Source: Henricia sp. BOLD:AAB3569
Lineage: Eukaryota; Echinodermata; Asteroidea; Spinulosida; Echinasteridae
Direction of reading: 5' to 3'
NCBI GenBank assembly: GCA_037783545.1
Contig: JBBELK010000387.1
Location: 1,922,001-1,986,000 of the forward strand
DNA length: 64,000 nucleotides
Position numbers and translations under genes: made by a program. Every line of letters begins with the position of its first letter. Positions within the stretch are counted from its first letter, which is position 1. The notes beneath the pieces were generated by a model, which worked only from the letters and a program-made list of their open reading frames with translations, did no database searches and was not told the origin of the DNA. Below are positions 1-64,000 of the stretch, piece after piece.

Positions 1-492
1 AAAAAATCTGAATAGATATGTTGGAAATACAATGCACATATCTCATTTTGTTAAGTTAGTGCAGTTTTTAATACATCGTGCCCTATGACATGTGTACGTA
101 CATGTACTGGGGCCTGGGTATTGCGAGAATGTACAATTTCACCTCACAAAAAACTAACAAAATTAATGCACAAAAACGAACTAAAATCAAATAAAAGTCT
201 GCATAAAGTGAACTCTTATTCCGTAAGATATGATTTATTGTAAAATTTTGATAATACTCCTATCCTAAACGCGTGATTAGGACGGATTTTAAAGAGCATT
301 CGCTGTGCCCTCTTACCCATGATGATGGACGATGTTCAAGAGACTTGCTCACAATGTCGAACATTAACAACAGAGGGCGCAATATTGGTTTTCTGGATCG
401 CGGGTGTCCTTACGCCGCTAGTCGAAAATGCGTTCATGCGTGGCGGGAACCAGCGTCGTTATTCATTCGGCAGTTTTCGGCTGCGCGCGGAG
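1..492 (+). promoter_or_regulatory. 5' flank and putative promoter of TUBGCP5
   Basis: This is AT-rich sequence up to about position 270, becoming more GC- and CpG-rich just before the TUBGCP5 start codon at 493. An E2F-like site, GGCGGGAA, lies about 45 bp upstream of the ATG (around 441-449). A CTCF-core-like motif, CAACAGAGGGCGC, lies at 368-380. No TATA box is evident. Open frames crossing this stretch show no protein-like composition. The promoter role is inferred from position only. Confidence 0.4.
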
Positions 493-3400
493 ATGGCGCA
501 GACTTCAAGTTCAAGTTTGGTTGACGACGAGGCCAAAAAATTAGTCAAAAATGTTACTGGATTTACCGTAAGGGAAGGTTCCTCCATGAATAGACACATG
601 ATAGAATAAGCCTTATACGTATCTGGCGGCCATCTTGAAAATAGCGCCACCATTCGACTTGTTGGAGACAGTCAAGGGGAACACTTTGGCTGCTGGCGCT
701 CGTGGATTACGCACGTTTGTATGGTCATAACAAATATTAGGTAGGTTTATTGCCAGATTTTGCAATTTATGCTCATTGTGCATGCCTTTTGTGCCAATTT
801 TTGAGTTTGTACGGTAATATAGAAGGAGTAAAAGAAAATTTTATCGACTCATTTTTTGTAATTTAGACAGAAACATGGATCAAACAAATAGTTGTTTTGC
901 CCGGTTCCGCAAACGAAAATTGTCCGAGGCGCCCGGCCGCACAAAAACCTACTTTTATGGAAAGGTAATCAGCCAGAAATATCCGGAATTTATTCAGCTA
1001 TCCAAGACACTAAACATTTTTATAACAATCGGTTGGAAAAAAATGCTTCCGAGCAATTTTTAGAGTTAGGAAGATTGCCCGGTTCCGCAAATAGCGCCTT
1101 AGCATATAAAGTCTTGTAGCTGCACACGACAACACGTGTGCGACCTGAATGATGAAGCATACAATTTGCTATTATATTAAGCTTTTTATTATTTTATTTT
1201 TTCAGATTCAAGTTGTATAGACCGACAGCATAGCTACTTCTAATGGAGAGATAAACATTATTACCCTTAAGACGAGTTGGTTTGATTAAAGAATTTCATA
1301 CAACATATATTACGGTCAAAGAATAAAAAATCTGTCAATAGAAAAACTAGACAATGTTCCTCCAACGTGTGCTTTTAAATTTATTTTAGAGTGCTGTTAT
1401 ATACATGTGTCGGAACATTTTAAAACTTTCAACAGCTACAAGACACATATTACATTCCATTTATACTGTTGGTGACCGTTTCTTGATTTATAAATTCTGT
1501 TAATGTGTCTCTTTATCTTAAATCAAACATTTTACATAGTTCGACATAATACACGGTACTAATATGATACTCTAGGCTTTGTTTTCATGCATCGTTCATC
1601 GTTGCAGCGTGCATTTGTTTCTATTTTTCTTTTGTTATAGCCAGAGGTAATTTTTTTTCATTTCATCCAATTGTCCTTTTGAGTGTTACATTTGCATAGC
1701 CTCCACATAGCAACAACATTTTTGTCTGGTGAAGTAGATAATTAGTGTACATGACTACATGTATAAAAATGAAGTATTCATGTAAACATGCAAATGGCTA
1801 ATTCAGCATCTTCCCCATGTTTTGGGAGTGAAAATTTCCACTGATAATATCTCTAAAAATGCAGGAAAGCAGTTGCACCAAAACCTGATGATGTTCGGTA
1901 TTCCTCTGCAATGATGGTCTGGAATAAAACAGAGATAAAGCATGGATGAAGTACAAGTTTAGGCTACATGACTTGCTAAAAATAACCAGCATTATATAGT
2001 TGTTAAAATCCCTGCATTTTGGCAACCCCAAAGTCGCCACCAAACCCCAAATAGATATTTAGTTGGCAAAGCCTCCATCAGGAAACATCACATCAACTTG
2101 TTGGTTAAGTATTTTTTTACAAAAATGATAAAAAAAGCAAATTAAGTTTCAGGAAAATCCAGAGGAATCACATCCTGGCAAAATGCACGAGTTTGAAATG
2201 AAGCAATGACCATTCTGAGCTACCGTGACACGCGCGCGAGCGTGCACACGACCGGCCATGTCGGAAATACAAGACTTTCTATATGCTAAGGCGCTATTTG
2301 CGGAACCGGCAAACTTTTGCGAAACCGGGCAATCTTCCTACCTCTAAAAATTGCTCGGAAGCATTTTTTCCAACCGATTGTTATAAAAATGTTTAGTGTC
2401 TTGGATAGCTGAATAAATTCCGGATATTTCTGGCTAATTACCTTTCCATAAAAGTAGGTTTTTGTGCGGCCGGGCGCCTCGGACAATTTTCGTTTGCGGA
2501 ACCGGGCAAAACAACTATTTGTTTGATCCACGTTTTTGTCTAAATTACAAAAAATGAGTCGATAAAATTTGCTTTTACTCCTTCTATATCACTGTACAAA
2601 CTCAAAAATTGGCACAAAAGGCATGCACAATGAGCATAAATTGCAAAATCTGGCAATAAACCTACCTAATATTTGTTATGACCATACAAACGTGCGTAAT
2701 CCACGAGCGCCAGCAGCCAAAGTGTTCCCTTTGACTGTCTCCAACAAGTCGAATGGTGGCGCTATTTTCAAGATGGCCGCCAGATACGTATAAGGCTTAT
2801 TGAGAAGTTGATCATTAATATGCAGAATTGAAAGAGAAACTCTAATTTAGTTTTAGCTAGGTCAGGACTGGAAAAAAATTAAATATTTTCTTTGAAACTT
2901 TTTAGTTTTAGAAATGTTTCAACCAGACTAGGCCAGCTTCTGAGTGACACGCTTTTGTTTTTCACTTCTGCTGCAGGATTCAAACAATGAAAATTTCCGC
3001 CGCTCTTTCCAGTTTGTGTTGTCCAACTTCAAGTTTCATCGATATCTGGACGTGGACAGTCACAAAATTACCAAGAAACTGCAAGGGTAAAATTTATGTT
3101 CTTTTTAAGCCAAAATAAATAAAAAAAGGAAGGGGTCAATAACAAAATAAGGATTTGTTTTCATATATCGAACACGGATTTGGGTGAATTTATATATTGG
3201 AATCGATAGCTTATTCAATTCTAAGATATACTTCCCACTGACACTTCCATCGCAAATGTTGCATTTCTGAGATAAATAAATGATAAAATTACTGCATAAA
3301 AAATAAAGTAATGCACAAAATGACGTGCGAGCAGTCTGTGTGCGTAAGCGCGACAACAGAGGGCGCTGCGCGCGCACGTGAGAATTGTTATCTTGTTATT

Positions 3401-6400
3401 GTGCACTAACTGAAGGCAATTTTTGAAGAAGAAAACATTTGCGACAAAAGTGCAAGTGGGAAGTATATCTTAAAATTACATTATGTGTTGATTCCAGGAG
3501 GTAATTTCCTTAAAATCTTTGTTCAATGTATACGAAAAAAATACCAAAAATAAAAACTTATTGCGCGTACCTAAAACCTAAATTTTGTTTAGACATCGCC
3601 TTTATGTTTTAATATATTTCTCACCTACCCCCCTGAATAATTTTATTGATGTAATAGGAAACACTTTTTTTTTCTTGGCCTATTAAAAAGAACTTTGAAT
3701 GTTTAAAACAAAAAGAAGAATGCCAAAAATACAAGCAATGTAAGAAAGTAAAAGAAACCCACATTTTATTATTCCTTTATAAGGTTGCTGCAGAAATTTG
3801 AAATCCACTCCCAGCTGGAAAAAGCAAAGTCGTTACAAAAACTGACGGAGAATTTCCTTCAACTGCCGCTGTCTGAGAAAAACCAGGACCCCAAGGTAAT
3901 GTTAAACTTGGTAAAGTTTAGTTGGTAGAGCACTGGGATGGCAAACCAGAGGTCTCTGGTTCAAATCAACATAGGGCTGGATAGCTCAGTTGGTACAGCA
4001 CTGGTATGGGAAACCAGAGGTCTCGGGTTCAAATCAACATAGGGCGGGATGGCTCAGTTGGTAGAGCACACTGGTATGGCAAACCAGAGGTCTGGGGTTA
4101 AAATCAACATACATGTAGGGCTTGATAGCTCAGTTGGTAGAGCACTGGTATGGCAAACCAGATGTCTCGGGTTCAAATCAACATAGGGCTGAATAGCTCA
4201 GTTGGTACAGCACTGGTATGGGAAACCAGAGGTCTCGGGTTCAAATCAACATAGGGCTGGATAGCTCAGTTGGTACAGCACTGGTACGGCAAACCAGAGG
4301 TCTCAGGTTCAAATCATCATAGTGCTGGATAGCTCAGTTGGTACAGCACTGGTATGGTAAACCAGATGTCTCGGGTTCAAATCAACATGGGGCTGGATAG
4401 CTCAGTTGGTAGAGCACTGGTATGGCAAACCAGAGGTCTCGGGTTCAAATCAACTTGGGCTTGGATAGCTCAATTGGTAGAGCATGGGTATGGCAAACCA
4501 GAGGTCTCGGGTTTAAATAAACATAGGGCTGGATAGCTCAGTTGGTACAGCACTGGTATGGCAAACCAGAGGTCTCTGGTTCAAATCAACATAGGGCTCG
4601 ATGGCTCAATTGGTGTATGGCAAACCAGAGGTCTCGGGTTCAAATCAACATGGGGCTGGATAGCTCAGTTGGTTGAGCACTAGTATGGGAAACCAGAGGT
4701 CTCGGGTTCAAATCAACATAGGGCTGGATAGCTCAGTTGGTAGAGCACTGGTATGGCAAACCAGAGGTCCCTGGTTCAAATCCAATCTGAGTTAATTTTC
4801 TTAACTCATTTGAATTTGTTTTCCACAATTAATCTGTAATTTAGTTAATTTTTGACAAATCTATTTATTTCAGACGGACACCCATTACTCCATACTGTCA
4901 GTCTTGTTAAATTTATCCGACAATCCGATAAACACCGATTATGCAGAAACCACACGCACTGCAAAACAAGGTGAGTTATAAACATTTAATGACATTTTTT
5001 GTTCCGAAATCAAAATCTTTTGCAGATTTCCACGGTATATCACTGTGTGTTCAAGCCGAGATTTGGCCGTAGTGCGTGTCCATAAGCAAGCCACTTTGTC
5101 AAATGTCTTGGTTTGAGTAAAGAAATACCTGATTTTTTTTTACAATGTTGGTGATTTTTTTTCTCCACAGATGAGGAAGATGATTTAGACTGGGGAAAAT
5201 ACTTACAAGAGGGTCTAGGTCCTATTCCAGATTTTAGAGATTCGTCATCAGATGTAAGAAGTAATTGTGTGCCCCAAATATATGGTTTCAGCCATCATGG
5301 AGCCAATTTTCTCTTTTTTCCTTACAAATTTTGGTAATTCTGAGCATTTTGTGTGTATTTTCCTGAAACTTTATTTATTTATTTATTTATTTCAATTTTC
5401 AGATGTTTTTAATTTTTTTTATTTAGCATTATCCCTGATAAAAGCAAATAAGTTGCAGATGATGAAATTAAAATTTGGCAAAGAAGATTTTGCTCAATTG
5501 GATATAAACTACTCTTTTTAATCTTTTGCTGTTTTTCAAGGAGTGGTCAGATGAAGAGATATTAGATGACTCAGCAATCCAAGTTGACCAATCACAATGC
5601 AGCCCAGCCACTGCACAACATCCCATTGGTCATGACACAACAAGGCAGCCAATCAGAGGCAAGGATTTTGCAAGCGAGCATCATGGGAGCTCATGGATAG
5701 AACAGAACGTTGTCGTGCAATATTGGGAAGGGAGGAAAGATAGATGTATACGGACGTCGCATGACGCAGCTTCGATGGCTAATACATGGTAAATAGGATT
5801 CAAAAACTTTTAAAGGGCCCCTTATTTAGGATTTTTATCAATGAAATCTATGCTTTAAAACCTATGCTTTAAAACCACTCTACTCAGTTAAAGTCATAAA
5901 AATCCTATTTGGAGCTTGCTTTGGGGGTTAAAACAAAGGTTTTTAGTTTTTATGCTAATGAAAATATGCATATTCACGACCAAGGTCACGATGTCACAAG
6001 AGGCAAACACAGGAAAATCACATTCAACTGTGCACAAAAGATTCCACTTTTTTCTCAATTTTCCTGAAACTTTTGTAATCCATGGCTGTTTGAGTTTGTT
6101 TTACATGTTGCCTGCTGTAAACCATGACAAAACTGGGGGTAAAAACTGCAGCAATTTGCCACAAGTCCAACTTGAAGTCTTATGTTTTTTCTTAACTTTT
6201 CCCTTCCGTCTTCCTTATGTGATGCACTCAAAACAGCGCCCTCTGTCTGTTATTTATTGCAATGAAATCTTCAAAGTTGAAAAAGGCCACCTTTTATTGA
6301 TTTTACATCCAAACGAACAATAGTATGTCTTGCTGAACAAGTAATCCGTCATTAAAGTTGTTTAGCATGTCACAGCCCTTTAATAACGGGAACAACAGCA

Positions 6401-9400
6401 TTACATACTCTGCGGCTCGCATCATGCGCTCAGTGGCGCGCATCATACTGCCTTTGTGCGCGACCCACGTGATGCATAAATGCATCGCGTTGGAACGGCA
6501 TATATGCAGTACACAGCGCTCAATTCGGACAGCCCAGATGAGAAGTAAATCGTTTGCAAATGATCTAAATAATTTCATCTTCATGGACTATTTTCGGGTA
6601 AAATTATATCATCTCGGGCGGAAACATTTTATTGGATAGTTGCTACCAGTTCAATCTTTACTTTGAGGAAGGTTTTCCCTGTCAACTCGTTAATTAACTT
6701 TTGGAATCATTGCAAATAATACAGTGGGCCTTTAAGGCCTGTCTACACAAGGAAACATTTGTCTGACGAGGTCGGCTGACTGAAAGTTGGATGTTGTGGA
6801 CGTCACTATAGACAACGTCCAACATCGTCCAACAAGTTGGGCCATGTAGCTATCGCCCAACTTTGTTGGAGCTTGTTGGATGAAACGGACCAATAGCAGA
6901 GTAGAAAGCATGTCACATAAAGACAGCAGCCAACCACAGTCGAGATATTTTATCATGTTGGGTCGTGTTGCAACACGTTGGTCCTTGTTGGCCGACGAAA
7001 GTTAGCTTGTATCACAATACTGCATGGATTTTGACTTAACAAAGCCCTCGTTCACATTAACCAGATCGCTTCGCTCAACGAATATTGACAATAATACGAC
7101 AAAGAGATTTCCATGCCTCTTCATTCGATAACGATTAGAATCTCTTTATTCGACGAAGAGATCGCCTTATTCGACGAAGCAAATTTAAAATATGATTTTG
7201 GAAACATTTTCTGATTTTTTTTTAATCAGGAGAGCATATGAAGAACTTCGAGATCAACTTCCATCCAGAGATGACGTGTACACTGTGACGGAAACTCACA
7301 TCATTCGGGAAACTATTTGGTGAGAACTTTACAAGACTGCATGTCTGTTAAAAATCTAATCTATGTGTGATGACGTTTATAAGTTTGCCTGTCCAAAATC
7401 ATTGGCTGTTTCTTGAAATAAGATACAAGTCAATGGAAAACTCCAGGTAGATTTTAAACACATTGTTCTTCAAGCATCCCTGATGAAAGTTTTATTTCTG
7501 AAAAAAATGATTGTAATGCCATTCTCATTAAAGGAGCGTGTCCAGATCACATTTTGATTCCCCCCTCTACCCCCTACCACCCCCCCCCCCCCTCCTCCCC
7601 CCCTACCCCCCTCCCCTACCCTCCCCCTCCCCTCCCCCTCCCTTTTTTCCCATGGGTGTTGAGATTTTGATACCATATCATTTGTCATATTTTTCTCATT
7701 ACCATTTTCAAAATTCATGCTCTCAATCTATAAACATGTATTTTCAAGGATATCATAAAAAAACCACCAACGTTTTGTAAACTAATTTATCCGGTTCCAT
7801 AAAGCAGTGCAGTGATTAACCTTTTTGCTTCCACATCCAAATTGAAGATTGCAAATTTCCTGTTTTCTTCCCATGGATAGTATTTTGGGGAGGTATTTTT
7901 TATGATTGTTAGGTTAAAATAAATAAAGCCCTTAAAGTTTCTGAATGTAAATCTGACTTTCTAGAATTCCCCTATTCTGTCTATATTTCTTCGGCCAGGT
8001 TTTTAATGGGAGCAGAAACATCTTTCATTTATCAGTTTCAAGATGGTAAATGGACTCCCAGAATCGACATCCAAGTCTCCCATCTTACACCTGTAAGTTT
8101 GCCCTCTCGTTTACTTCACGTTTAGATCCTGGTTCTCTGTGCATAATATTTGTTTGATAGTTTCTTTTGGGTAGTAAGACCCTGATTATATTAGAGAAAT
8201 CGCTTTGTTCGATAAATATTAGTTAATATTTAACCACTCGACGCCAGAGGACGTGAAAACACGCAGGGGTGGTTGAAGAGTTAAAATGTTGGCTTTGCCG
8301 CCGTCTTCCACGGTTGACGTGTAAACACGTCTATTGTCCACCATTCATTTGTACACACCGTGTTTTTAACTTGATCTTGATGGCTTGGACCGCCTGTCAG
8401 TGCAGCAAATATCACTCCATGGCGGCCGCTTTGGAGTGTTGCAAAGTATGATCTTTTGGTGAGAAGATTCATACAATGAATGTAGAAATGACTCAAGAGT
8501 CAGTATTTGTGGTGTTTGACCTGGTCTTAACTTTTGGCCAATCACATTTGCCTTTAAAAAAAAAAGGTATATTTTTGCAAAAATATTCCCGGCGACAACT
8601 GGTTAATGAAGCATGTGTTCACATCTCACTTAACGAAGACCGAATATTTTTGTTCAACAACAGAGGGCACTGCACGAGTCGACATCCAGACTAGCTGAGC
8701 TATGCACCCATGTTCGACAGTTGCAGAGTTTTGTTGATAATGTGAGAACGGCGCCAATGGCTTACATAGCAAGCAAAGGTATGCGAAACTGAAGAATGTC
8801 ACCGTATTTCAGCACTAAGCTTTCTTAACATGGAGCATTCTTGGCCATAACAACAAAAAAGTTTCAGCATTTTGACTCATTTTGAAATTAGCTTGAACAA
8901 ATTTATTCCTGTGACAAGATTTATTTATTTACCACATCCAACAGCGGAGGGACCGCCAATTACAGGAATGGGAGCAAGTGTGGTTGAGTGCCTTGCTCAA
9001 GGGCACAGGTGCCACAACCCGTCGCGGCCCGGAATCGAACCTACATTCTAGTACTAGCACAGGAACTTAAGTTCGACGCACTAGACTGCTCGGCCATCAT
9101 ATACAAAATCATTCAAGCGGAATGCATACCCCCAATAAAATATCTGCGTACTCCCCACAATATCCCTAACTTATTGTGAGTAGTGTATATAAAAAAATTA
9201 TGTCTCGGGTAGAATCATTGCATTGAACAGTTGAAACCACTTCTATCTTCCATTTGAGTAAGGTTTTCCAGTCAAATAGTTGATTAAATTTTGGGACATT
9301 GCAAATCCTTTATACAGGCCTTTATAAGATTTTTTTTTTTTCTTCAGATTCCTCTGAGAACAGCGACAGGACTAGAAGCCAAACCTATGAGAGTTTTGCA

Positions 9401-12400
9401 GAGGGACTCTCCGTCATTCTCTGGGAGTTTCGGCAAGACCTGACGGCTTTGGAAAAGGAAGTTATGAAACAAGGTATCAAAACAAAAAAGATTGTCGAGG
9501 AACAACTGCGATAACGTGTTTTGAGACCACCAGTTGGCTTCATAGCTCAATTGGTAGGGTGCCTGCATGTTAAGCAGATGGTCTGCGGTTTGAATCCCGG
9601 TGGAGCCAAGTTGTTTTTCACTGCATAGAGATTTCCCGAACTGGTGGACATTTGTCTACATTTGTATCAAATAAATTCACCCCGGCAGTCCCTGGGTTGT
9701 TATCTCTTATTCATAAAAAAAAATAGCTTGATATATTTTAATGACTAACATTATTTTGGTGTGCTTAGTTTTCTTTCTCATAAAGTTACAAGAGCTTAGC
9801 ATCATTTGCATATGCAAACTTGACAAACAATTTTACTGGCCAATGAGGATAAAGCTGGCAGAAAACTGCATTTTGATTGGCTAAAAAGTTTGTGATGGCA
9901 AACTAGTATTTATTTGGTCTCACAAGAGGTTTATCAATCCAAATTTTCATTGTTTGTAACTTTTCTAGAGACGAGTGTAACCCTGTCCAAATTTGCAAGT
10001 AACTTGAAGCAGTGGGCCGACAAGATATTGCTCTTGTCGCAAGTTCACGAGGCCGGAATCGTCGCGAGCAAAACGGAAAATACCGCACAGCGCACCTGTC
10101 TTCTGCTGAGCATTCTACAGGGAGCCGTGGAAGCGGAGTACCAACAAGGAATGCACAAGGAAGAAATGGTACGTTGGAAAAGGGGAAGGGAGGGGCGGGG
10201 CAAAAATAGGGGCGGGGAAAGAGGCGGGGCAAAAATAGGGGTGGGGCAAGGGTGGGGAGGTTATGAAAGGGTTTTATGAATTGAAAAGTAATTGGGTAAA
10301 TTTAATATTATTATTATTATTATTATTTCTTTCTGGTATTCATACCAAGGATTCCTCTAAAGTGCCTATTGCACTGTCACTCGCAAGCGTGAGAAAACCC
10401 ATGAAGAATTAGAAATTAGAAATGGCAAGAGACACCGGGGAATCCCCTTGCTCTTCACGAAAGAATGCTCTGGGATCTTTAAAGTGCGTTACCGTTATCT
10501 AACACACTGGACCAACGGCTTTACATCCCTTCCGAAGGATGGAACAAGTGTGCATGGTTGAGTGCCTTGCTCAAGGGCACAGATACTGCTCTGCTTTATA
10601 GTGGAAATTATTATTTTTCTGTTTTGACTTACAGGTTTTGATGTTACTAAGAGTATGGATGGTGACGATTCGTCCTTACGTTCACTTCCTAGACAATTGG
10701 CTCTCAGGCTATCCATTGTACGACCCAGCGCAGGAATTTGTCATTCAGAGGTGAGTTGGTCTGTCACAACATCTATCAATTTATTTGTCGTCTGGTTTTT
10801 ATCATTCCTTTCCAATAATCATCAAAATTCAATATTTAAATTTAACTTTCAGAAATCCAGAAATTACTGTGAGGTCACCCGACTTTTGGGAGAAGGCGTT
10901 CACCCTCCATCACTTCACTTCCCCCAACAAAAATGGAACCTTCCAGCAACAACAGTCTGGCCAGCACACAGGGCCAAACCAAAGGCAGCAGGATGGGGGT
11001 GTTTATGGCAGACAATTTGAGGGGGTAGCGGTACCTGCGTTTTTACAGCCGGTTTTGAGAGATATTCTTTTAGCCGGTAAATGCATGGAACTTTTGGAGA
11101 GCATGGGGAAGCTGTCTGAAGTTTGGAGGAAATATCACCCGGGTGAGTTGAAAATGTTAAAATTTTGAAAATGTTAGATTGCAAGATTGGAAAACTCTTA
11201 CAAACGGCGTTATCTCCATGTGTGATTGAGGATGTGTATGATAAAAACCAACCTGTGTATACGTCAGCTCAGTACCTCATCTATGTTAGATAGATTACAG
11301 GATTGGAAAACTGTTACAAACGGTGTTATCTCCATGTGTGATTGAGGATGTGTATGATAAAAACAAACATGTGTATAAGTCAGCTCAGTACCTCATCGTT
11401 AGATAGATTACAGGATTGGTAAACTGTTACAAACGGTGTTATCTCCATGTGTGATTGAGGATGTGTATGATAAAAACCAACCTGTGTATAAGTCAGCTCA
11501 GTACCTCATCTATGTTAGATAGATTACAGGATTGGAAAACTGTTACAAACGGTGTTATCTCCATGTGTAATTGAGGATGTGTATGATAGAAACCAACCTG
11601 TGTATACACCAATCCGGTAACTAAGATCTCCTCCCTGCATATCCGCCATAGCTGGGGGGCTTCCACTGAATGAACTGCATGTTTTTGTTGTTGCTGAAGC
11701 TGCATTTGTTTACTTCGAACAAGTTGCGCGTCTTTGTAGGGTTGTGTGCGCGCGAAGGCGGGCGCGTCGCGTGTACGCAAAGGCGGGCGCCTCGCGTATA
11801 CGCGAAGGAGGCTCGTTCGTGCATGTAATGGATGAGCGCTTTTCGTTCTAACAGCAACACAAAACGCACAGCCCATGCACTGGACGCCCCCCAGCTATGG
11901 CGGATATGCAGGGAGGAGATCTTAGTTACCGGATTGGTGTATAAGTCAGCTCAGTACCTCATCTACGTTCCAAGAAAACAATGAAAAACTGTGTCCATGC
12001 TTTCAAGAAATTGTGCGAAGCTGCTGTCCTATTTAGGCTGGTTCCCTGGTTATACTGCACAGGCAACAGAGCCATAATACCACGGTGGTCAGGGACCTAG
12101 TTTTTTTCAGATGAGGGCGCCCTTGTAAAATATGAGTGTGCACACGCACTTATTTCAATTCATCTTCAATGATAATATTTTGATAAAAAATTAATGCATC
12201 CCTATTGGCTGAAAGCACATCACGTGCACAGTTTTAAACGGACGATAAAGGCCCAATCAGTCTTAAACACTTTTGAGCCTGGCTCACGGCTGCGCCCGCT
12301 CCCTGGTCGGCACGTATGGAACACGCACACACACAGAAACTGCACGCCCCCAAGCAATTGAGTGTAAAGATGTTTGTGATTTCATTTTAGCAAAGTGAGC

Positions 12401-15400
12401 AACATTTTGGAAAACATTTGTTTGCAGAGAAGAATTCAGTTTACGATGAGTTTTCCTCGACCATCAAAACACTCCTGCACAGTCCTGAGACAAAAGAGTC
12501 GATAATCATCACTCGGGAAACTCAAGCAAGCCCGAATGATTCGTCCTCAATCGCCCCCTTAACGGAGCTCCAAGACTTGGGCATCAAAGATCCGCTCATG
12601 GCGCACAACTTCAGCCAAATCTTCTCGGAACTTGAATTTTTCGGTCTGGAGAAAAACAACACGGATGAAAGGTATAGAAAGAAATACAGTGTCTGTTTGA
12701 AGTAATTCACTTTATACTAAAATTTACGTAGATTTTACAATTTACATAAATTATAAAATTTACATAGATTCTAAAATTTACACAGATTATAAAATTTACA
12801 TAGATTCTAAAATTTATGTAGATTCTAAAATTTATATAGATTCTAAAATTTACGTATAGATTCTAAAATTTACACAGATTCTAAAATTTACGTAGATTCC
12901 AAAATTTAAATATATTCTACTACAATTTACGTAGATTCTAAAATTTACGTAGATTCTAAAATTTACGTAGATTCTAAAATTTACGTAGATTCTAAAATTT
13001 ACGTAGATTTTAAAATTTACGTAGATTATAAAATTTACATAGATTCGAAAATTTACACAGATTCTAAAATTTGCATGTGTGACGAAGATTTACAAAAATT
13101 ACACTTACATAGGGTTCGGTGAGTTGCGATAAATGTGGTATACTTACGGCGCGTCGCACGACTTTGTGAAATTGACCCCAGGCCTGTCAAATCGTCTTGT
13201 TAAACAAAAGGAGCGTTCATATTACAAAATTTGCTGCGTCAAATAAAGCAAATTCTTTGTCGAATAAAACTGTTTGGCTTCATTGAATGAGATTCTAATT
13301 CTTAAAGAGGCATACGTTTACACCAGAAAATCTATTAAATCATTGTTGAATCTTCGTTGAATGAAACAATATCCCTCGTATGAACAGGGCCTTATTAGAC
13401 AATTCAATGGGTATTTTGTGAGTAGACGTCATATTGGCCTTGCAATGGCTTTTACTACGATTCAAATGAAGACAAATGAAATGTCCATGAGTTTGGGAAA
13501 TCTGGATGCAGTAAAAAACAACTTGGCTCCACCGGGATTCGAACAACGGACCTTCTGCTTGACAAATTGTTACCGCACCAAATGTCATTCTTAAAGAATT
13601 GAATTGTTTTCTTGCAATTTCCAGCTGGTCTTCATTACCAGTCTTTCAATACCCGCTCGTCAGCAACATGAAGCCCCTAACGTTACTCCTGCACAGATGT
13701 CTATACCCACTGCTCACTGCAAAGTGCCTCATGATCTGCAGGGAACTTGTCACTGTCTTGAGGAAAGACTACAGCCTGGTGGACACTTTCGCTTCAATGA
13801 GGGTTAGTCAATTTTTATTTTTAAATTGTTGTAAATTGTTTTTTCTTCAAATGACTGTTTTCACCTATTCCTGTGACAAGGTGTTTCTGTCATGCAGATA
13901 CAATTACAAAATCATATACAAAATCATTCAAGCGGAATGCATACCCTCAATAAAATATCTGCGTACACCCCACAATATCCCAAACTTATTGTGATTATAG
14001 TGTACGTACTATGGCTCATAAACTATACAAATGAAAAAACAGAATGCAAATTAAACTCGGCCTGAAAGAACAGAGAGGTTGAGAGATGTGAGATATTTTA
14101 TCAGTCAGTAAGGCGCGAGGTCAAATTAGAAACGGTCTGTATACCGGGAAACGGTACATAAACGATACACCGTTGCAAGGTTTTGAGTGAACAAGCAAAC
14201 GGTTCATCTGGTCTGGCCAAACGGTAGATAATTGGCAGTGTTCAACCCACCCGTGTTCGCTGAACAAACGGTTTTCTGCCCACAGACAAACGGTTCCAAA
14301 AGGGATTAACTCGAATCGTTTACCGGTTTACAGACCGTTTGTATTTTGACCTCGCGCCTAACATGTATGACCACCTCTTGTGGCAAGGCTGACTGCACCA
14401 GCCTCTCTGTAAGAGCCACTGAGGCAGGGTGCGCCGCTCTGTCTGAAGTGCCTCCCTGAGCTCCTGCACTTCTAGAGGTCAGGTCATCCCATGCAGGCTC
14501 AATCAGGTTAAAAACCCAACAAAATTGGTTTTCTGAGAGCCCTTAACTGCAGGATTCTCCCAGAAACAGAACATGTTATATTTCCTTACCATAGAAATCA
14601 CTTTGTTCAAACAGGTCCTCTTGGACCTGAAGGAAATCACTGAAGCGGAACAGTTTTGAAAGCGCTTCCAAAGTGATTGGTCGATCAGTGCCTAATTGTT
14701 ATCCACAAGTTCACTGTAGTCAACAAAGTTCTTTTCAAAAAAATTGCTTTTTCTTTTTCAAATGCTATGCAGAGATTCTACCTGTGCGAAGCCGGCGACA
14801 CCATGTTTGAATTTCTCTCGGACGTTTTTGACAAACTGAGTGACCAGGACAGCCAATGGCAAGACTCGTTATATCTCAACTATCAGCTGCAAATTGCTAT
14901 TGGCTCTCGGTTTCCAATCGACGCGGACAGGTGAGTCAACAAAATGCTCATTTTTATAGACAAAATCTTAATGTTTTGCTTATCAAAATTGTCCATTATG
15001 TTTTTGTGGGGGAAAACCTGAGGGAGTATACTACTGTGCCTCATAGCTCAGCTGGTAGTGCATCTGCCCAGTGAGTCGGAGGTCTTGGGAGGAAAACCTG
15101 AGGGAGTATACCACTGTGCCTCATAGCTCAGCTGGTACAGCATCTGCCTGGTGTGTCAGAGGTCTTGGGGAAACCTGAAGGGAGTATACCACTGTGCCTC
15201 ATAGCTCAGCTGGTAGAGCATCTGCTCGGTGTGTCAGAGGTCTTGGAGGAAAACCTGGGGAGTATGCCACTGTGCCTCATAGCTCAGCTGGTAGAGCATC
15301 TGCCTGGTGTGTTAGAGGTCTTGTGGGAAACCTGAGGGAGTATATCACTGTGCCTCATAGCTTAGCTGGTAGAGCATCTGCTCGGTGTGTCAGAGGTCTT

Positions 15401-18400
15401 GGGGGAAAACCTAGGGAGTATGCCACTGTGCCTCATAGCTCAGTTGGTAGAGCAGCTGGTAGAGCAGCTGCCTGGTGTGTCAGACGTCTTAGGGAAACCT
15501 GAAGGAGTACACCACTGTGTCTCATAGCTCAGCTGGTAGAGCGTCTGCTCGGTGTGTCAGAGGTCTTGGGGAAACCTGAGGGAGAATACCACTGTGCAAT
15601 ATAGCTGAGCTGATAGAGCATCTGCTCGTTGTGTCAGAGGTCTTGGGGGAAACCTGAGGGAGTATACCACTGTGCCTCATAGCTCAGCTGGTAGAGCATC
15701 TTCTCGGTGTGTCAGAGGTCTTGGGGAAACCTGAGGAAGTATACCACTGTGCCTCATAGCTCAGCTGGTAGAGCATCTGCCCGGTGTGTCAGAGGTCTTG
15801 GGGAAAACCGGAGGGAGTAGACCACTGTGTCTCATAGCTCAGCTGGTAGAGCATCTGCAAAGTGAGTCAGAGGTCTTGGGGAAACTTGGGGGAGTATACC
15901 ACCGTGCCTCATAGCTCAGCTGGTAGAGCATCTGCCTGGTGTGTCAGAGGTCTTGGGGGAGGGGGAACCCGGTGTGTCAGAGGTCTTAGGGGAAACCTGA
16001 GGGAGTATGCCACTGTGCCTCATAGCTCAGCTGGTAGAGCATCTGCCCGGTGTGTCAGACGTCTTGGGGGAGGGGGAACCTGAGGGAGTATACCACTGTG
16101 GCTTATTTTTAAAGAAATTTTAGACATTTTTAGGCATTTTTATGATTTTTGGATATTGCGTTTTACTGTTGTTACAGACTGACTGTCAGTTTTGAGCCTG
16201 TAGGTGCGCCCTCTGCTGTTTCGGTCCAGCCAATCCACGCATTGGATGGAATTACGCTTCACTACAAGGTATATGTCAACATAGGGCTGGATAGCTCAGT
16301 TGGTAGAGCACTGGTACGGCAAACCAGAGGTCCCCGGTTCAAATCAACATAGGGCTGGATAGCTCAGTTGGTTGAGCACTTGTGCGGCATACCAGAGGTA
16401 TCGGGTTCAAATCAACATAGGGCTTGATAACTTATTGGTAGAGCACTGGTATTGCAAACCATAGGTATCGGGTTCAAATCAACACAAGGCTGGATAGCTC
16501 AGTTTGTAGAGCACTGGTATTGCGAACCAGAGGTCTCGGGTTCAAATCAACAGGGCTGGGTAGCTCAGTTGGTAGAGCACTGGTAGGGCAAACAAGAGGT
16601 CTTGGGTTCAAATAAACATAGGGCTGGGTAGTCAGTTGGTAGAGCACTTGTGCGGCAAACCAGAGGTCTTGGGTTCAAATCAACATAGGGCTAGATAGCT
16701 CAGTTGGTGGAGCACTGGTATGGCAGTCCAGAGGTCTCTGGTTCAAATCAAAATTTGGGTACGAATTGAGAAGTTGATCATTTATATTTTTCTGTAAAAT
16801 TACTTATTAAAGGCAGTATACATCATTGGTATCTCGAAAATCAGAAATGTTCACAGATTTACGCCTAACTTACACAATATAAACATGATGACCGTAGAAA
16901 ACTTCCCCTGAAATGGTTTTGTCTGAAGTGCTATAGTCTTTGAGAAATGAGTAAAACAATTAGTTTTCGTCTCATGAGACGAAAATTCATTTCGCCCCAA
17001 AACCATTTCGCCCAAGTGCCATTTCGCCCCAAATTACTTCGTCCAAACACTACATCGTCCAAATGCCACTTCGCCCCAAAACCACTTCGTGCACAGGCCG
17101 TGGTTCAGGGCGGAATAGTTCAGGGCGAAGTGGTTTTGGGGCGAAATGACTGCAAACCTTTTTTTGACGAAGTACGGAGCTGGTTTTTGCTCGGGTTGGT
17201 TTTAATCATGCATATCTTCAATCACACAGGGGGATAAAACTATTTGTAACAGTTTACCAATCATGTATACTATCTTTAAGCATCAGTAAGTGCAGATTTC
17301 AAGAAAAACCCAGGTTTAAAAGTGGAAAAAATTAAAGACTTTCTTAGAAAACACTTAGAAAATGTTGAACCAGTCTCATATATTTTCAAGGTCTGAAGCC
17401 GTGATCAACTTCTCAATTCATTCCAAAATTTGTCCCAAATGTTGCATTTTTTTGATAAATTTGGTCTAATTTTGAAACATTTTGGGTGACGTTAACCATT
17501 TTTCTTGTTCACATTATTAGGTTCCGTGGCCATTGAATATTATCATAAATGCGGAGGATATCGCAGTCTACAATCACGTTTTCCGATTTTTGCTTCAAGT
17601 TAAGCGAGCCAAGTACTGCCTGGAACAGTTGCGCTTCAACTGTGAGTTCCTATTTGTTCAATTAAATACATTTAAGGGATTAGGTCTGTCCAAAGTTGTC
17701 AATGTTGTCACGGTTCTACAGAGCAGAGAAAGGGGAGGGGGTCGAGGGCCGCGTAGGACTTTACATGCACTGTAAAATGTTGACATTTCATGGTAGTGAC
17801 AAAAAATGTTGATAAGTAGTATTTCGGGGGGAGGATGGAGAGTCTTGAAAAATACTACTCTCTGTAGAACTGTGAAAATGTCGACAACTTTGGACGACCC
17901 CTTAAGCCCGCTGCACACCTTTGCGATTTATCGGACACCGGACCATCGGATCCGGAAAAATTGCTCCGGTCTATAGCGTACGGTCAGACCGGCCCGAATT
18001 GTTTCAGCACACACCTTTCCGGTACGTGGTCCGATGATCCGATTATCCGGTAAATCGCAAATACTTGGTGTGCGGCGGGCTTTAGACCAATACAAATTTA
18101 AAATACGTGTTCTTTATTTTTGTCTTTATTTGAACCGTACATTTTTGTTGCACATTTAAAAATATTCTGGTGACGATTATTATTCTTTTCAGCAATCAGT
18201 CGAAGTGCTTCACCACATAAGACAGAGACCGAGACGAGTCCGGGTCCTGGACATTCCCCCTTCCCATCACCCCGGTCAGCCACGCCCCCTTCTAGGGCAG
18301 AGCTACTTCACCGAGTTTACCTGCTGCGTTTTAGACTTGTTCATTTCGTTAATGCGGTGCACAGCTACTTAATGTCCAGAGTGAGTATAAATGAGCCCCA

Positions 18401-21321
18401 AGATGGCCGACATATGCAAAGGCTCTATTTAAAGGAGCTTGTTCAGATTTGTTCAGAAAATGGATTTCGTTCTAACCCAACAATCATATAAAATATCTCC
18501 CCAAAATACTATCCACGGGAAGAAAACAGGAAATTTTCAATCTCCAATTTGGATGTGGAAGCAAAATGCCGCCCGGACAAAAAACTCGACCGCCCGGACA
18601 AAAATAATCAATTTTCCCCTCTAAAACGCTTGGAAAGTATATACAGCCAAGTCATTCCAATATCAGGTGCAAAGCCACTAAACATAATACGCTATCCAAA
18701 TGGTGTCATTATCGTTCACTCACCACGCATATCTGATTCGCCGCATGAGAGCGCCGCATGAGAGCACTGCTCTCCGCGCTGCTCTCCGCGCCTGGACAAA
18801 ATGTTGAGCAGTGCAGAACACTGATAGTGTGTACAAATGAACCTTGGACATGGACGTGTGTACACGTCAACCGTGGAAGACCGCGGCAAAGCTGACCTTT
18901 TAACTCGTCAACCACCCTTGTGACGATACATTGCCAGAACGTGTTTACACGTCCTCCGGCGTCAAGTGGCTAAACACAACTTATGTTTCCTACCAAACAG
19001 ATTCTACACAGCACTGGCCTTGAATTCGAGTCTGACTTAGAAAAAGCAACAGATCTGCAAACTGTGCTACACATACATGCTAATTACCTCAATAAGGTAT
19101 CGGAGCGATGCTTGCTGCATAGGAAAGTCAGCCTTGTGCGGGAGGCTGTCACTAAGGCATTGAATCTAGCTGTAGTCTTCCAGAGGAGATGGGATACCGG
19201 ACTTGCTGCATTCAGGTATGTAATGATATACATGTAGTCTGGTGACAGATTCTGTTCTGGACGCTGTTCACATTATAGACATTGTTTTGTTTGATGAAGA
19301 TTTGACGAAAACATTTCCCAATGTGAACGCATAATTAGAATCTCTTTGTTCGAAGACGCAAAATAATTTCATTTGACAAAACTCCCTTTGTTAAACGAGG
19401 CAATTTGGCAGGCCTGGCGTTGATTTCACAAAAGTTAAGATGAGTTCAGTGCGTCCTAATTCCCATACCAACGTCCCAAGATAAGAAGAGTGACCCTTCC
19501 TGAGTAGTGTTTTTAGTGCTTTGTGAAATCGGCCCCTGGTCATGTATTTAAATCAAGTAACAGGTTTCGCCAGTTGGTACAAATTATCAACTAGCCACTG
19601 AGACCTGGGATCAATTTCACAAAAGTTAAGATGAGTTCAATGTGTTCAAATTTCCATGATGAGAAGACAATTTTCTTATTTTATTTGTTTAGTTCAGAGA
19701 GCATAGAGAAAATGTTAAGTGAATTCAACAAGTGCACTACGTTTCTTCTGACGATGTTGAACAATATCAACAAGCGTGGAGCGTTTCCGCATCGTAAGTT
19801 CACATTTTACTCTAACTCGCTAAGTATGCAAAATCAAGCTTTGATTTTACACCATGTAACCCTCAATCAAACTCTCCTGGGATATCTGGGCCTCCAGCCA
19901 AGCACCATTTATTCATGCACCCTGAAAATAGAAGCTATCAATCATCCTACTTATGGCCCAGTGACACAATGTAAACAACAGCTGTTTGCAACCAATGGCC
20001 TGACAGAGAAATAGCCCCAGGGTACAGTGCCTCCGACCCAGGGAAATCTGGGCCTCAAGCCAAGCCCCATCCATTTGTGTGCCCTGCATAATAGAAGCTA
20101 TCAATCATCCTACTTATGGCCCAGTGACACAATGTAAACAACAGTTATTTGCAACCAATGGCCTGACAGTGAAATAGCCCCAGGGTACAGTGCCTCCGAC
20201 CCAGGGAAATCTGGGCCTCAAGCCAAGCCCCATCCATTTGTGTGCCCTGCATAATAGAAGCTATCAATCATTCTACTTATGGCCCAGTGACACAATGTAA
20301 ACAACAGTTATTTGCAACCAATGGCCTGACAGTGAAATAGCCCCAGGGTACAGTGCCTCCGACCCAGGGAAATCTGGGCCCCAAGCCAAGCCCCATTCAT
20401 TCGTGTGCCCTGCATAATAGAAGCTATCAATCATCTTACTTATGGCCCAGTGACACAATGTAAACAACAGTTATTTGTAACCAATGGCCTGACAGAGAAA
20501 TAGCCCCAGGGTACAGTGCCTCCGACCCAGGGAAATCTGGGCCTCAAGCCAAGCCCCATTCATTTGTGTACCCTGCATAATAGAAGCTATCAATCATCCT
20601 ACTTATGGCCCAGTGACACAATGTAAACAACAGTTATTTGTAACCAATGGCCTGACAGAGAAATAGCCCCAGGGTACAGTGCCTCCGACCCAGGGAAATC
20701 TGGGCCTCAAGCCAAGCCCCATTTATTTGTCCACCCTGCATAATAGAAGCTATCAATCATCCTACTTATGGCCCAGTGACACAATGTAAACAACAGCTGT
20801 TTGCAACCAATGGCCTGACAGAGAAATAGCCCCAGGGTACAGTGCTTCCAGAGTCTCCCATTTCAGTCGATCCCCGTGTAATTTTATGAGTGGTGCATGT
20901 CGAAGGCTTAATGTATATTTTATCTGCTAGGTGTATCCAATATTTAGATCTATTCAACACTTGCACCCCATCAGGGGTCAATTTCATAAAGCTGTTTAGC
21001 AGAAAAATTTGCTTAATGCAATTTGTTCGCTTTATAAAAATCGTTTACCAGTCAAAATCTTATGTGATGTGTATTACAATTGACTGGTGTTCTGCTATTA
21101 TTGCTAAGAACACAAGTTGACATACAATTTTGACTGCTAACCCATTTTTAAAAAGCAAACAAATTTTGGAATAAGCAAATTTTCTTTTGCTAAACAGCTT
21201 TATGAAATTGGCCCCTGATCATGTGACATGTCTGTTTTTAGTGGAAGCCCTTGCTTTGTCCCTAACCCAATCGCATGAAGAGGAGTCAAGCACAAGACAT
21301 GAGGTCGGCCAACAGAAGTAA
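493..21321 (+). CDS. TUBGCP5: Gamma-tubulin complex component 5 (GCP5), complete 22-exon gene
   Basis: GCP5 is a subunit of the gamma-tubulin ring complex, which nucleates microtubules at centrosomes and spindles. I read 22 coding exons, all in phase: 493-567, 2977-3086, 3784-3895, 4874-4970, 5171-5253, 5541-5788, 7230-7319, 7999-8092, 8664-8778, 9348-9473, 9969-10168, 10635-10750, 10853-11142, 12428-12671, 13625-13802, 14773-14930, 16178-16268, 17521-17641, 18193-18380, 19001-19215, 19693-19793 and 21242-21321. They total 3132 nt, or 1043 residues (human 1024). All introns have GT/AG ends. Family signatures recalled from human GCP5 include NFKFHRYLDVDSHK (exon 2), DDLDWGKYL (exon 5), the exon 6 run ending near VVVQYWEG, FLQPVLRDILLAGK (exon 13), CLYPLL (exon 15), GDTMFEF (exon 16) and ILHSTGLEFE (exon 20). 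The N-terminal and C-terminal GRIP domains fall at about residues 265-700 and 710-1020. Exon 19 carries a proline/serine-rich insert. The start MAQTSSSS gives a short N-terminus like the human one. Confidence 0.93.
605..2801. mobile_element. Long-TIR element in TUBGCP5 intron 1
   Basis: Two arms of about 515-530 bp, at 605-1119 and 2271-2801, are near-identical reverse complements. They run from AATAAGCCTTATACGTATC at the outer ends to the AAGTC region at the inner ends, and the right arm has a small extra segment. Between them lie about 1.15 kb of AT-rich sequence with no recognisable transposase. Each outer end carries a YY1-like sequence (GCGGCCATCTTGAA) and the arms repeat the phrase CCGGTTCCGCAAA. 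I read it as a non-autonomous foldback or long-TIR DNA transposon. No clear target duplication could be assigned, so an inverted duplication is the alternative. Confidence 0.7.
3150..3545. mobile_element. TIR element, family C, copy 1
   Basis: This is about 400 bp. The sequence GATATACTTCCCACT near one end faces its complement AGTGGGAAGTATATC near the other, and the outer ends are related to TATACATTGAAC. Two more copies lie at 48727-49131 and 59179-60236. A CTCF-core-like motif sits near the centre (3352-3366). No coding content was seen. Probably a MITE. Confidence 0.6.
3906..4785 (+). repeat. tRNA-like tandem array (about 13 units of 66-68 bp)
   Basis: This lies in TUBGCP5 intron 3, in the same direction as the gene. 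Each unit begins GGGCTGGATAGCTCAGTTGG and has a good pol III box A (TAGCTCAGTTGG). An anticodon-like stem-loop follows (CTGGT, loop ATGGCAA, ACCAG; anticodon position GGC), then a box-B-like GGTTCAAATC. The T-stem and the 3' acceptor strand do not pair well. I therefore call these degenerate tRNA-derived repeats, not functional tRNA genes. A second, shorter array of the same family lies at 16274-16750. Confidence 0.8.
5810..6384. mobile_element. TTAA-type MITE, family T1, copy 1
   Basis: This is about 575 bp in TUBGCP5 intron 6, with ends TTAAAGGGCC and GCCCTTTAAT. A near-complete inverted copy lies at 25420-25973 and a third at about 54666-55180. It contains a reverse-oriented CTCF-like motif near 6234-6250. 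Open frames inside are not conserved between copies as protein. Confidence 0.65.
6385..7015. repeat. Dispersed repeats in TUBGCP5 intron 6
   Basis: About 6490-6735 matches 62745-63010 in inverse orientation, sharing the GATCTAAATAATTTCATC region and the GCATCGCGTTGGAAC region. About 6735-7010 is a separate repetitive stretch with several inverted phrases around CCAACAAGTTGG. No coding evidence. Confidence 0.45.
7531..7925. mobile_element. MITE family V (AAAGGAGCGTG ends), copy with expanded pyrimidine tract
   Basis: This opens with AAAGGAGCGTGTCCAGATC and shares its body (the CCATGGGTGTTGAGATTTTG and TCCGGTTCCATAAAGCAGTG phrases) with copies near 18433-18620, 26585-26870, 29740-30072, 36497-36793, 43965-44313 and 55700-56005. 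This copy carries a C-rich tract of about 95 bp at 7557-7655. The best complete copy is 43965-44313. Confidence 0.65.
8228..8606. mobile_element. Dispersed TIR-type element, family W, copy 1
   Basis: The end CCACTCGACGCCAGAGGACG and the internal phrases CCATTCATTTGTACACAC and CACTCCATGGCGGCCGC are shared with about 22088-22640. An inverted, shorter copy at 18700-18972 shares the end and the CATTTGTACACAC phrase. It lies in TUBGCP5 intron 8 and shows no coding signal. Confidence 0.55.
8925..9095 (-). repeat. tRNA-derived SINE-like element
   Basis: Read on the minus strand it begins GGCCGAGCAGTCTAGTGCG, has a box-B-like GGTTCGATTCC, and continues into a body with CTTGAGCAAGGCACTCAACC. That body phrase is typical of many animal SINE tails. 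The same GAGTGCCTTGCTCAAGGGCA core recurs at 10559-10580 in an unrelated repeat. Confidence 0.6.
9100..9182. repeat. Short dispersed repeat (second copy at 13905-13995)
   Basis: A stretch of about 85 bp starting near CAAAATCATTCAAGCGGAAT and ending near CTTATTGTGA is almost identical at the two sites, both in TUBGCP5 introns and in the same orientation. Confidence 0.6.
9536..9685 (+). repeat. tRNA-derived SINE, family S1, copy 1
   Basis: A tRNA-like head runs to about 9612: box A ATAGCTCAATTGG, an anticodon-like loop reading ATGTTAA with GTT in the anticodon position, box-B-like GGTTTGAATCCC, and partly paired ends TTGGCTTC and GGAGCCAA. The following GTGGAGCCAAGTTGTTTTTC tail is shared with an inverted copy at about 13440-13580. 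The T-stem does not pair, so this is not called as a tRNA gene. Confidence 0.6.
10310..10610. repeat. Dispersed repeat in TUBGCP5 intron 11
   Basis: This begins with a TTA trinucleotide run and ends with the GAGTGCCTTGCTCAAGGGCA phrase shared with the 8925-9095 SINE. It lacks a tRNA-like head. It resembles an old dispersed repeat and has no coding signal. Confidence 0.4.
11177..12045 (+). mobile_element. Element with internal tandem of about 113-118 bp, copy 1
   Basis: About four or five units starting near GATTACAGGATTGGAAAACT and ending near CAGCTCAGTACCTCATC are followed by a unique tail, AACTGTGTCCATGCTTTCAAG and onward to TCCTATTTAGGCTG. The same tandem and the same tail recur at 41870-42415, so tandem plus tail moved as one unit. 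A TATA-flanked MITE (11607-11939) interrupts the last unit. The family is not recognised; an internally tandem-repeated non-autonomous DNA element is one possibility. Confidence 0.6.
11607..11939. mobile_element. 333-bp MITE with 54-bp perfect TIRs and TATA target duplication
   Basis: The ends CACCAATCCGGTAACTAAGA and its reverse complement continue identically for about 54 bp. TATA flanks both sides (11603-11606 and 11940-11943), within an otherwise continuous tandem unit, so the pre-insertion sequence is known. The core is CpG-rich and contains a short tandem related to GCGAAGGCGGGCGC. No coding capacity. Confidence 0.8.
12715..13080. repeat. 18-bp minisatellite
   Basis: About 20 imperfect copies of TCTAAAATTTACGTAGAT lie in TUBGCP5 intron 14, starting about 45 bp after exon 14. 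The most regular copies are at 12910-13020. Confidence 0.85.
13440..13580 (-). repeat. tRNA-derived SINE, family S1, copy 2 (inverted)
   Basis: On the minus strand this shares the box-B region TTCGAATCCCGGTGGAGCC and the following tail (AAGTTGTTTT, then ACTGCAT and ATTTCCC phrases) with 9536-9685. It ends about 45 bp before exon 15 of TUBGCP5. Confidence 0.55.
14111..14358. mobile_element. Palindromic MITE (GGCGCGAGGTCAAA ends)
   Basis: The ends GGCGCGAGGTCAAATTAGAA and TTTGACCTCGCGCC form TIRs that also include AACGGTCTGTA and TACAGACCGTT. The flanks read TAA on both sides, consistent with a 3-bp target duplication. No coding content. Confidence 0.65.
14375..14560. repeat. Dispersed repeat (inverted copy at 44922-45235)
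   Basis: The AAGGCTGACTGCACCAGCCT region, GCGCCGCTCTG and CTGAGCTCCTGCACTTCTAG are matched in reverse at 44922-45235. There, part of the unit (GCGCACCCTGCCTCAG) appears twice. Family not recognised. Confidence 0.5.
15030..16100 (+). repeat. tRNA-like tandem array, second family (about 13 units of 76-81 bp)
   Basis: This lies in TUBGCP5 intron 16, in gene sense. Units carry box A within CATAGCTCAGCTGGTAGAGC, then TCTGCCCGGTGTGTCAGAGG, then GGGGAAACCTGAGGGAGTAT and CCACTGTG. Box B is missing from most units. The same family forms the minus-strand array at 31483-32165, where one terminal unit keeps GGTTCGAATC. Unit lengths vary and some units are partly duplicated (around 15435-15480 and 15950-16000). 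Confidence 0.8.
16274..16750 (+). repeat. tRNA-like tandem array, first family, short (about 7 units)
   Basis: This starts 6 bp after exon 17 of TUBGCP5, whose donor is at 16269. Units match those at 3906-4785: box A TAGCTCAGTTGGTAGAGC and box B GGTTCAAATC, about 68 bp apart, in gene sense. Anticodon-loop variants include GGTACGGCAAACC and GGTATTGCAAACC. Confidence 0.8.
16756..17425. mobile_element. Nested MITEs with hairpin-rich core
   Basis: The outer ends GAATTGAGAAGTTGATCA and TGATCAACTTCTCAATTC are inverted repeats. Inside, about 16810-17277, lies a second element with AAAGGCAGTATACATCATTGG and CCAATCATGTATACTATCTTT as ends, flanked by TTAA-like sequence. Its core (16968-17150) is built from repeated phrases such as TTTCGCCCCAAAACCA and their complements. 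A copy of the inner element alone lies at 45244-45762. Confidence 0.65.
17672..17905. mobile_element. MITE with TTGTCGACATTTTCAC-type ends, copy 1
   Basis: The left end reads CCAAAGTTGTCAATGTTGTC and the right end reads GAAAATGTCGACAACTTTGG. The body includes GCACTGTAAAATGTTGAC and CTTGAAAAATACTAC. A second copy lies at 34043-34250 in TDRD7 intron 5. Both contain a purine-rich GGGGAGGGGGTCGAGGG-type tract. Confidence 0.65.
17906..18088. mobile_element. Short palindromic MITE
   Basis: TAAGCCCGCTGCACACC faces GGTGTGCGGCGGGCTTTA, and TTTGCGATTTATCGGA faces its near-complement at the other side. About 180 bp, immediately next to the preceding element. No coding content. Confidence 0.65.
18433..18980. 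mobile_element. Partial MITE V followed by inverted family W copy
   Basis: About 18433-18620 matches the AAAGGAGC family: CAATCATATAAAATATCTCC, CCACGGGAAGAAAACAGG. About 18700-18972 is an inverted copy of family W, ending CACGTCCTCCGGCGTCAAGTGG about 30 bp before exon 20 of TUBGCP5 (19001). Confidence 0.5.
19410..19541. mobile_element. MITE family X (TTTCACAAAA ends), copy 1
   Basis: The ends GATTTCACAAAAGTTAAGA and CTTTGTGAAATCGGCCCC are inverted repeats, with a body containing GTCCCAAGATAAGAAGAGTG. Other copies: 24999-25112, 25402-26063 (interrupted) and 47641-47765. A partial left end lies at 19612-19655. Confidence 0.65.
19875..20855. repeat. Exact 163-bp tandem repeat, about 6 units
   Basis: The landmark GGTACAGTGCCTCC recurs at 20021, 20184, 20347, 20510, 20673 and 20836 (slightly altered). 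All five intervals are exactly 163 bp. The array lies in the last intron of TUBGCP5. Units differ by scattered substitutions but show no length change. No coding signal. Confidence 0.9.
20975..21219. mobile_element. Palindromic MITE of about 245 bp
   Basis: CAGGGGTCAATTTCATAAAG at the left and CTTTATGAAATTGGCCCCTG at the right are inverted repeats. GCTGTTTAGCAGAAAAATTT and its complement extend the arms. It ends just before the last exon of TUBGCP5 (21242) and so carries sequence close to its acceptor region. Confidence 0.75.
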
Positions 21322-22087
21322 ATGTACAGGTAGCTGCATGTGTTATTGTTATACCAATTTATTTTGAACCAAAAATGTGTTTTATTTATTGTGTTTTCAA
21401 GACACAATCAAATGTCTTCGTGGTATTACACTCATTAGAACTATCCGCGTTGATTCACATTGCGCATTTTCGTGCGTAAATGTGACGCACGTCGCTTTGG
21501 GAAAAAGCGGTGTTGAGGGAATTTGAAGTGACCGTCAGCATCATTACCAAACCAAATTTATGCAAAACAGGATGCGTGCGCAGGACGACGACCAATTTTC
21601 AGCAGAGGGCGCTTTATATATAAACAAAGAACACATCGTCTATAGCCCACATATTTCCTGATAAGTATTGAGTTATTGAATGGCACACCACCGTAACGGG
21701 TTTTGGTCGCGTGCATGTATAGCACGTTCTGTGTTCGAACATAATACATGCGATCGTCACAAATCTTTAGAAAGTGGGCATGTGCGAGGTTCTGTATGCC
21801 TTTAATCTGGAAGTGCCTAAAACAATGCAAATGAGAAGGCGCATTTGTTCAGTCCTTATTTTTACTAGAGTTCTGTGTTTATATTGATGCAGTCTTGTCG
21901 TCGTGCAAGAGGCACTAAACTAAGTATGTGTAGAATGTTGAACAAATCGGCCTTCTTGCATTAGACTTTGGCCAAGACACTTACATGTAAGCTCAGTGTA
22001 GAAGGCTATACAGCATACTGAAAGATTCATGTGTGAGGTTGAGACCTAGCTGCAGCCTTGAATGAAGGCTAGTTTTATGGACTTGAT

Positions 22088-22640
22088 GCCGGAAGACGCG
22101 TAAACTAGCAATGTATAGTCACTAGGGGTGGATGACGTGTAAACACGTCCACCATTCATTTGTACACACTGTGACTTGAACTTGACAGCTGTGGACGGCC
22201 CGTCAGTGTAGCAAATCTCACTCCATGGCGGCCGCCTCAGAGTGTTGCAAAGTATGATCTTTGGGCGAGAAGATTCACACAATGAATGTAGAAATAACTC
22301 TCAAGCATGTCAAGAGTCAGTATTTGTGGTGTTTATTTCAGCAGAAAAGTTGTGCTAACGTTAAGGCTATTTCACGGCTGTGGTGTGCTTGGAAACAGGC
22401 ATTGTTGCATCACAAGTGTTTAGCAAATTTTGCCTCTGAACTTCAGAGTCTGAAGCTAGCAAACGTTTAGCAGTGCTTAAGGTTACAGTCTCCATGAACT
22501 AGCCGGAGCCTCCGTTAGCACAATATCGGCTGCTGAACAGCTCCATGAGATTGGCCCCTGGTCTTAACTTTTGGCCAATCATATTTGCCTTTTTAAAAAA
22601 AGGTATTATTTTGCCAAAAATAATCCCGGCGTCAACTGGA
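22088..22640. mobile_element. Family W element, copy 2
   Basis: This shares GATGACGTGTAAACACGTCC, CCATTCATTTGTACACAC, CACTCCATGGCGGCCGC and AGTCAGTATTTGTGGTGTTT with 8228-8606. It has an extra segment (about 22340-22555) inside, so it may be a longer or nested copy. Confidence 0.5.
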
Positions 22641-23549
22641 TAAGCAGACCAAATGTTGCCTGTGCAATGACGAGACTCAGAATCCACAAATAATCTGGCA
22701 CCTTCCCAGTCGGTGTATATTTTATGATTATTCCCCGTAGCCTCGGGTAGAGGCTGTGAAATGTTTACTGCTATGGCTGGTAGGGGGTTAAAAAAATATA
22801 TTTAAATTATTTTTTAAGTTGTATGGCAACGAACAGCAAGATGTAAAATTGAATTTGACTTAGTTTTGTACTGCTATTTGGCAGGGGGAAAAAGCAAGTC
22901 CAAAGCTCTTAAATCCATTTTACGACAGTACTGCATGTTGGTCAAGTAGTATTTGTTCGAAATGAGTCTAAACCCAGAATTATGTGTAGGGTATTTTTGT
23001 TGTTCTGGCAAACAATGCTCCATGTTAAAAGAAAACTTTAGTTCTGAAAAACAATTCAGTCCTCAAAATGACAATAAATACATCAAATTTCATTTTTGGC
23101 AGACCCAAGTCGAGTCATTACAATCCCAACCAGTACTTTAAAAATAAATAAAAAATATCACAAACAAAGTTTTTAACTCTGGTTTCCTTTATTGCTTCTC
23201 AAAACACCAAGCAGTAACTATCACCATATAAAAATAAACTGAAATTATTTGTACAAAATAAAAAGGTTATGATTGGTTAAACGCGACTTGGAAAAGATGA
23301 CATGAGTTGCAATTTGCGTAAAGTTTCTGATCAATAAAATAGAAACTTTCTACTCCTTTGTCAATATTTTTGCATGCAAGCATCCACGAAATAAAAGCTT
23401 GTGAAACGGCTGTTCACCTTTTCCCAAATGATTCGCACGTTTACAATTACCACACGAGAGTGTATTGAACAAGTATTTTGCAGCAAATTTACCGACGATT
23501 ACTGTTTTACCACAAGTGATGACCAAAATATGTTAGAAAACTTCCTTAA

Positions 23550-24168
23550 AGGGGCCGTGTCACGGTTTGCGCATGCACCAAATCTTTTAAACATACGTGC
23601 GCTAATGAATGTAGTGCAATTTCGTTACACAACACCATTGGTTCGTGCACGTACTGCATCGGCAGTGTGTGTTCATTCATGAGTGTTTACAATACGCAGA
23701 ATTCAACTACATAGTACATGGTGTTGCGCGCCTTCATTCGATTCGGCATCGCGCGATCAATGTCTGGGGAAAATCGAGCAGCGGCCACGGTGATTTTCCA
23801 TCGACATAAGATTTGCTGTCGGGATCAAATAAGCATACCAGTTTTGATGGAAATCAAGGTTGAACAAATTGCTGTATCCAACCATGTTATTCATATCATT
23901 TCTGTCATGTGTTTTGATGAGATGAAAAAAAATATTTTTTTGAACAACGGCGCACACCCGGTGATATTGATGTTTGGCAGCTTAAAAATACGGCAAACAG
24001 CGCCATTTCAAGTGAAAAGTAGTCTATTAGGACAACCTGGGCGTTGACAAGTACACCACTGCCAAAATTACTAAAGAATTATAAGGGATGGCAAAGATTG
24101 AATAGGATATGCAGCGTCAAAATTTGAAAAAGTTTGCTGTGCATACCGTGACACAGCCCATTTAAACT
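23550..24168. mobile_element. TTAA-type MITE of about 620 bp
   Basis: The left end AAAGGGGCCGTGTCACGG and the right end CCGTGACACAGCCCATTTAA are inverted repeats, and GCGCATGC versus GTGCATACC extends them. The interior open frames are not protein-like. Confidence 0.6.
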
Positions 24169-24591
24169 CCAGTTTTAAAAATGAATGTGTACTACAAGCT
24201 AACCCGTTGCCCTAAATTTATGCGCATGGTTAAAGTATGTAGTTGATTCACTTTAACATGACAAGAAAATAGGCAAGATAAACCAAATAAATGTTAAAAC
24301 ATGGCAAAATTAGCAGCATGATCTGTAATTTGAGAACAATCCTTGCAACACAGTTCCACAAACTAAGCCTTACAAGTCCATAAAGCTATGTACATGAACC
24401 ACACCAACATTCTTTTCTGCAAGTTTTTCCTTTGCGACTTGTAGACGCCGAACAATTTTACACACCTTGGCTACAACACCGCCAATTTAATTTGTTCATC
24501 AATGTACTGAAACTGGTTTAGACAAAATGACGTACTGATGTTATGCTGAATACATTGCGTACTGATCGTCAACAGAGGGCGCTCTATATAC

Positions 24592-27500
24592 CTGCCGCCA
24601 TGCACTGCTCCAGAATCGAAACGTCTGAAGCGTCAAATAGTTCCATTTCAATCCGATCGCCTTCCCTATGTCAAAAATAAAATATAATAATAATAGCAGG
24701 TTTTTATATAGCGCCATTCCATATATAGATCATGTTGCCATCAGGAAATCACCAGAACCATTTCGCTTCAACTAGGTTGGCAGCCTGGCCATAAATTCAT
24801 GTGGTGTTTGTTACCATTGCTATCAACACTTTGAGTATGGTTTTTCTTGTCAACTCGTGAAGTAAAATTTTGGGTCATTGAAAATGATGTAGTATAAACG
24901 ATTCGCAATAATTAAAAGAAATCAGGGCACTAGGTTTTCAGTAGTTTTAGAGAAAAGTGCAATTTTGTCATATTTTTTTATCACTGATACACAACAAGGG
25001 GCCAATTTCACAAAGCGCTAAGATGCGTCTTAGGAAGGTCACTTCTTATCTTGGGACGTTGGTATGGGAATTAGGACGCATTGAACTCGTCTTAACTTTT
25101 GTGAAATGGATCCCAGATCGTGTTGGGATCTACTAACCTTGAAACGACCTCCGCTAGTAGGTTCTTTCCCAGGGCAAGTTGGCAGAACATCTGCAGTGCT
25201 TGGGTGTCGTCTAACGCTACCTGTTCACTGCCAGCAAGTTTGCAGCGTACCACCTATAGAGATAAAAATACATGTGAAATGTGACGAGGGGTTTATTTCA
25301 CAAAGTGCTACGAACCTTCGTGAATCGAGACGGTCATGTATTTAAATCAAGTTACAGGTCTCGCCAGTTAGTACAAATTATAAACTAGCCACCGAGACCT
25401 GGGATCGATTTCACAAGAGTTAAAGGGCCTGTGACATCCTAATCAACTTTGTGCCTAACCTTTGCTTCATAATGACGGATTACTTGTTCAACAAGACATA
25501 CTGTTGTTCGTTTGGATGTAAAATCAATAAAAGGTGGCCTTTTTCAACTTTGAAGATTTCATTGCAATAAATCACAGACAGAGGGCGCTGTTTTGAGTGC
25601 ATCACATAAGGAAGACAGAAGGGAAAAGTTAAGAAAAAACATAAGACTTCAAGTTGGACTTGTGGCAAATTGCTGCAGTTTCTACCACCAGTTTTGTCAT
25701 GGCTTACAGCAGGCAACGGATTACAAAAGTTTCGGGAAAATTGAGAAAAAAGTGGAATCTTTTGTGCACAGTTGAATGTGATTTTCCCGTTTGCCTCTTG
25801 TGACATCGTGACCTTGGTCATGAATATGCATATTCACATTAGCATAAAAACTAAAAACCTCTGTTTTAACCCCCAAAGCAAGCTCCAAATAGGATTTTTA
25901 TGACTTTAACCGAGTAAAGTGGTTTTAAAGCATAGATTACATTGATAAAAATCCTAAATAAGGGGCCCTTTAAGACGAGTTCAATGCGTCCCAATTCCCG
26001 TCCAAGATAAGAAGAGTGACCCTTTAGAACGAGTCTTAGCGCTTTGTGAAATCGGCCTCTGGATCATTAAAATACATTAGAAATTCCAGGCAGTACCAAG
26101 GAACTGCCCATCTAAAGAATTTTACCAAAACGGGTAACAATTTTTTAAACAAAATTTTAGAAAGCAATTAATCTTCCACTTTTATCACCGTAGTTCTCTG
26201 AATTGTGCTGCGTATACACATTTCTTTATAGGACAAAAAGAATGTTAAAGCTTTTGGAGAACTTACTTGAAAGGGCACTTGCAGGAAATTCTCAGCTAGC
26301 GGTTTGAGCGAGTCAACATCGGCGATCTCGATGTCGCCATGATCCAGCAAAAAACACTCGACCTGTAACACAGAGCAAAAAACTAATCAATTTAGAATGT
26401 GCTAAGGTTACCTTAGAGACTCATTGTATCATTTGCAACGACCCAATTTTGTTTTTCATTAGTCGACAAGAAAAACCTTACTCAAAGTGTTGATAGCAAT
26501 GGTAACAAACACCACATGAATTTATTTCCGTCCAAAATGGATTTCATGTTGGAAATTGACAACCGAAGATAGTTTTTTTTTAAAAGCGCCCCCATTTCCC
26601 CCATGGGTGTTGAGATTTTGATACCATATCATTTGTCATATTTTTTCCATTACCATTCTGAAATTTCGCGCTCTCAATCCGTATATTTTTAAGGATATCG
26701 TCAAAAAACCACCAATGTTTTGTAAACTAATTTATCCGGTTCCATAAAGCAGTGCAGTGATTACACCAACTTTTTTGCTTCCACATCCAAATTGGAGTTG
26801 GCAAATGTCCTGTTTTCTTCCCATGGATAGTATTTTATATGATTGTTAGGTTAGAACAAAATCCATTTTCTGCAAAAAAAGTTAACAAGCCCCTTTACCT
26901 ACCTTATCGCCTTGCACTGATCGTACTTCGACTCGCAGCCATTCACGGTTCAACTCTGCCACGTTGCAGTCCCCTTCTTCGGGCGGTTCTGTTAGCGTCC
27001 ATGTACAACACTGGTAGAAGGTTCTCATGTCCTCCTCTAGTGCAATTAACTGTTCCTAAAGTCAGGGTACCAAACATAAAAAAATTGATTTACGTATTTT
27101 GTTTGTTTATTTGATTTCATTTATTGTATTTTAGTGTGTAAAACACAATAATCATTTGAATTTGTATAGCACAATTAGTTAAAATGAGCAATTAAGGAAA
27201 AATGTGGAGATAACTAAAAACCTACATCGCATCTCAGTCCACAAATCTGTACAGAATATGGGTGGAGCCGGCATTTTGTATGTATATATGTACACAGTGT
27301 GGGCGGAGTCTGCATAATATGGGCGGAGTGTATGCAAATCTTTGCATGTGGGCAGAGCGAATCTAATGAATAATCATCTCCAATAAGGATAACAGAAAAT
27401 GTGAATGTGGGCGGAGTCTTCTTTTTGCATGCAAATTTATGCACAGCCTACTTACTGAATAATCATCACCAATGAGGATGATATAAAAATCAGCCAAACT

Positions 27501-30500
27501 CTTGATGTAGGCCACATACACGTCCAAATCATCCTCCTCCGGCAAAACCAAACTGGGTACCCCGGGTGCCTCAATAATGGGTGATCCCCATGCCTCACTG
27601 GGCGTAACCGTCCCCTCATTGGATACAGGACTGGGCGTGGAGTTGTTGCTGGCTAGTGGGGCGTTGGCCTGTGGAGCAGATTCTGCGGGTGTTGCGTTGT
27701 CGTTGGCGTAGGTTGTTGGGGCGCTGTTTATGGGCTTGAATTTGTATTGCGGTGTAGCTGATGTGGCCTTGTTTCTGTAACAAAAGCAACAGGACAAATT
27801 TAGTATGAAAAGTAATACATAACAGTACACAAACTGTTAACTGTGGCGAGCATAAAACCAAATTACCAATAACTGTTCTGTATAATATGAGTAACCTTTA
27901 TTTCAAACCTATTTTGCATAAATTATGCATGAAAATTATGCATAAATTATGCAGACTCCGCCCACATTTACATTTTGATTTGTTTTAATTAAATTAGATA
28001 TGCAGGAAATGATCCTTTGTAAAAAAAACTAGTCTTTGAATGTTTATGTTAGAGTAAGAAACATGACTTCAGACTCCAAATAAACACCGATAACTTTTTT
28101 TGCCCACTTTGAAATTAACTAACGCTGTATCAAATTACTGGCTTTAGCTGTTGCCAAGGACTGCTATAGTATTGTCTACTCGTAGCCATAGCCTATATGT
28201 AAGCCAGTAATTAGGATGTGTTGTAACATACACCCTGAATTACTCAACATTTTAAAGTAATGAACAGCATTGATAAAAATAGCTTTAAAACCATTTTATT
28301 TTCTGGTACTGAAAACAAAAAAAGGGTTGGTAAAGGCACAGGCTCGTCAGCAATGTGCGCACGCCAAATTCCTGCCACGAAATACGCAGCTCCATAGCAA
28401 AGGCATGGAGTTGCGTATTTCATGGCACGAATGCATTGCTGACGAGGGATGTGATTCGTTCCGTTTTTTCCCGGAATAATTTTTGTCACAGACCAATGAG
28501 ACAAAAGAAAGTTCCGGGAAAAACCGGAACAATCAAATCCCTGGATTAGTAGCAGTAACCACATATTATGCTATTATGCTATTATCTCGCGTAGTACACA
28601 TGTTCACATTTCACCACTGAAAAGCATGCACGAGGGATATGCAGGGAAAGGGTTAGTGTTAGTTTAATTGTTAAAAACTAAATTAGTTGAGGGAAGGTAA
28701 TTAGATGTTAAATGAAACCAAATGAAAACAGAAAATCGATGGTTGATGCAAAATAAGATAGCTGATCACACGTAAAGAACAACAGTTTTTGAAGGGAGAG
28801 TGGACAATTTTTTTTGGGGGGGGGGGGGGTGGTGGTAGCAAGCTGTATCTTTTAATAGACTCTTTTATGAGGTCAAGTAATGTCTTGTCACCGATACCCC
28901 ATTTACACTTTACGGTGTTCGACCCCGAGCTCGAGATTAGGCCCAGATAAAAAACGGTCTCGTGTAAACGCTCTTGGGACCAAATTGGCCCCGGATCAGA
29001 CCCCGAGATTTTGGTCTCGCGTTGGCGGAGGTTTCGATCCCGAGCTCGGGATCAGTTTGCGGTTAGATAAGCAATTAATCTTTACCGCGTCCGCTCCACA
29101 GCCGTAGCAGGGGGAAAGCCCGCAAAATTCAAGTGGTCTTGCACACTGTACATGCACACATTGTTCTATACGTGCACACAGAGCATATGACCTTTGACTG
29201 CAACTTGTGGCACAGCGCATGAGATCAACTACTGAATGTAAACGCGGCACTCGGGATCATTGTGGTTAACACTGACGCATTCTTATCAGGGAATCAATCT
29301 TGATCCCGAGCTCAGGACCAGTGTAAACACGGTGTGATATACATGTACATGTACTATGAATGTTTATCACAATGCGACTTCAGACTCAAATAATAAACTT
29401 AAGATTGCCGTTGCTTTAGGTGTGACCCAGAACATTAAACATCAACCGAACGTTTCAAAGTTTGATTGTTCCAAGAGATCTGGTAAGGTGATGTCTCTTG
29501 AAAACCCAGTTTGTTCGGACTTTGTGGACTCGCAGATGCTATTAACCTTGACCAGTAGGCTTTGATCAGATTTTAAAGACGTTTTAGTCACCTTTTGATC
29601 ACACACAATACCCACCAACTGTAGACAGTCTAGACGAAACAGACCTTTCGCACGGTGGCTAATTTAGGGGGTACGCATTTTGTCCCGACTCATCTGGTGC
29701 GATTATGCACTGTGCATTTCCTTTGTTGCATCATTTAAAGGAGTCTGAGTTTTCCAATGGATTTCTTTTTTTACCTTAGAATCATATAAAATCCCCAAAA
29801 TACTATCCATGGGGAGAAAACAGGAAATTTGCAATCTGCAATTTGGATGTGGAATTAAATACATGTAGGTTGGTGTAATGACTGCGCTGCTTTATGTAAC
29901 TTGATAAATTACTTTGCAAAACATTGGTGTTTTTTTTGACAATATCCTAACAAATATACGGAATGAGAAAGCGAAATTTCAGAATGGTAATGAGAAAAAT
30001 AGGAAAATGATATTGCATCAAAATCCCAACACCCATGGGGGGCTCAAAAATGTGATCTGGACACGCTCCTTTCAATACAAAACCTGACCACTAATATGGC
30101 TGCCGGACGCAAAGGGCCTATGCCACAGACTGGATTTTGATCGACAAGGCCTTTCCAGACCTTTTGGGACATCTAAGTGAAAAGACTCTAACCTGGACAG
30201 TTTGTGATTTTCGAGCAGATCTTTAAGAGCAGTTACTCTAGCTTTCGACTTGGTTGAACCGTCCCCAACTCCTACGAAGGGACCAGCGATGAAACAGATG
30301 GTCACAATGGAAGCAATGCCACTGCCGGAACGCTTAACAGTCTCATAAATCTTCATCTTGCCAAAGGTTTCCTTGAGAACCTGACGAATGTCCTGATCAG
30401 AAGGTCTTTGAGAAGGCGCTTCAACTGAGATTTGGGTTGTCTCTATTTGGTCCACTCGATCACTCTTCTCTCCAAATTTGGATGGCTTGGACATTTTCTC

Positions 30501-33500
30501 ATCTCTGGGGTTGGAGTACTGGTTTAAAGGAAGCCCAAACCGCTCTGCCCTCAGTCGCAAAATCTCGTCATGCGAGAGTTCCGATTTTGACTTCAAATCA
30601 ATCTGGTCTCCAAACGATCCTTCGACCTGCGAGCTCCTCATATCCTTTGAAACATCTCCCATTTCCTGTGCCGAATCAAAACTGACATTCCTTACTTTAT
30701 CCAGCACTGCGGGTTGAGGTTCTTCTTTGGAATTGACAACACAGAATTTTGTTCCTTTGACGGCAGAAAATACTTCAGGATGTTCTTTCCGGCTCTCAAC
30801 TTTCGGAACTGCTTTCGATTTCAGACCAAACCTCACCGCCCTGGCTTTCAGTTTGTCGTTTTCTGTGATGGAGCTTTCTTGAGTCGCAGTTGAAGTCTTC
30901 GTTTCCCGACCACTCCAGTCATCCGACGGCTTCCAAGACCTTTTCTTCAACCAACTAGACAAGCAAGCCGGGACATCAGAATCTTTTTTACTCTCCCCAA
31001 CAGAGCAACTGCACAAGCCAGCCCCGTGCTCGATCTTCAAGTAAAGCTCTTCCTGGCATCCAGCGACTACATCTTTAGGAGCGATGTTCCACTGATGAAA
31101 AATGTTAGCAGAAGCCGCTTCTAATGCCATGTTCTCGGTCTGTCCACCCCCTATCCCTTCTAACGAACCAGCCGAACAACGTACGCTGATGTACAACTGT
31201 CCTGCTACTTTCATAGTCACCACAGTGTGACAAAGTGACAAGCTGTGTTTCTTGCAGATCCTCTTCAAAATGTCTGTCATACTCTGGTTTGCCTCAAAAT
31301 TGTCCTGGTCAGACGAATGGACTGAATCCGTGTTCTCGGACAGCTTTTGAGTTGGGATAGTCTTCGCTTCAACGAGGCTATGATCGGATATAAACAGACA
31401 AGCACTAGACAAGATGACATGAGTGTCGCCAAACATGGGATGAGAGAAAAATTGTATGTTACTCATTGTGATTCGAACCAGAGACCTTTGACACACCGGG
31501 CAGATGCTCTACCAGCTGAGCTATGAGGCACAGTGGTAAACTCCCTCAGGTTTCCCCCAAGACCTCTGACATACTGGGCAGATGCTTTACCAGCTGAGCT
31601 ATGAGACACAGTGGTATACTCCCTCAGGTTTTCCCCCAAGACCTCTGACGTATGTACTGGGCAGATGCTCTACCAGCTGAGCTATTAGACACAGTGGTAT
31701 ACTCCCTGAAATTTCCCCAAGACCTCTGACACACCGGGAAGATGCTCTACCAGCTGAGCTATGAGGCACAGTGGTATACTCTCTCAGGTTTTCCCCCCAA
31801 GACCTCCCACACACTGGGCATATGCTCTACCAGCTGAGCTATGAGGCACAGTGGTGTACTCCCTAAAGTTTCCCCAAGACCTCTGACACACTGGTCAGAT
31901 GCTCTACCAGCTGAGCTATGAGGCACAGTGGTATACTCCCTCAGGTTTTTCCCCCCAAGACCTCTGACACACCGGGCAAATGCTCTACCAGCTGAGCTAT
32001 GAGGCACAGTGGTATACTCCCTGAAGTTTCCCCAAGACCTCTGACACACCGGGCAGATGCTCTACCAGCTGAGCTATGAGACACAGTGGTATACTCCCTC
32101 AAGACCTCTGACACACACAGGGCAGATGCTCTACCAGCTGAGCTATGAGACACAGTGGTATACTCCCAAAGATTTTCTCCCAAGAACCCAAGCTTTTTCT
32201 CGATAGCATGGATGTGCAGCTGAGCAAAGTAACAAACGCAAGAGTTGGTATGGTACCTAATCACCAATGAAATGAAATCACTAAGCACCGTACTAAATAT
32301 TGCGTTCATGAACATGTCACATGAAAGTTTGAAAAATGAATTGACCTGCAAATTATAATTTTTATTTTTTGGTAAGCTGATGGAAGAAAAAAAATGTATG
32401 AAAGGAAATGTCACAAAGCCACCTTTAAAGAATTGTTTTTGCAATTTCCCGTTTTTTTTTTTTATAAACTGTACGGTTTGGTGAGAACAGAGTGGATGAA
32501 AAACCCAGCCTGGCCCAGGCCATTCGGCCTGATATTTTGCCACTACATGTACATGCCCTAAAACTAGTACAATCTTTGTGGGTATTGATCATGACCAAAA
32601 GGTGACTGCGCCATAAATACCAGGGCCTTACAAGTGCTTTAAACCCATTAGCAACTATAGTGCATTGTAATACATTGAAATTATTCCCCAAACAACCAAT
32701 TTCACAAATGAAAAGCATTTTGGGTAGTATAATAGAGTAGGATAATAGAGTACAAAAGTGTGTTGCTAAGGTTACTGGGTCTACACTAAAACCAGTGAAC
32801 TGTTTCCCTGCGCTTTAGCAATGGACATTTCAGATTACCAGTGAATGTTTAGACCCAGTAACCCTGGCGACTGGTGTCACACTTTAGCAACTCTATAAAC
32901 AGGGCGGTGTGGGGCATCACAGTTACTACAAAAATTAAGTATGCCTCGACAATTTCTTTTTTTGAGACCCTTAACTTGAAATGGTTAAACTTAATAAACA
33001 CCCAATATATATATCCTAAACTGATATTTGTATATTGAATACGATTTTTTATTGAGGACACGACAGTTAATTTCTTAAAAACGCAGTCTTTATGTTGCCC
33101 ATTCAGTACACTATAAAGAAATTTTGCAACATGCGTAATCAATATTCATGACTCATGAATAATTCATAATAATCCCGCCAGAGCACGCTATGAAGTTTTT
33201 CAGTGTCTCGGGAAGGTACCGAGTATACAGTGCTAATATACATTGGTTAAAGGCGCAGGCTCGTCAGCAATGCGCGCGCGCCAAATCCGTGCCACAAAAT
33301 ACGCAGCTCCATAGCAAAGGCATGGAGCTGCGTATTTCGTGGCACGAATATGGCGCGTGCGCATTGCTGACGAGCCTGTGCCGTTAAGGGCAAAATAAAT
33401 CCTAATTAACGTTCATTCATTCTCCCCGACACAAGCTAAATCAATTACTGAATAATTTATAAGCTATCCATGACAATTTTCACGACCTACCTCCTGTCCC

Positions 33501-36500
33501 CTGTCTCGTCACCAGTGACTCCAGTTTGTTGTTCATCTCCGACTGTTGCCGTTCGTTTTGTCGTTTTCGGCAAGTTTTTCACAGTGAAAGTCATTTTGGG
33601 ATAGATGATGTCATTATTGTAGATACTGTGGGTACGAAAAACGACAAAATAATCAAATTTCGGCCATTCAACACCGGCTAGCTCGGTGGTCGAGTGGTTA
33701 AGACGTCTGCCTTGTATGCAGGAGGTCGTGGGTTCCAGTCCCACCAGAGCACGCTATGAAGTTTTTCATAGTGTCTCAGGAAAGCACCGAGTATACAGTG
33801 TTAATAATTACGTCGGGTAAGGGCAAAACAAACCTTAATTAACTTTTATCAAAACAAGAAACCAAAATGTCATACCTTTCTTTTGTGATGAGGCTCAGTT
33901 TAGCCATCTGATCAATAACGCTTGGTTCCAATGGTGAGCCTAACTCCTTCATGTGCATGTCACGTAGAGCAGACGCCCAAATCCCGTTGGCTTTCTCTTG
34001 TAGTATCTACAGAATCAACAAAGGGTAAACAATTCTGCTCACTTAGGGGCCGTGTCCAAGTTGTCGACGTTTTCACGATTCTACAAAATAGAGGAAGGGG
34101 AAGGGGAAGGGGGGTCGAGGGCTGCAAAGGCCTTCAGAAGCACTGTAAAATGTTGACGCTTCATGGTAGTGGGGTAGGGAGGGGGATCTTGAAAAATACT
34201 ACGCTCTGTAGAACTGTGAAAATGTTGACAACTTTGGATGGCCGCTGAAATATTTAACAAATATTAAAGACACAGGCTCTTCATGCCTTTGCTATGAAGC
34301 TGCGTATTTCATGGCACGAAATTGGCGTGCACGCATTGCTGACGAGCCTGTGCCTCTAAGTCATATCTTCATTCGATGAAGAGACGACTTAATTCAAAGA
34401 AGCAAATTTGTAATGTGAACGCCGTTTTTGTTCAATGAATAATTTGGCAGGCCTTTTCACGTGTGTGCATCAAGTGTCAAGCGTCTGGCAAGCGTTGTTT
34501 TTTGACGCACTGCTCATGTGCAAATGGCGCAATTAAAAACCACACAGAACATCGAGAGCGTCAGACACTTGACTCGGGCACACAAACTGAGAAAATAGAA
34601 CTATGGCATACCTTTTGCACCCAATCTGTGGTGGCGCTGTTCAGTTGTGGAGATGGCGGTCCAGAGTCGACTTCAGGTTTGCGAGTGTTGAAACCGACTG
34701 ACGACTGGTCAGTTTTGGGTGCAATATTATTGTTTTCATTAACACCTGGTAATTAAGAGAAAATTATAAATAAGTGAGGAAAACATTAATAAATTTGTGT
34801 ATAAACCTCCCCCACCTCCCCCAAAAAACTTATAAAATTTAAAAAAAAAAAAATTTGTTTAAGTGAAAATGTTTTTGTACAAATTTTGGGTTTATAATAA
34901 ATTTTAGCCCCTGTAAATTTACCTTGACTATCAGTATCTGGGGCCGACATAAGTTTTTTGAAGCGCGGAGGAACCTCAAAGTTAGCCGACCACTCCTGCT
35001 TTATGTTGGCGGCACCTTTCGTTTTGCCTTTCTGTTGATGCGAAAACTGTTCCAATTGAAAGGCGTCATTGTTGACAGTTATGTACAAATGTTCGTCGGG
35101 TTTGGTCGACGCACTGCTCAGTTCTGTTGTTAGGCTTACACTGCGTTCATATTGCTTTTCGTCCCGCATTGAGCCAACGGATTGGCTCCGTTTTGAACCG
35201 AGTTTTCCAGACCACGGACCCGGATTAGGCGTGGACGTCGACGAGGATTTGGGCGCACTCATTTGAGGTGCTGATGATTTTGCCGAACGTGCAGTTGGTG
35301 CTGGGAGTTCTTTTGAGCTTATAGATGGCGTGGTTGATTTAACTGACGTCGTAGACTGCGCAGACGTTTTACTTGACTCTCTGGTTTGTACTGAAAACTT
35401 GCCTTGCTTTGACGTTGATTTTAGTGGCGATTTTGGTGGCGATTTTAGTGGCCACTTGGGATATTTCTTTACGGATGGCGAACTCGTGACTGGCTTTGCG
35501 TATGTCGTATGAAGAGGCTTGTAGAAGCTTCTCTGGGGTCGACTCTGTGGCTGGACTGCCCTCCTGAAATTGGGTCTACCATAACGAGATAGCTTGGTCC
35601 TTGCACCCCCCTGTTGGATTTCAAGCAAACAAAGATGTTAATTTGTAGTTGGAAAACGAACAAGAAACTTTTCTTTTTACGTAAAATATTGATCCAGTAA
35701 AGCTCTAATATATTACTTAGCATTAAAGATGTTGTTGTAAATTTATGGAATGTTTTATAGTGTTTAAAGAATTTTCCCGAAAATGGATTTTGTTTAAAGG
35801 AGTGTGACCAGATCACTTTTTTTTTACCCATAACTCCCCGGGACTTACCTTATGGGTCATGAGATTTTTATATCATAACATCCGTTATATTTTTCTGATT
35901 ACGAAACTGAAACTCCCGCGCTTCTAGGCCGCATATTTCCGAGGATATCGTCGAAAATCCACCGAATATTTGTAAACTAATTTTCTAGTATCAACGTTTT
36001 ACGCTGAAAGCCGACTCGATAGTTTTGTTCAATTTTGTACTGGAAATTTCGAATGTTTTCGGGTTTTTGGGACATGGGAGGTGTGTATGGGAGTTACTTG
36101 ATAATATTGGTAAGTTACATCGAAAACTATTTTCCAGAAACTCTGGTCACGCTCCTTTAAACCTAACAACCTGCTTTTTCGCGCTTAGGTCGACCGTTAT
36201 GGGTAAAAAAGGCGTATTAGGACGACCGACCGCATTAGGGCGACCGATAGCCGGTCGTCCTAACGCCAAGTGCTTCAAAAACCATCTTTATTAGGTCAAA
36301 AACCATTTTTATTAGGTTCTTAACCATTTTTATTAGGTCACAAACCATTTTCGTCTAGGTCGCAAAACATTTTTTTCAAAGAATTAGGTCGAGAAAATGG
36401 GTGTCAATTCATGAGTTTCTTTCCGAAAATTTTGTGGTTTTAGTGGTCTCTGTAAGCACTCTACCCAAAACGGTCGTCCTAATACGGGAAAAATAGTTAT

Positions 36501-38534
36501 TTAACAATCATATAAAATACCTCCCCAAAATACTACATGTATCTACATGTACATGTATGGGAAGAAAGTTGCAATCTCCAATTTGGATGTGGGAGCAAAA
36601 AGGTTGGTGTAATCACTGCACTGTTTTATGGATTGGATAAATTATTGTGGCAAAACATTGGTGTTTTTTAAAAACAATATCCTTGCAAGTATACAAATTG
36701 AGAGCGTAAAATTTCAGATTGGTAATGGGAAAAATATGACAAATGATATGGTATCAAAATCTTAACACATGTGATCTAGACACGCTCCTTTAAAGATGCT
36801 TTGTAAAATTTTCTACGGAATATTTCGTGTTAATCCTTGAATTTTGACACTTGAATTTCTAAAATTTTCTAAGATCATTTCCAACTTTGGGGAAAGTATT
36901 ATTGTTTTAATAATGAACTTACCACTTTCTTTTTACTTTTTTGCCGACTGACTAAGCTAGTAATGTGCTCGATCGTTTCATCCGTAACTGCTTTGCACAT
37001 TGTAGCACCGTCGGGACCCCTGCAAGAGGAAATACATCAAACTTGATTTTAAGGGAAATATAGTAAGGCCAATGAAATTAGATTACTAGTTTCTCGTCAG
37101 CGCCCACATGTGATTTTGACTCTGTACCAAAAAATGTCATTATTCACAAAATTCATTATTTTGCAAAAAATTGGGAAAATAAGATGCAAGCGAAACGTTT
37201 CCATTTCAGTTGTGCAATCGCGATCTGTGTTTTGCAGCTTTTGTGTTTATAACCAGACATCTCCTTTGTCATTTCCCATGATTTTGTCATCTCAACTTGT
37301 TCTTTCAAACCAGTTACCCGGTATAACTCAGTGGAATTGATACTGGCACCAAACCATTTCTGGGCGAGTTTACAGCCTTAATAAATCAGTTTCTAAATGG
37401 CAGTTCGTGTATACATGTGTAAAGGTTATATTTACACATGTAAAAAAAAAAAAAATTTCATTATTGATAATTAATAAAAAAATAAAACCTCACAAATTTG
37501 ATAAATGGTTGACGAGAAACTAGTAATCTAATTTCATTGGCCTAATGATCAACTTCCCGATTCGTTCCCTTTATATATAAAAATCAACCAAATTTCATCA
37601 GTAGATTTTTTAACATGGTCATGATTTTTGTGCCTTATTTTGTGCAAACAAATCAAGTCGAATTTAATTTTTAAAAACTGACAAAGATTTGACCAAACAA
37701 ATTTTACAAAAATCTACAATAACTTAATTCCCCAAAACCCTCTGGCAATGAGAGATCCCTCATTTTAAATGTTTTTTAAAGCAATTTTTGTGAAAATGCT
37801 AAGCATTTACAATTAAAAACAAACACAAACAAACAAATACAGATTCTGCCATAGATTTTGTACCTTTGAAGCGAGACGACATGGGGAATGGATCTTAGAT
37901 ATGCCTCCAATGATGGATATCCAAACTCTCGGAACGGTAAAGAATCGCCAGTCAACTCGTGATAATCACCTGAAATGGGATGAATATCAAAAAAGATTTT
38001 TATCTCGCTTTGTAGAAAGGGCCTCACAAAGTCACATCACAATATTAGACAATTCACAATTTTTATTGAAGTTCATTTTCATTGACAATTTACGCATTTT
38101 AACAAGCATAAAACAGCAACCGCTTGATGAATTTTTTGCAACAAAAGTATTTTAAAAATCTTTTGCAACTTGTCTGTTGTGTGAAAGTGGTTTTAACTCA
38201 AAATATAAATTTTTTTCTTCAAGTGGCTGAACAATTTTTAAAATCTTTAATTTCATATTTTTCTGTCCAAAGTTTAATTGTTTTTCTATTTAGATCTGCA
38301 CTGGCTGATAACTCATTTAAAGAAAGCCAGAGATATTGTGATGTCTTAATCTAATTTCGTACGAGTTATTTTTTTAAAATTAGTTAGTTATTTCATCCAT
38401 GGTTATTTTATCCGGCAATTTTTGTATTAAAATGACCTACCCTGCAGCCGGTTAATGGCAACGCCGCCTTTTTCCGACGTCAACACAGATTTCAGGAGAC
38501 GATTCACCTTTTCCAGTTTTGAAGCTGATGCCAT
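24592..38534 (-). CDS. TDRD7: TDRD7-like LOTUS/Tudor germ-granule protein, 3' end unresolved
   Basis: TDRD7-type proteins act in germ granules in RNA and piRNA-related regulation (family knowledge). Exons on the minus strand: 38534-38441, 37969-37864, 37019-36923, 35610-34923, 34745-34612, 34006-33876, 33625-33491, 31404-30084, a probable 29618-29452, 27774-27456, 27055-26903, 26362-26267, 25253-25138 and 24665-24592. All phases agree, giving at least 1210 residues. Residues 6-95 form LOTUS 1 (DYHELTGDSLPFREFGYPSL) and about 374-445 LOTUS 2 (ANGIWASALRDMH). Between them is a Ser/Lys/Pro-rich linker. About 505-568 and 798-860 resemble dsRNA-binding domains (GVGDGSTKSKARVTALKDLL). The extended Tudor domain spans about residues 990-1210 (DFYIILIGDDYS, WLRVEVRSVQ, ECFLLDHGD, CKLAGSE, ELFDASDVS). 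The 29618-29452 exon is supported by phase, but its donor (GTTCGG) is weak. Reading past 24592 meets a stop within two codons, so exon 14 may be terminal. Human TDRD7 has further Tudor domains, not found here. Confidence 0.85.
24999..25112. mobile_element. MITE family X, compact copy
   Basis: This starts GGGGCCAATTTCACAAAGCG and ends near CTTTTGTGAAATGGATCCC, with CTTATCTTGGGACGTTGG between. It is about 115 bp, in TDRD7 intron 13, close to exon 13. Confidence 0.65.
25402..26063. mobile_element. MITE X interrupted at TTAA by MITE T1
   Basis: GGGATCGATTTCACAAGAG is followed by TTAA and a full T1 element (25420-25973: AAAGGGCCTGTGAC to GGGGCCCTTTAA). Family X then resumes with GACGAGTTCAATGCGTCCC and ends AAATCGGCCTCTGG. 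The intact family X copies show the empty site GTTAAGATGAG, so this nesting documents insertion at TTAA. Confidence 0.75.
26400..26900. repeat. Dispersed repeats in TDRD7 intron 11
   Basis: About 26465-26545 matches 24770-24880 and 44800-44890 (GTTGATAGCAATGGTAACAA-type). About 26585-26870 is a MITE V copy without clear ends (CCATGGGTGTTGAGATTTTG, TCCGGTTCCATAAAGCAGTG). Confidence 0.5.
27240..27460. repeat. GTGGGCGGAG repeat cluster
   Basis: The phrases TGTGGGCGGAGTCTGCATAA and TGTGGGCGGAGTCTTC recur several times between 27255 and 27425. A related reverse phrase, GCAGACTCCGCCCACA, lies at about 27950-27965. A short duplicate of the exon edge (GAATAATCATCTCCAAT at about 27368, compare GAATAATCATCACCAAT at 27457) lies between the Tudor exons. 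It looks like a decayed local duplication. Confidence 0.45.
28320..28450. mobile_element. Hairpin MITE family H, copy 1
   Basis: This is a near-perfect palindrome of about 125 bp. GGCTCGTCAGCAATGTGCG faces GCATTGCTGACGAG, and CGAAATACGCAGCTCCAT faces ATGGAGTTGCGTATTTC, around a short AGCAAAGGC loop. Copies: 33245-33387 and a partial one at 34266-34365. All three are in TDRD7 introns. Confidence 0.75.
28890..29338. mobile_element. MITE with GTGTAAAC / CCGAGCTC ends
   Basis: The left end has CCATTTACACTTTACGGTG and ACCCCGAGCTCGAGATTA. The right end has TTGATCCCGAGCTCAGGACC and AGTGTAAACACGGTGTG. The ends form an inverted repeat with further internal copies (GATCCCGAGCTCGGGATCAG). A poly-G tract lies just outside, at 28817-28830. 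Confidence 0.55.
29740..30072. mobile_element. MITE family V copy next to TDRD7 exon 8
   Basis: This is a reverse-oriented copy, with AAAGGAGTCTGAGTTTTCC on the left and TGGACACGCTCCTTTCA on the right. It ends about 12 bp from the 3' end of the large TDRD7 exon (30084). Confidence 0.6.
31483..32165 (-). repeat. tRNA-like tandem array, second family, minus strand (about 9 units)
   Basis: Minus-strand units carry CATAGCTCAGCTGGTAGAGC, TCTGCCCGGTGTGTCAGAGG and CCACTGTG, as in 15030-16100. The unit nearest exon 8 keeps a box-B-like GGTTCGAATC (about 31470-31480). The array lies in TDRD7 intron 7 in gene sense, and its 3' end is about 75 bp from the acceptor of exon 8. Confidence 0.8.
32750..32890. 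repeat. Short inverted repeat in TDRD7 intron 7
   Basis: GTTGCTAAGGTTACTGGGTC faces GACCCAGTAACCCTGGCGAC, with AACCAGTGAACTG inside. About 130 bp, probably a MITE. Confidence 0.5.
33176..33412 (+). repeat. SINE S2 fragment interrupted by hairpin MITE H
   Basis: The SINE body CAGAGCACGCTATGAAGTTT runs to ATACAGTGCTAATATACATT, then the hairpin element (33245-33387) follows. The SINE tail resumes with TTAAGGGCAAAATAAATCC. TTAA occurs on both sides of the hairpin, consistent with insertion at TTAA. Confidence 0.65.
33675..33835 (+). repeat. tRNA-derived SINE, family S2
   Basis: A tRNA-like head (box A region TAGCTCGGTGGTCGAGTGG, anticodon-like loop CTTGTAT, box B GGTTCCAGTCCC) is followed by the CAGAGCACGCTATGAAG body and a CAAAACAAACCTTAATTAAC tail. 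It lies about 50 bp upstream of TDRD7 exon 7 on the opposite strand to the gene. A related head fragment lies at 43370-43425. Confidence 0.7.
34043..34250. mobile_element. MITE with TTGTCGAC ends, copy 2
   Basis: GTCCAAGTTGTCGACGTTTTC at the left faces GAAAATGTTGACAACTTTGG at the right. It shares CACTGTAAAATGTTGAC and TTGAAAAATACTAC with 17672-17905. Confidence 0.65.
34266..34365. mobile_element. Hairpin MITE family H, partial copy 3
   Basis: The phrases ACACAGGCTCTTCATGCC, GAAGCTGCGTATTTCATGG and GCATTGCTGACGAGCCTGTG are present. Most of one arm of the palindrome is missing. Confidence 0.6.
35780..36800. repeat. Cluster of MITE V copies and a tandem-phrase repeat in TDRD7 intron 3
   Basis: About 35797-36165 is a diverged family V-like element (AAAGGAGTGTGACCAGATC to CTGGTCACGCTCCTTT). 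About 36176-36490 repeats the phrase AACCATTTTTATTAGGTC four or five times between GTCCTAATA-type ends. About 36497-36793 is a regular family V copy. Confidence 0.55.
37076..37543. mobile_element. MITE with 35-bp TIRs in TDRD7 intron 2
   Basis: AGGCCAATGAAATTAGATTA continues to CTCGTCA at the left. The exact complement ends ATTTCATTGGCCT at the right. The interior is AT-rich and non-coding. Confidence 0.75.
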
Positions 38535-41500
38535 GTTTTCAGCTTGCAAACGGCGAATTCACACAAAAACATCAACAGACTACACCAGTCTGAATGGAAT
38601 AATTTAAATGTAAGGTAAAATGTAAAGCTAGGTTGTTGTGTCGCAAAAGTGAATTATGATGCACGTCGCGCAGTAAACTGCTCAAAAATGCATGCGGCGC
38701 ATGCAGCTGGCACACCGTTGACCCTGGTGGCGCGCTTCCGGAAATATCGAATAAATTAAAACGTCGTAAAATTTGACATTATTATCCACACATTGTTTTC
38801 TAAAGAAATTGAACCCTCGAATTGACTTCAGTAATGTATAAATATTGTACCTAGTACACCAATATACAAAATTTAGGAAAACCTGACGTAAAAAACAAAT
38901 GCCATATTAATTATTGACCCAGTACTTCCGGTCATTTTCGCGCGGCTTGCGAGCACGTGTGCGAGCGTGTGCACTGATCGTTCTGCAGCTGTTTGTACAC
39001 AACAATGGACTGTTGTCGACTTATTGAGTGGAGCAAACGCGCGCCATCTTCCTTGGAAAATGTCTTGCTTAGACTGGTTACATAACAACGATTGCCAAAC
39101 AGTTAACCGGTTAACTAAGGCTGGATCCGAAATAGTGGCTTTGGCTGTTGCTATGCTGTTGCTATGGGCAGACAATGACAGTCCTTAGAAACAGCACAGC
39201 AGCAGCCACAGCCAGTTTCTGAATTAACCGTAAATTCCAATCCTTATAAGTTATAGCAATGGTCTCAAATACCCGGCCTTTAAAGTGGTTTGACCCAGGG
39301 TGTAAAACCATGATTAAAGATGGTTTTAAAAACATGTGTGCACACTCATTGTTTGCAATATGCAGATTACATTGGAGCATTGCGGATGTGCATTAGATTG
39401 AATTTCGAATTTATGGGATTAAAAATGTATTTATACAGTTTTTTGGGGGGACAACTGATACACTGGGCCTTTGAGAAATTATTCAAAAAAAACAAACAAA
39501 CCAATTAAGGGGGTCAGTAAAGCAAATTTGCTGTGAATTTATTTCACATACACGTGTATAGTTTTACAGTACTGTTCAAGAAAAATAAAAAGTACATTTA
39601 ATGTATGGTAACTATACATGTAGCAATATGTGATAATCCACAGCAGGGTCGAGTCCATCTCAAGTCCTTCACAAGTCCACCACAAGTCCCTGGATCTTAA
39701 TTCAAGTCACAATCTATTCAAATGAACTCCAACAAAGGCATTCTTTTTTCCCGTGTTCATCCTTTGCTTCTTGTTACTGGACTTTGTGATTTTATCGGCT
39801 CTGGACTTATAATAGACTTGTGATGGACTTGACTGCAACCCTGATCCACAGTGGAGATAGCAATGTACATTACTGCAATTTGTTTTCTTAATTTCAACAT
39901 CATTGAAAGTGGAATTTGAAAATTGACAGAACAAAGTTATTTTTGTTTAAACATTCAGTTAAAATAAACAATGTTGGTTGTAATGACTCAGACTCGAGAC
40001 TCGAGTCGACTCAAGTCCCAATTTTCACTGACTTGACTTGACTTGAGACTCAGACCTCAAATGACTTGACTTGACTCGACTTGTCTCGGACTTGTTCATT
40101 TTTTGACTCACATCTGCCAAAAATGAATTTGAACTTTTATACATTTGTTTTTCAGACTAACGCTTTCTTCTATAAACATGGAGCATTCTTGGCCAGAACA
40201 AACAACATACCTTACACGAATGCAAGATTTAGGGTTTTAGACTCATTTGGAAATTAGCTTTATTAAACAAAAATGACTGTTGTTACTACTTGACTTGAAC
40301 CAAATTGACCAACTGCCTGATGACTTGACTTGATTTGGGACTCGAAGGCCATTTGACTTGACTTGGGATTCGAGGGCAGTTTGACTCGACTTGACTTGGG
40401 ATTCGAAGGCAGTTTGACTTGACTTGAGACTTGAGCAGAGGGAGACTCGTTACAACCCTTGACTTGGGACTCAAAGGCAGTTTGACTTGACTTGACTTGG
40501 GACTCAAAGGCAGCTTTACTTGACTTGACTTGGGACTCGAAGGCAGTTGGACTTGACTTTACTTGGGACTCGAGCAGATCGAGGGAGACTTGTTACAACC
40601 CTTGACTTGAGACTCAAAGGCAGTTCGACTTGACTTGGGACTCGAAGGCAGTTGGACTTGACTTGACTTGGGACTCGAGCAGAGGGAGACTCGTTACAAC
40701 CCTTGACTTGGGACTCAAAGGCAGTTCGACTTGACTTGGGACTCAAAGGCAGTTCGACTTGACTTGACTCAACTTTGGACCCAAAGGCAGTTTGACTTGA
40801 CTTAGGACTCGAGCAGAGGGAGACTCGTTACAACCCTTGACTTGAGACTCAAAGGCAGTTCGACTTGACTTGGGACTCAAAGGCAGTTCGACTTGACTTG
40901 ACTCGACTTTGGACCCAAAGGCAGTTTGACTTTACTTGACTAATTGGGACTCGAGCAGAGGAAGACTCGTTACAATTCTGATGTATTATTCCCAAAAAAC
41001 TAAACTCCCTGGGTTTGTGAACAATAATTCTGTACATTAAGAATTCAATATTGCACAAAGAATAACTAATTATCATAATGTATGCATACTTTAATAACAT
41101 AAGGTTGCTCTTAACGACCACAAAGCTTGTAGGGGGCGTGTCCTACCTAGCAACAACTAATGTATGCAAAATAATTCCAGCCATAGAAATAAAATTTAGG
41201 TGAATGAAATAGCTCATCACTAGGCAATGTCACAAGAAACATCCATAAATTTGAATACATTACGAAAACGGCCTATTTTTACGAATACATGAATTTACAA
41301 GTAAAATATTTACAAATCTTTGAAGAGTACTTTACATAAATTTACATACATTTTAGCAGCTTGTTAAGTACGGAAAAGAATACACGACTTCTTTTAAAAA
41401 TTGGGAAATATTTTCTTCCACTATTCATGCATATATTTACATGTACTACAATTTTAACACACCTTGTACATATAATGTAACATGTAGCCTCAATTTTGTG

Positions 41501-41647
41501 TGAACTGCAAATTTCGGTGACTTTTTTTGTGCCAGATTTTGATAAAATGGCAGAAACAATGTTGAAGTTTGTTCAGCCCATGTGCCTTGTGCACTGTATA
41601 CTGTATTGTTTTTAATGTGCCTTAGATAAAATTGGATAAAATTATAT
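38535..41647. other. Intergenic region upstream of the TDRD7-like gene
   Basis: About 38640-38760 is comparatively CpG-rich (CGCGCTTCCGGAAAT) and lies just upstream of the TDRD7 start, so it is the likely promoter. Another ETS-like ACTTCCGG lies at about 38925. The open frames at 38873-39188 are not protein-like. From 39620 the sequence becomes repetitive. Confidence 0.4.
39980..40980. repeat. GACTTGACTTGGGACTCGA minisatellite
   Basis: A higher-order tandem is built from GACTTGACTTGGGACTC, AAAGGCAGTT and GAGCAGAGGGAGACTCGTTA blocks. The start is irregular (from about 39980) and the units are regular from 40310 to 40975. Apparent open frames through it are low-complexity. Confidence 0.75.
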
Positions 41648-44600
41648 TTAGTCTAAGAAAGCTCTCCTAGTACCACATTCACAACAAAACTTAGCATAAG
41701 AGACTGGGTACTGTGTTCCGCACTCGTGGCAGAACTTAGACCCTCGCCGACCGTCGATGTTTTCCAGACTAGGCTTCCGGTTGAAACTGGAACTCGAGGA
41801 GTGCTTTGAAGGTGGGTTTGGGGTTCTGGAATTAGGCGAGCTGTGGATTACACAAAATGATTCCGATTTGAGATAGATTACGGGATTGGAAAACTGTTAC
41901 AAACGGCGTTATCTCCATGTGTGATTGAGGATGTGTATAATAAAAACCAACCCGTGTATAAGTCAGCTCAGTACCTCATCTATGTTACATGTAGATAGAT
42001 TACAGGATTGGAAAACTGTTACAAACGGCATTATCTCCATGTGTGATTGGGGATGTGTATGATAAAAACCAACCTGTGTATAAGTCAGCTCAGTACCTCA
42101 TCTATGTTAGATAGATTACAGGATTGGAAAACTGTTACAAACGGCGTTATCTCCATGTGTGATTGAGGATGTGTATGATAAAAACCAACCTGTGTATAAG
42201 TCAGCTCAGTACCTCATCTACATTAGACAGATTACAGGATTGGAAAACTGTTACAAACGGCGTTATCTCCATGTGTGATTGAGGATGTGTATGATAAAAA
42301 CCAACCTGTGTATAAGTCAGCTCAGTACCTCATCTACATTCTGAGAAAACCACAAAAAACTGTGTACATGTTTTCAAGAAATTGCGCAAAGCCACCGTCC
42401 TATTTAAGCTGCATCCATGTAGCTGAAATTTCTGCAGACTAGTTTACCAACATTCTTCTTTAGATATATGTTATTCCCCTTATTCTAGGAATCTGTAAAA
42501 AGTTTCATCTTGCAAATAATGCTCTGGGTTTTTATTATTTTTAAGTTCAATTGGGAAATGTCCGACTGTATTTTTTTTGCTCGATCGTCACAACGTTGTA
42601 CAAACCTTTGTTCTTTTGCGGCTCGTACACGCTGATGGGGCAACATGTGATTAGACCCCGCCCTCCTCCTACCATAGCGATCCATGGAGTCTCCGTAGCC
42701 ATTGTTATCATACTCGTCTTCATCATCAATGTATCTACTGTGTGTTAGTACATGTGGATGGCATGTGGATGGCATGATGTGGTTAGTTGATGGTTATGTG
42801 TATTAGTACATGTGAACATGCATGTGGATATCATGTGACATACATGTGGATATCATGTGACATACATGTGATCGATATCATGTGACATACATGTGGATAT
42901 CATGTGACATACATGTGGATATCATGTGAATGGCATGTGATTAGTTGATGTTTATTAGTACATGAGACATGCATGTGGTTAGTATGTTAGCAGTAAAGGA
43001 GTCGACAGTTTAGTGGATTAAGACATGTGGACAACATGTGAATGGTATGTGGTTTAGTGGATATGGACATGTGACAAACACGTGGACATGAGGATGGCAT
43101 GTGATTGTCATGTGATTAATTTGTAGGTGATAGGGAGTTGGTAAAGAGTTATAAGCACATGGTTTTGGTGTTAATGGTAGACGTAATATGGATGATACGC
43201 AAAATTACACACAAATACGGTGAAATGAACAAAATGCATGCAATGTTAAAATGGTTAGAACGAGGGAAAGAATCAGAAAAGAAAGAAAAACAATTCTTAC
43301 AAATAGAAGCAGTACTTACGATAAAAAGGGTGGATACATTTATTAAAAAGCAGAAAGATAAGAGCATCTACTCTAGCATGCAGGTCGTGGGTTCGAGTCC
43401 CACTCAAGCATGCTAAGAAAATTGTTCTTGTCACTTGATACAAGCCATTTAGAAAAGGACCTTTTAGGGTCGGAAAATTTCAGTACAAACTAAAAAGTTT
43501 TCAACATATAAACCTCACATAAAAACACTCAGCTGGCAATGCTAACAATTTACATCGAGAAAAGCATAGACCGTAATCGAATAGCTGCCATCTTGTAGAG
43601 CAGTTTCTTTGTTCCGTGAAGACATGCATGGTTACACATTTTGTGCTTACATTGTTGACCAATTTAAATGACAAAAGTTGCCCTACAAGATGGCGGCTAT
43701 TCGATACGGTCTATTATCAATTGAAACTTATTGAAATGGTACAGTGCCATTTAAAAACTATAAATCTTTGAGTGTTTTACGTTGTAGATTACATTAGGTT
43801 TTGGAACATTCAAAATTGTTTTAAAATCGTACCTTTTCCCGCGTACACTGTCCCCGCTAGAACTGCGATAATTTGACGGCTTTTCCAACCGACGCTCGAG
43901 ACTGGCACTGCGCGCTTTGGATCCATTCACCATCCCGGGATCACCCGCTGAAACGGCAAACAAAGGAGCGTGGCCAGATCACATTTTTTAACTCCACTTT
44001 TTCCAATGGGTGTCGAGATTTCGATACCGTACCATTTGTCATATTTTTCTCGATACCATTCTAAAATTTTGCGCTCTCAATCCGTATATTTTCAAGGATT
44101 TCATTAAAAAACTACCAATGTTTTGTAAACTAATTTATCCGGTTCCATAAAGCAGTACAGTGATTACACCAACCTTTTTGCTTCCACATCCAAATTGGAG
44201 ATTGCAAATTTCCTGTTTTCTTCCCGTGGATAGTATTTTAGGGAGGTATTTTATATGATTGTTGGGTTAGAACGAAATCCATTTTCTGGAAAAATCTGAA
44301 CGAGCTCCTTTGAAAAAAAATTATAACCTGGTTACTGTAAGAAACGTAAATTCTGAACCTTACAATTTATCATATTATTTGTTACCTTGTTTGGTCCTTG
44401 CCCGGCCCGGTGGTGTCCGATCATTAATACTCATGTTACCGTACTGACTCTCAATTTGTGTTGATGAGCCCGAACCAGCCCTGCCTGTCCGCAATGCCGG
44501 ACCAGCCCTTGGTTGAACAATTTGTCGCTTCTTGGTTCCTGGTAAAGGTGGCTTGTACTGCAGCAAGCACAAAGATATCAAATATAATACAATTTTCCTA

Positions 44601-47316
44601 TAGCCCCAATACATCATTTATTTATTTTATTTATTTATTTAATCAAATCTAACAGCGAATAAATCGCCATTTACAGGAAAGGTACAAATAAAGTATGACA
44701 TAAAACATAAATATGAAGGGAAAAAAACAAAAATTAAATTAGGCTATGTACATTAAAAATTTAATTTGAAATTGCAGTTACCCAAAATTTTACTTTACGA
44801 GTTGACAAGAAAAACCTGACTAAAAGTGTTGATAACAATGGTAACAAACACCACATGATTTTTCGTTTCCGTGTAAAATGGTACCTTTGTGGGAGAAATT
44901 GCCAACTGAGGGCGTTTTCCTAAAAAAAAATTGTCTGCAGATAAGGGCTCTCAGAAAACCAATTTGTTGGGTTTTCAACCTGATTGAACCTGCGTGGGAT
45001 GAGCTGACTTCTGGAGCAGTGCATCTCCCAAACAGCCCTAGAAGTGCAGGAGCTCAGAGGAGACACTTCAAGCAGAACGGCGCACCCTGCCTCAGAGGCT
45101 CTTATGAAGGCTGGTACAGTCAGCCTTGCCACAAGGTGGTCATACATATTACTGACTGATCAAATATTTTGAGTGGCGCACCCTGCCTCAGTGGCTCTTA
45201 CGGAGGCTGGTGCAGTTAGCCTTGCTACAAACAGTTTTTTTTAAAGGCAGTATACATGATTGGTATCTCGAAAATCAGAAATGTTCACAGATTTACGCCT
45301 AACTTACACAATATAAACATGATAACCGTGGAAAACTGGTTTTGTCTAAAGTGCTATAGTCTTTGAGAAATGAGTAAAACAATTAGTTTTCGTCTCATGA
45401 GGCGAAAATTTTATTCGCCCCAAAACCATTTCGCCCAAGTGCCATTTCGCCCCCAAACCACTTCGCCCGAGTGCCATTTCGCCCCAAATCACTTCGTCCA
45501 AACACTACATCGCCCAAATGCTACTTCGCCCCAAAACCACTTCGTGCACAGGTCGTGGTTCAGGGCGAAATAGTTCAGGACGAAGTGGTTTTGGGGCGAA
45601 ATGACTGCAAACCTTTTTTGACTGTTTTCCCAAAAGTTAGACGAAATACGGAGCTGGTTTTTGCTCAGGTTGGTTTTAATCATGCATATCTTCAATCACA
45701 CAGGGGGATAAAACTATTTGTAACAGTTTACCAATCATGTATTGTATACTATCTTTAAGGTACTATTTACCTGTGTCCTGATGTCCATTTTCCCTTTGTC
45801 CACGGCAGCTTTGTTGCTTGAAGTGGCAATTCTCTTGCCTTTTTCCTTACACCACGGAATGTGTCGCTCGGCTGCACTCTCATTAAAATTACGCTGACAA
45901 TACGGGCACTGCTCGTAATCTGTCGCAAAAAATAACACACTGGACGGATAAGAAACAAGGCTTTTGTAATTAAATGCAGAATGGTTATGTGTAGTAGTAC
46001 ATGTGAACATGCATGTGGATATCATGTGACATGCATGTGGATATCATGAGACATACATGTGGATATCATGTGACATACATGTGGATATCATGTGGATATC
46101 ATGTGACATACATGTGATTAGTTGATGTTTATTAGTACATGAGACATGCATGTGGTTAGTATGTTAGCAGTAAGGGAGTCAACAGTTTAGTGGATTAAGA
46201 CATGTGGACAACATGTGAATGGTATGTGGTTTAGTGAATGGACATGTGACAAACACGTGGACGGCATGTGATTGTCATGTGATTAATTTGTAGGTGATAG
46301 GGAGTTGGTAAAGAGTTATAAGCACATGGTTTTGGTGTTAATGGTAGACGTAATATGGATGATATGCAAAATTACACACAAATAACAAGAACAAGCTGTA
46401 AAAACATATTTACAGTTCTAAAAAGGTTACTTGTGCAAACATTTAGAATACATTTATGAGATGGAAAAATGACATAACATCGTCATTGTAACAGATTTTT
46501 AAAAGCCACCGTTGTAAACAAAGCGAAGAAAATTAATGAGCCCCAATGATTTTTGAAGTGTTCTAATACCTGGGTTGACTCTGGTCTGCGAAGGCGGTGG
46601 AGGCAAGGGCGCCCCCGTTTTCATCGCATACGTAACTCCCCTCGCATTTCGCAGCGATGACACTAAATCTTCGTGCTTAGCACGCCAGTTAGCAGTCTGT
46701 TTTTTCTGTTGGCAAAACATACGTGTTAATTGACACACTTTTAATTAATTAATACTTTCTTGCTGACAATATTTTAAAATTTATTGCAGGCCAACCATAC
46801 ACTATATTTTCAAAGCGAACGTTGGCACCAAAAATTAGAATATCTTGCAAACCTGCAACCAATTTCACAAAACCTTACGCACTGCGTAAGCTCTCTTGCG
46901 CAACTTTTTATTGCATAAGTTGCGCAACATTTCTGCAATAATTACACGCAAGCTATTTTTTGTGAAATCAGCCGCTTTTTCATGAAATCAGGTAAGAAGA
47001 CATACTATTTGTTACCAGTGATACAGGGTTAATCAAACAGGTTCATATGGATAGACCTCTATGTCCGAGTATTTCAATTCTTTGGCTCAATTTTTTCAAT
47101 TAATTTGTTCAATTCTCACCACTTTTTCCAGCTTTTTGGGGTCTGCTTTGGGGATATTTTTGAGGCTAATCCCCTCAGTCCGTTGTTTGGAGGAGTCAAA
47201 GACCTTCCTCTTTTTAGCTGCATTTTTCTCGCAGATTTTGATGTGCTTTGGAAGCGTCGTCTCAACAAAATTTCGGCCACAGATGTCGCATGGGTAAAGG
47301 TCTGGTGGTGTAGAAG
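41648..47316 (-). CDS. ZC2HC1A: ZC2HC1A-like C2HC zinc-finger protein, first exon not found
   Basis: Seven exons in consistent phase on the minus strand: 47316-47120, 46696-46570, 45919-45771, 44557-44386, 43947-43833, 42737-42606 and 41840-41648 (stop). They give 360 residues without the N-terminus; human ZC2HC1A has about 325. Two zinc knuckles with spacing C-x2-C-x11-H-x3-C begin at [10 protein letters not shown] (exon 47316) and [10 protein letters not shown] (exon 45919). Between them lie [17 protein letters not shown] and a PLPPPP stretch, as in the human protein. The middle is Ser/Arg-rich and basic. The C-terminus has [10 protein letters not shown] and FCCECGTRR, a CxxC pair matching the family. 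The role of the family is poorly known; zinc binding is inferred from spacing. The first exon must end with one base of a split codon and lies upstream of 47316. Confidence 0.87.
41870..42415 (+). mobile_element. Element with internal tandem of about 115-120 bp, copy 2
   Basis: Four units start near GATTACAGGATTGGAAAACT, followed by the same unique tail as 11955-12045 (AACTGTGTACATGTTTTCAAG to TCCTATTTAAGCTG). It is antisense to the zinc-finger gene, in its last intron. Confidence 0.6.
42770..43215. repeat. ACATGTGGATATCATGTG repeat tract, copy 1 of a duplicated intron segment
   Basis: Short ATGTGGATATCATGTGACAT repeats are followed by unique text (GATAGGGAGTTGGTAAAGAG to GCAAAATTACACACAAATA). 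The whole stretch of about 400 bp recurs at 45985-46390 in the same orientation. Confidence 0.75.
43568..43712. mobile_element. 145-bp MITE with YY1-like TIRs
   Basis: ATAGACCGTAATCGAATAGC and GCCATCTTGTAG on the left face CTACAAGATGGCGGC and TATTCGATACGGTCTAT on the right. The CAAGATGGCGGC core matches the vertebrate YY1 consensus. Confidence 0.65.
43965..44313. mobile_element. MITE family V, complete copy
   Basis: This runs from AAAGGAGCGTGGCCAGATCA to TCTGAACGAGCTCCTTT with inverted ends of about 18 bp. It lies in an intron of the zinc-finger gene about 18 bp from one exon (43947) and about 70 bp from another (44386). Confidence 0.7.
44640..45235. repeat. Dispersed repeats in a ZC2HC1A intron
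   Basis: About 44770-44890 matches the TTGATAACAATGGTAACAA repeat of 24770 and 26465. About 44922-45235 is an inverted copy of 14375-14560, with its terminal GCGCACCCTGCCTCAG unit present twice. Confidence 0.5.
45244..45762. mobile_element. MITE with hairpin-rich CGCCCC core, copy 2
   Basis: The left end AAAGGCAGTATACATGATTGG faces CCAATCATGTATTG and ACTATCTTT on the right. TTTAA borders both sides. The core repeats TTTCGCCCCAAAACCA-type phrases and their complements, as in 16968-17150. It ends about 8 bp from exon 45771-45919. Confidence 0.7.
45985..46390. repeat. ACATGTGGATATCATGTG repeat tract, copy 2 of the duplicated segment
   Basis: This matches 42795-43215 in the same orientation, differing in the number of short repeats and by a few substitutions. 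Three zinc-finger-gene exons lie between the copies. Confidence 0.75.
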
Positions 47317-49663
47317 CTGAGCAAAAAATGTAAAAGATTTAGGTTAATGAATTAAAATTATATCTTTTAAATTATAAATTATATTATAAAAAAATTGTCT
47401 TTGAAAACTTTGTAAACATTTGTATTCAACTGAATAGACGTGCGTTGCCATGGCAATTGCTCTAAACATCATGGCCGTCGGGAAAAAGTACCATTGCAAA
47501 AGCACAGGGACACGGTTGAGCGATTTTAAGTGTAGAGCCATTGCCTAGGCAACCAACAAAAGATGACGTATTCACTTCGGCAGTCTATTGAGGCGAAGAA
47601 TTTAGTATTGCTTTTTACAATGAAATTTAGCACTAATTATTCAGGGATCGATTTCACAAAATTTAAGATGAGTTCAATGCATCCTAATTCCAATACCAAC
47701 GTCCCAAGATAAGAAGAGTGACCCTTCCTAAGACGCGTCTTAGCGCTTTGTGTAATCAGCCCCTGGTCATGCAATTTTGTTGAAGTCTGTTGAAATCCCC
47801 CCCCCCTCCCCCCCCCCCCATTTCGCTGTGGAAGCAGAAATCTTGTCGCCCAATCAGGACGCTTGGTAGTACATTGCGGGCGTCTAAATACAGCTTTTAT
47901 GTAAGTTTACACAGTACTAGCGCTGGCCGTTAAGTACGTCTACGTTGGCGATTGGCTGCTATTTTAAAGCACACAGGAAAATCCGTTCGATTCACAATAT
48001 CAGCATGCACCCCTATTATTAATTTGAAAAACTGCGGAGTAAATAAAATCGTCGCCGGAAATTTTGGGACAGTCATAAAGAACAAAACCTAATACAATTT
48101 CTGGAAAGTATAGAAAACGTTTCTTTTCAGCATAATAATATGACCAAATTGATTAAAATACATCAAAATGATTCATGTGTATGATCGCTGAGCGTAACAG
48201 CCGCCTAACTTCACAAATTTGCGTGGATTCTCTCAGCGGATTGTAACGGCGCTTAGCAGAGTGGAAATATCCTGAGATCTCAATATGAGAAACTACTAAA
48301 ATCAGTGAATTCCAACTGTACACTTTAGGATTTTTGTTTTTAGTTAATATTTTTTTAAATTGTTAACATAGAAACTAACGTTTGGAGAATTTATCAGCTG
48401 AGCATGAGGTTTCATGCTCACTTTACCGTTTGCAGTTGGAGCCACACACTTAAACATTAATAAAAATATGAAGCTTTCTATTGTGTGTGCAGACAGTAAG
48501 GTTCCATAAATAAACATGAAGGTCAAAACTACAATGATAAAGGACTCTCGAGTTTCTATGAACTGAAGCAAGGTTGGTACTTTTGATTTGGATGTTTATT
48601 TTATGAATCTGTACTCGCAAACATGTAGCTGTCCACACAGTGTTACAATGTACATGTATGCCCCATACTATGCCAATGGTCGCGGTCCCAACTTTAATAT
48701 TATGTTAATGTTTTCAAAAGGATTTTTTTCATATACATTGAACACGGATTTGGGTGAATTTATATATTGGAATCGATAGCTTATTCAATTCTAAGATATA
48801 CTTCCCACTGACACTTCCGTCGCAAATGTTGCATTTCCGAGATAAATAAATGATAAAATTACTGCATAAAGTAATGCACAAAATGATGTGGCGAGAGGTC
48901 TGTGCGTAAGCGCGACAACAGAGGGCGCTGCGCGCGCGCGTGAATGGTTATCTTGTGCACTCACTGAAGGCAATTTTTGAAGAAGAAAACGTGATTTTTC
49001 TACAGAAAAGCAACATTTGCGACGAAAGTGCAAGTGGGAAGTATATCTTAAAATTACATTATGTGTTGGTCCCTGGAGGTAATTTCCTTAAAATCTTTGT
49101 TCAATGTATACGAAAAAAGTACCGATTTTTTTTGCAAAGTGTAATAGAATAGGCCTAACAATGGAATTTCGCAAATTTCATGAACTCAGATCATGGAACT
49201 GATGAATAATAAATAATTAATCAGTGGTTTAGCATTATTTTCACACACTAATTTTTGCTCGTCTTTAAACACACTTTAAAATCGCATCAACAACCAAATA
49301 CATGCTACATTAATACACAGACCATTACCTTGCTCTGGAATCTCAAATTCGTCCATTTCGATCAAATTTTATGCCAGATTTCCGACAGAAAATGTTGTTT
49401 GCAGCAACCGGGCAACACAAAATACCACAAAACATCAGCAAAATGTCAACAGAGGGCGCTGTACACAGACGTTTTTCAAAACTCTGCTTTGTCATGTCTC
49501 CGGCTTCATTCGCATATTTCAATGTTATTCTATGTATCCGCGTATCCAAAGCCTACGGCTTCGTTCGAAAATGGCATTATGTCTGGTATCTAGAATTCGT
49601 TATCCATTACAGAACACACAGAGTGTGATAATAATAAGGTACCAGTCTTCTTGAACGGGAGGT
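47317..49663. other. Region upstream of the ZC2HC1A exons; first exon and promoter not identified
   Basis: This contains a family X MITE (47641-47765), a C-rich tract (47797-47820) and a family C TIR element (48727-49131). CTCF-like motifs lie at 48914-48930 and 49448-49462. I could not assign a first coding exon for the zinc-finger gene. The first exon may lie here or beyond the large foldback element. Confidence 0.4.
48727..49131. mobile_element. TIR element family C, copy 2
   Basis: TATACATTGAACACGGATTT on the left and GTTCAATGTATACG on the right form the ends. It contains the CGACAACAGAGGGCGCTGCG motif and is over 80 percent alike to 3150-3545 by eye. Confidence 0.6.
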
Positions 49664-49985
49664 GCGCCAAGTGGTGGATGTTAAATCTCAAACGCTGCAG
49701 TAATGTTTGCAAAATTCAAGAAATATCCGAAGAAAAAAATAATTGGGCCGCACGAGGGCGCTGCAAAAGACACAATTTAGACTTGACCAAGTCTTTCAAA
49801 AGCAGATTTGTGTATGTGAGGCTGTGATTACAACGACCTCCGCGTCTTATAGTGCCAGGGCATTATGAATGATTCCATGAGCCTTCTTGGTTGTGGCAGT
49901 CCAATAAATAAATTTCAATTGTGTCTTAGTGGGTCTCTGTCTTTGTTGCGTTGGGCCAATAAAGTACCCTGGTCTGCCTGAATTC

Positions 49986-52870
49986 AACCTCAAACGCTGC
50001 AGTAATATTTCTGTATAAAGTACACTGGTCAGCGCGAAAACCACCTCAAACGCTGCAGTAATATTTCTGTATAAAGTACACCGGTCGGCGCGAAATCCAC
50101 CTCAAACGCTGCAGTAATATTTATGTATAAAGTACACCGGTCGGCGCGAAATCCACCTCAAACGCTGCAGTAATATTTCTGTATAAAGTACAATGGTCGG
50201 CGTAAAATCCACCTCAAACGCTGCAGTAATTTTTCTGTATAAAGTATATTGGTCTGCCTAAAAACCACCTCAAACGCTGCAGTAATATTTCTGCGTGAAG
50301 CATATTGGTCTGCCTGAAAACCACCTCAAACGCTGCAGTAATATTTCTGTATAAAGTACACTGGTCAGCGCGAAAACCACCTCAAACGCTGCAGTAATAT
50401 TTCTGTATAAAGTACACTGGTCAGCGCGAAAACCACCTCAAACGCTGCATAATATTTCTGTATAAAGTACACTGGTCAGCGCGAAAACCACCTCAAACGC
50501 TGCAGTAATTTTTCTGTATCAAGTACACTGGTCAGCGCGAAATCCACCTCAAACGCTGCAGTAATATTTCTGCATAAAGCCTGTTGGTCTGCCTGAAAAC
50601 CACCTCAAACGCTGCAGTAATTTTTCTGTATAAAGTACACTGGTCAGCGCGAAATCCACCTCAAACGCTGCAGTAATATTTATGTATAAAGTACACTGGT
50701 CAGCGCGAAAACCACCTCAAACGCTGCATAATATTTCTGTATAAAGTACACTGGTCAGCGCGAAAACCACCTCAAACGCTGCAGTAATTTTTCTGTATCA
50801 AGTACACTGGTCAGCGCGAAATCCACCTCAAACGCTGCAGTAATATTTCTGCATAAAGCCTGTTGGTCTGCCTGAAAACCACCTCAAACGCTGCAGTAAT
50901 ATTTCTGTATAAAGTACACTGGTCAGCGCGAAATCCACCTCAAACGCTGCAGTAATTTTTTTAAAATAAAGTATTATTGGTCTGCCTGAAAACCACCTCA
51001 AACGCTGCAGTAATATTTCTGTATAAAGTACACTGGTCAGCGCGAAAACCACCTCAAACGCTGCAGTAATTTTTCTGTATAAAGTACACTGGTCAGCGCG
51101 AAATCCACCTCAAACGCTGCAGTAATTTTTTTAAAATAAAGTATATTGGTCTGCCTGAATTCAACCTCAAACGCTGCAGTAATATTTCTGTATAAAGTAC
51201 ACTGGTCAGCGCGAAAACCACCTCAAACGCTGCAGTAATATTTCTGTATAAAGTACACCGGTCGGCGCGAAATCCACCTCAAACGCTGCAGTAATATTTA
51301 TGTATAAAGTACACCGGTCGGCGCGAAATCCACCTCAAACGCTACAGTAATATTTCTGTATAAAGTACAATGGTCGGCGTGAAATCCACCTCAAACGCTG
51401 CAGTAATTTTTCTGTATAAAGTATATTGGTCTGCCTAAGAACCACCTCAAACGCTGCAGTAATATTTCTGCGTGAAGCATATTGGTCTGCCTGAAAACCA
51501 CCTCAAACGCTGCAGTAATATTTCTGTATAAAGTACACTGGTCAGCGCGAAAACCACCTCAAACGCTGCAGTAATTTTTCTGTATCAAGTACACTGGTCA
51601 GCGCGAAATCCACCTCAAACGCTGCAGTAATATTTCTGCATAAAGCCTGTTGGTCTGCCTGAAAACCACCTCAAACGCTGCAGTAATTTTTCTGTATAAA
51701 GTACACTGGTCAGCGCGAAAACCACCTCAAACGCTGCATAATATTTCTGTATAAAGTAGACTGGTCAGCGCGAAAACCACCTCAAACGCTGCAGTAATTT
51801 TTCTGTATCAAGTACACTGGTCAGCGCGAAATCCACCTCAAACGCTGCAGTAATATTTCTGCATAAAGCCTGTTGGTCTGCCTGAAAACCACCTCAAACG
51901 CTGCAGTAATTTTTCTGTATAAAGTACACTGGTCAGCGCGAAATCCACCTCAAACGCTGCAGTAATTTTTTTTAAATAAAGTATTATTGGTCTGCCTGAA
52001 AACCACCTCAAACGCTGCAGTAATATTTCTGTATAAAGTACACTGGTCAGCGCGAAATGCACCTCAAACGCTGCAGTAATATTTGTGCGTAAAGCCTATT
52101 GGTCTCCCTGAAAACCACCTCAAACGCTGCAGTAATATTTTTTTTATAAAGTATATTGGTCTGCCTGAAAACCACCTCAAACGCTGCAGTAATTTTTCTG
52201 TATAAAGTACACTGGTCAGCGCGAAATGCACCTCAAACGCTGCAGTAATATTTCTGTATAAAGTACACTGGTCTGCCTGAAAACCACCTCAAACGCTGCA
52301 GTAATATTTCTGTATGAAGTACACTGGTCAGCGCGAAATCCACCTCAAACGCTGCAGTAATTTTTTTTAAATAAAGTATATTGGTCTGCCTGAAAACCAC
52401 CTCAAACGCTGCAGTAATATTTCTGTATAAAGTACACTGGTCAGCGCGAAAACCACCTTAAACGCTGCAGTAATTTTTCTGTATAAAGTACACTGGTCAG
52501 CGCGAAATCCAACTCAAACGCTGCAGTAAGATTTCTTTATAAAGTGCAATGGTCAGCCTGAAATCCACCTCAAACGCTGCAGTAATGTTTTTTTTATAAA
52601 GTATATTGGTCTGCCTGAAAACCACCTCAAACGCTGCAGTAATATTTGTGCGTAAAGCCTATTGGTCTCCCTGAAAACCACCTCAAACGCTGCAGTAATA
52701 TTTCTGTATAAAGTACACTGGTCAGCGCGAAATCCAACTCAAACGCTGCAGTAAGATTTCTTTATAAAGTGCAATGGTCAGCCTGAAATCCACCTCAAAC
52801 GCTGCAGTAAGATTTCTGTATAAAGTATATTGGTCTGCTTGAAATCCACCTCAAACACTGCAGTAAGATT
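49986..52870 (+). repeat. Left-arm array, about 51 units of 56 bp
   Basis: The unit starts with CACCTCAAACGCTGCAGTAA and has two main variants after GTACACTGGTC or GTATATTGGTC: AGCGCGAAA and TGCCTGAAA. The variants are mixed. Longer blocks are themselves duplicated (for example about 50030-50420 resembles 51190-51560), showing growth by unequal exchange or slippage of multi-unit segments. Apparent open frames are by-products. Confidence 0.92.
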
Positions 52871-53540
52871 CCAGCTTAAAGGACATAATGACTTGGCGAG
52901 AAAAACGCGGCAGTGTAAGGTTTGTGTGGATAGTATACTGTCCATCGCGTATGAATACTGTATAGTTCAGGGAGAGATGCGTCCCCGGCGTTTAAACTGT
53001 CGCTCTCATCGCGTCGTGGAAATTTGCATAGTTTTTGTATTCTGCTGAAATTGGAGAAGATTAAAATCAATATGTTTTGCAAATTCATTCACTGTAATTC
53101 GTTCTATATAACTTGTATTTCAAGAACAATTAGGGAGACACTTGAAATGTAAATGAATGTGACTTTCGGAAAACTGTTATTGTCAGTGTAAAACATTCTT
53201 TCATGTTTAGACTCCTTGCAACGTCGTTACTTATATCCTTTGTTTGAGGTATACTTACTATTGGAGCGGTCCTTACCAACCTATAAGAGGTCAGTGTTAG
53301 GTTCAACTCTGCTACCCGCTTACTTCTTTAGTATAGTCACCATGGAGAATTTGGCTGGAAATAAAGAAATTTAGTGAAATAACCAATTGTGACTATAGCG
53401 GTTTGTCGTTTTCATTCCGGCCTAAACATAATACAAAGATTTAAAAGGCAGAAAGGCGCTTTCTTGTTAACACATTTCTTTGAAAATTAATTTTCTGTTA
53501 ACTCAGCAGCATCAATACTCTTTCTAGAGCTAAGACGGCG
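52871..53540. other. Unassigned sequence inside the foldback element
   Basis: This is non-repetitive AT-rich sequence between the left array and the LINE remnant. Short open frames here show no recognisable domain. Confidence 0.4.
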
Positions 53541-55660
53541 GTACAGTTAAAACTCAATTAATTGAATGTGGTTGTTTTTAACGTTAAGTATTTTAATAGG
53601 GAAGCCATCATTAGATTAATCAACACACTTAATGGGGGTTCCGCCCCTGGTCCTGATGGTATAACAGCAGAGCATATAAAACATTGTGTTAATTCTGGTC
53701 TTCCAGACATTTTAGCTAACATTTGTAATATCTGTATTAAATTTGGTTTTGTGCCCGGGAAGTTTCAAATGGGCACACTAAGTCACTTGTGCCTATTCTG
53801 ATACCTGAAAGTTATCGTCCTGTTATAGTTTATAATACACTGTCTAAATTGTTTGATTTATGTTTGCTTGAATCTTCTAATGTTAAGTTTTATAATTTAC
53901 AGTATGGGTTTTTTAATGGTAGGGGCACAGCCATGGCTGCTGCCTCTGTTCACGATGTCATCAAATATTGCAATAACCGTGGATCTTCTGTTTTTGCATA
54001 CTCATTAGATGCTGAGGGTGCCTTCGACGCCATCCCACATGACATCATTTTTTATAAATTAATTGATAATATTAGAGATGGTTGGTGGAGATGTCTTTAT
54101 TTTTGGTATTATAATATTTCCGTTAAGGTTAAATGGGCTAACAGTCTGGGTAAACGAGTTAATATTTGTAAGGGCACGAGGCAAGGAGGACATTCCTCTC
54201 CTTTGATTTTTAACTTGTTTTATAAAGATTTGGTGAATGGCCTAAATAATCTCAATTGTGGTATTGTTACAGCTCGTTATAATTTAAATTTTTTTTTGTT
54301 ATGCAGATGATTTACTACTTCTTAGCATGACCCCATCTGGCCTTCAGTTGTTGATTGATTATGCAAATGATTATATTGTGGAACATGGTTTACGTTTTAA
54401 TCCCTCTAAGACATTTTGCTGCACTTTTGGGAAGAATCATTTTGTTAATGAACCTGCTTGGTTTTTAAATGATTCGATCATATCACTAACCTAGGGGTCA
54501 CTTTGTCTTCTGAGAGTCACATGGAAGAAAGAATGAGGAAATGTCAAATGGCATTCTTCTCCCTACAGGGGGCGGGCTTTGTAAGGGTGGTTCCAGTTCG
54601 GATGTCAAAGTTTGTGGAATTCCGTTTTAATCCCCATATTGACTTATGGATGTCAGAGTGTTAATTTAAAGGGCCCATGAAATGCTCAATAACTTTATGC
54701 ACAGTTTTTGCTGCATATGAAGGATTACTTGTGTAGAAAGACAATACTACTGTTCATTTTGATGCCCCATGAGTAAAAAGTGTCATTTTTCAACTTTGAA
54801 AATATCTTTACATAAACTCACAGACAGAGGGCGCTGTTTGGGGCATGTCACTTTAGGAACACACTGCAAAAAAGCAAAGAAAAAACATAAGACTTCAAAC
54901 TAGAATTGTGAAAAAAAATGCTGCAGTTTCCAGCCTTAGTTTTTTCATGGTTTGAAACAGGCAACATGTAAAACAAACCTAAACCATCATGGGTTACAAA
55001 CGTTTCAGCAAGTTGGAGAAAATTGTGGAAACTTTTGTGCACAGTTGAATGAGATTTTCCTGTGTTTTCCATCACTTTGCTCATGCATATGTAAATTTTC
55101 ATTAGCATAAAAATCGAAAACCTTGATTTTAACCCCCCAAACAACTTTCAAGTTGGGTTTTTATGATTGTAAATTAATGGACTAGTTCCATAGCACATAT
55201 TTGTCATAGTACACCCTTATTGCATGCTATTGGAGTGCCTAAAGTGAGTAGCATTATTAAGGGTTTACAGTTGGGTCTTATGTCTCAAGTTTTAAATTTA
55301 ATAATGATTCTGCATCCAGAGCATTTTATTCTCAATTGTTAAATTGTCATAACACATGCGATAAGTCGACTACTATATGTAATGGTACTTTGGTGTCACG
55401 TGTTGAGAATTGCAAAAATAAGTTTTCTCTGGTAAATTCAATTTTTGATGCAAAGTAAAATTCTTTTAAGGATATTTTATGTGTTAATCATGGTATATGT
55501 GATAGCATCAAGTTTCTTTTGTTCAAGAATGACTTTGATGGTATTAAACAATTATTATCTCCATTTTAATTTTAGTATCTTGATGTCGTGGGGTATTTTA
55601 CTTCTCCCTCGGGAGGTTGTGTGGAAATAAATAAAAATAAAGAAATAAAATACAACTGAT
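53540..55660 (+). mobile_element. Decayed LINE (non-LTR reverse transcriptase) carried in the foldback centre
   Basis: Reverse transcriptase motifs are readable in order: SAPGPDGITAEHIK (about 53645), SLDAEGAFDAIPHD with the first catalytic Asp (about 54005), GTRQGGHSSPLIFN (about 54175), YADDLLLLS (about 54303) and ILTYGCQS (about 54635). The frame changes near 53790 and 54300, so it is not intact. The 5' part with an endonuclease is absent. A T1 MITE interrupts it at about 54666-55180. The 3' end is an A-rich AAATAAATAAAAATAAAG tail near 55625-55655, typical of LINEs. The clade is not assigned. Confidence 0.8.
54666..55180. mobile_element. MITE T1, copy 3, inserted in the LINE
   Basis: The left end TTTAAAGGGCCCATGAAATG and the body (ACAGACAGAGGGCGCTGTTT, TTTCATTAGCATAAAAA-type phrases) match 25420-25973. 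The right end is diverged or shortened before LINE sequence resumes near AATGGACTAGTTCC. Confidence 0.6.
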
Positions 55661-55699
55661 CGTGTAAATTTACATCTTCCCGTTTAATAAGGAACGTGT

Positions 55700-56650
55700 T
55701 AAGATTTTTCCAGAAAATTGATTATGTTTTAACCTAGGTTAGCAATCATATAAAATATCTCTCCAACATACTTTTTTTATACAGGCAAACAGGAAATTTT
55801 CAATTTCCAATTTGGATGTGGAAGCAAAAAGGTCGGAGTAATCACGGTATTGCTTTATGTAACCATTGCTGACCATATCCCTGGAAATATACGAATTGGG
55901 GCCGCGAAAAACTATGACACATCATATGGAATCAAAATCTCAACACCCATGGGAAAAAATTGGAGGCTCAAAATGTGATCTCATCATCTGCTCACGCTCC
56001 TTTAAAGGACGTGTGAAATAGGGTTTTTATTACATAAAATATTAGTAGAGGATGTGTTTTACACATTTCGGTCAATTTCAGAGAATTTGATAGTTGCGTT
56101 TTGGTGTAATTGCACGTTTTCTATTTTTATGTTAATGAGAATTTCCATATTCATGAGCAAAGCTGTGATGTCATCTCAGGAAAAACAGAGAAATTCTCCA
56201 TAGACTTGTGTACAAAAGTTAATGTCATTTTCAGTGGCTTCTTGATATCATGAACTATATAAGTTTACTGAGTTTGTTTAGTATGTCATTTGCAACAATC
56301 CTAACAAGTTTGTTTGGGTCAAAAATGGATCAGTAGGGCTACTGCTACTGTTTGAAATGTAATGTTCTTTCTTTGTTTTTCCACTGTGGGTTCCCTCCAT
56401 GACCAGCAACAAACAGCGCCCTCGCCGGACAAGACATTTTTGAAGTAAAGAAAATGTCACTTCTTTCTGAAATGAAAACAAATTTGAGTTTTCCCCTTTG
56501 TCTGCAACACTTTGATCTTTTGATTTCTGTATAAAAACAGCTGGGTGATAATTTCCCCCTCACAAAACCTTTAAACGAAAACAGTAAACACACAGATAAT
56601 AACAGTTACTGGTTTTGAAGTTACTGTACAGTTTAATTACGTTAAAATAC
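55700..56650. repeat. MITE V copy and a T1-like relic in the foldback centre
   Basis: About 55700-56005 is a family V copy ending CTCACGCTCCTTTAAAG. About 56010-56420 contains T1-like phrases (TTAATGAGAATTTCCATATT, AACAGCGCCCTC). 56650-56924 shows nothing recognisable. Confidence 0.5.
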
Positions 56651-56924
56651 CTTTTTACGTAAATAACGGCGTGGAGCAGTTAAGTCACGGGAGAAAATAC
56701 AGCTTTTATTTCCCTCTTTATAAGCAACGAACCATAATTGCCCACCAACGGAGACGACATAAACAAACAACCATTGTTTACGCAAACGACGTAGTCATCA
56801 TAACATTTATGGACAGCTGTTCATGGCCATTCAGCTTCAATTAACTGTTTACTGTAGTTGATATGTGCATTCATGCTTAAAGACCATGCAGCGTTACATA
56901 ATGCATTCATAATGTGAATACACA

Positions 56925-58345
56925 GAAATCTTACTGCAGCGTTTGAGGCGGTTTTTAGGCTGACCATGTACCAATGCACTTAATAAAGAAATATTACTGC
57001 AGCGTTTGAGGTTGATTTCGCGCTGACCAGTGTACTTTATACAGAAATATTACTGCAGCGTTTGAGGTGGTTTTCGCGCTGACCAATATACTTTATAAAA
57101 AAACATTACTGCAGCGTTTGAGGTGGATTTCAGGGAGACCAATAGGCTTTACGCAGAAAAATTACTGCAGCGTTTGAGGTGGATTTCGCGCTGACCAGTG
57201 TACTTTATACAGAAATATTACTGCAGCGTTTGAGGTGGATTTCAGGGAGACTAATAGGCTTCACGCAGAAATATTACTGCAGCGTTTGGGGTGGTTTTCA
57301 GGCAGACCAGTGTACTTTTTACAGAAATATTACTGCAGCGTTTGAGGTGGTTTTCAGGCAGACCAGTGTACTTTATACAGAAATATTACTGCAGCGTTTG
57401 AGGTGGTTTTCAGGGAGACCAATAGGCTTTACGCACAAATATTACTGCAGCGTTTGAGGTTTTCATGCAGACCAATATACTTTATAAAAAAACATTACTG
57501 CAGCGTTTGAGGTGGATTTCAGGGAGACCAATAGGCTTTACGCAGAAAAATTACTGCAGCGTTTGAGGTGGATTTCGCGCTGACCAGTGTACTTTATACA
57601 GAAATATTACTGCAGCGTTTGAGGTGGATTTCAGGGAGACTAATAGGCTTCACGCAGAAATATTACTGCAGCGTTTGAGGTGGTTTTCAGGCAGACCAGT
57701 GTACTTTTTACAGAAATATTAGGCCTACTGCAGCGTTTGAGGTGGTTTTCAGGCAGACCAATATACTTTATAAAAAAAAAAAATTACTGCAGCGTTTGAG
57801 GTGGATTTCAGGGAGACCAATAGGCTTTACGCAGAAATATTACTGCAGCGTTTAAGGTGGTTTTCAGGCAGACCAGTGTACTTTTTACAGAAATATTACT
57901 GCAGCGTTTGAGGTGGTTTTCAGGCAGACCAGTGTACTTTATACAGAAATATTACTGCAGCGTTTGAGGTGGTTTTCAGGGAGACCAATAGGCTTTACGC
58001 ACAAATATTACTGCAGCGTTTGAGGTGGTTTTCAGGCAGACCAATATACTTTATAAAAAAAACATTACTGCAGCGTTTGAGGTGGATTTCAGGGAGACCA
58101 ATAGGCTTTACGCAGAAAAATTACTGCAGCGTTTGAGGTGGATTTCGCGCTGACCAGTGTACTTTATACAGAAATATTACTGCAGCGTTTGAGGTGGATT
58201 TCAGGGAGACCAATAGGCTTCACGCAGAAATATTACTGCAGCGTTTGAGGTGGTTTTCAGGGAGACCAATAGGCTTCACGCAGAAATATTACTGCAGCGT
58301 TTGAGGTGGATTTCGCGCTGAACGGTGTACTTGCTACAAAAATAG
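56925..58345 (-). repeat. Right-arm array, about 25 units of 53-57 bp
   Basis: This is the same unit family as the left arm, in reverse (TTACTGCAGCGTTTGAGGTG). Variants include GATTTCAGGGAGACCAATAG and GTTTTCAGGCAGACCAGTGT. A block of several units (about 57090-57440) is repeated at about 57500-57720 and 58040-58250. Confidence 0.92.
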
Positions 58346-58364
58346 TAATACAGCCTTTGACTCC

Positions 58365-58550
58365 TATCTCCCTTCCCCCTCCCCTCCCTTCGACCGCCCC
58401 AACCCTGTCCCGGCCCATCCATGCCCCAACCCCACCCCTGCCCTGGCCAACCCCACCACAGCCCCAACCCCACCCCAGCCCCAACCCCACCCCAGCCCCA
58501 ACCTCACCCCAACCCCAGCACCAACCCCACCCCACACCCCCCAAGCCAAG
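58365..58550. repeat. C-rich CCAACCCCACCCCAGCC tract
   Basis: A strongly strand-asymmetric polypyrimidine-like tract at the inner edge of the right arm. The proline-rich and glycine/tryptophan-rich open frames across it are low-complexity by-products. Confidence 0.75.
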
Positions 58551-59178
58551 TAAATGCAAGTCGTATCATGGAGCTATATGGTCGTATACAGCCAAAACAA
58601 ACACAAAACCCAAATTATTTTCCATTGATGCAAGCCGAATCGCTAATTATTTGTCTCGCTGAAGGCTAATGGCAGGCGTACTATTGTACCATTTTATGCC
58701 AAAGGACTAGGTGAAGTCTAATTTAGAAGCAAAATGTGTGCCGCCCTCATTCCACTTTTTCTTCGGATATTTCTTGAATTTTAAAAACATTACTGCAGCG
58801 TTTGAGATTTAACATCCACCGCGCCAAGTCGGGAAAAAGAAGATGGTCAACGTTCGACAGCGGAGAAAAATTCACTCAATTTGCTGTTTATGAGCGACGG
58901 AAGTTTCTCTGTGAATGCTCAATTATTTAAGGTATGTTTTTCGTCAATTTATCGATATAATTCGTGACCGAGATGCTCTTTACGCCGTTTTATTTTTGCC
59001 GTATGTAATGTCAAATTTTCTTGACACATTCCTCCGAAATAAGTAAATAGCGCCCTCTATGAACAGAACGCCGAAGGTACATTGTCCTGGGGGCGGGGCC
59101 GGGAGGGGGAAGTGCACACGGAAACGGTTTTATTTCCAACCTGTGCACGTATGCAAATCACATTGATCAATCGGTATT

Positions 59179-60236
59179 TTTTTCGTATACATTGAACAAA
59201 GATTTTAAGGAAATTACCTCCTGGATCCAACAGATAATGTAATTTTAAGATATAGGCTAGCTAAGATAATCTCAGCTCTTTTTTTATCATTTTTCATTGG
59301 GATGTGGTCTTTTCACGTGTAGAGCTGAGAGAAGTTATGAACATGAACCCGCCATCGCAAAAACAGGACAAAACAAATGTCATTTTCTCACCGTGACACA
59401 CTAATTCCCCCTAAAACTCACCCAAACCTTGCCAGGCATAACCACTACGCAGGTCCTTGAGGGAAATAACCAGCCACGATGATTATTTTGCCAACAATTC
59501 CAGCAAAACAAACCGGTATGCTCACAGCCTAACCGTTGTCATGTTGTGTTTAAAAACGTCTGGACGTAAAGGTCAAGTCTGGTAACCAATGCGCATTGGT
59601 ATTCCTTTGTACACAGACTAGACACTTGGTTGTTTTTGAACAAGACAAAAACGGCTAGGCTGTGAGCATACCGGTTTGTTTTGCTGGAATTGTTGGCAAA
59701 ATAATCATCGTGGCTGGTTATTTCCCTCAAGGACCTGCGTACATGTAGGGGTTATGCCTGGCAAGGTTTGGGTGAGTTTTAGGGGGAATTAGTGTGTCAC
59801 GGTGAGAAAATGACACATTTGTTTTGTCCTGTTTTTGCGATGGCGGGTTCATGTTCATAACTTCTCTCAGCTCTACACGTGAAAAGACCACATCCCAATG
59901 AAAAATGATAAAAAAAGAGCTGAGATTATCTTAGCTAGATATAGGCCTACTTCCCACTTGCACTTTTGTCGCAAATGTTGCATTCAGTTTAGTGCACAAG
60001 ATAACCATTCATGCGTGCACAGCACCCTCTGTTATCGCACTTATACATGGACCGCTCGCACTGTAATTTTGTGCATTACTTTATGCAGTAATTTTATAAT
60101 TTATTTATCTAAAAAATGCAACATTTTCGACAGAAGTGCAAGTGGGAAGTATATCTCAACATTGGATGATCTCATAATTCCAGGAGGTAATTTCATTCAA
60201 ATCTTTGTTCAATGTATACAAAAAAATTACCAAATT
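59179..60236. mobile_element. Family C TIR element, copy 3, interrupted by a foldback element
   Basis: GTATACATTGAACAAAGATT on the left and AATCTTTGTTCAATGTATAC-type sequence on the right are inverted ends. The interior sequence shared with 3150-3545 is split at GATATAGGC by the 680-bp insertion at 59258-59937. Confidence 0.7.
59258..59937. mobile_element. 680-bp foldback element with long TIRs and 9-bp target duplication
   Basis: Arms 59258-59538 and 59652-59937 are near-identical reverse complements (outer ends TAGCTAAGATAATCTCAGCT), separated by about 113 bp. GATATAGGC flanks exactly on both sides (59249-59257 and 59938-59946). The near-perfect arms suggest recent activity. A 9-bp duplication with long TIRs fits Mutator-like or FB-type elements. 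No coding capacity. Confidence 0.88.
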
Positions 60237-60684
60237 TTCTCACTCTAGTCTTAGTCTTAAATTTGTTTTTTCATAAAATCTGCGCTTACCGATCGATGCC
60301 CAATGTGTCATTTTAAAGAAAAATTCTGATCAACTTCTCAACTCTTACCGACCGACTGCGACAGAATTGGCAGATTTTAGAAAATTAATAACTTGGGCAA
60401 AATTAAGAAAAAATTTTATATTTTATTTGAATTTGTCTAGTCGAAATTGGTCCCGATCGCAGATAATACACCTTTAAGAAATATTGATTGATGTCACAAT
60501 TCATAGCCTGACTCTAATTGAGATAACTGATATTGATTTGGCTGAAACTGTGGAGTATGGGTCGTTTGTCATTTTGTCAGAAGATCGGTTATAATGTGTG
60601 TTTTAACTCATGTGGATGACAATGCCTAGTAGTAATACAGCAAGACGGACACATGTTTGCGTGGTTGAGACGGAGATCAATATA

Positions 60685-61156
60685 CACTCGACCAAAAAAG
60701 TTCTGTCACCAGTAAGACATTTGTAGATATTTATTATTAAATTGGATTTAATGTAGGAAAATAATATATCAAATTTTAGCTGAACATATCACTCAAAGGA
60801 ATAGAGCTCAATGGAGTCCATGATGGCAAGTATTTTGCTTCCACCATACCTAATGCAATGGCACGATTCAGATTGGACAATTTAACGATTTTGATTTGGA
60901 TGTTTTTGACAAGACATTGATAAATCCAAATTCACTTAAAAATTTCCTAATTGTCTACACACAAATTGCCCAAATCACAAGTTGCATTGTTCTTTGGTGT
61001 TTTTCATTCTGACCCCACACTCCTTTGTTGCATTCCTGTTCAGTGAAGCTTGCCATCATGATCTCTCTTGAGCTCTATTCCTTTGAGGGATATGTTCAAT
61101 TTAATAATAAATATCTATAAATGTCTTACTGGTGACAGAACTTTTTTGGTCGAGTG
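60685..61156. mobile_element. Tc1/mariner-type MITE, TA target duplication
   Basis: The ends CACTCGACCAAAAAAGTTCT and its complement continue through GTCACCAGTAAGACATTT. TA flanks both sides (60683-60684 and 61157-61158). Inner inverted pairs (GGAATAGAGCTCAA and TTGAGCTCTATTCC) extend the arms. 472 bp, no transposase. Confidence 0.8.
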
Positions 61157-61158
61157 TA

Positions 61159-62520
61159 CATGTAGTATAAAGCTTTCTTTGTATTTCCATTGAAAGACAA
61201 ACGGACGTGACAAACTAAAATACATCAAACTGAAATGTTTTTCTTTGCTCATTATAACCAACAACTAAGTTAGCGACTTGGAAAAAAAATAATCAAAATT
61301 TCTATTTTGAGGTGAAACCACTTTCACACAACAGACAAGTTGCAAAAGATTTTAAAAATACTTTTGTTGCTAAAATTAATCAAGCGGTTGTTGTTAAAAA
61401 GTGTCTAGTTAACGTGCGGAATCGTCAATGAAAATGAATAGACGGCAACTTCAAAAATTGTGATGTGATGCAAAGCGCCCTCTTTGGCACGAAGCATGTT
61501 ATTTTTTCTTGGTTAGTCTTAAATTTAAGCGTTATATATTTATCTTGTCGTTCAAGAACAGACTGTAAACAGGGCGCTGACATGACTGACAATAAACAGC
61601 GGTGCCAAGTAGAGCATGAGGGCACTATAGGTGCGGGCTTTGTTATGCCTAGAGTCATGCCCATATTGGTGTCTTGAATCAAGACTACATGTAGGTTGTT
61701 GACGGCGCCCACCAACTGCCCATTTTGGTAATATTTTGGGGCGGAAAATCTCACCACTGCACAGGTGGATTTGCTAATATTTGGCACAAATACAAAAAAA
61801 ACCAGCCCCAATAGACCTGCACCAAAAAGAAATCAGCCTGGCAGATTAAATGACAGAAACTAAAGGCAGCATGATTTACAGTGCAATTTCACGCAGCGGT
61901 CAATCAAGCTTGCAAAGTTCGGTTACGGATTTCACCAGTAATAGTGTCACGACTGCGCGGCTGATGGCGTCACGGGCTCCGAAATAAACTTTTATGTATA
62001 TTTGCTACACACAAATTTATAATTATTCAAAGGCCATACATTGATACAACTGTCACGCTGATTATTAAAGTCATAACAATTCTATCATTGCTCATTGTAA
62101 ACACCCAGGTCTGAACTGGCTACATGTAGCATTGAATCCTACTAACCATCGCATATCCCTCTGAGAATCCTCACTCCAAAGGCTTAGAAAATTAGTCGTG
62201 CGGTTTCCATGACGACGGATGTTTAATTATTAAGACCCGGACGGCGTAATTCAATAGGTTTCCCAATTTGGTCATGTTTGTATAAATTGCATTGTGGATA
62301 CAAAGTCCAGATAGAGACGTTATTCTGTGGTCGATTCTCCTTTTAATGTATGATAATCACGTATGTGCAAACAGCATAATCGTATTTTTGAAAATGTGTT
62401 TAATGTATTGAGGAAATCATTCCCCATACGTGTACATTCCCCATAAGGTCAAAACAGTTCTTTTGTAGTACATGTATTGTACATGTGGTGTAGCTAGCAT
62501 TATGAAAACATATGTAGCTT
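61159..62520. other. No recognisable gene
   Basis: An open frame of 128 codons on the minus strand (61425-61811) has no recognisable domain and overlaps GGGCGC-type repeat motifs. I do not call it a gene. The rest is AT-rich with no identified element. Confidence 0.4.
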
Positions 62521-62524
62521 ACAT

Positions 62525-62733
62525 GTACAGGGCTCGAATTTCATGAAAAAAATCTGCTAGACCGACGCTATTTTTACAAGACCAAAGCCACAAGGAACGT
62601 GGATTTACTGTTCGTTAGTTTAAAAATGCACTAGACCACTGGTCTACATGTAGTACGGTGGAGAAAGCACTAGACCGAGGCTTAAATTACTGGCCTCGGT
62701 CCACCGGTCCAGTGGGTATTTCGAGCCCTGATG
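62525..62733. mobile_element. Short TIR element with CAGGGCTCGAA ends, copy 1
   Basis: This begins CAGGGCTCGAATTTCATG and ends GGGTATTTCGAGCCCTG, an inverted pair. GACCGACGC, GACCACTGGTC and GACCGAGGC phrases recur inside. A second copy starts at about 63952 in the opposite direction and runs off the window. Confidence 0.7.
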
Positions 62734-62744
62734 TACCGGTATAA

Positions 62745-63950
62745 GACCGTGTTTTAAGGCCCAGTGGATCATTTGCAATGACCCCAAAAAGTAATCAACG
62801 AGTTTACAGGGGAAAAGTTCTGAAAGTAAAGATTGAATTAATAGCAACTATCCATTGAAAGGTTTTCGCTCAAAATGATATAATTTTACCAGAAAATAAT
62901 CCGTAAAGATGAAATTATTTAGATCGTTTGCAAACGATTTACTTATTTTTTGTTCGCATCTACGCGGTCCAAAATGCATGGGCGCTGTGTACTCCGTGTG
63001 CGTGTTCCAACGCGATGCATTTTTATGGATCGCGCGCACACGCAGTATGTGCGCCACAGAGTGCATGACGCAAGCCACATAGTACCCGATCGACTGAGAA
63101 CGAATATTTGAAACACCCCGCCAAGACCAGGAAAATGCATATGGATTTTTATGGGTTTTTTAAACGTGGTACATTTGACAAAGCTGAAATTTCTTCAGAT
63201 GAGTTTGTTGATGTCTTTCTTTTGATTTATAATGGTTTTATTCGCAGAATCGCTCAAAAACAGATCATCTACAGGGCCTTTAAATATAATATTGGATGGC
63301 TTTGAGGGTGATATGAGAATATACCGTACGAGTCATGAAAATACCGAATGAGCCGAAGGCGAGTTCGGTATTTTCATTTTCATTTTCATAAAAATGAAGC
63401 TTCTATCTTCTTTGCAAGTTTTTTGTCTGTTTGGTGTTGAAAACTTGAGTTCTTTTCCAACGTTTATAACTGCATTGTGCATGCTACTGTTGTACAGTAT
63501 TTTGTGTTACTGTACACGCACAGTGCATTTACTTGATGCATTACGCGCGCGTATGCGTGTGCTTTACTGCGCCTAGTGTGCACACACATGGGACTGGGGC
63601 TCTGTGCTGCACAGTATCAGAAACGCACGGTATCCGCAAAAGCTTCATTTTATATAATATCAAAAATCAGTTGCCTTCCCTCCTAATTTTAACTTACCGG
63701 TACATGTAGGCCTAAATGTGATCGAATGCTACTTGTACATAAAGCTGCCAAATTTGCACATAACATTTGCAGAATGGCTGGTGCCTCAGATTCTTCACTT
63801 TCAAATGGAGCTGTGCAGTTTAGAAAATCTACATACTATACTGTTGTTGCTATGTGGTGCACACCATTGCCTAGCAACCAACAGTCTGGTTGCTTTATGC
63901 CATTCTCTCCTACGGTGAATACGGTATTGATTCTGTACTTCACACCTGCT
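62745..63950. repeat. Dispersed repeat and unassigned sequence
   Basis: About 62745-63010 is an inverted copy of 6490-6735. Around 63340-63395 the phrases CCGAATGAGCC and CATTTTCATTTTCAT occur. The remainder to 63950 shows no recognisable gene. Confidence 0.4.
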
Positions 63951-63951
63951 G

Positions 63952-64000
63952 CAGGGCTCGAAATACCCACTGGACCGAGGCCAGTAATTTAAGACTCGGT
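63952..64000. mobile_element. TIR element with CAGGGCTCGAA end, copy 2, cut by window end
   Basis: CAGGGCTCGAAATACCCACT and the following GGACCGAGGCCAGTAATTTA match the right part of 62525-62733 in reverse. Confidence 0.65.

What the first reader, a model, noticed from the sequence alone, without database searches (positions are those of the whole stretch)
49664..58829. Giant foldback element with array-built inverted arms and perfect 9-bp target duplication
GCGCCAAGT occurs immediately outside both inverted ends. The arms are mainly arrays of a 56-bp unit, about 51 copies on the left and 25 on the right, in opposite orientation, around a 4-kb passenger region holding a LINE remnant and MITEs. 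FB (Drosophila) and TU (sea urchin) elements share array-built arms and 8-9 bp duplications, but this unit sequence and size are not ones I know. Unequal arms and duplicated multi-unit blocks show continued array growth.
Basis: partly seen in the sequence, partly recalled or inferred. Interest (0 to 1): 0.78.

Follow-up and report, generated by a model that had tools for sequence, protein, structure and literature searches.

The report
Foldback transposon with giant repeat-built arms
This is a real mobile DNA element, one of several dozen copies in its genome, whose ends are long opposed arrays of a 56-base repeat and which duplicates 9 bases where it inserts; no mobilising enzyme of its own was found in the copies read.

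Summary
Confirmed. Window 49673-58820 (9148 bp) is a transposon between perfect 9-bp duplications. Its joined flanks match an uninterrupted site on C882 (96% over 440 bp). Its 32-nt end occurs 106 times, reversed control 0. Of 37 hand-paired elements, 23 have perfect 9-bp duplications, 1 a perfect 10-bp, 6 have 1-2 mismatches, 7 none; control 0 of 1332. The arms repeat, in a 56-bp unit, an 18-bp motif of the terminal repeat, probably a transposase-binding site (inferred). The passenger is mainly a family core, found in both orientations between the arms (12 and 22 of 34 typed); the best tree of 17 cores needs 3 flips, well-supported branches 2. None of 19 cores has a frame over 257 aa, and that one is reverse transcriptase. 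The 19 MULE, 5 Mutator and 20 Merlin-type places lie outside listed elements; large copies were read only in part. Verdict: a young, non-autonomous foldback transposon family, probably moved by a Mutator-superfamily transposase that was not found. New family, known kind; arm scale and core flipping are unusual.

The parts
49664..49672 (.). left target-site duplication GCGCCAAGT
   Evidence: a single copy (GCGCCAGGT, 1 mismatch) in the empty site on C882
49673..49737 (+). left terminal inverted repeat, tip GGTGG, carrying the motif CTCAAACGCTGCAGTAAT
   Evidence: first 65 bp common to both ends, two differences between the window's own ends
49738..49988 (+). left subterminal region of the 'C' type, although its tip is GGTGG
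   Evidence: 98% to the 125-nt C-end sequence
49989..52867 (+). left array of the 56-bp unit
   Evidence: TRF 51.9 copies; 53 motif matches counting the terminal one
52868..56930 (.). core shared by the family, here in the rarer orientation relative to the C end
53741..54307 (+). reverse transcriptase fragment of a LINE, nearly whole in 12 of 19 cores
   Evidence: RVT_1 E 8e-17 on the homologous frame of L041
56007..56567 (.). 561-bp insertion between 8-bp duplications CCTTTAAA (55999-56006, 56568-56575), absent from L041
56931..58306 (-). right array of the 56-bp unit, inverted
   Evidence: TRF 23.9 copies; 26 motif matches counting the terminal one
58307..58755 (-). right subterminal region of the 'G' type, with a CCCCA-rich tract 58423-58540
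   Evidence: 98% to the 132-nt G-end sequence
58756..58820 (-). right terminal inverted repeat, tip GGTGG
58821..58829 (.). right target-site duplication GCGCCAAGT

Best explanation
A non-autonomous cut-and-paste DNA transposon of the foldback type. A transposase made elsewhere recognises the terminal tip GGT(C/G)GATGTTAAATC with the adjacent motif CTCAAACGCTGCAGTAAT, cuts at the tips and inserts with a 9-bp staggered cut. The arms are that second motif amplified inside a 56-bp unit, so each arm would be a long array of secondary transposase-binding sites. Arrays expand and shrink by unequal exchange or slippage. The arms are long inverted homologous arrays, so they can recombine with each other, which inverts the core. 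Shown: insertion with a 9-bp duplication, recent amplification, array size variation, two core orientations. Inferred: the transposase class (Mutator superfamily, from the duplication length and the analogues; I put this part at about 0.65), the binding role of the motif, and arm-arm recombination as the cause of the flips. The confidence below is for the transposon, foldback and non-autonomous parts.
For: 106 end matches, reversed control 0. 23 of 37 pairs with perfect 9-bp duplications, control 0 of 1332. Empty site. Recent spread: among the best candidates that the tool scored, 17 of 40 G-end rows are identical over 132 bp and 22 of 42 C-end rows over 125 bp; ten cores are 99.3-100% alike. 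Unit and terminal repeat share 18 bp; these positions average 98.8% consensus over 1089 units from 38 arms, against 85.1% in the other 38 positions. Core orientation 12 against 22 of 34 typed elements (hand-typed); one clade of all M copies rejected, p 1e-57. Units of the left and right arms of one element are 86.9% alike (18 elements), units within one arm 87.2% (37 arms).
Against: No transposase in 19 cores (largest stop-to-stop frame 257 aa, a reverse transcriptase fragment), and the PF10551, PF20700 and PF12762 places lie outside listed elements, so the superfamily rests on duplication length and analogy. Seven of 37 pairs have no duplication, nor do three older pairs noticed later (C62, C862, C1269). 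The motif window ranks only 5th of 56 sliding windows, because conservation continues upstream into AACCACC, and arms were delimited with the motif itself. Orientations are partly clustered on the tree (42 and 47 of 500 shuffles as low); starred branches force only 2 changes, and a tree that keeps L033 outside the ten young M copies is not rejected (p 0.71). Units of different elements are nearly as alike (85.9%) as units within an arm.
Confidence: 0.85

Rival explanations
1. Inverted satellite duplication: a 56-bp satellite block duplicated in inverted orientation by genome rearrangement, with no transposition.
For: Array-built arms of unequal length; 7 of 37 pairs without target duplications.
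Against: The same tips at many different sites with perfect 9-bp duplications, 23 of 37, and an empty site.
Confidence: 0.02
2. On the transposase only: a foldback element mobilised by a transposase outside the Mutator superfamily, convergent in form as Galileo is within the P superfamily.
For: No Mutator-type domain place lies inside a listed element. A different 11-kb transposon in this genome (C71:748878-759955) also makes a 9-bp duplication and encodes a protein with no Pfam match above cut-off (best E 0.0042, below it) and no NCBIfam or PDB match at E 1, so 9 bp alone is no proof of a MULE here. Galileo shows foldback-like arms outside Mutator (PMC3688188, abstract and discussion section).
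Against: 9 bp is the common MULE duplication (PMC6446971 table passage; PMC3169594 passages); Tm1 and Rehavkus pair tandem-repeat termini with that superfamily or its close kin.
Confidence: 0.3
3. The two core orientations are old lineages fixed by one inversion, not a recurrent product of the arms.
For: Orientations are partly clustered on the tree; starred branches force only 2 changes.
Against: The best tree needs 3 changes (3-4 in bootstraps, 0% of 200 bootstrap trees with 1); L033 (P) shares a starred clade with ten M copies, nine of them at 99.4-99.6% to it and L038 at 98.7%.
Confidence: 0.12

Closest known systems
Tm1 family of Meloidogyne (Mutator/Phantom foldback)
   Different: Unit of 13-15 bp there, 56 bp here; one Tm1 copy encodes a MULE-like transposase, none was found here
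Rehavkus-1_TC (Tribolium) and the Rehavkus group
   Same: About 9.5 kb with tandem units in inverted termini (PMC10218199, passages); 9-bp duplications for the group (PMC6446971, passages)
   Different: 164-bp unit in arrays of mostly 5 and 8; the group is listed with one ORF and a PHD finger, neither seen here
Tetris (Drosophila virilis)
   Same: Foldback with 8-10 bp duplications, tandem units in the arms that share 37 bp with the outer terminal domain, no transposase copy found (PMC4079207, passages)
   Different: About 220-bp unit, arms up to 1,735 bp; its units also form longer satellite-like arrays
Galileo (P superfamily)
   Same: Long internally repetitive terminal repeats whose tandem repeats hold further binding sites of the transposase THAP domain (PMC3688188, abstract and discussion section)
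   Different: Different superfamily; about 210-bp repeats, up to three copies (PMC3573991, passages)
FB (Drosophila) and TU (sea urchin)
   Same: Array-built arms and 8-9 bp duplications (recalled; no original paper seen)
   Different: Unit size and sequence differ (recalled); no sequence comparison could be made

Membership tests
Foldback-type DNA transposon (structural class) | long inverted arms built largely of tandem repeats around a variable middle | tested here: met
Foldback-type DNA transposon (structural class) | dispersed copies with target-site duplications | tested here: met
   of 37 pairs 23 perfect 9 bp, 1 perfect 10 bp, 6 with 1-2 mismatches, 7 none; control 0 of 1332; empty site
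Mutator superfamily (MULE) | target duplication of mostly 9 bp (table) | tested here: met
Mutator superfamily (MULE) | MULE transposase in the element or in a partner with the same ends | tested here: inconclusive
   none in 19 cores; 19 PF10551 and 5 PF20700 places, none inside a listed element; no tip or motif within 1.5 kb of the 19 PF10551 places; several large elements not read whole
Rehavkus | transposase with a PHD finger | not testable with these tools
   no autonomous copy found; I knew of no Rehavkus model in the libraries and ran no search for one
FB of Drosophila / TU of sea urchin | homologous terminal sequence and repeat unit | not tested
Merlin superfamily (8-9 bp duplications, recalled) | IS1595-type transposase within or paired with these ends | tested here: inconclusive
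   20 PF12762 places, none inside a listed element

The most novel reading that the evidence does not exclude
The arms are selected arrays of transposase-binding sites that reach many kilobases (148 array motifs over 8.4 kb in one arm) and work as an inversion switch: they recombine with each other often enough that the core between them flips repeatedly while the tips stay mobile.
Probability: 0.3. Interest if true: 0.55.

Novelty: new member of a known kind. Interest (0 to 1): 0.42.

Why it matters
It adds a young foldback family with many target duplications, an empty site and assembled arrays. It makes testable why foldback arms grow: whether the arrays repeat a transposase-binding motif (stated as untested for Foldback and Phantom elements in PMC3688188) and whether the arms drive inversion of the interior.

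Tried and rejected
Inverted satellite duplication: contradicted by the empty site and family duplications. LINE as private cargo of this copy: rejected, since 12 of 19 cores hold it nearly whole and 1 partly; the older copies C163/C1063 match only positions 1-984 and 3278-3838 of the L036 core and lack it. PF10551, PF20700 and PF12762 proteins as partner: none inside a listed element. The 931-aa open frame P0001 beside a C71 arm: rejected as partner, because it lies in a separate 11,078-bp transposon with its own inverted ends and 9-bp duplication ACCATTAGC, inserted in the G end of a C71 copy, and its copies at 99-100% on C480, C1037 and C638 are not at listed ends. Reverse transcriptase frames that I took for DIRS-like (recalled, no family search) in the C121 copies look like insertions; those two copies are 99.97% identical over 9,509 bp in inverted orientation, so one duplication. 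Exchange of duplications between elements that lack a match: 35 orphan ends compared, no reciprocal pair, only two pairs with identical flanks, so ectopic exchange is unproved.

Rows dropped or limited: L046 and L047 left out of the first duplication test because the exact pattern gave no two ends; L035 (no core match) and L045 (duplicate of L032) left out of the tree; C1051, C70:1531k, C121:2358k and C1136 untyped for orientation, and C1063 and the second C121 copy counted with their duplicates. Of the 34 typed, C306, C370, C1202 and C1293 rest on one end only, C1202 by its 302-bp spacing, and C163 by its first 110 bp although its end-to-array spacings are swapped relative to the others. One search listed 100 of 106 end matches, so six are unplaced there. 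Paper searches; none was by sequence, so I do not claim that this family is unpublished.

Full report
Observation. The window is C387:1922001-1986000 of an unnamed 740.7-Mb genome in 2104 contigs. The element is 49673-58820 (9148 bp) between GCGCCAAGT at 49664-49672 and 58821-58829. TRF finds period-56 arrays of 51.9 and 23.9 copies on opposite strands.

Transposition. The 32-nt end with up to 3 mismatches occurs 53 times on each strand; the reversed pattern occurs 0 times (100 of 106 listed). I paired plus and minus ends by hand at 4 to 22.5 kb. Of 37 pairs, 23 have perfect 9-bp duplications, 1 a perfect 10-bp one, 5 one mismatch, 1 two mismatches and 7 none; no left end matched the right end of another element in 1332 trials. 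C163 and C1063 have identical flanks and are one insertion, so 36 are independent. Three pairs noticed later (C62, C862, C1269) lack duplications in the printed flanks. The window's joined flanks, 440 bp with one 9-mer, match C882:825782-826220 end to end at 96%. A 600-bp alignment shows one copy of the 9-mer with one mismatch and no element. Whether that site is a paralogue or a diverged haplotype was not determined.

Anatomy. There are two end types, told apart by the sequence after about 65 shared terminal bp. C ends (tip mostly GGTCG) have their first array unit 296-314 bp in; G ends (tip mostly GGTGG) 402-562 bp in, after a GGGGT-rich stretch; C163/C1063 are exceptions with 527 and 297 (19 elements). 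The window copy has GGTGG at both tips but a C-type left and G-type right subterminal region. The terminal repeat holds CTCAAACGCTGCAGTAAT, also a best-kept part of the 56-bp unit: 98.8% consensus in those 18 positions against 85.1% in the other 38, over 1089 units from 38 arms. Conservation continues upstream into AACCACC, so the motif window ranks 5th of 56; arms were delimited with a motif match of up to 2 substitutions, which favours the motif somewhat.

Arrays. 3 to 83 units were aligned per arm. One arm of C1202 has 148 array motifs over 8,362 bp. Left and right sizes are uncorrelated (Spearman 0.13, p 0.61, 19 elements). The exact 17-nt motif occurs 4280 times genome-wide, reversed control 0; 1261 lie in the window and 20 loci. 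A diverged copy on C862 has 3 units at its G end, counted by eye in the printed sequence, followed by core-like sequence at 84% to L041. That small arrays are ancestral is inferred.

Core. Sixteen of 17 compared cores are 97-100% alike over aligned columns; L032 is at 89-93%. The standard core is about 3.84 kb. A reverse transcriptase fragment (RVT_1 E 8e-17 on L041) is nearly whole in 12 of 19 cores, partial in 1 and absent from 6. The longest stop-to-stop frame in 19 cores is 257 aa, that fragment.

Two orientations. With the C end on the left, the segment homologous to window 52880-53400 is forward (P) in 12 and reverse (M) in 22 of 34 typed elements (by hand, four on one end only). On the best tree of 17 cores the orientation changes at least 3 times (3-4 in bootstraps); starred branches force 2; one clade of all M copies is rejected (p 1e-57); a tree with L033 outside the ten young M copies is not rejected (p 0.71); 42 and 47 of 500 shuffles are as low. 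So flips happened at least twice, probably three times. Recombination between the inverted arms is the natural cause, but that is inferred. Units are 86.9% alike between the two arms of an element, 87.2% within an arm, 85.9% between elements.

Age. Among best candidates scored, 17 of 40 G-end rows and 22 of 42 C-end rows are identical to the query over 132 and 125 bp, and ten cores are 99.3-100% alike: recent activity.

Partner. Pfam MULE gave 19 places, Mutator 5, IS1595/Merlin 20; only one of their contigs (C69) also bears a listed end, about 0.4 Mb away. In 19 loci around the MULE domains no similar tip or motif was found.

Comparison. Anatomy and duplication length resemble Tm1, Rehavkus-1_TC and Tetris, all seen as passages. 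For Galileo, binding of the transposase THAP domain to sites in the tandem repeats was reported; the same discussion says that the role of tandem repeats in Foldback and Phantom elements is untested. FB and TU comparisons are recalled. It works like a foldback MULE; membership in Mutator is likely but unproved without a transposase.

Score. A well-supported new family of a known kind; the large arms and the core flips add interest. On recheck the robust number of flips fell from 3 to 2 (3 on the best tree); I raised the single-inversion rival from 0.10 to 0.12 and left the other odds.

Noticed in passing
L085 and L108 (C71:748878-759955): An 11,078-bp transposon with inverted ends TAGTCTTGGTGCAAGACGATACTGC and 9-bp duplication ACCATTAGC is nested in the G end of a foldback copy. 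It holds an open frame (931 aa read, P0001) with 61 matches in the genome (25-100% identity), Pfam matches only below cut-off, and no NCBIfam or PDB match at E 1.
   Followed up: partly
C139:1741015-1741194 (L107 holds its outer end): Three copies of the tip in tandem at 74-bp spacing.
   Followed up: no
L041 1-160 (C481): A second C end lacking the motif, facing the other way, ends about 105 bp outside the C481 element.
   Followed up: partly
L047 1224-1820 (C1269): A 198-aa frame with a MADF (Myb/SANT-like) domain, E 1.9e-5, lies inside a small diverged copy, perhaps a captured gene fragment.
   Followed up: partly
C121:1248549-1269480 and 1912955-1934206: Two 21-kb copies in inverted orientation on one contig, 99.97% identical over the 9,509 bp compared.
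   Followed up: partly
window 3920-4782, 15010-16080, 16276-16751, 31482-32167: Tandem arrays with 68- and 77-bp units that look tRNA-derived to me; ARAGORN calls a tRNA-Ala at 16689-16762 in one and a tRNA-Thr at 33680-33752 elsewhere.
   Followed up: no
window 11175-11606 and 41871-42340; 42809-42944 and 46000-46117: Two pairs of arrays sharing a 116-bp and an 11/22-bp unit, perhaps parts of other repeat-bearing elements.
   Followed up: no
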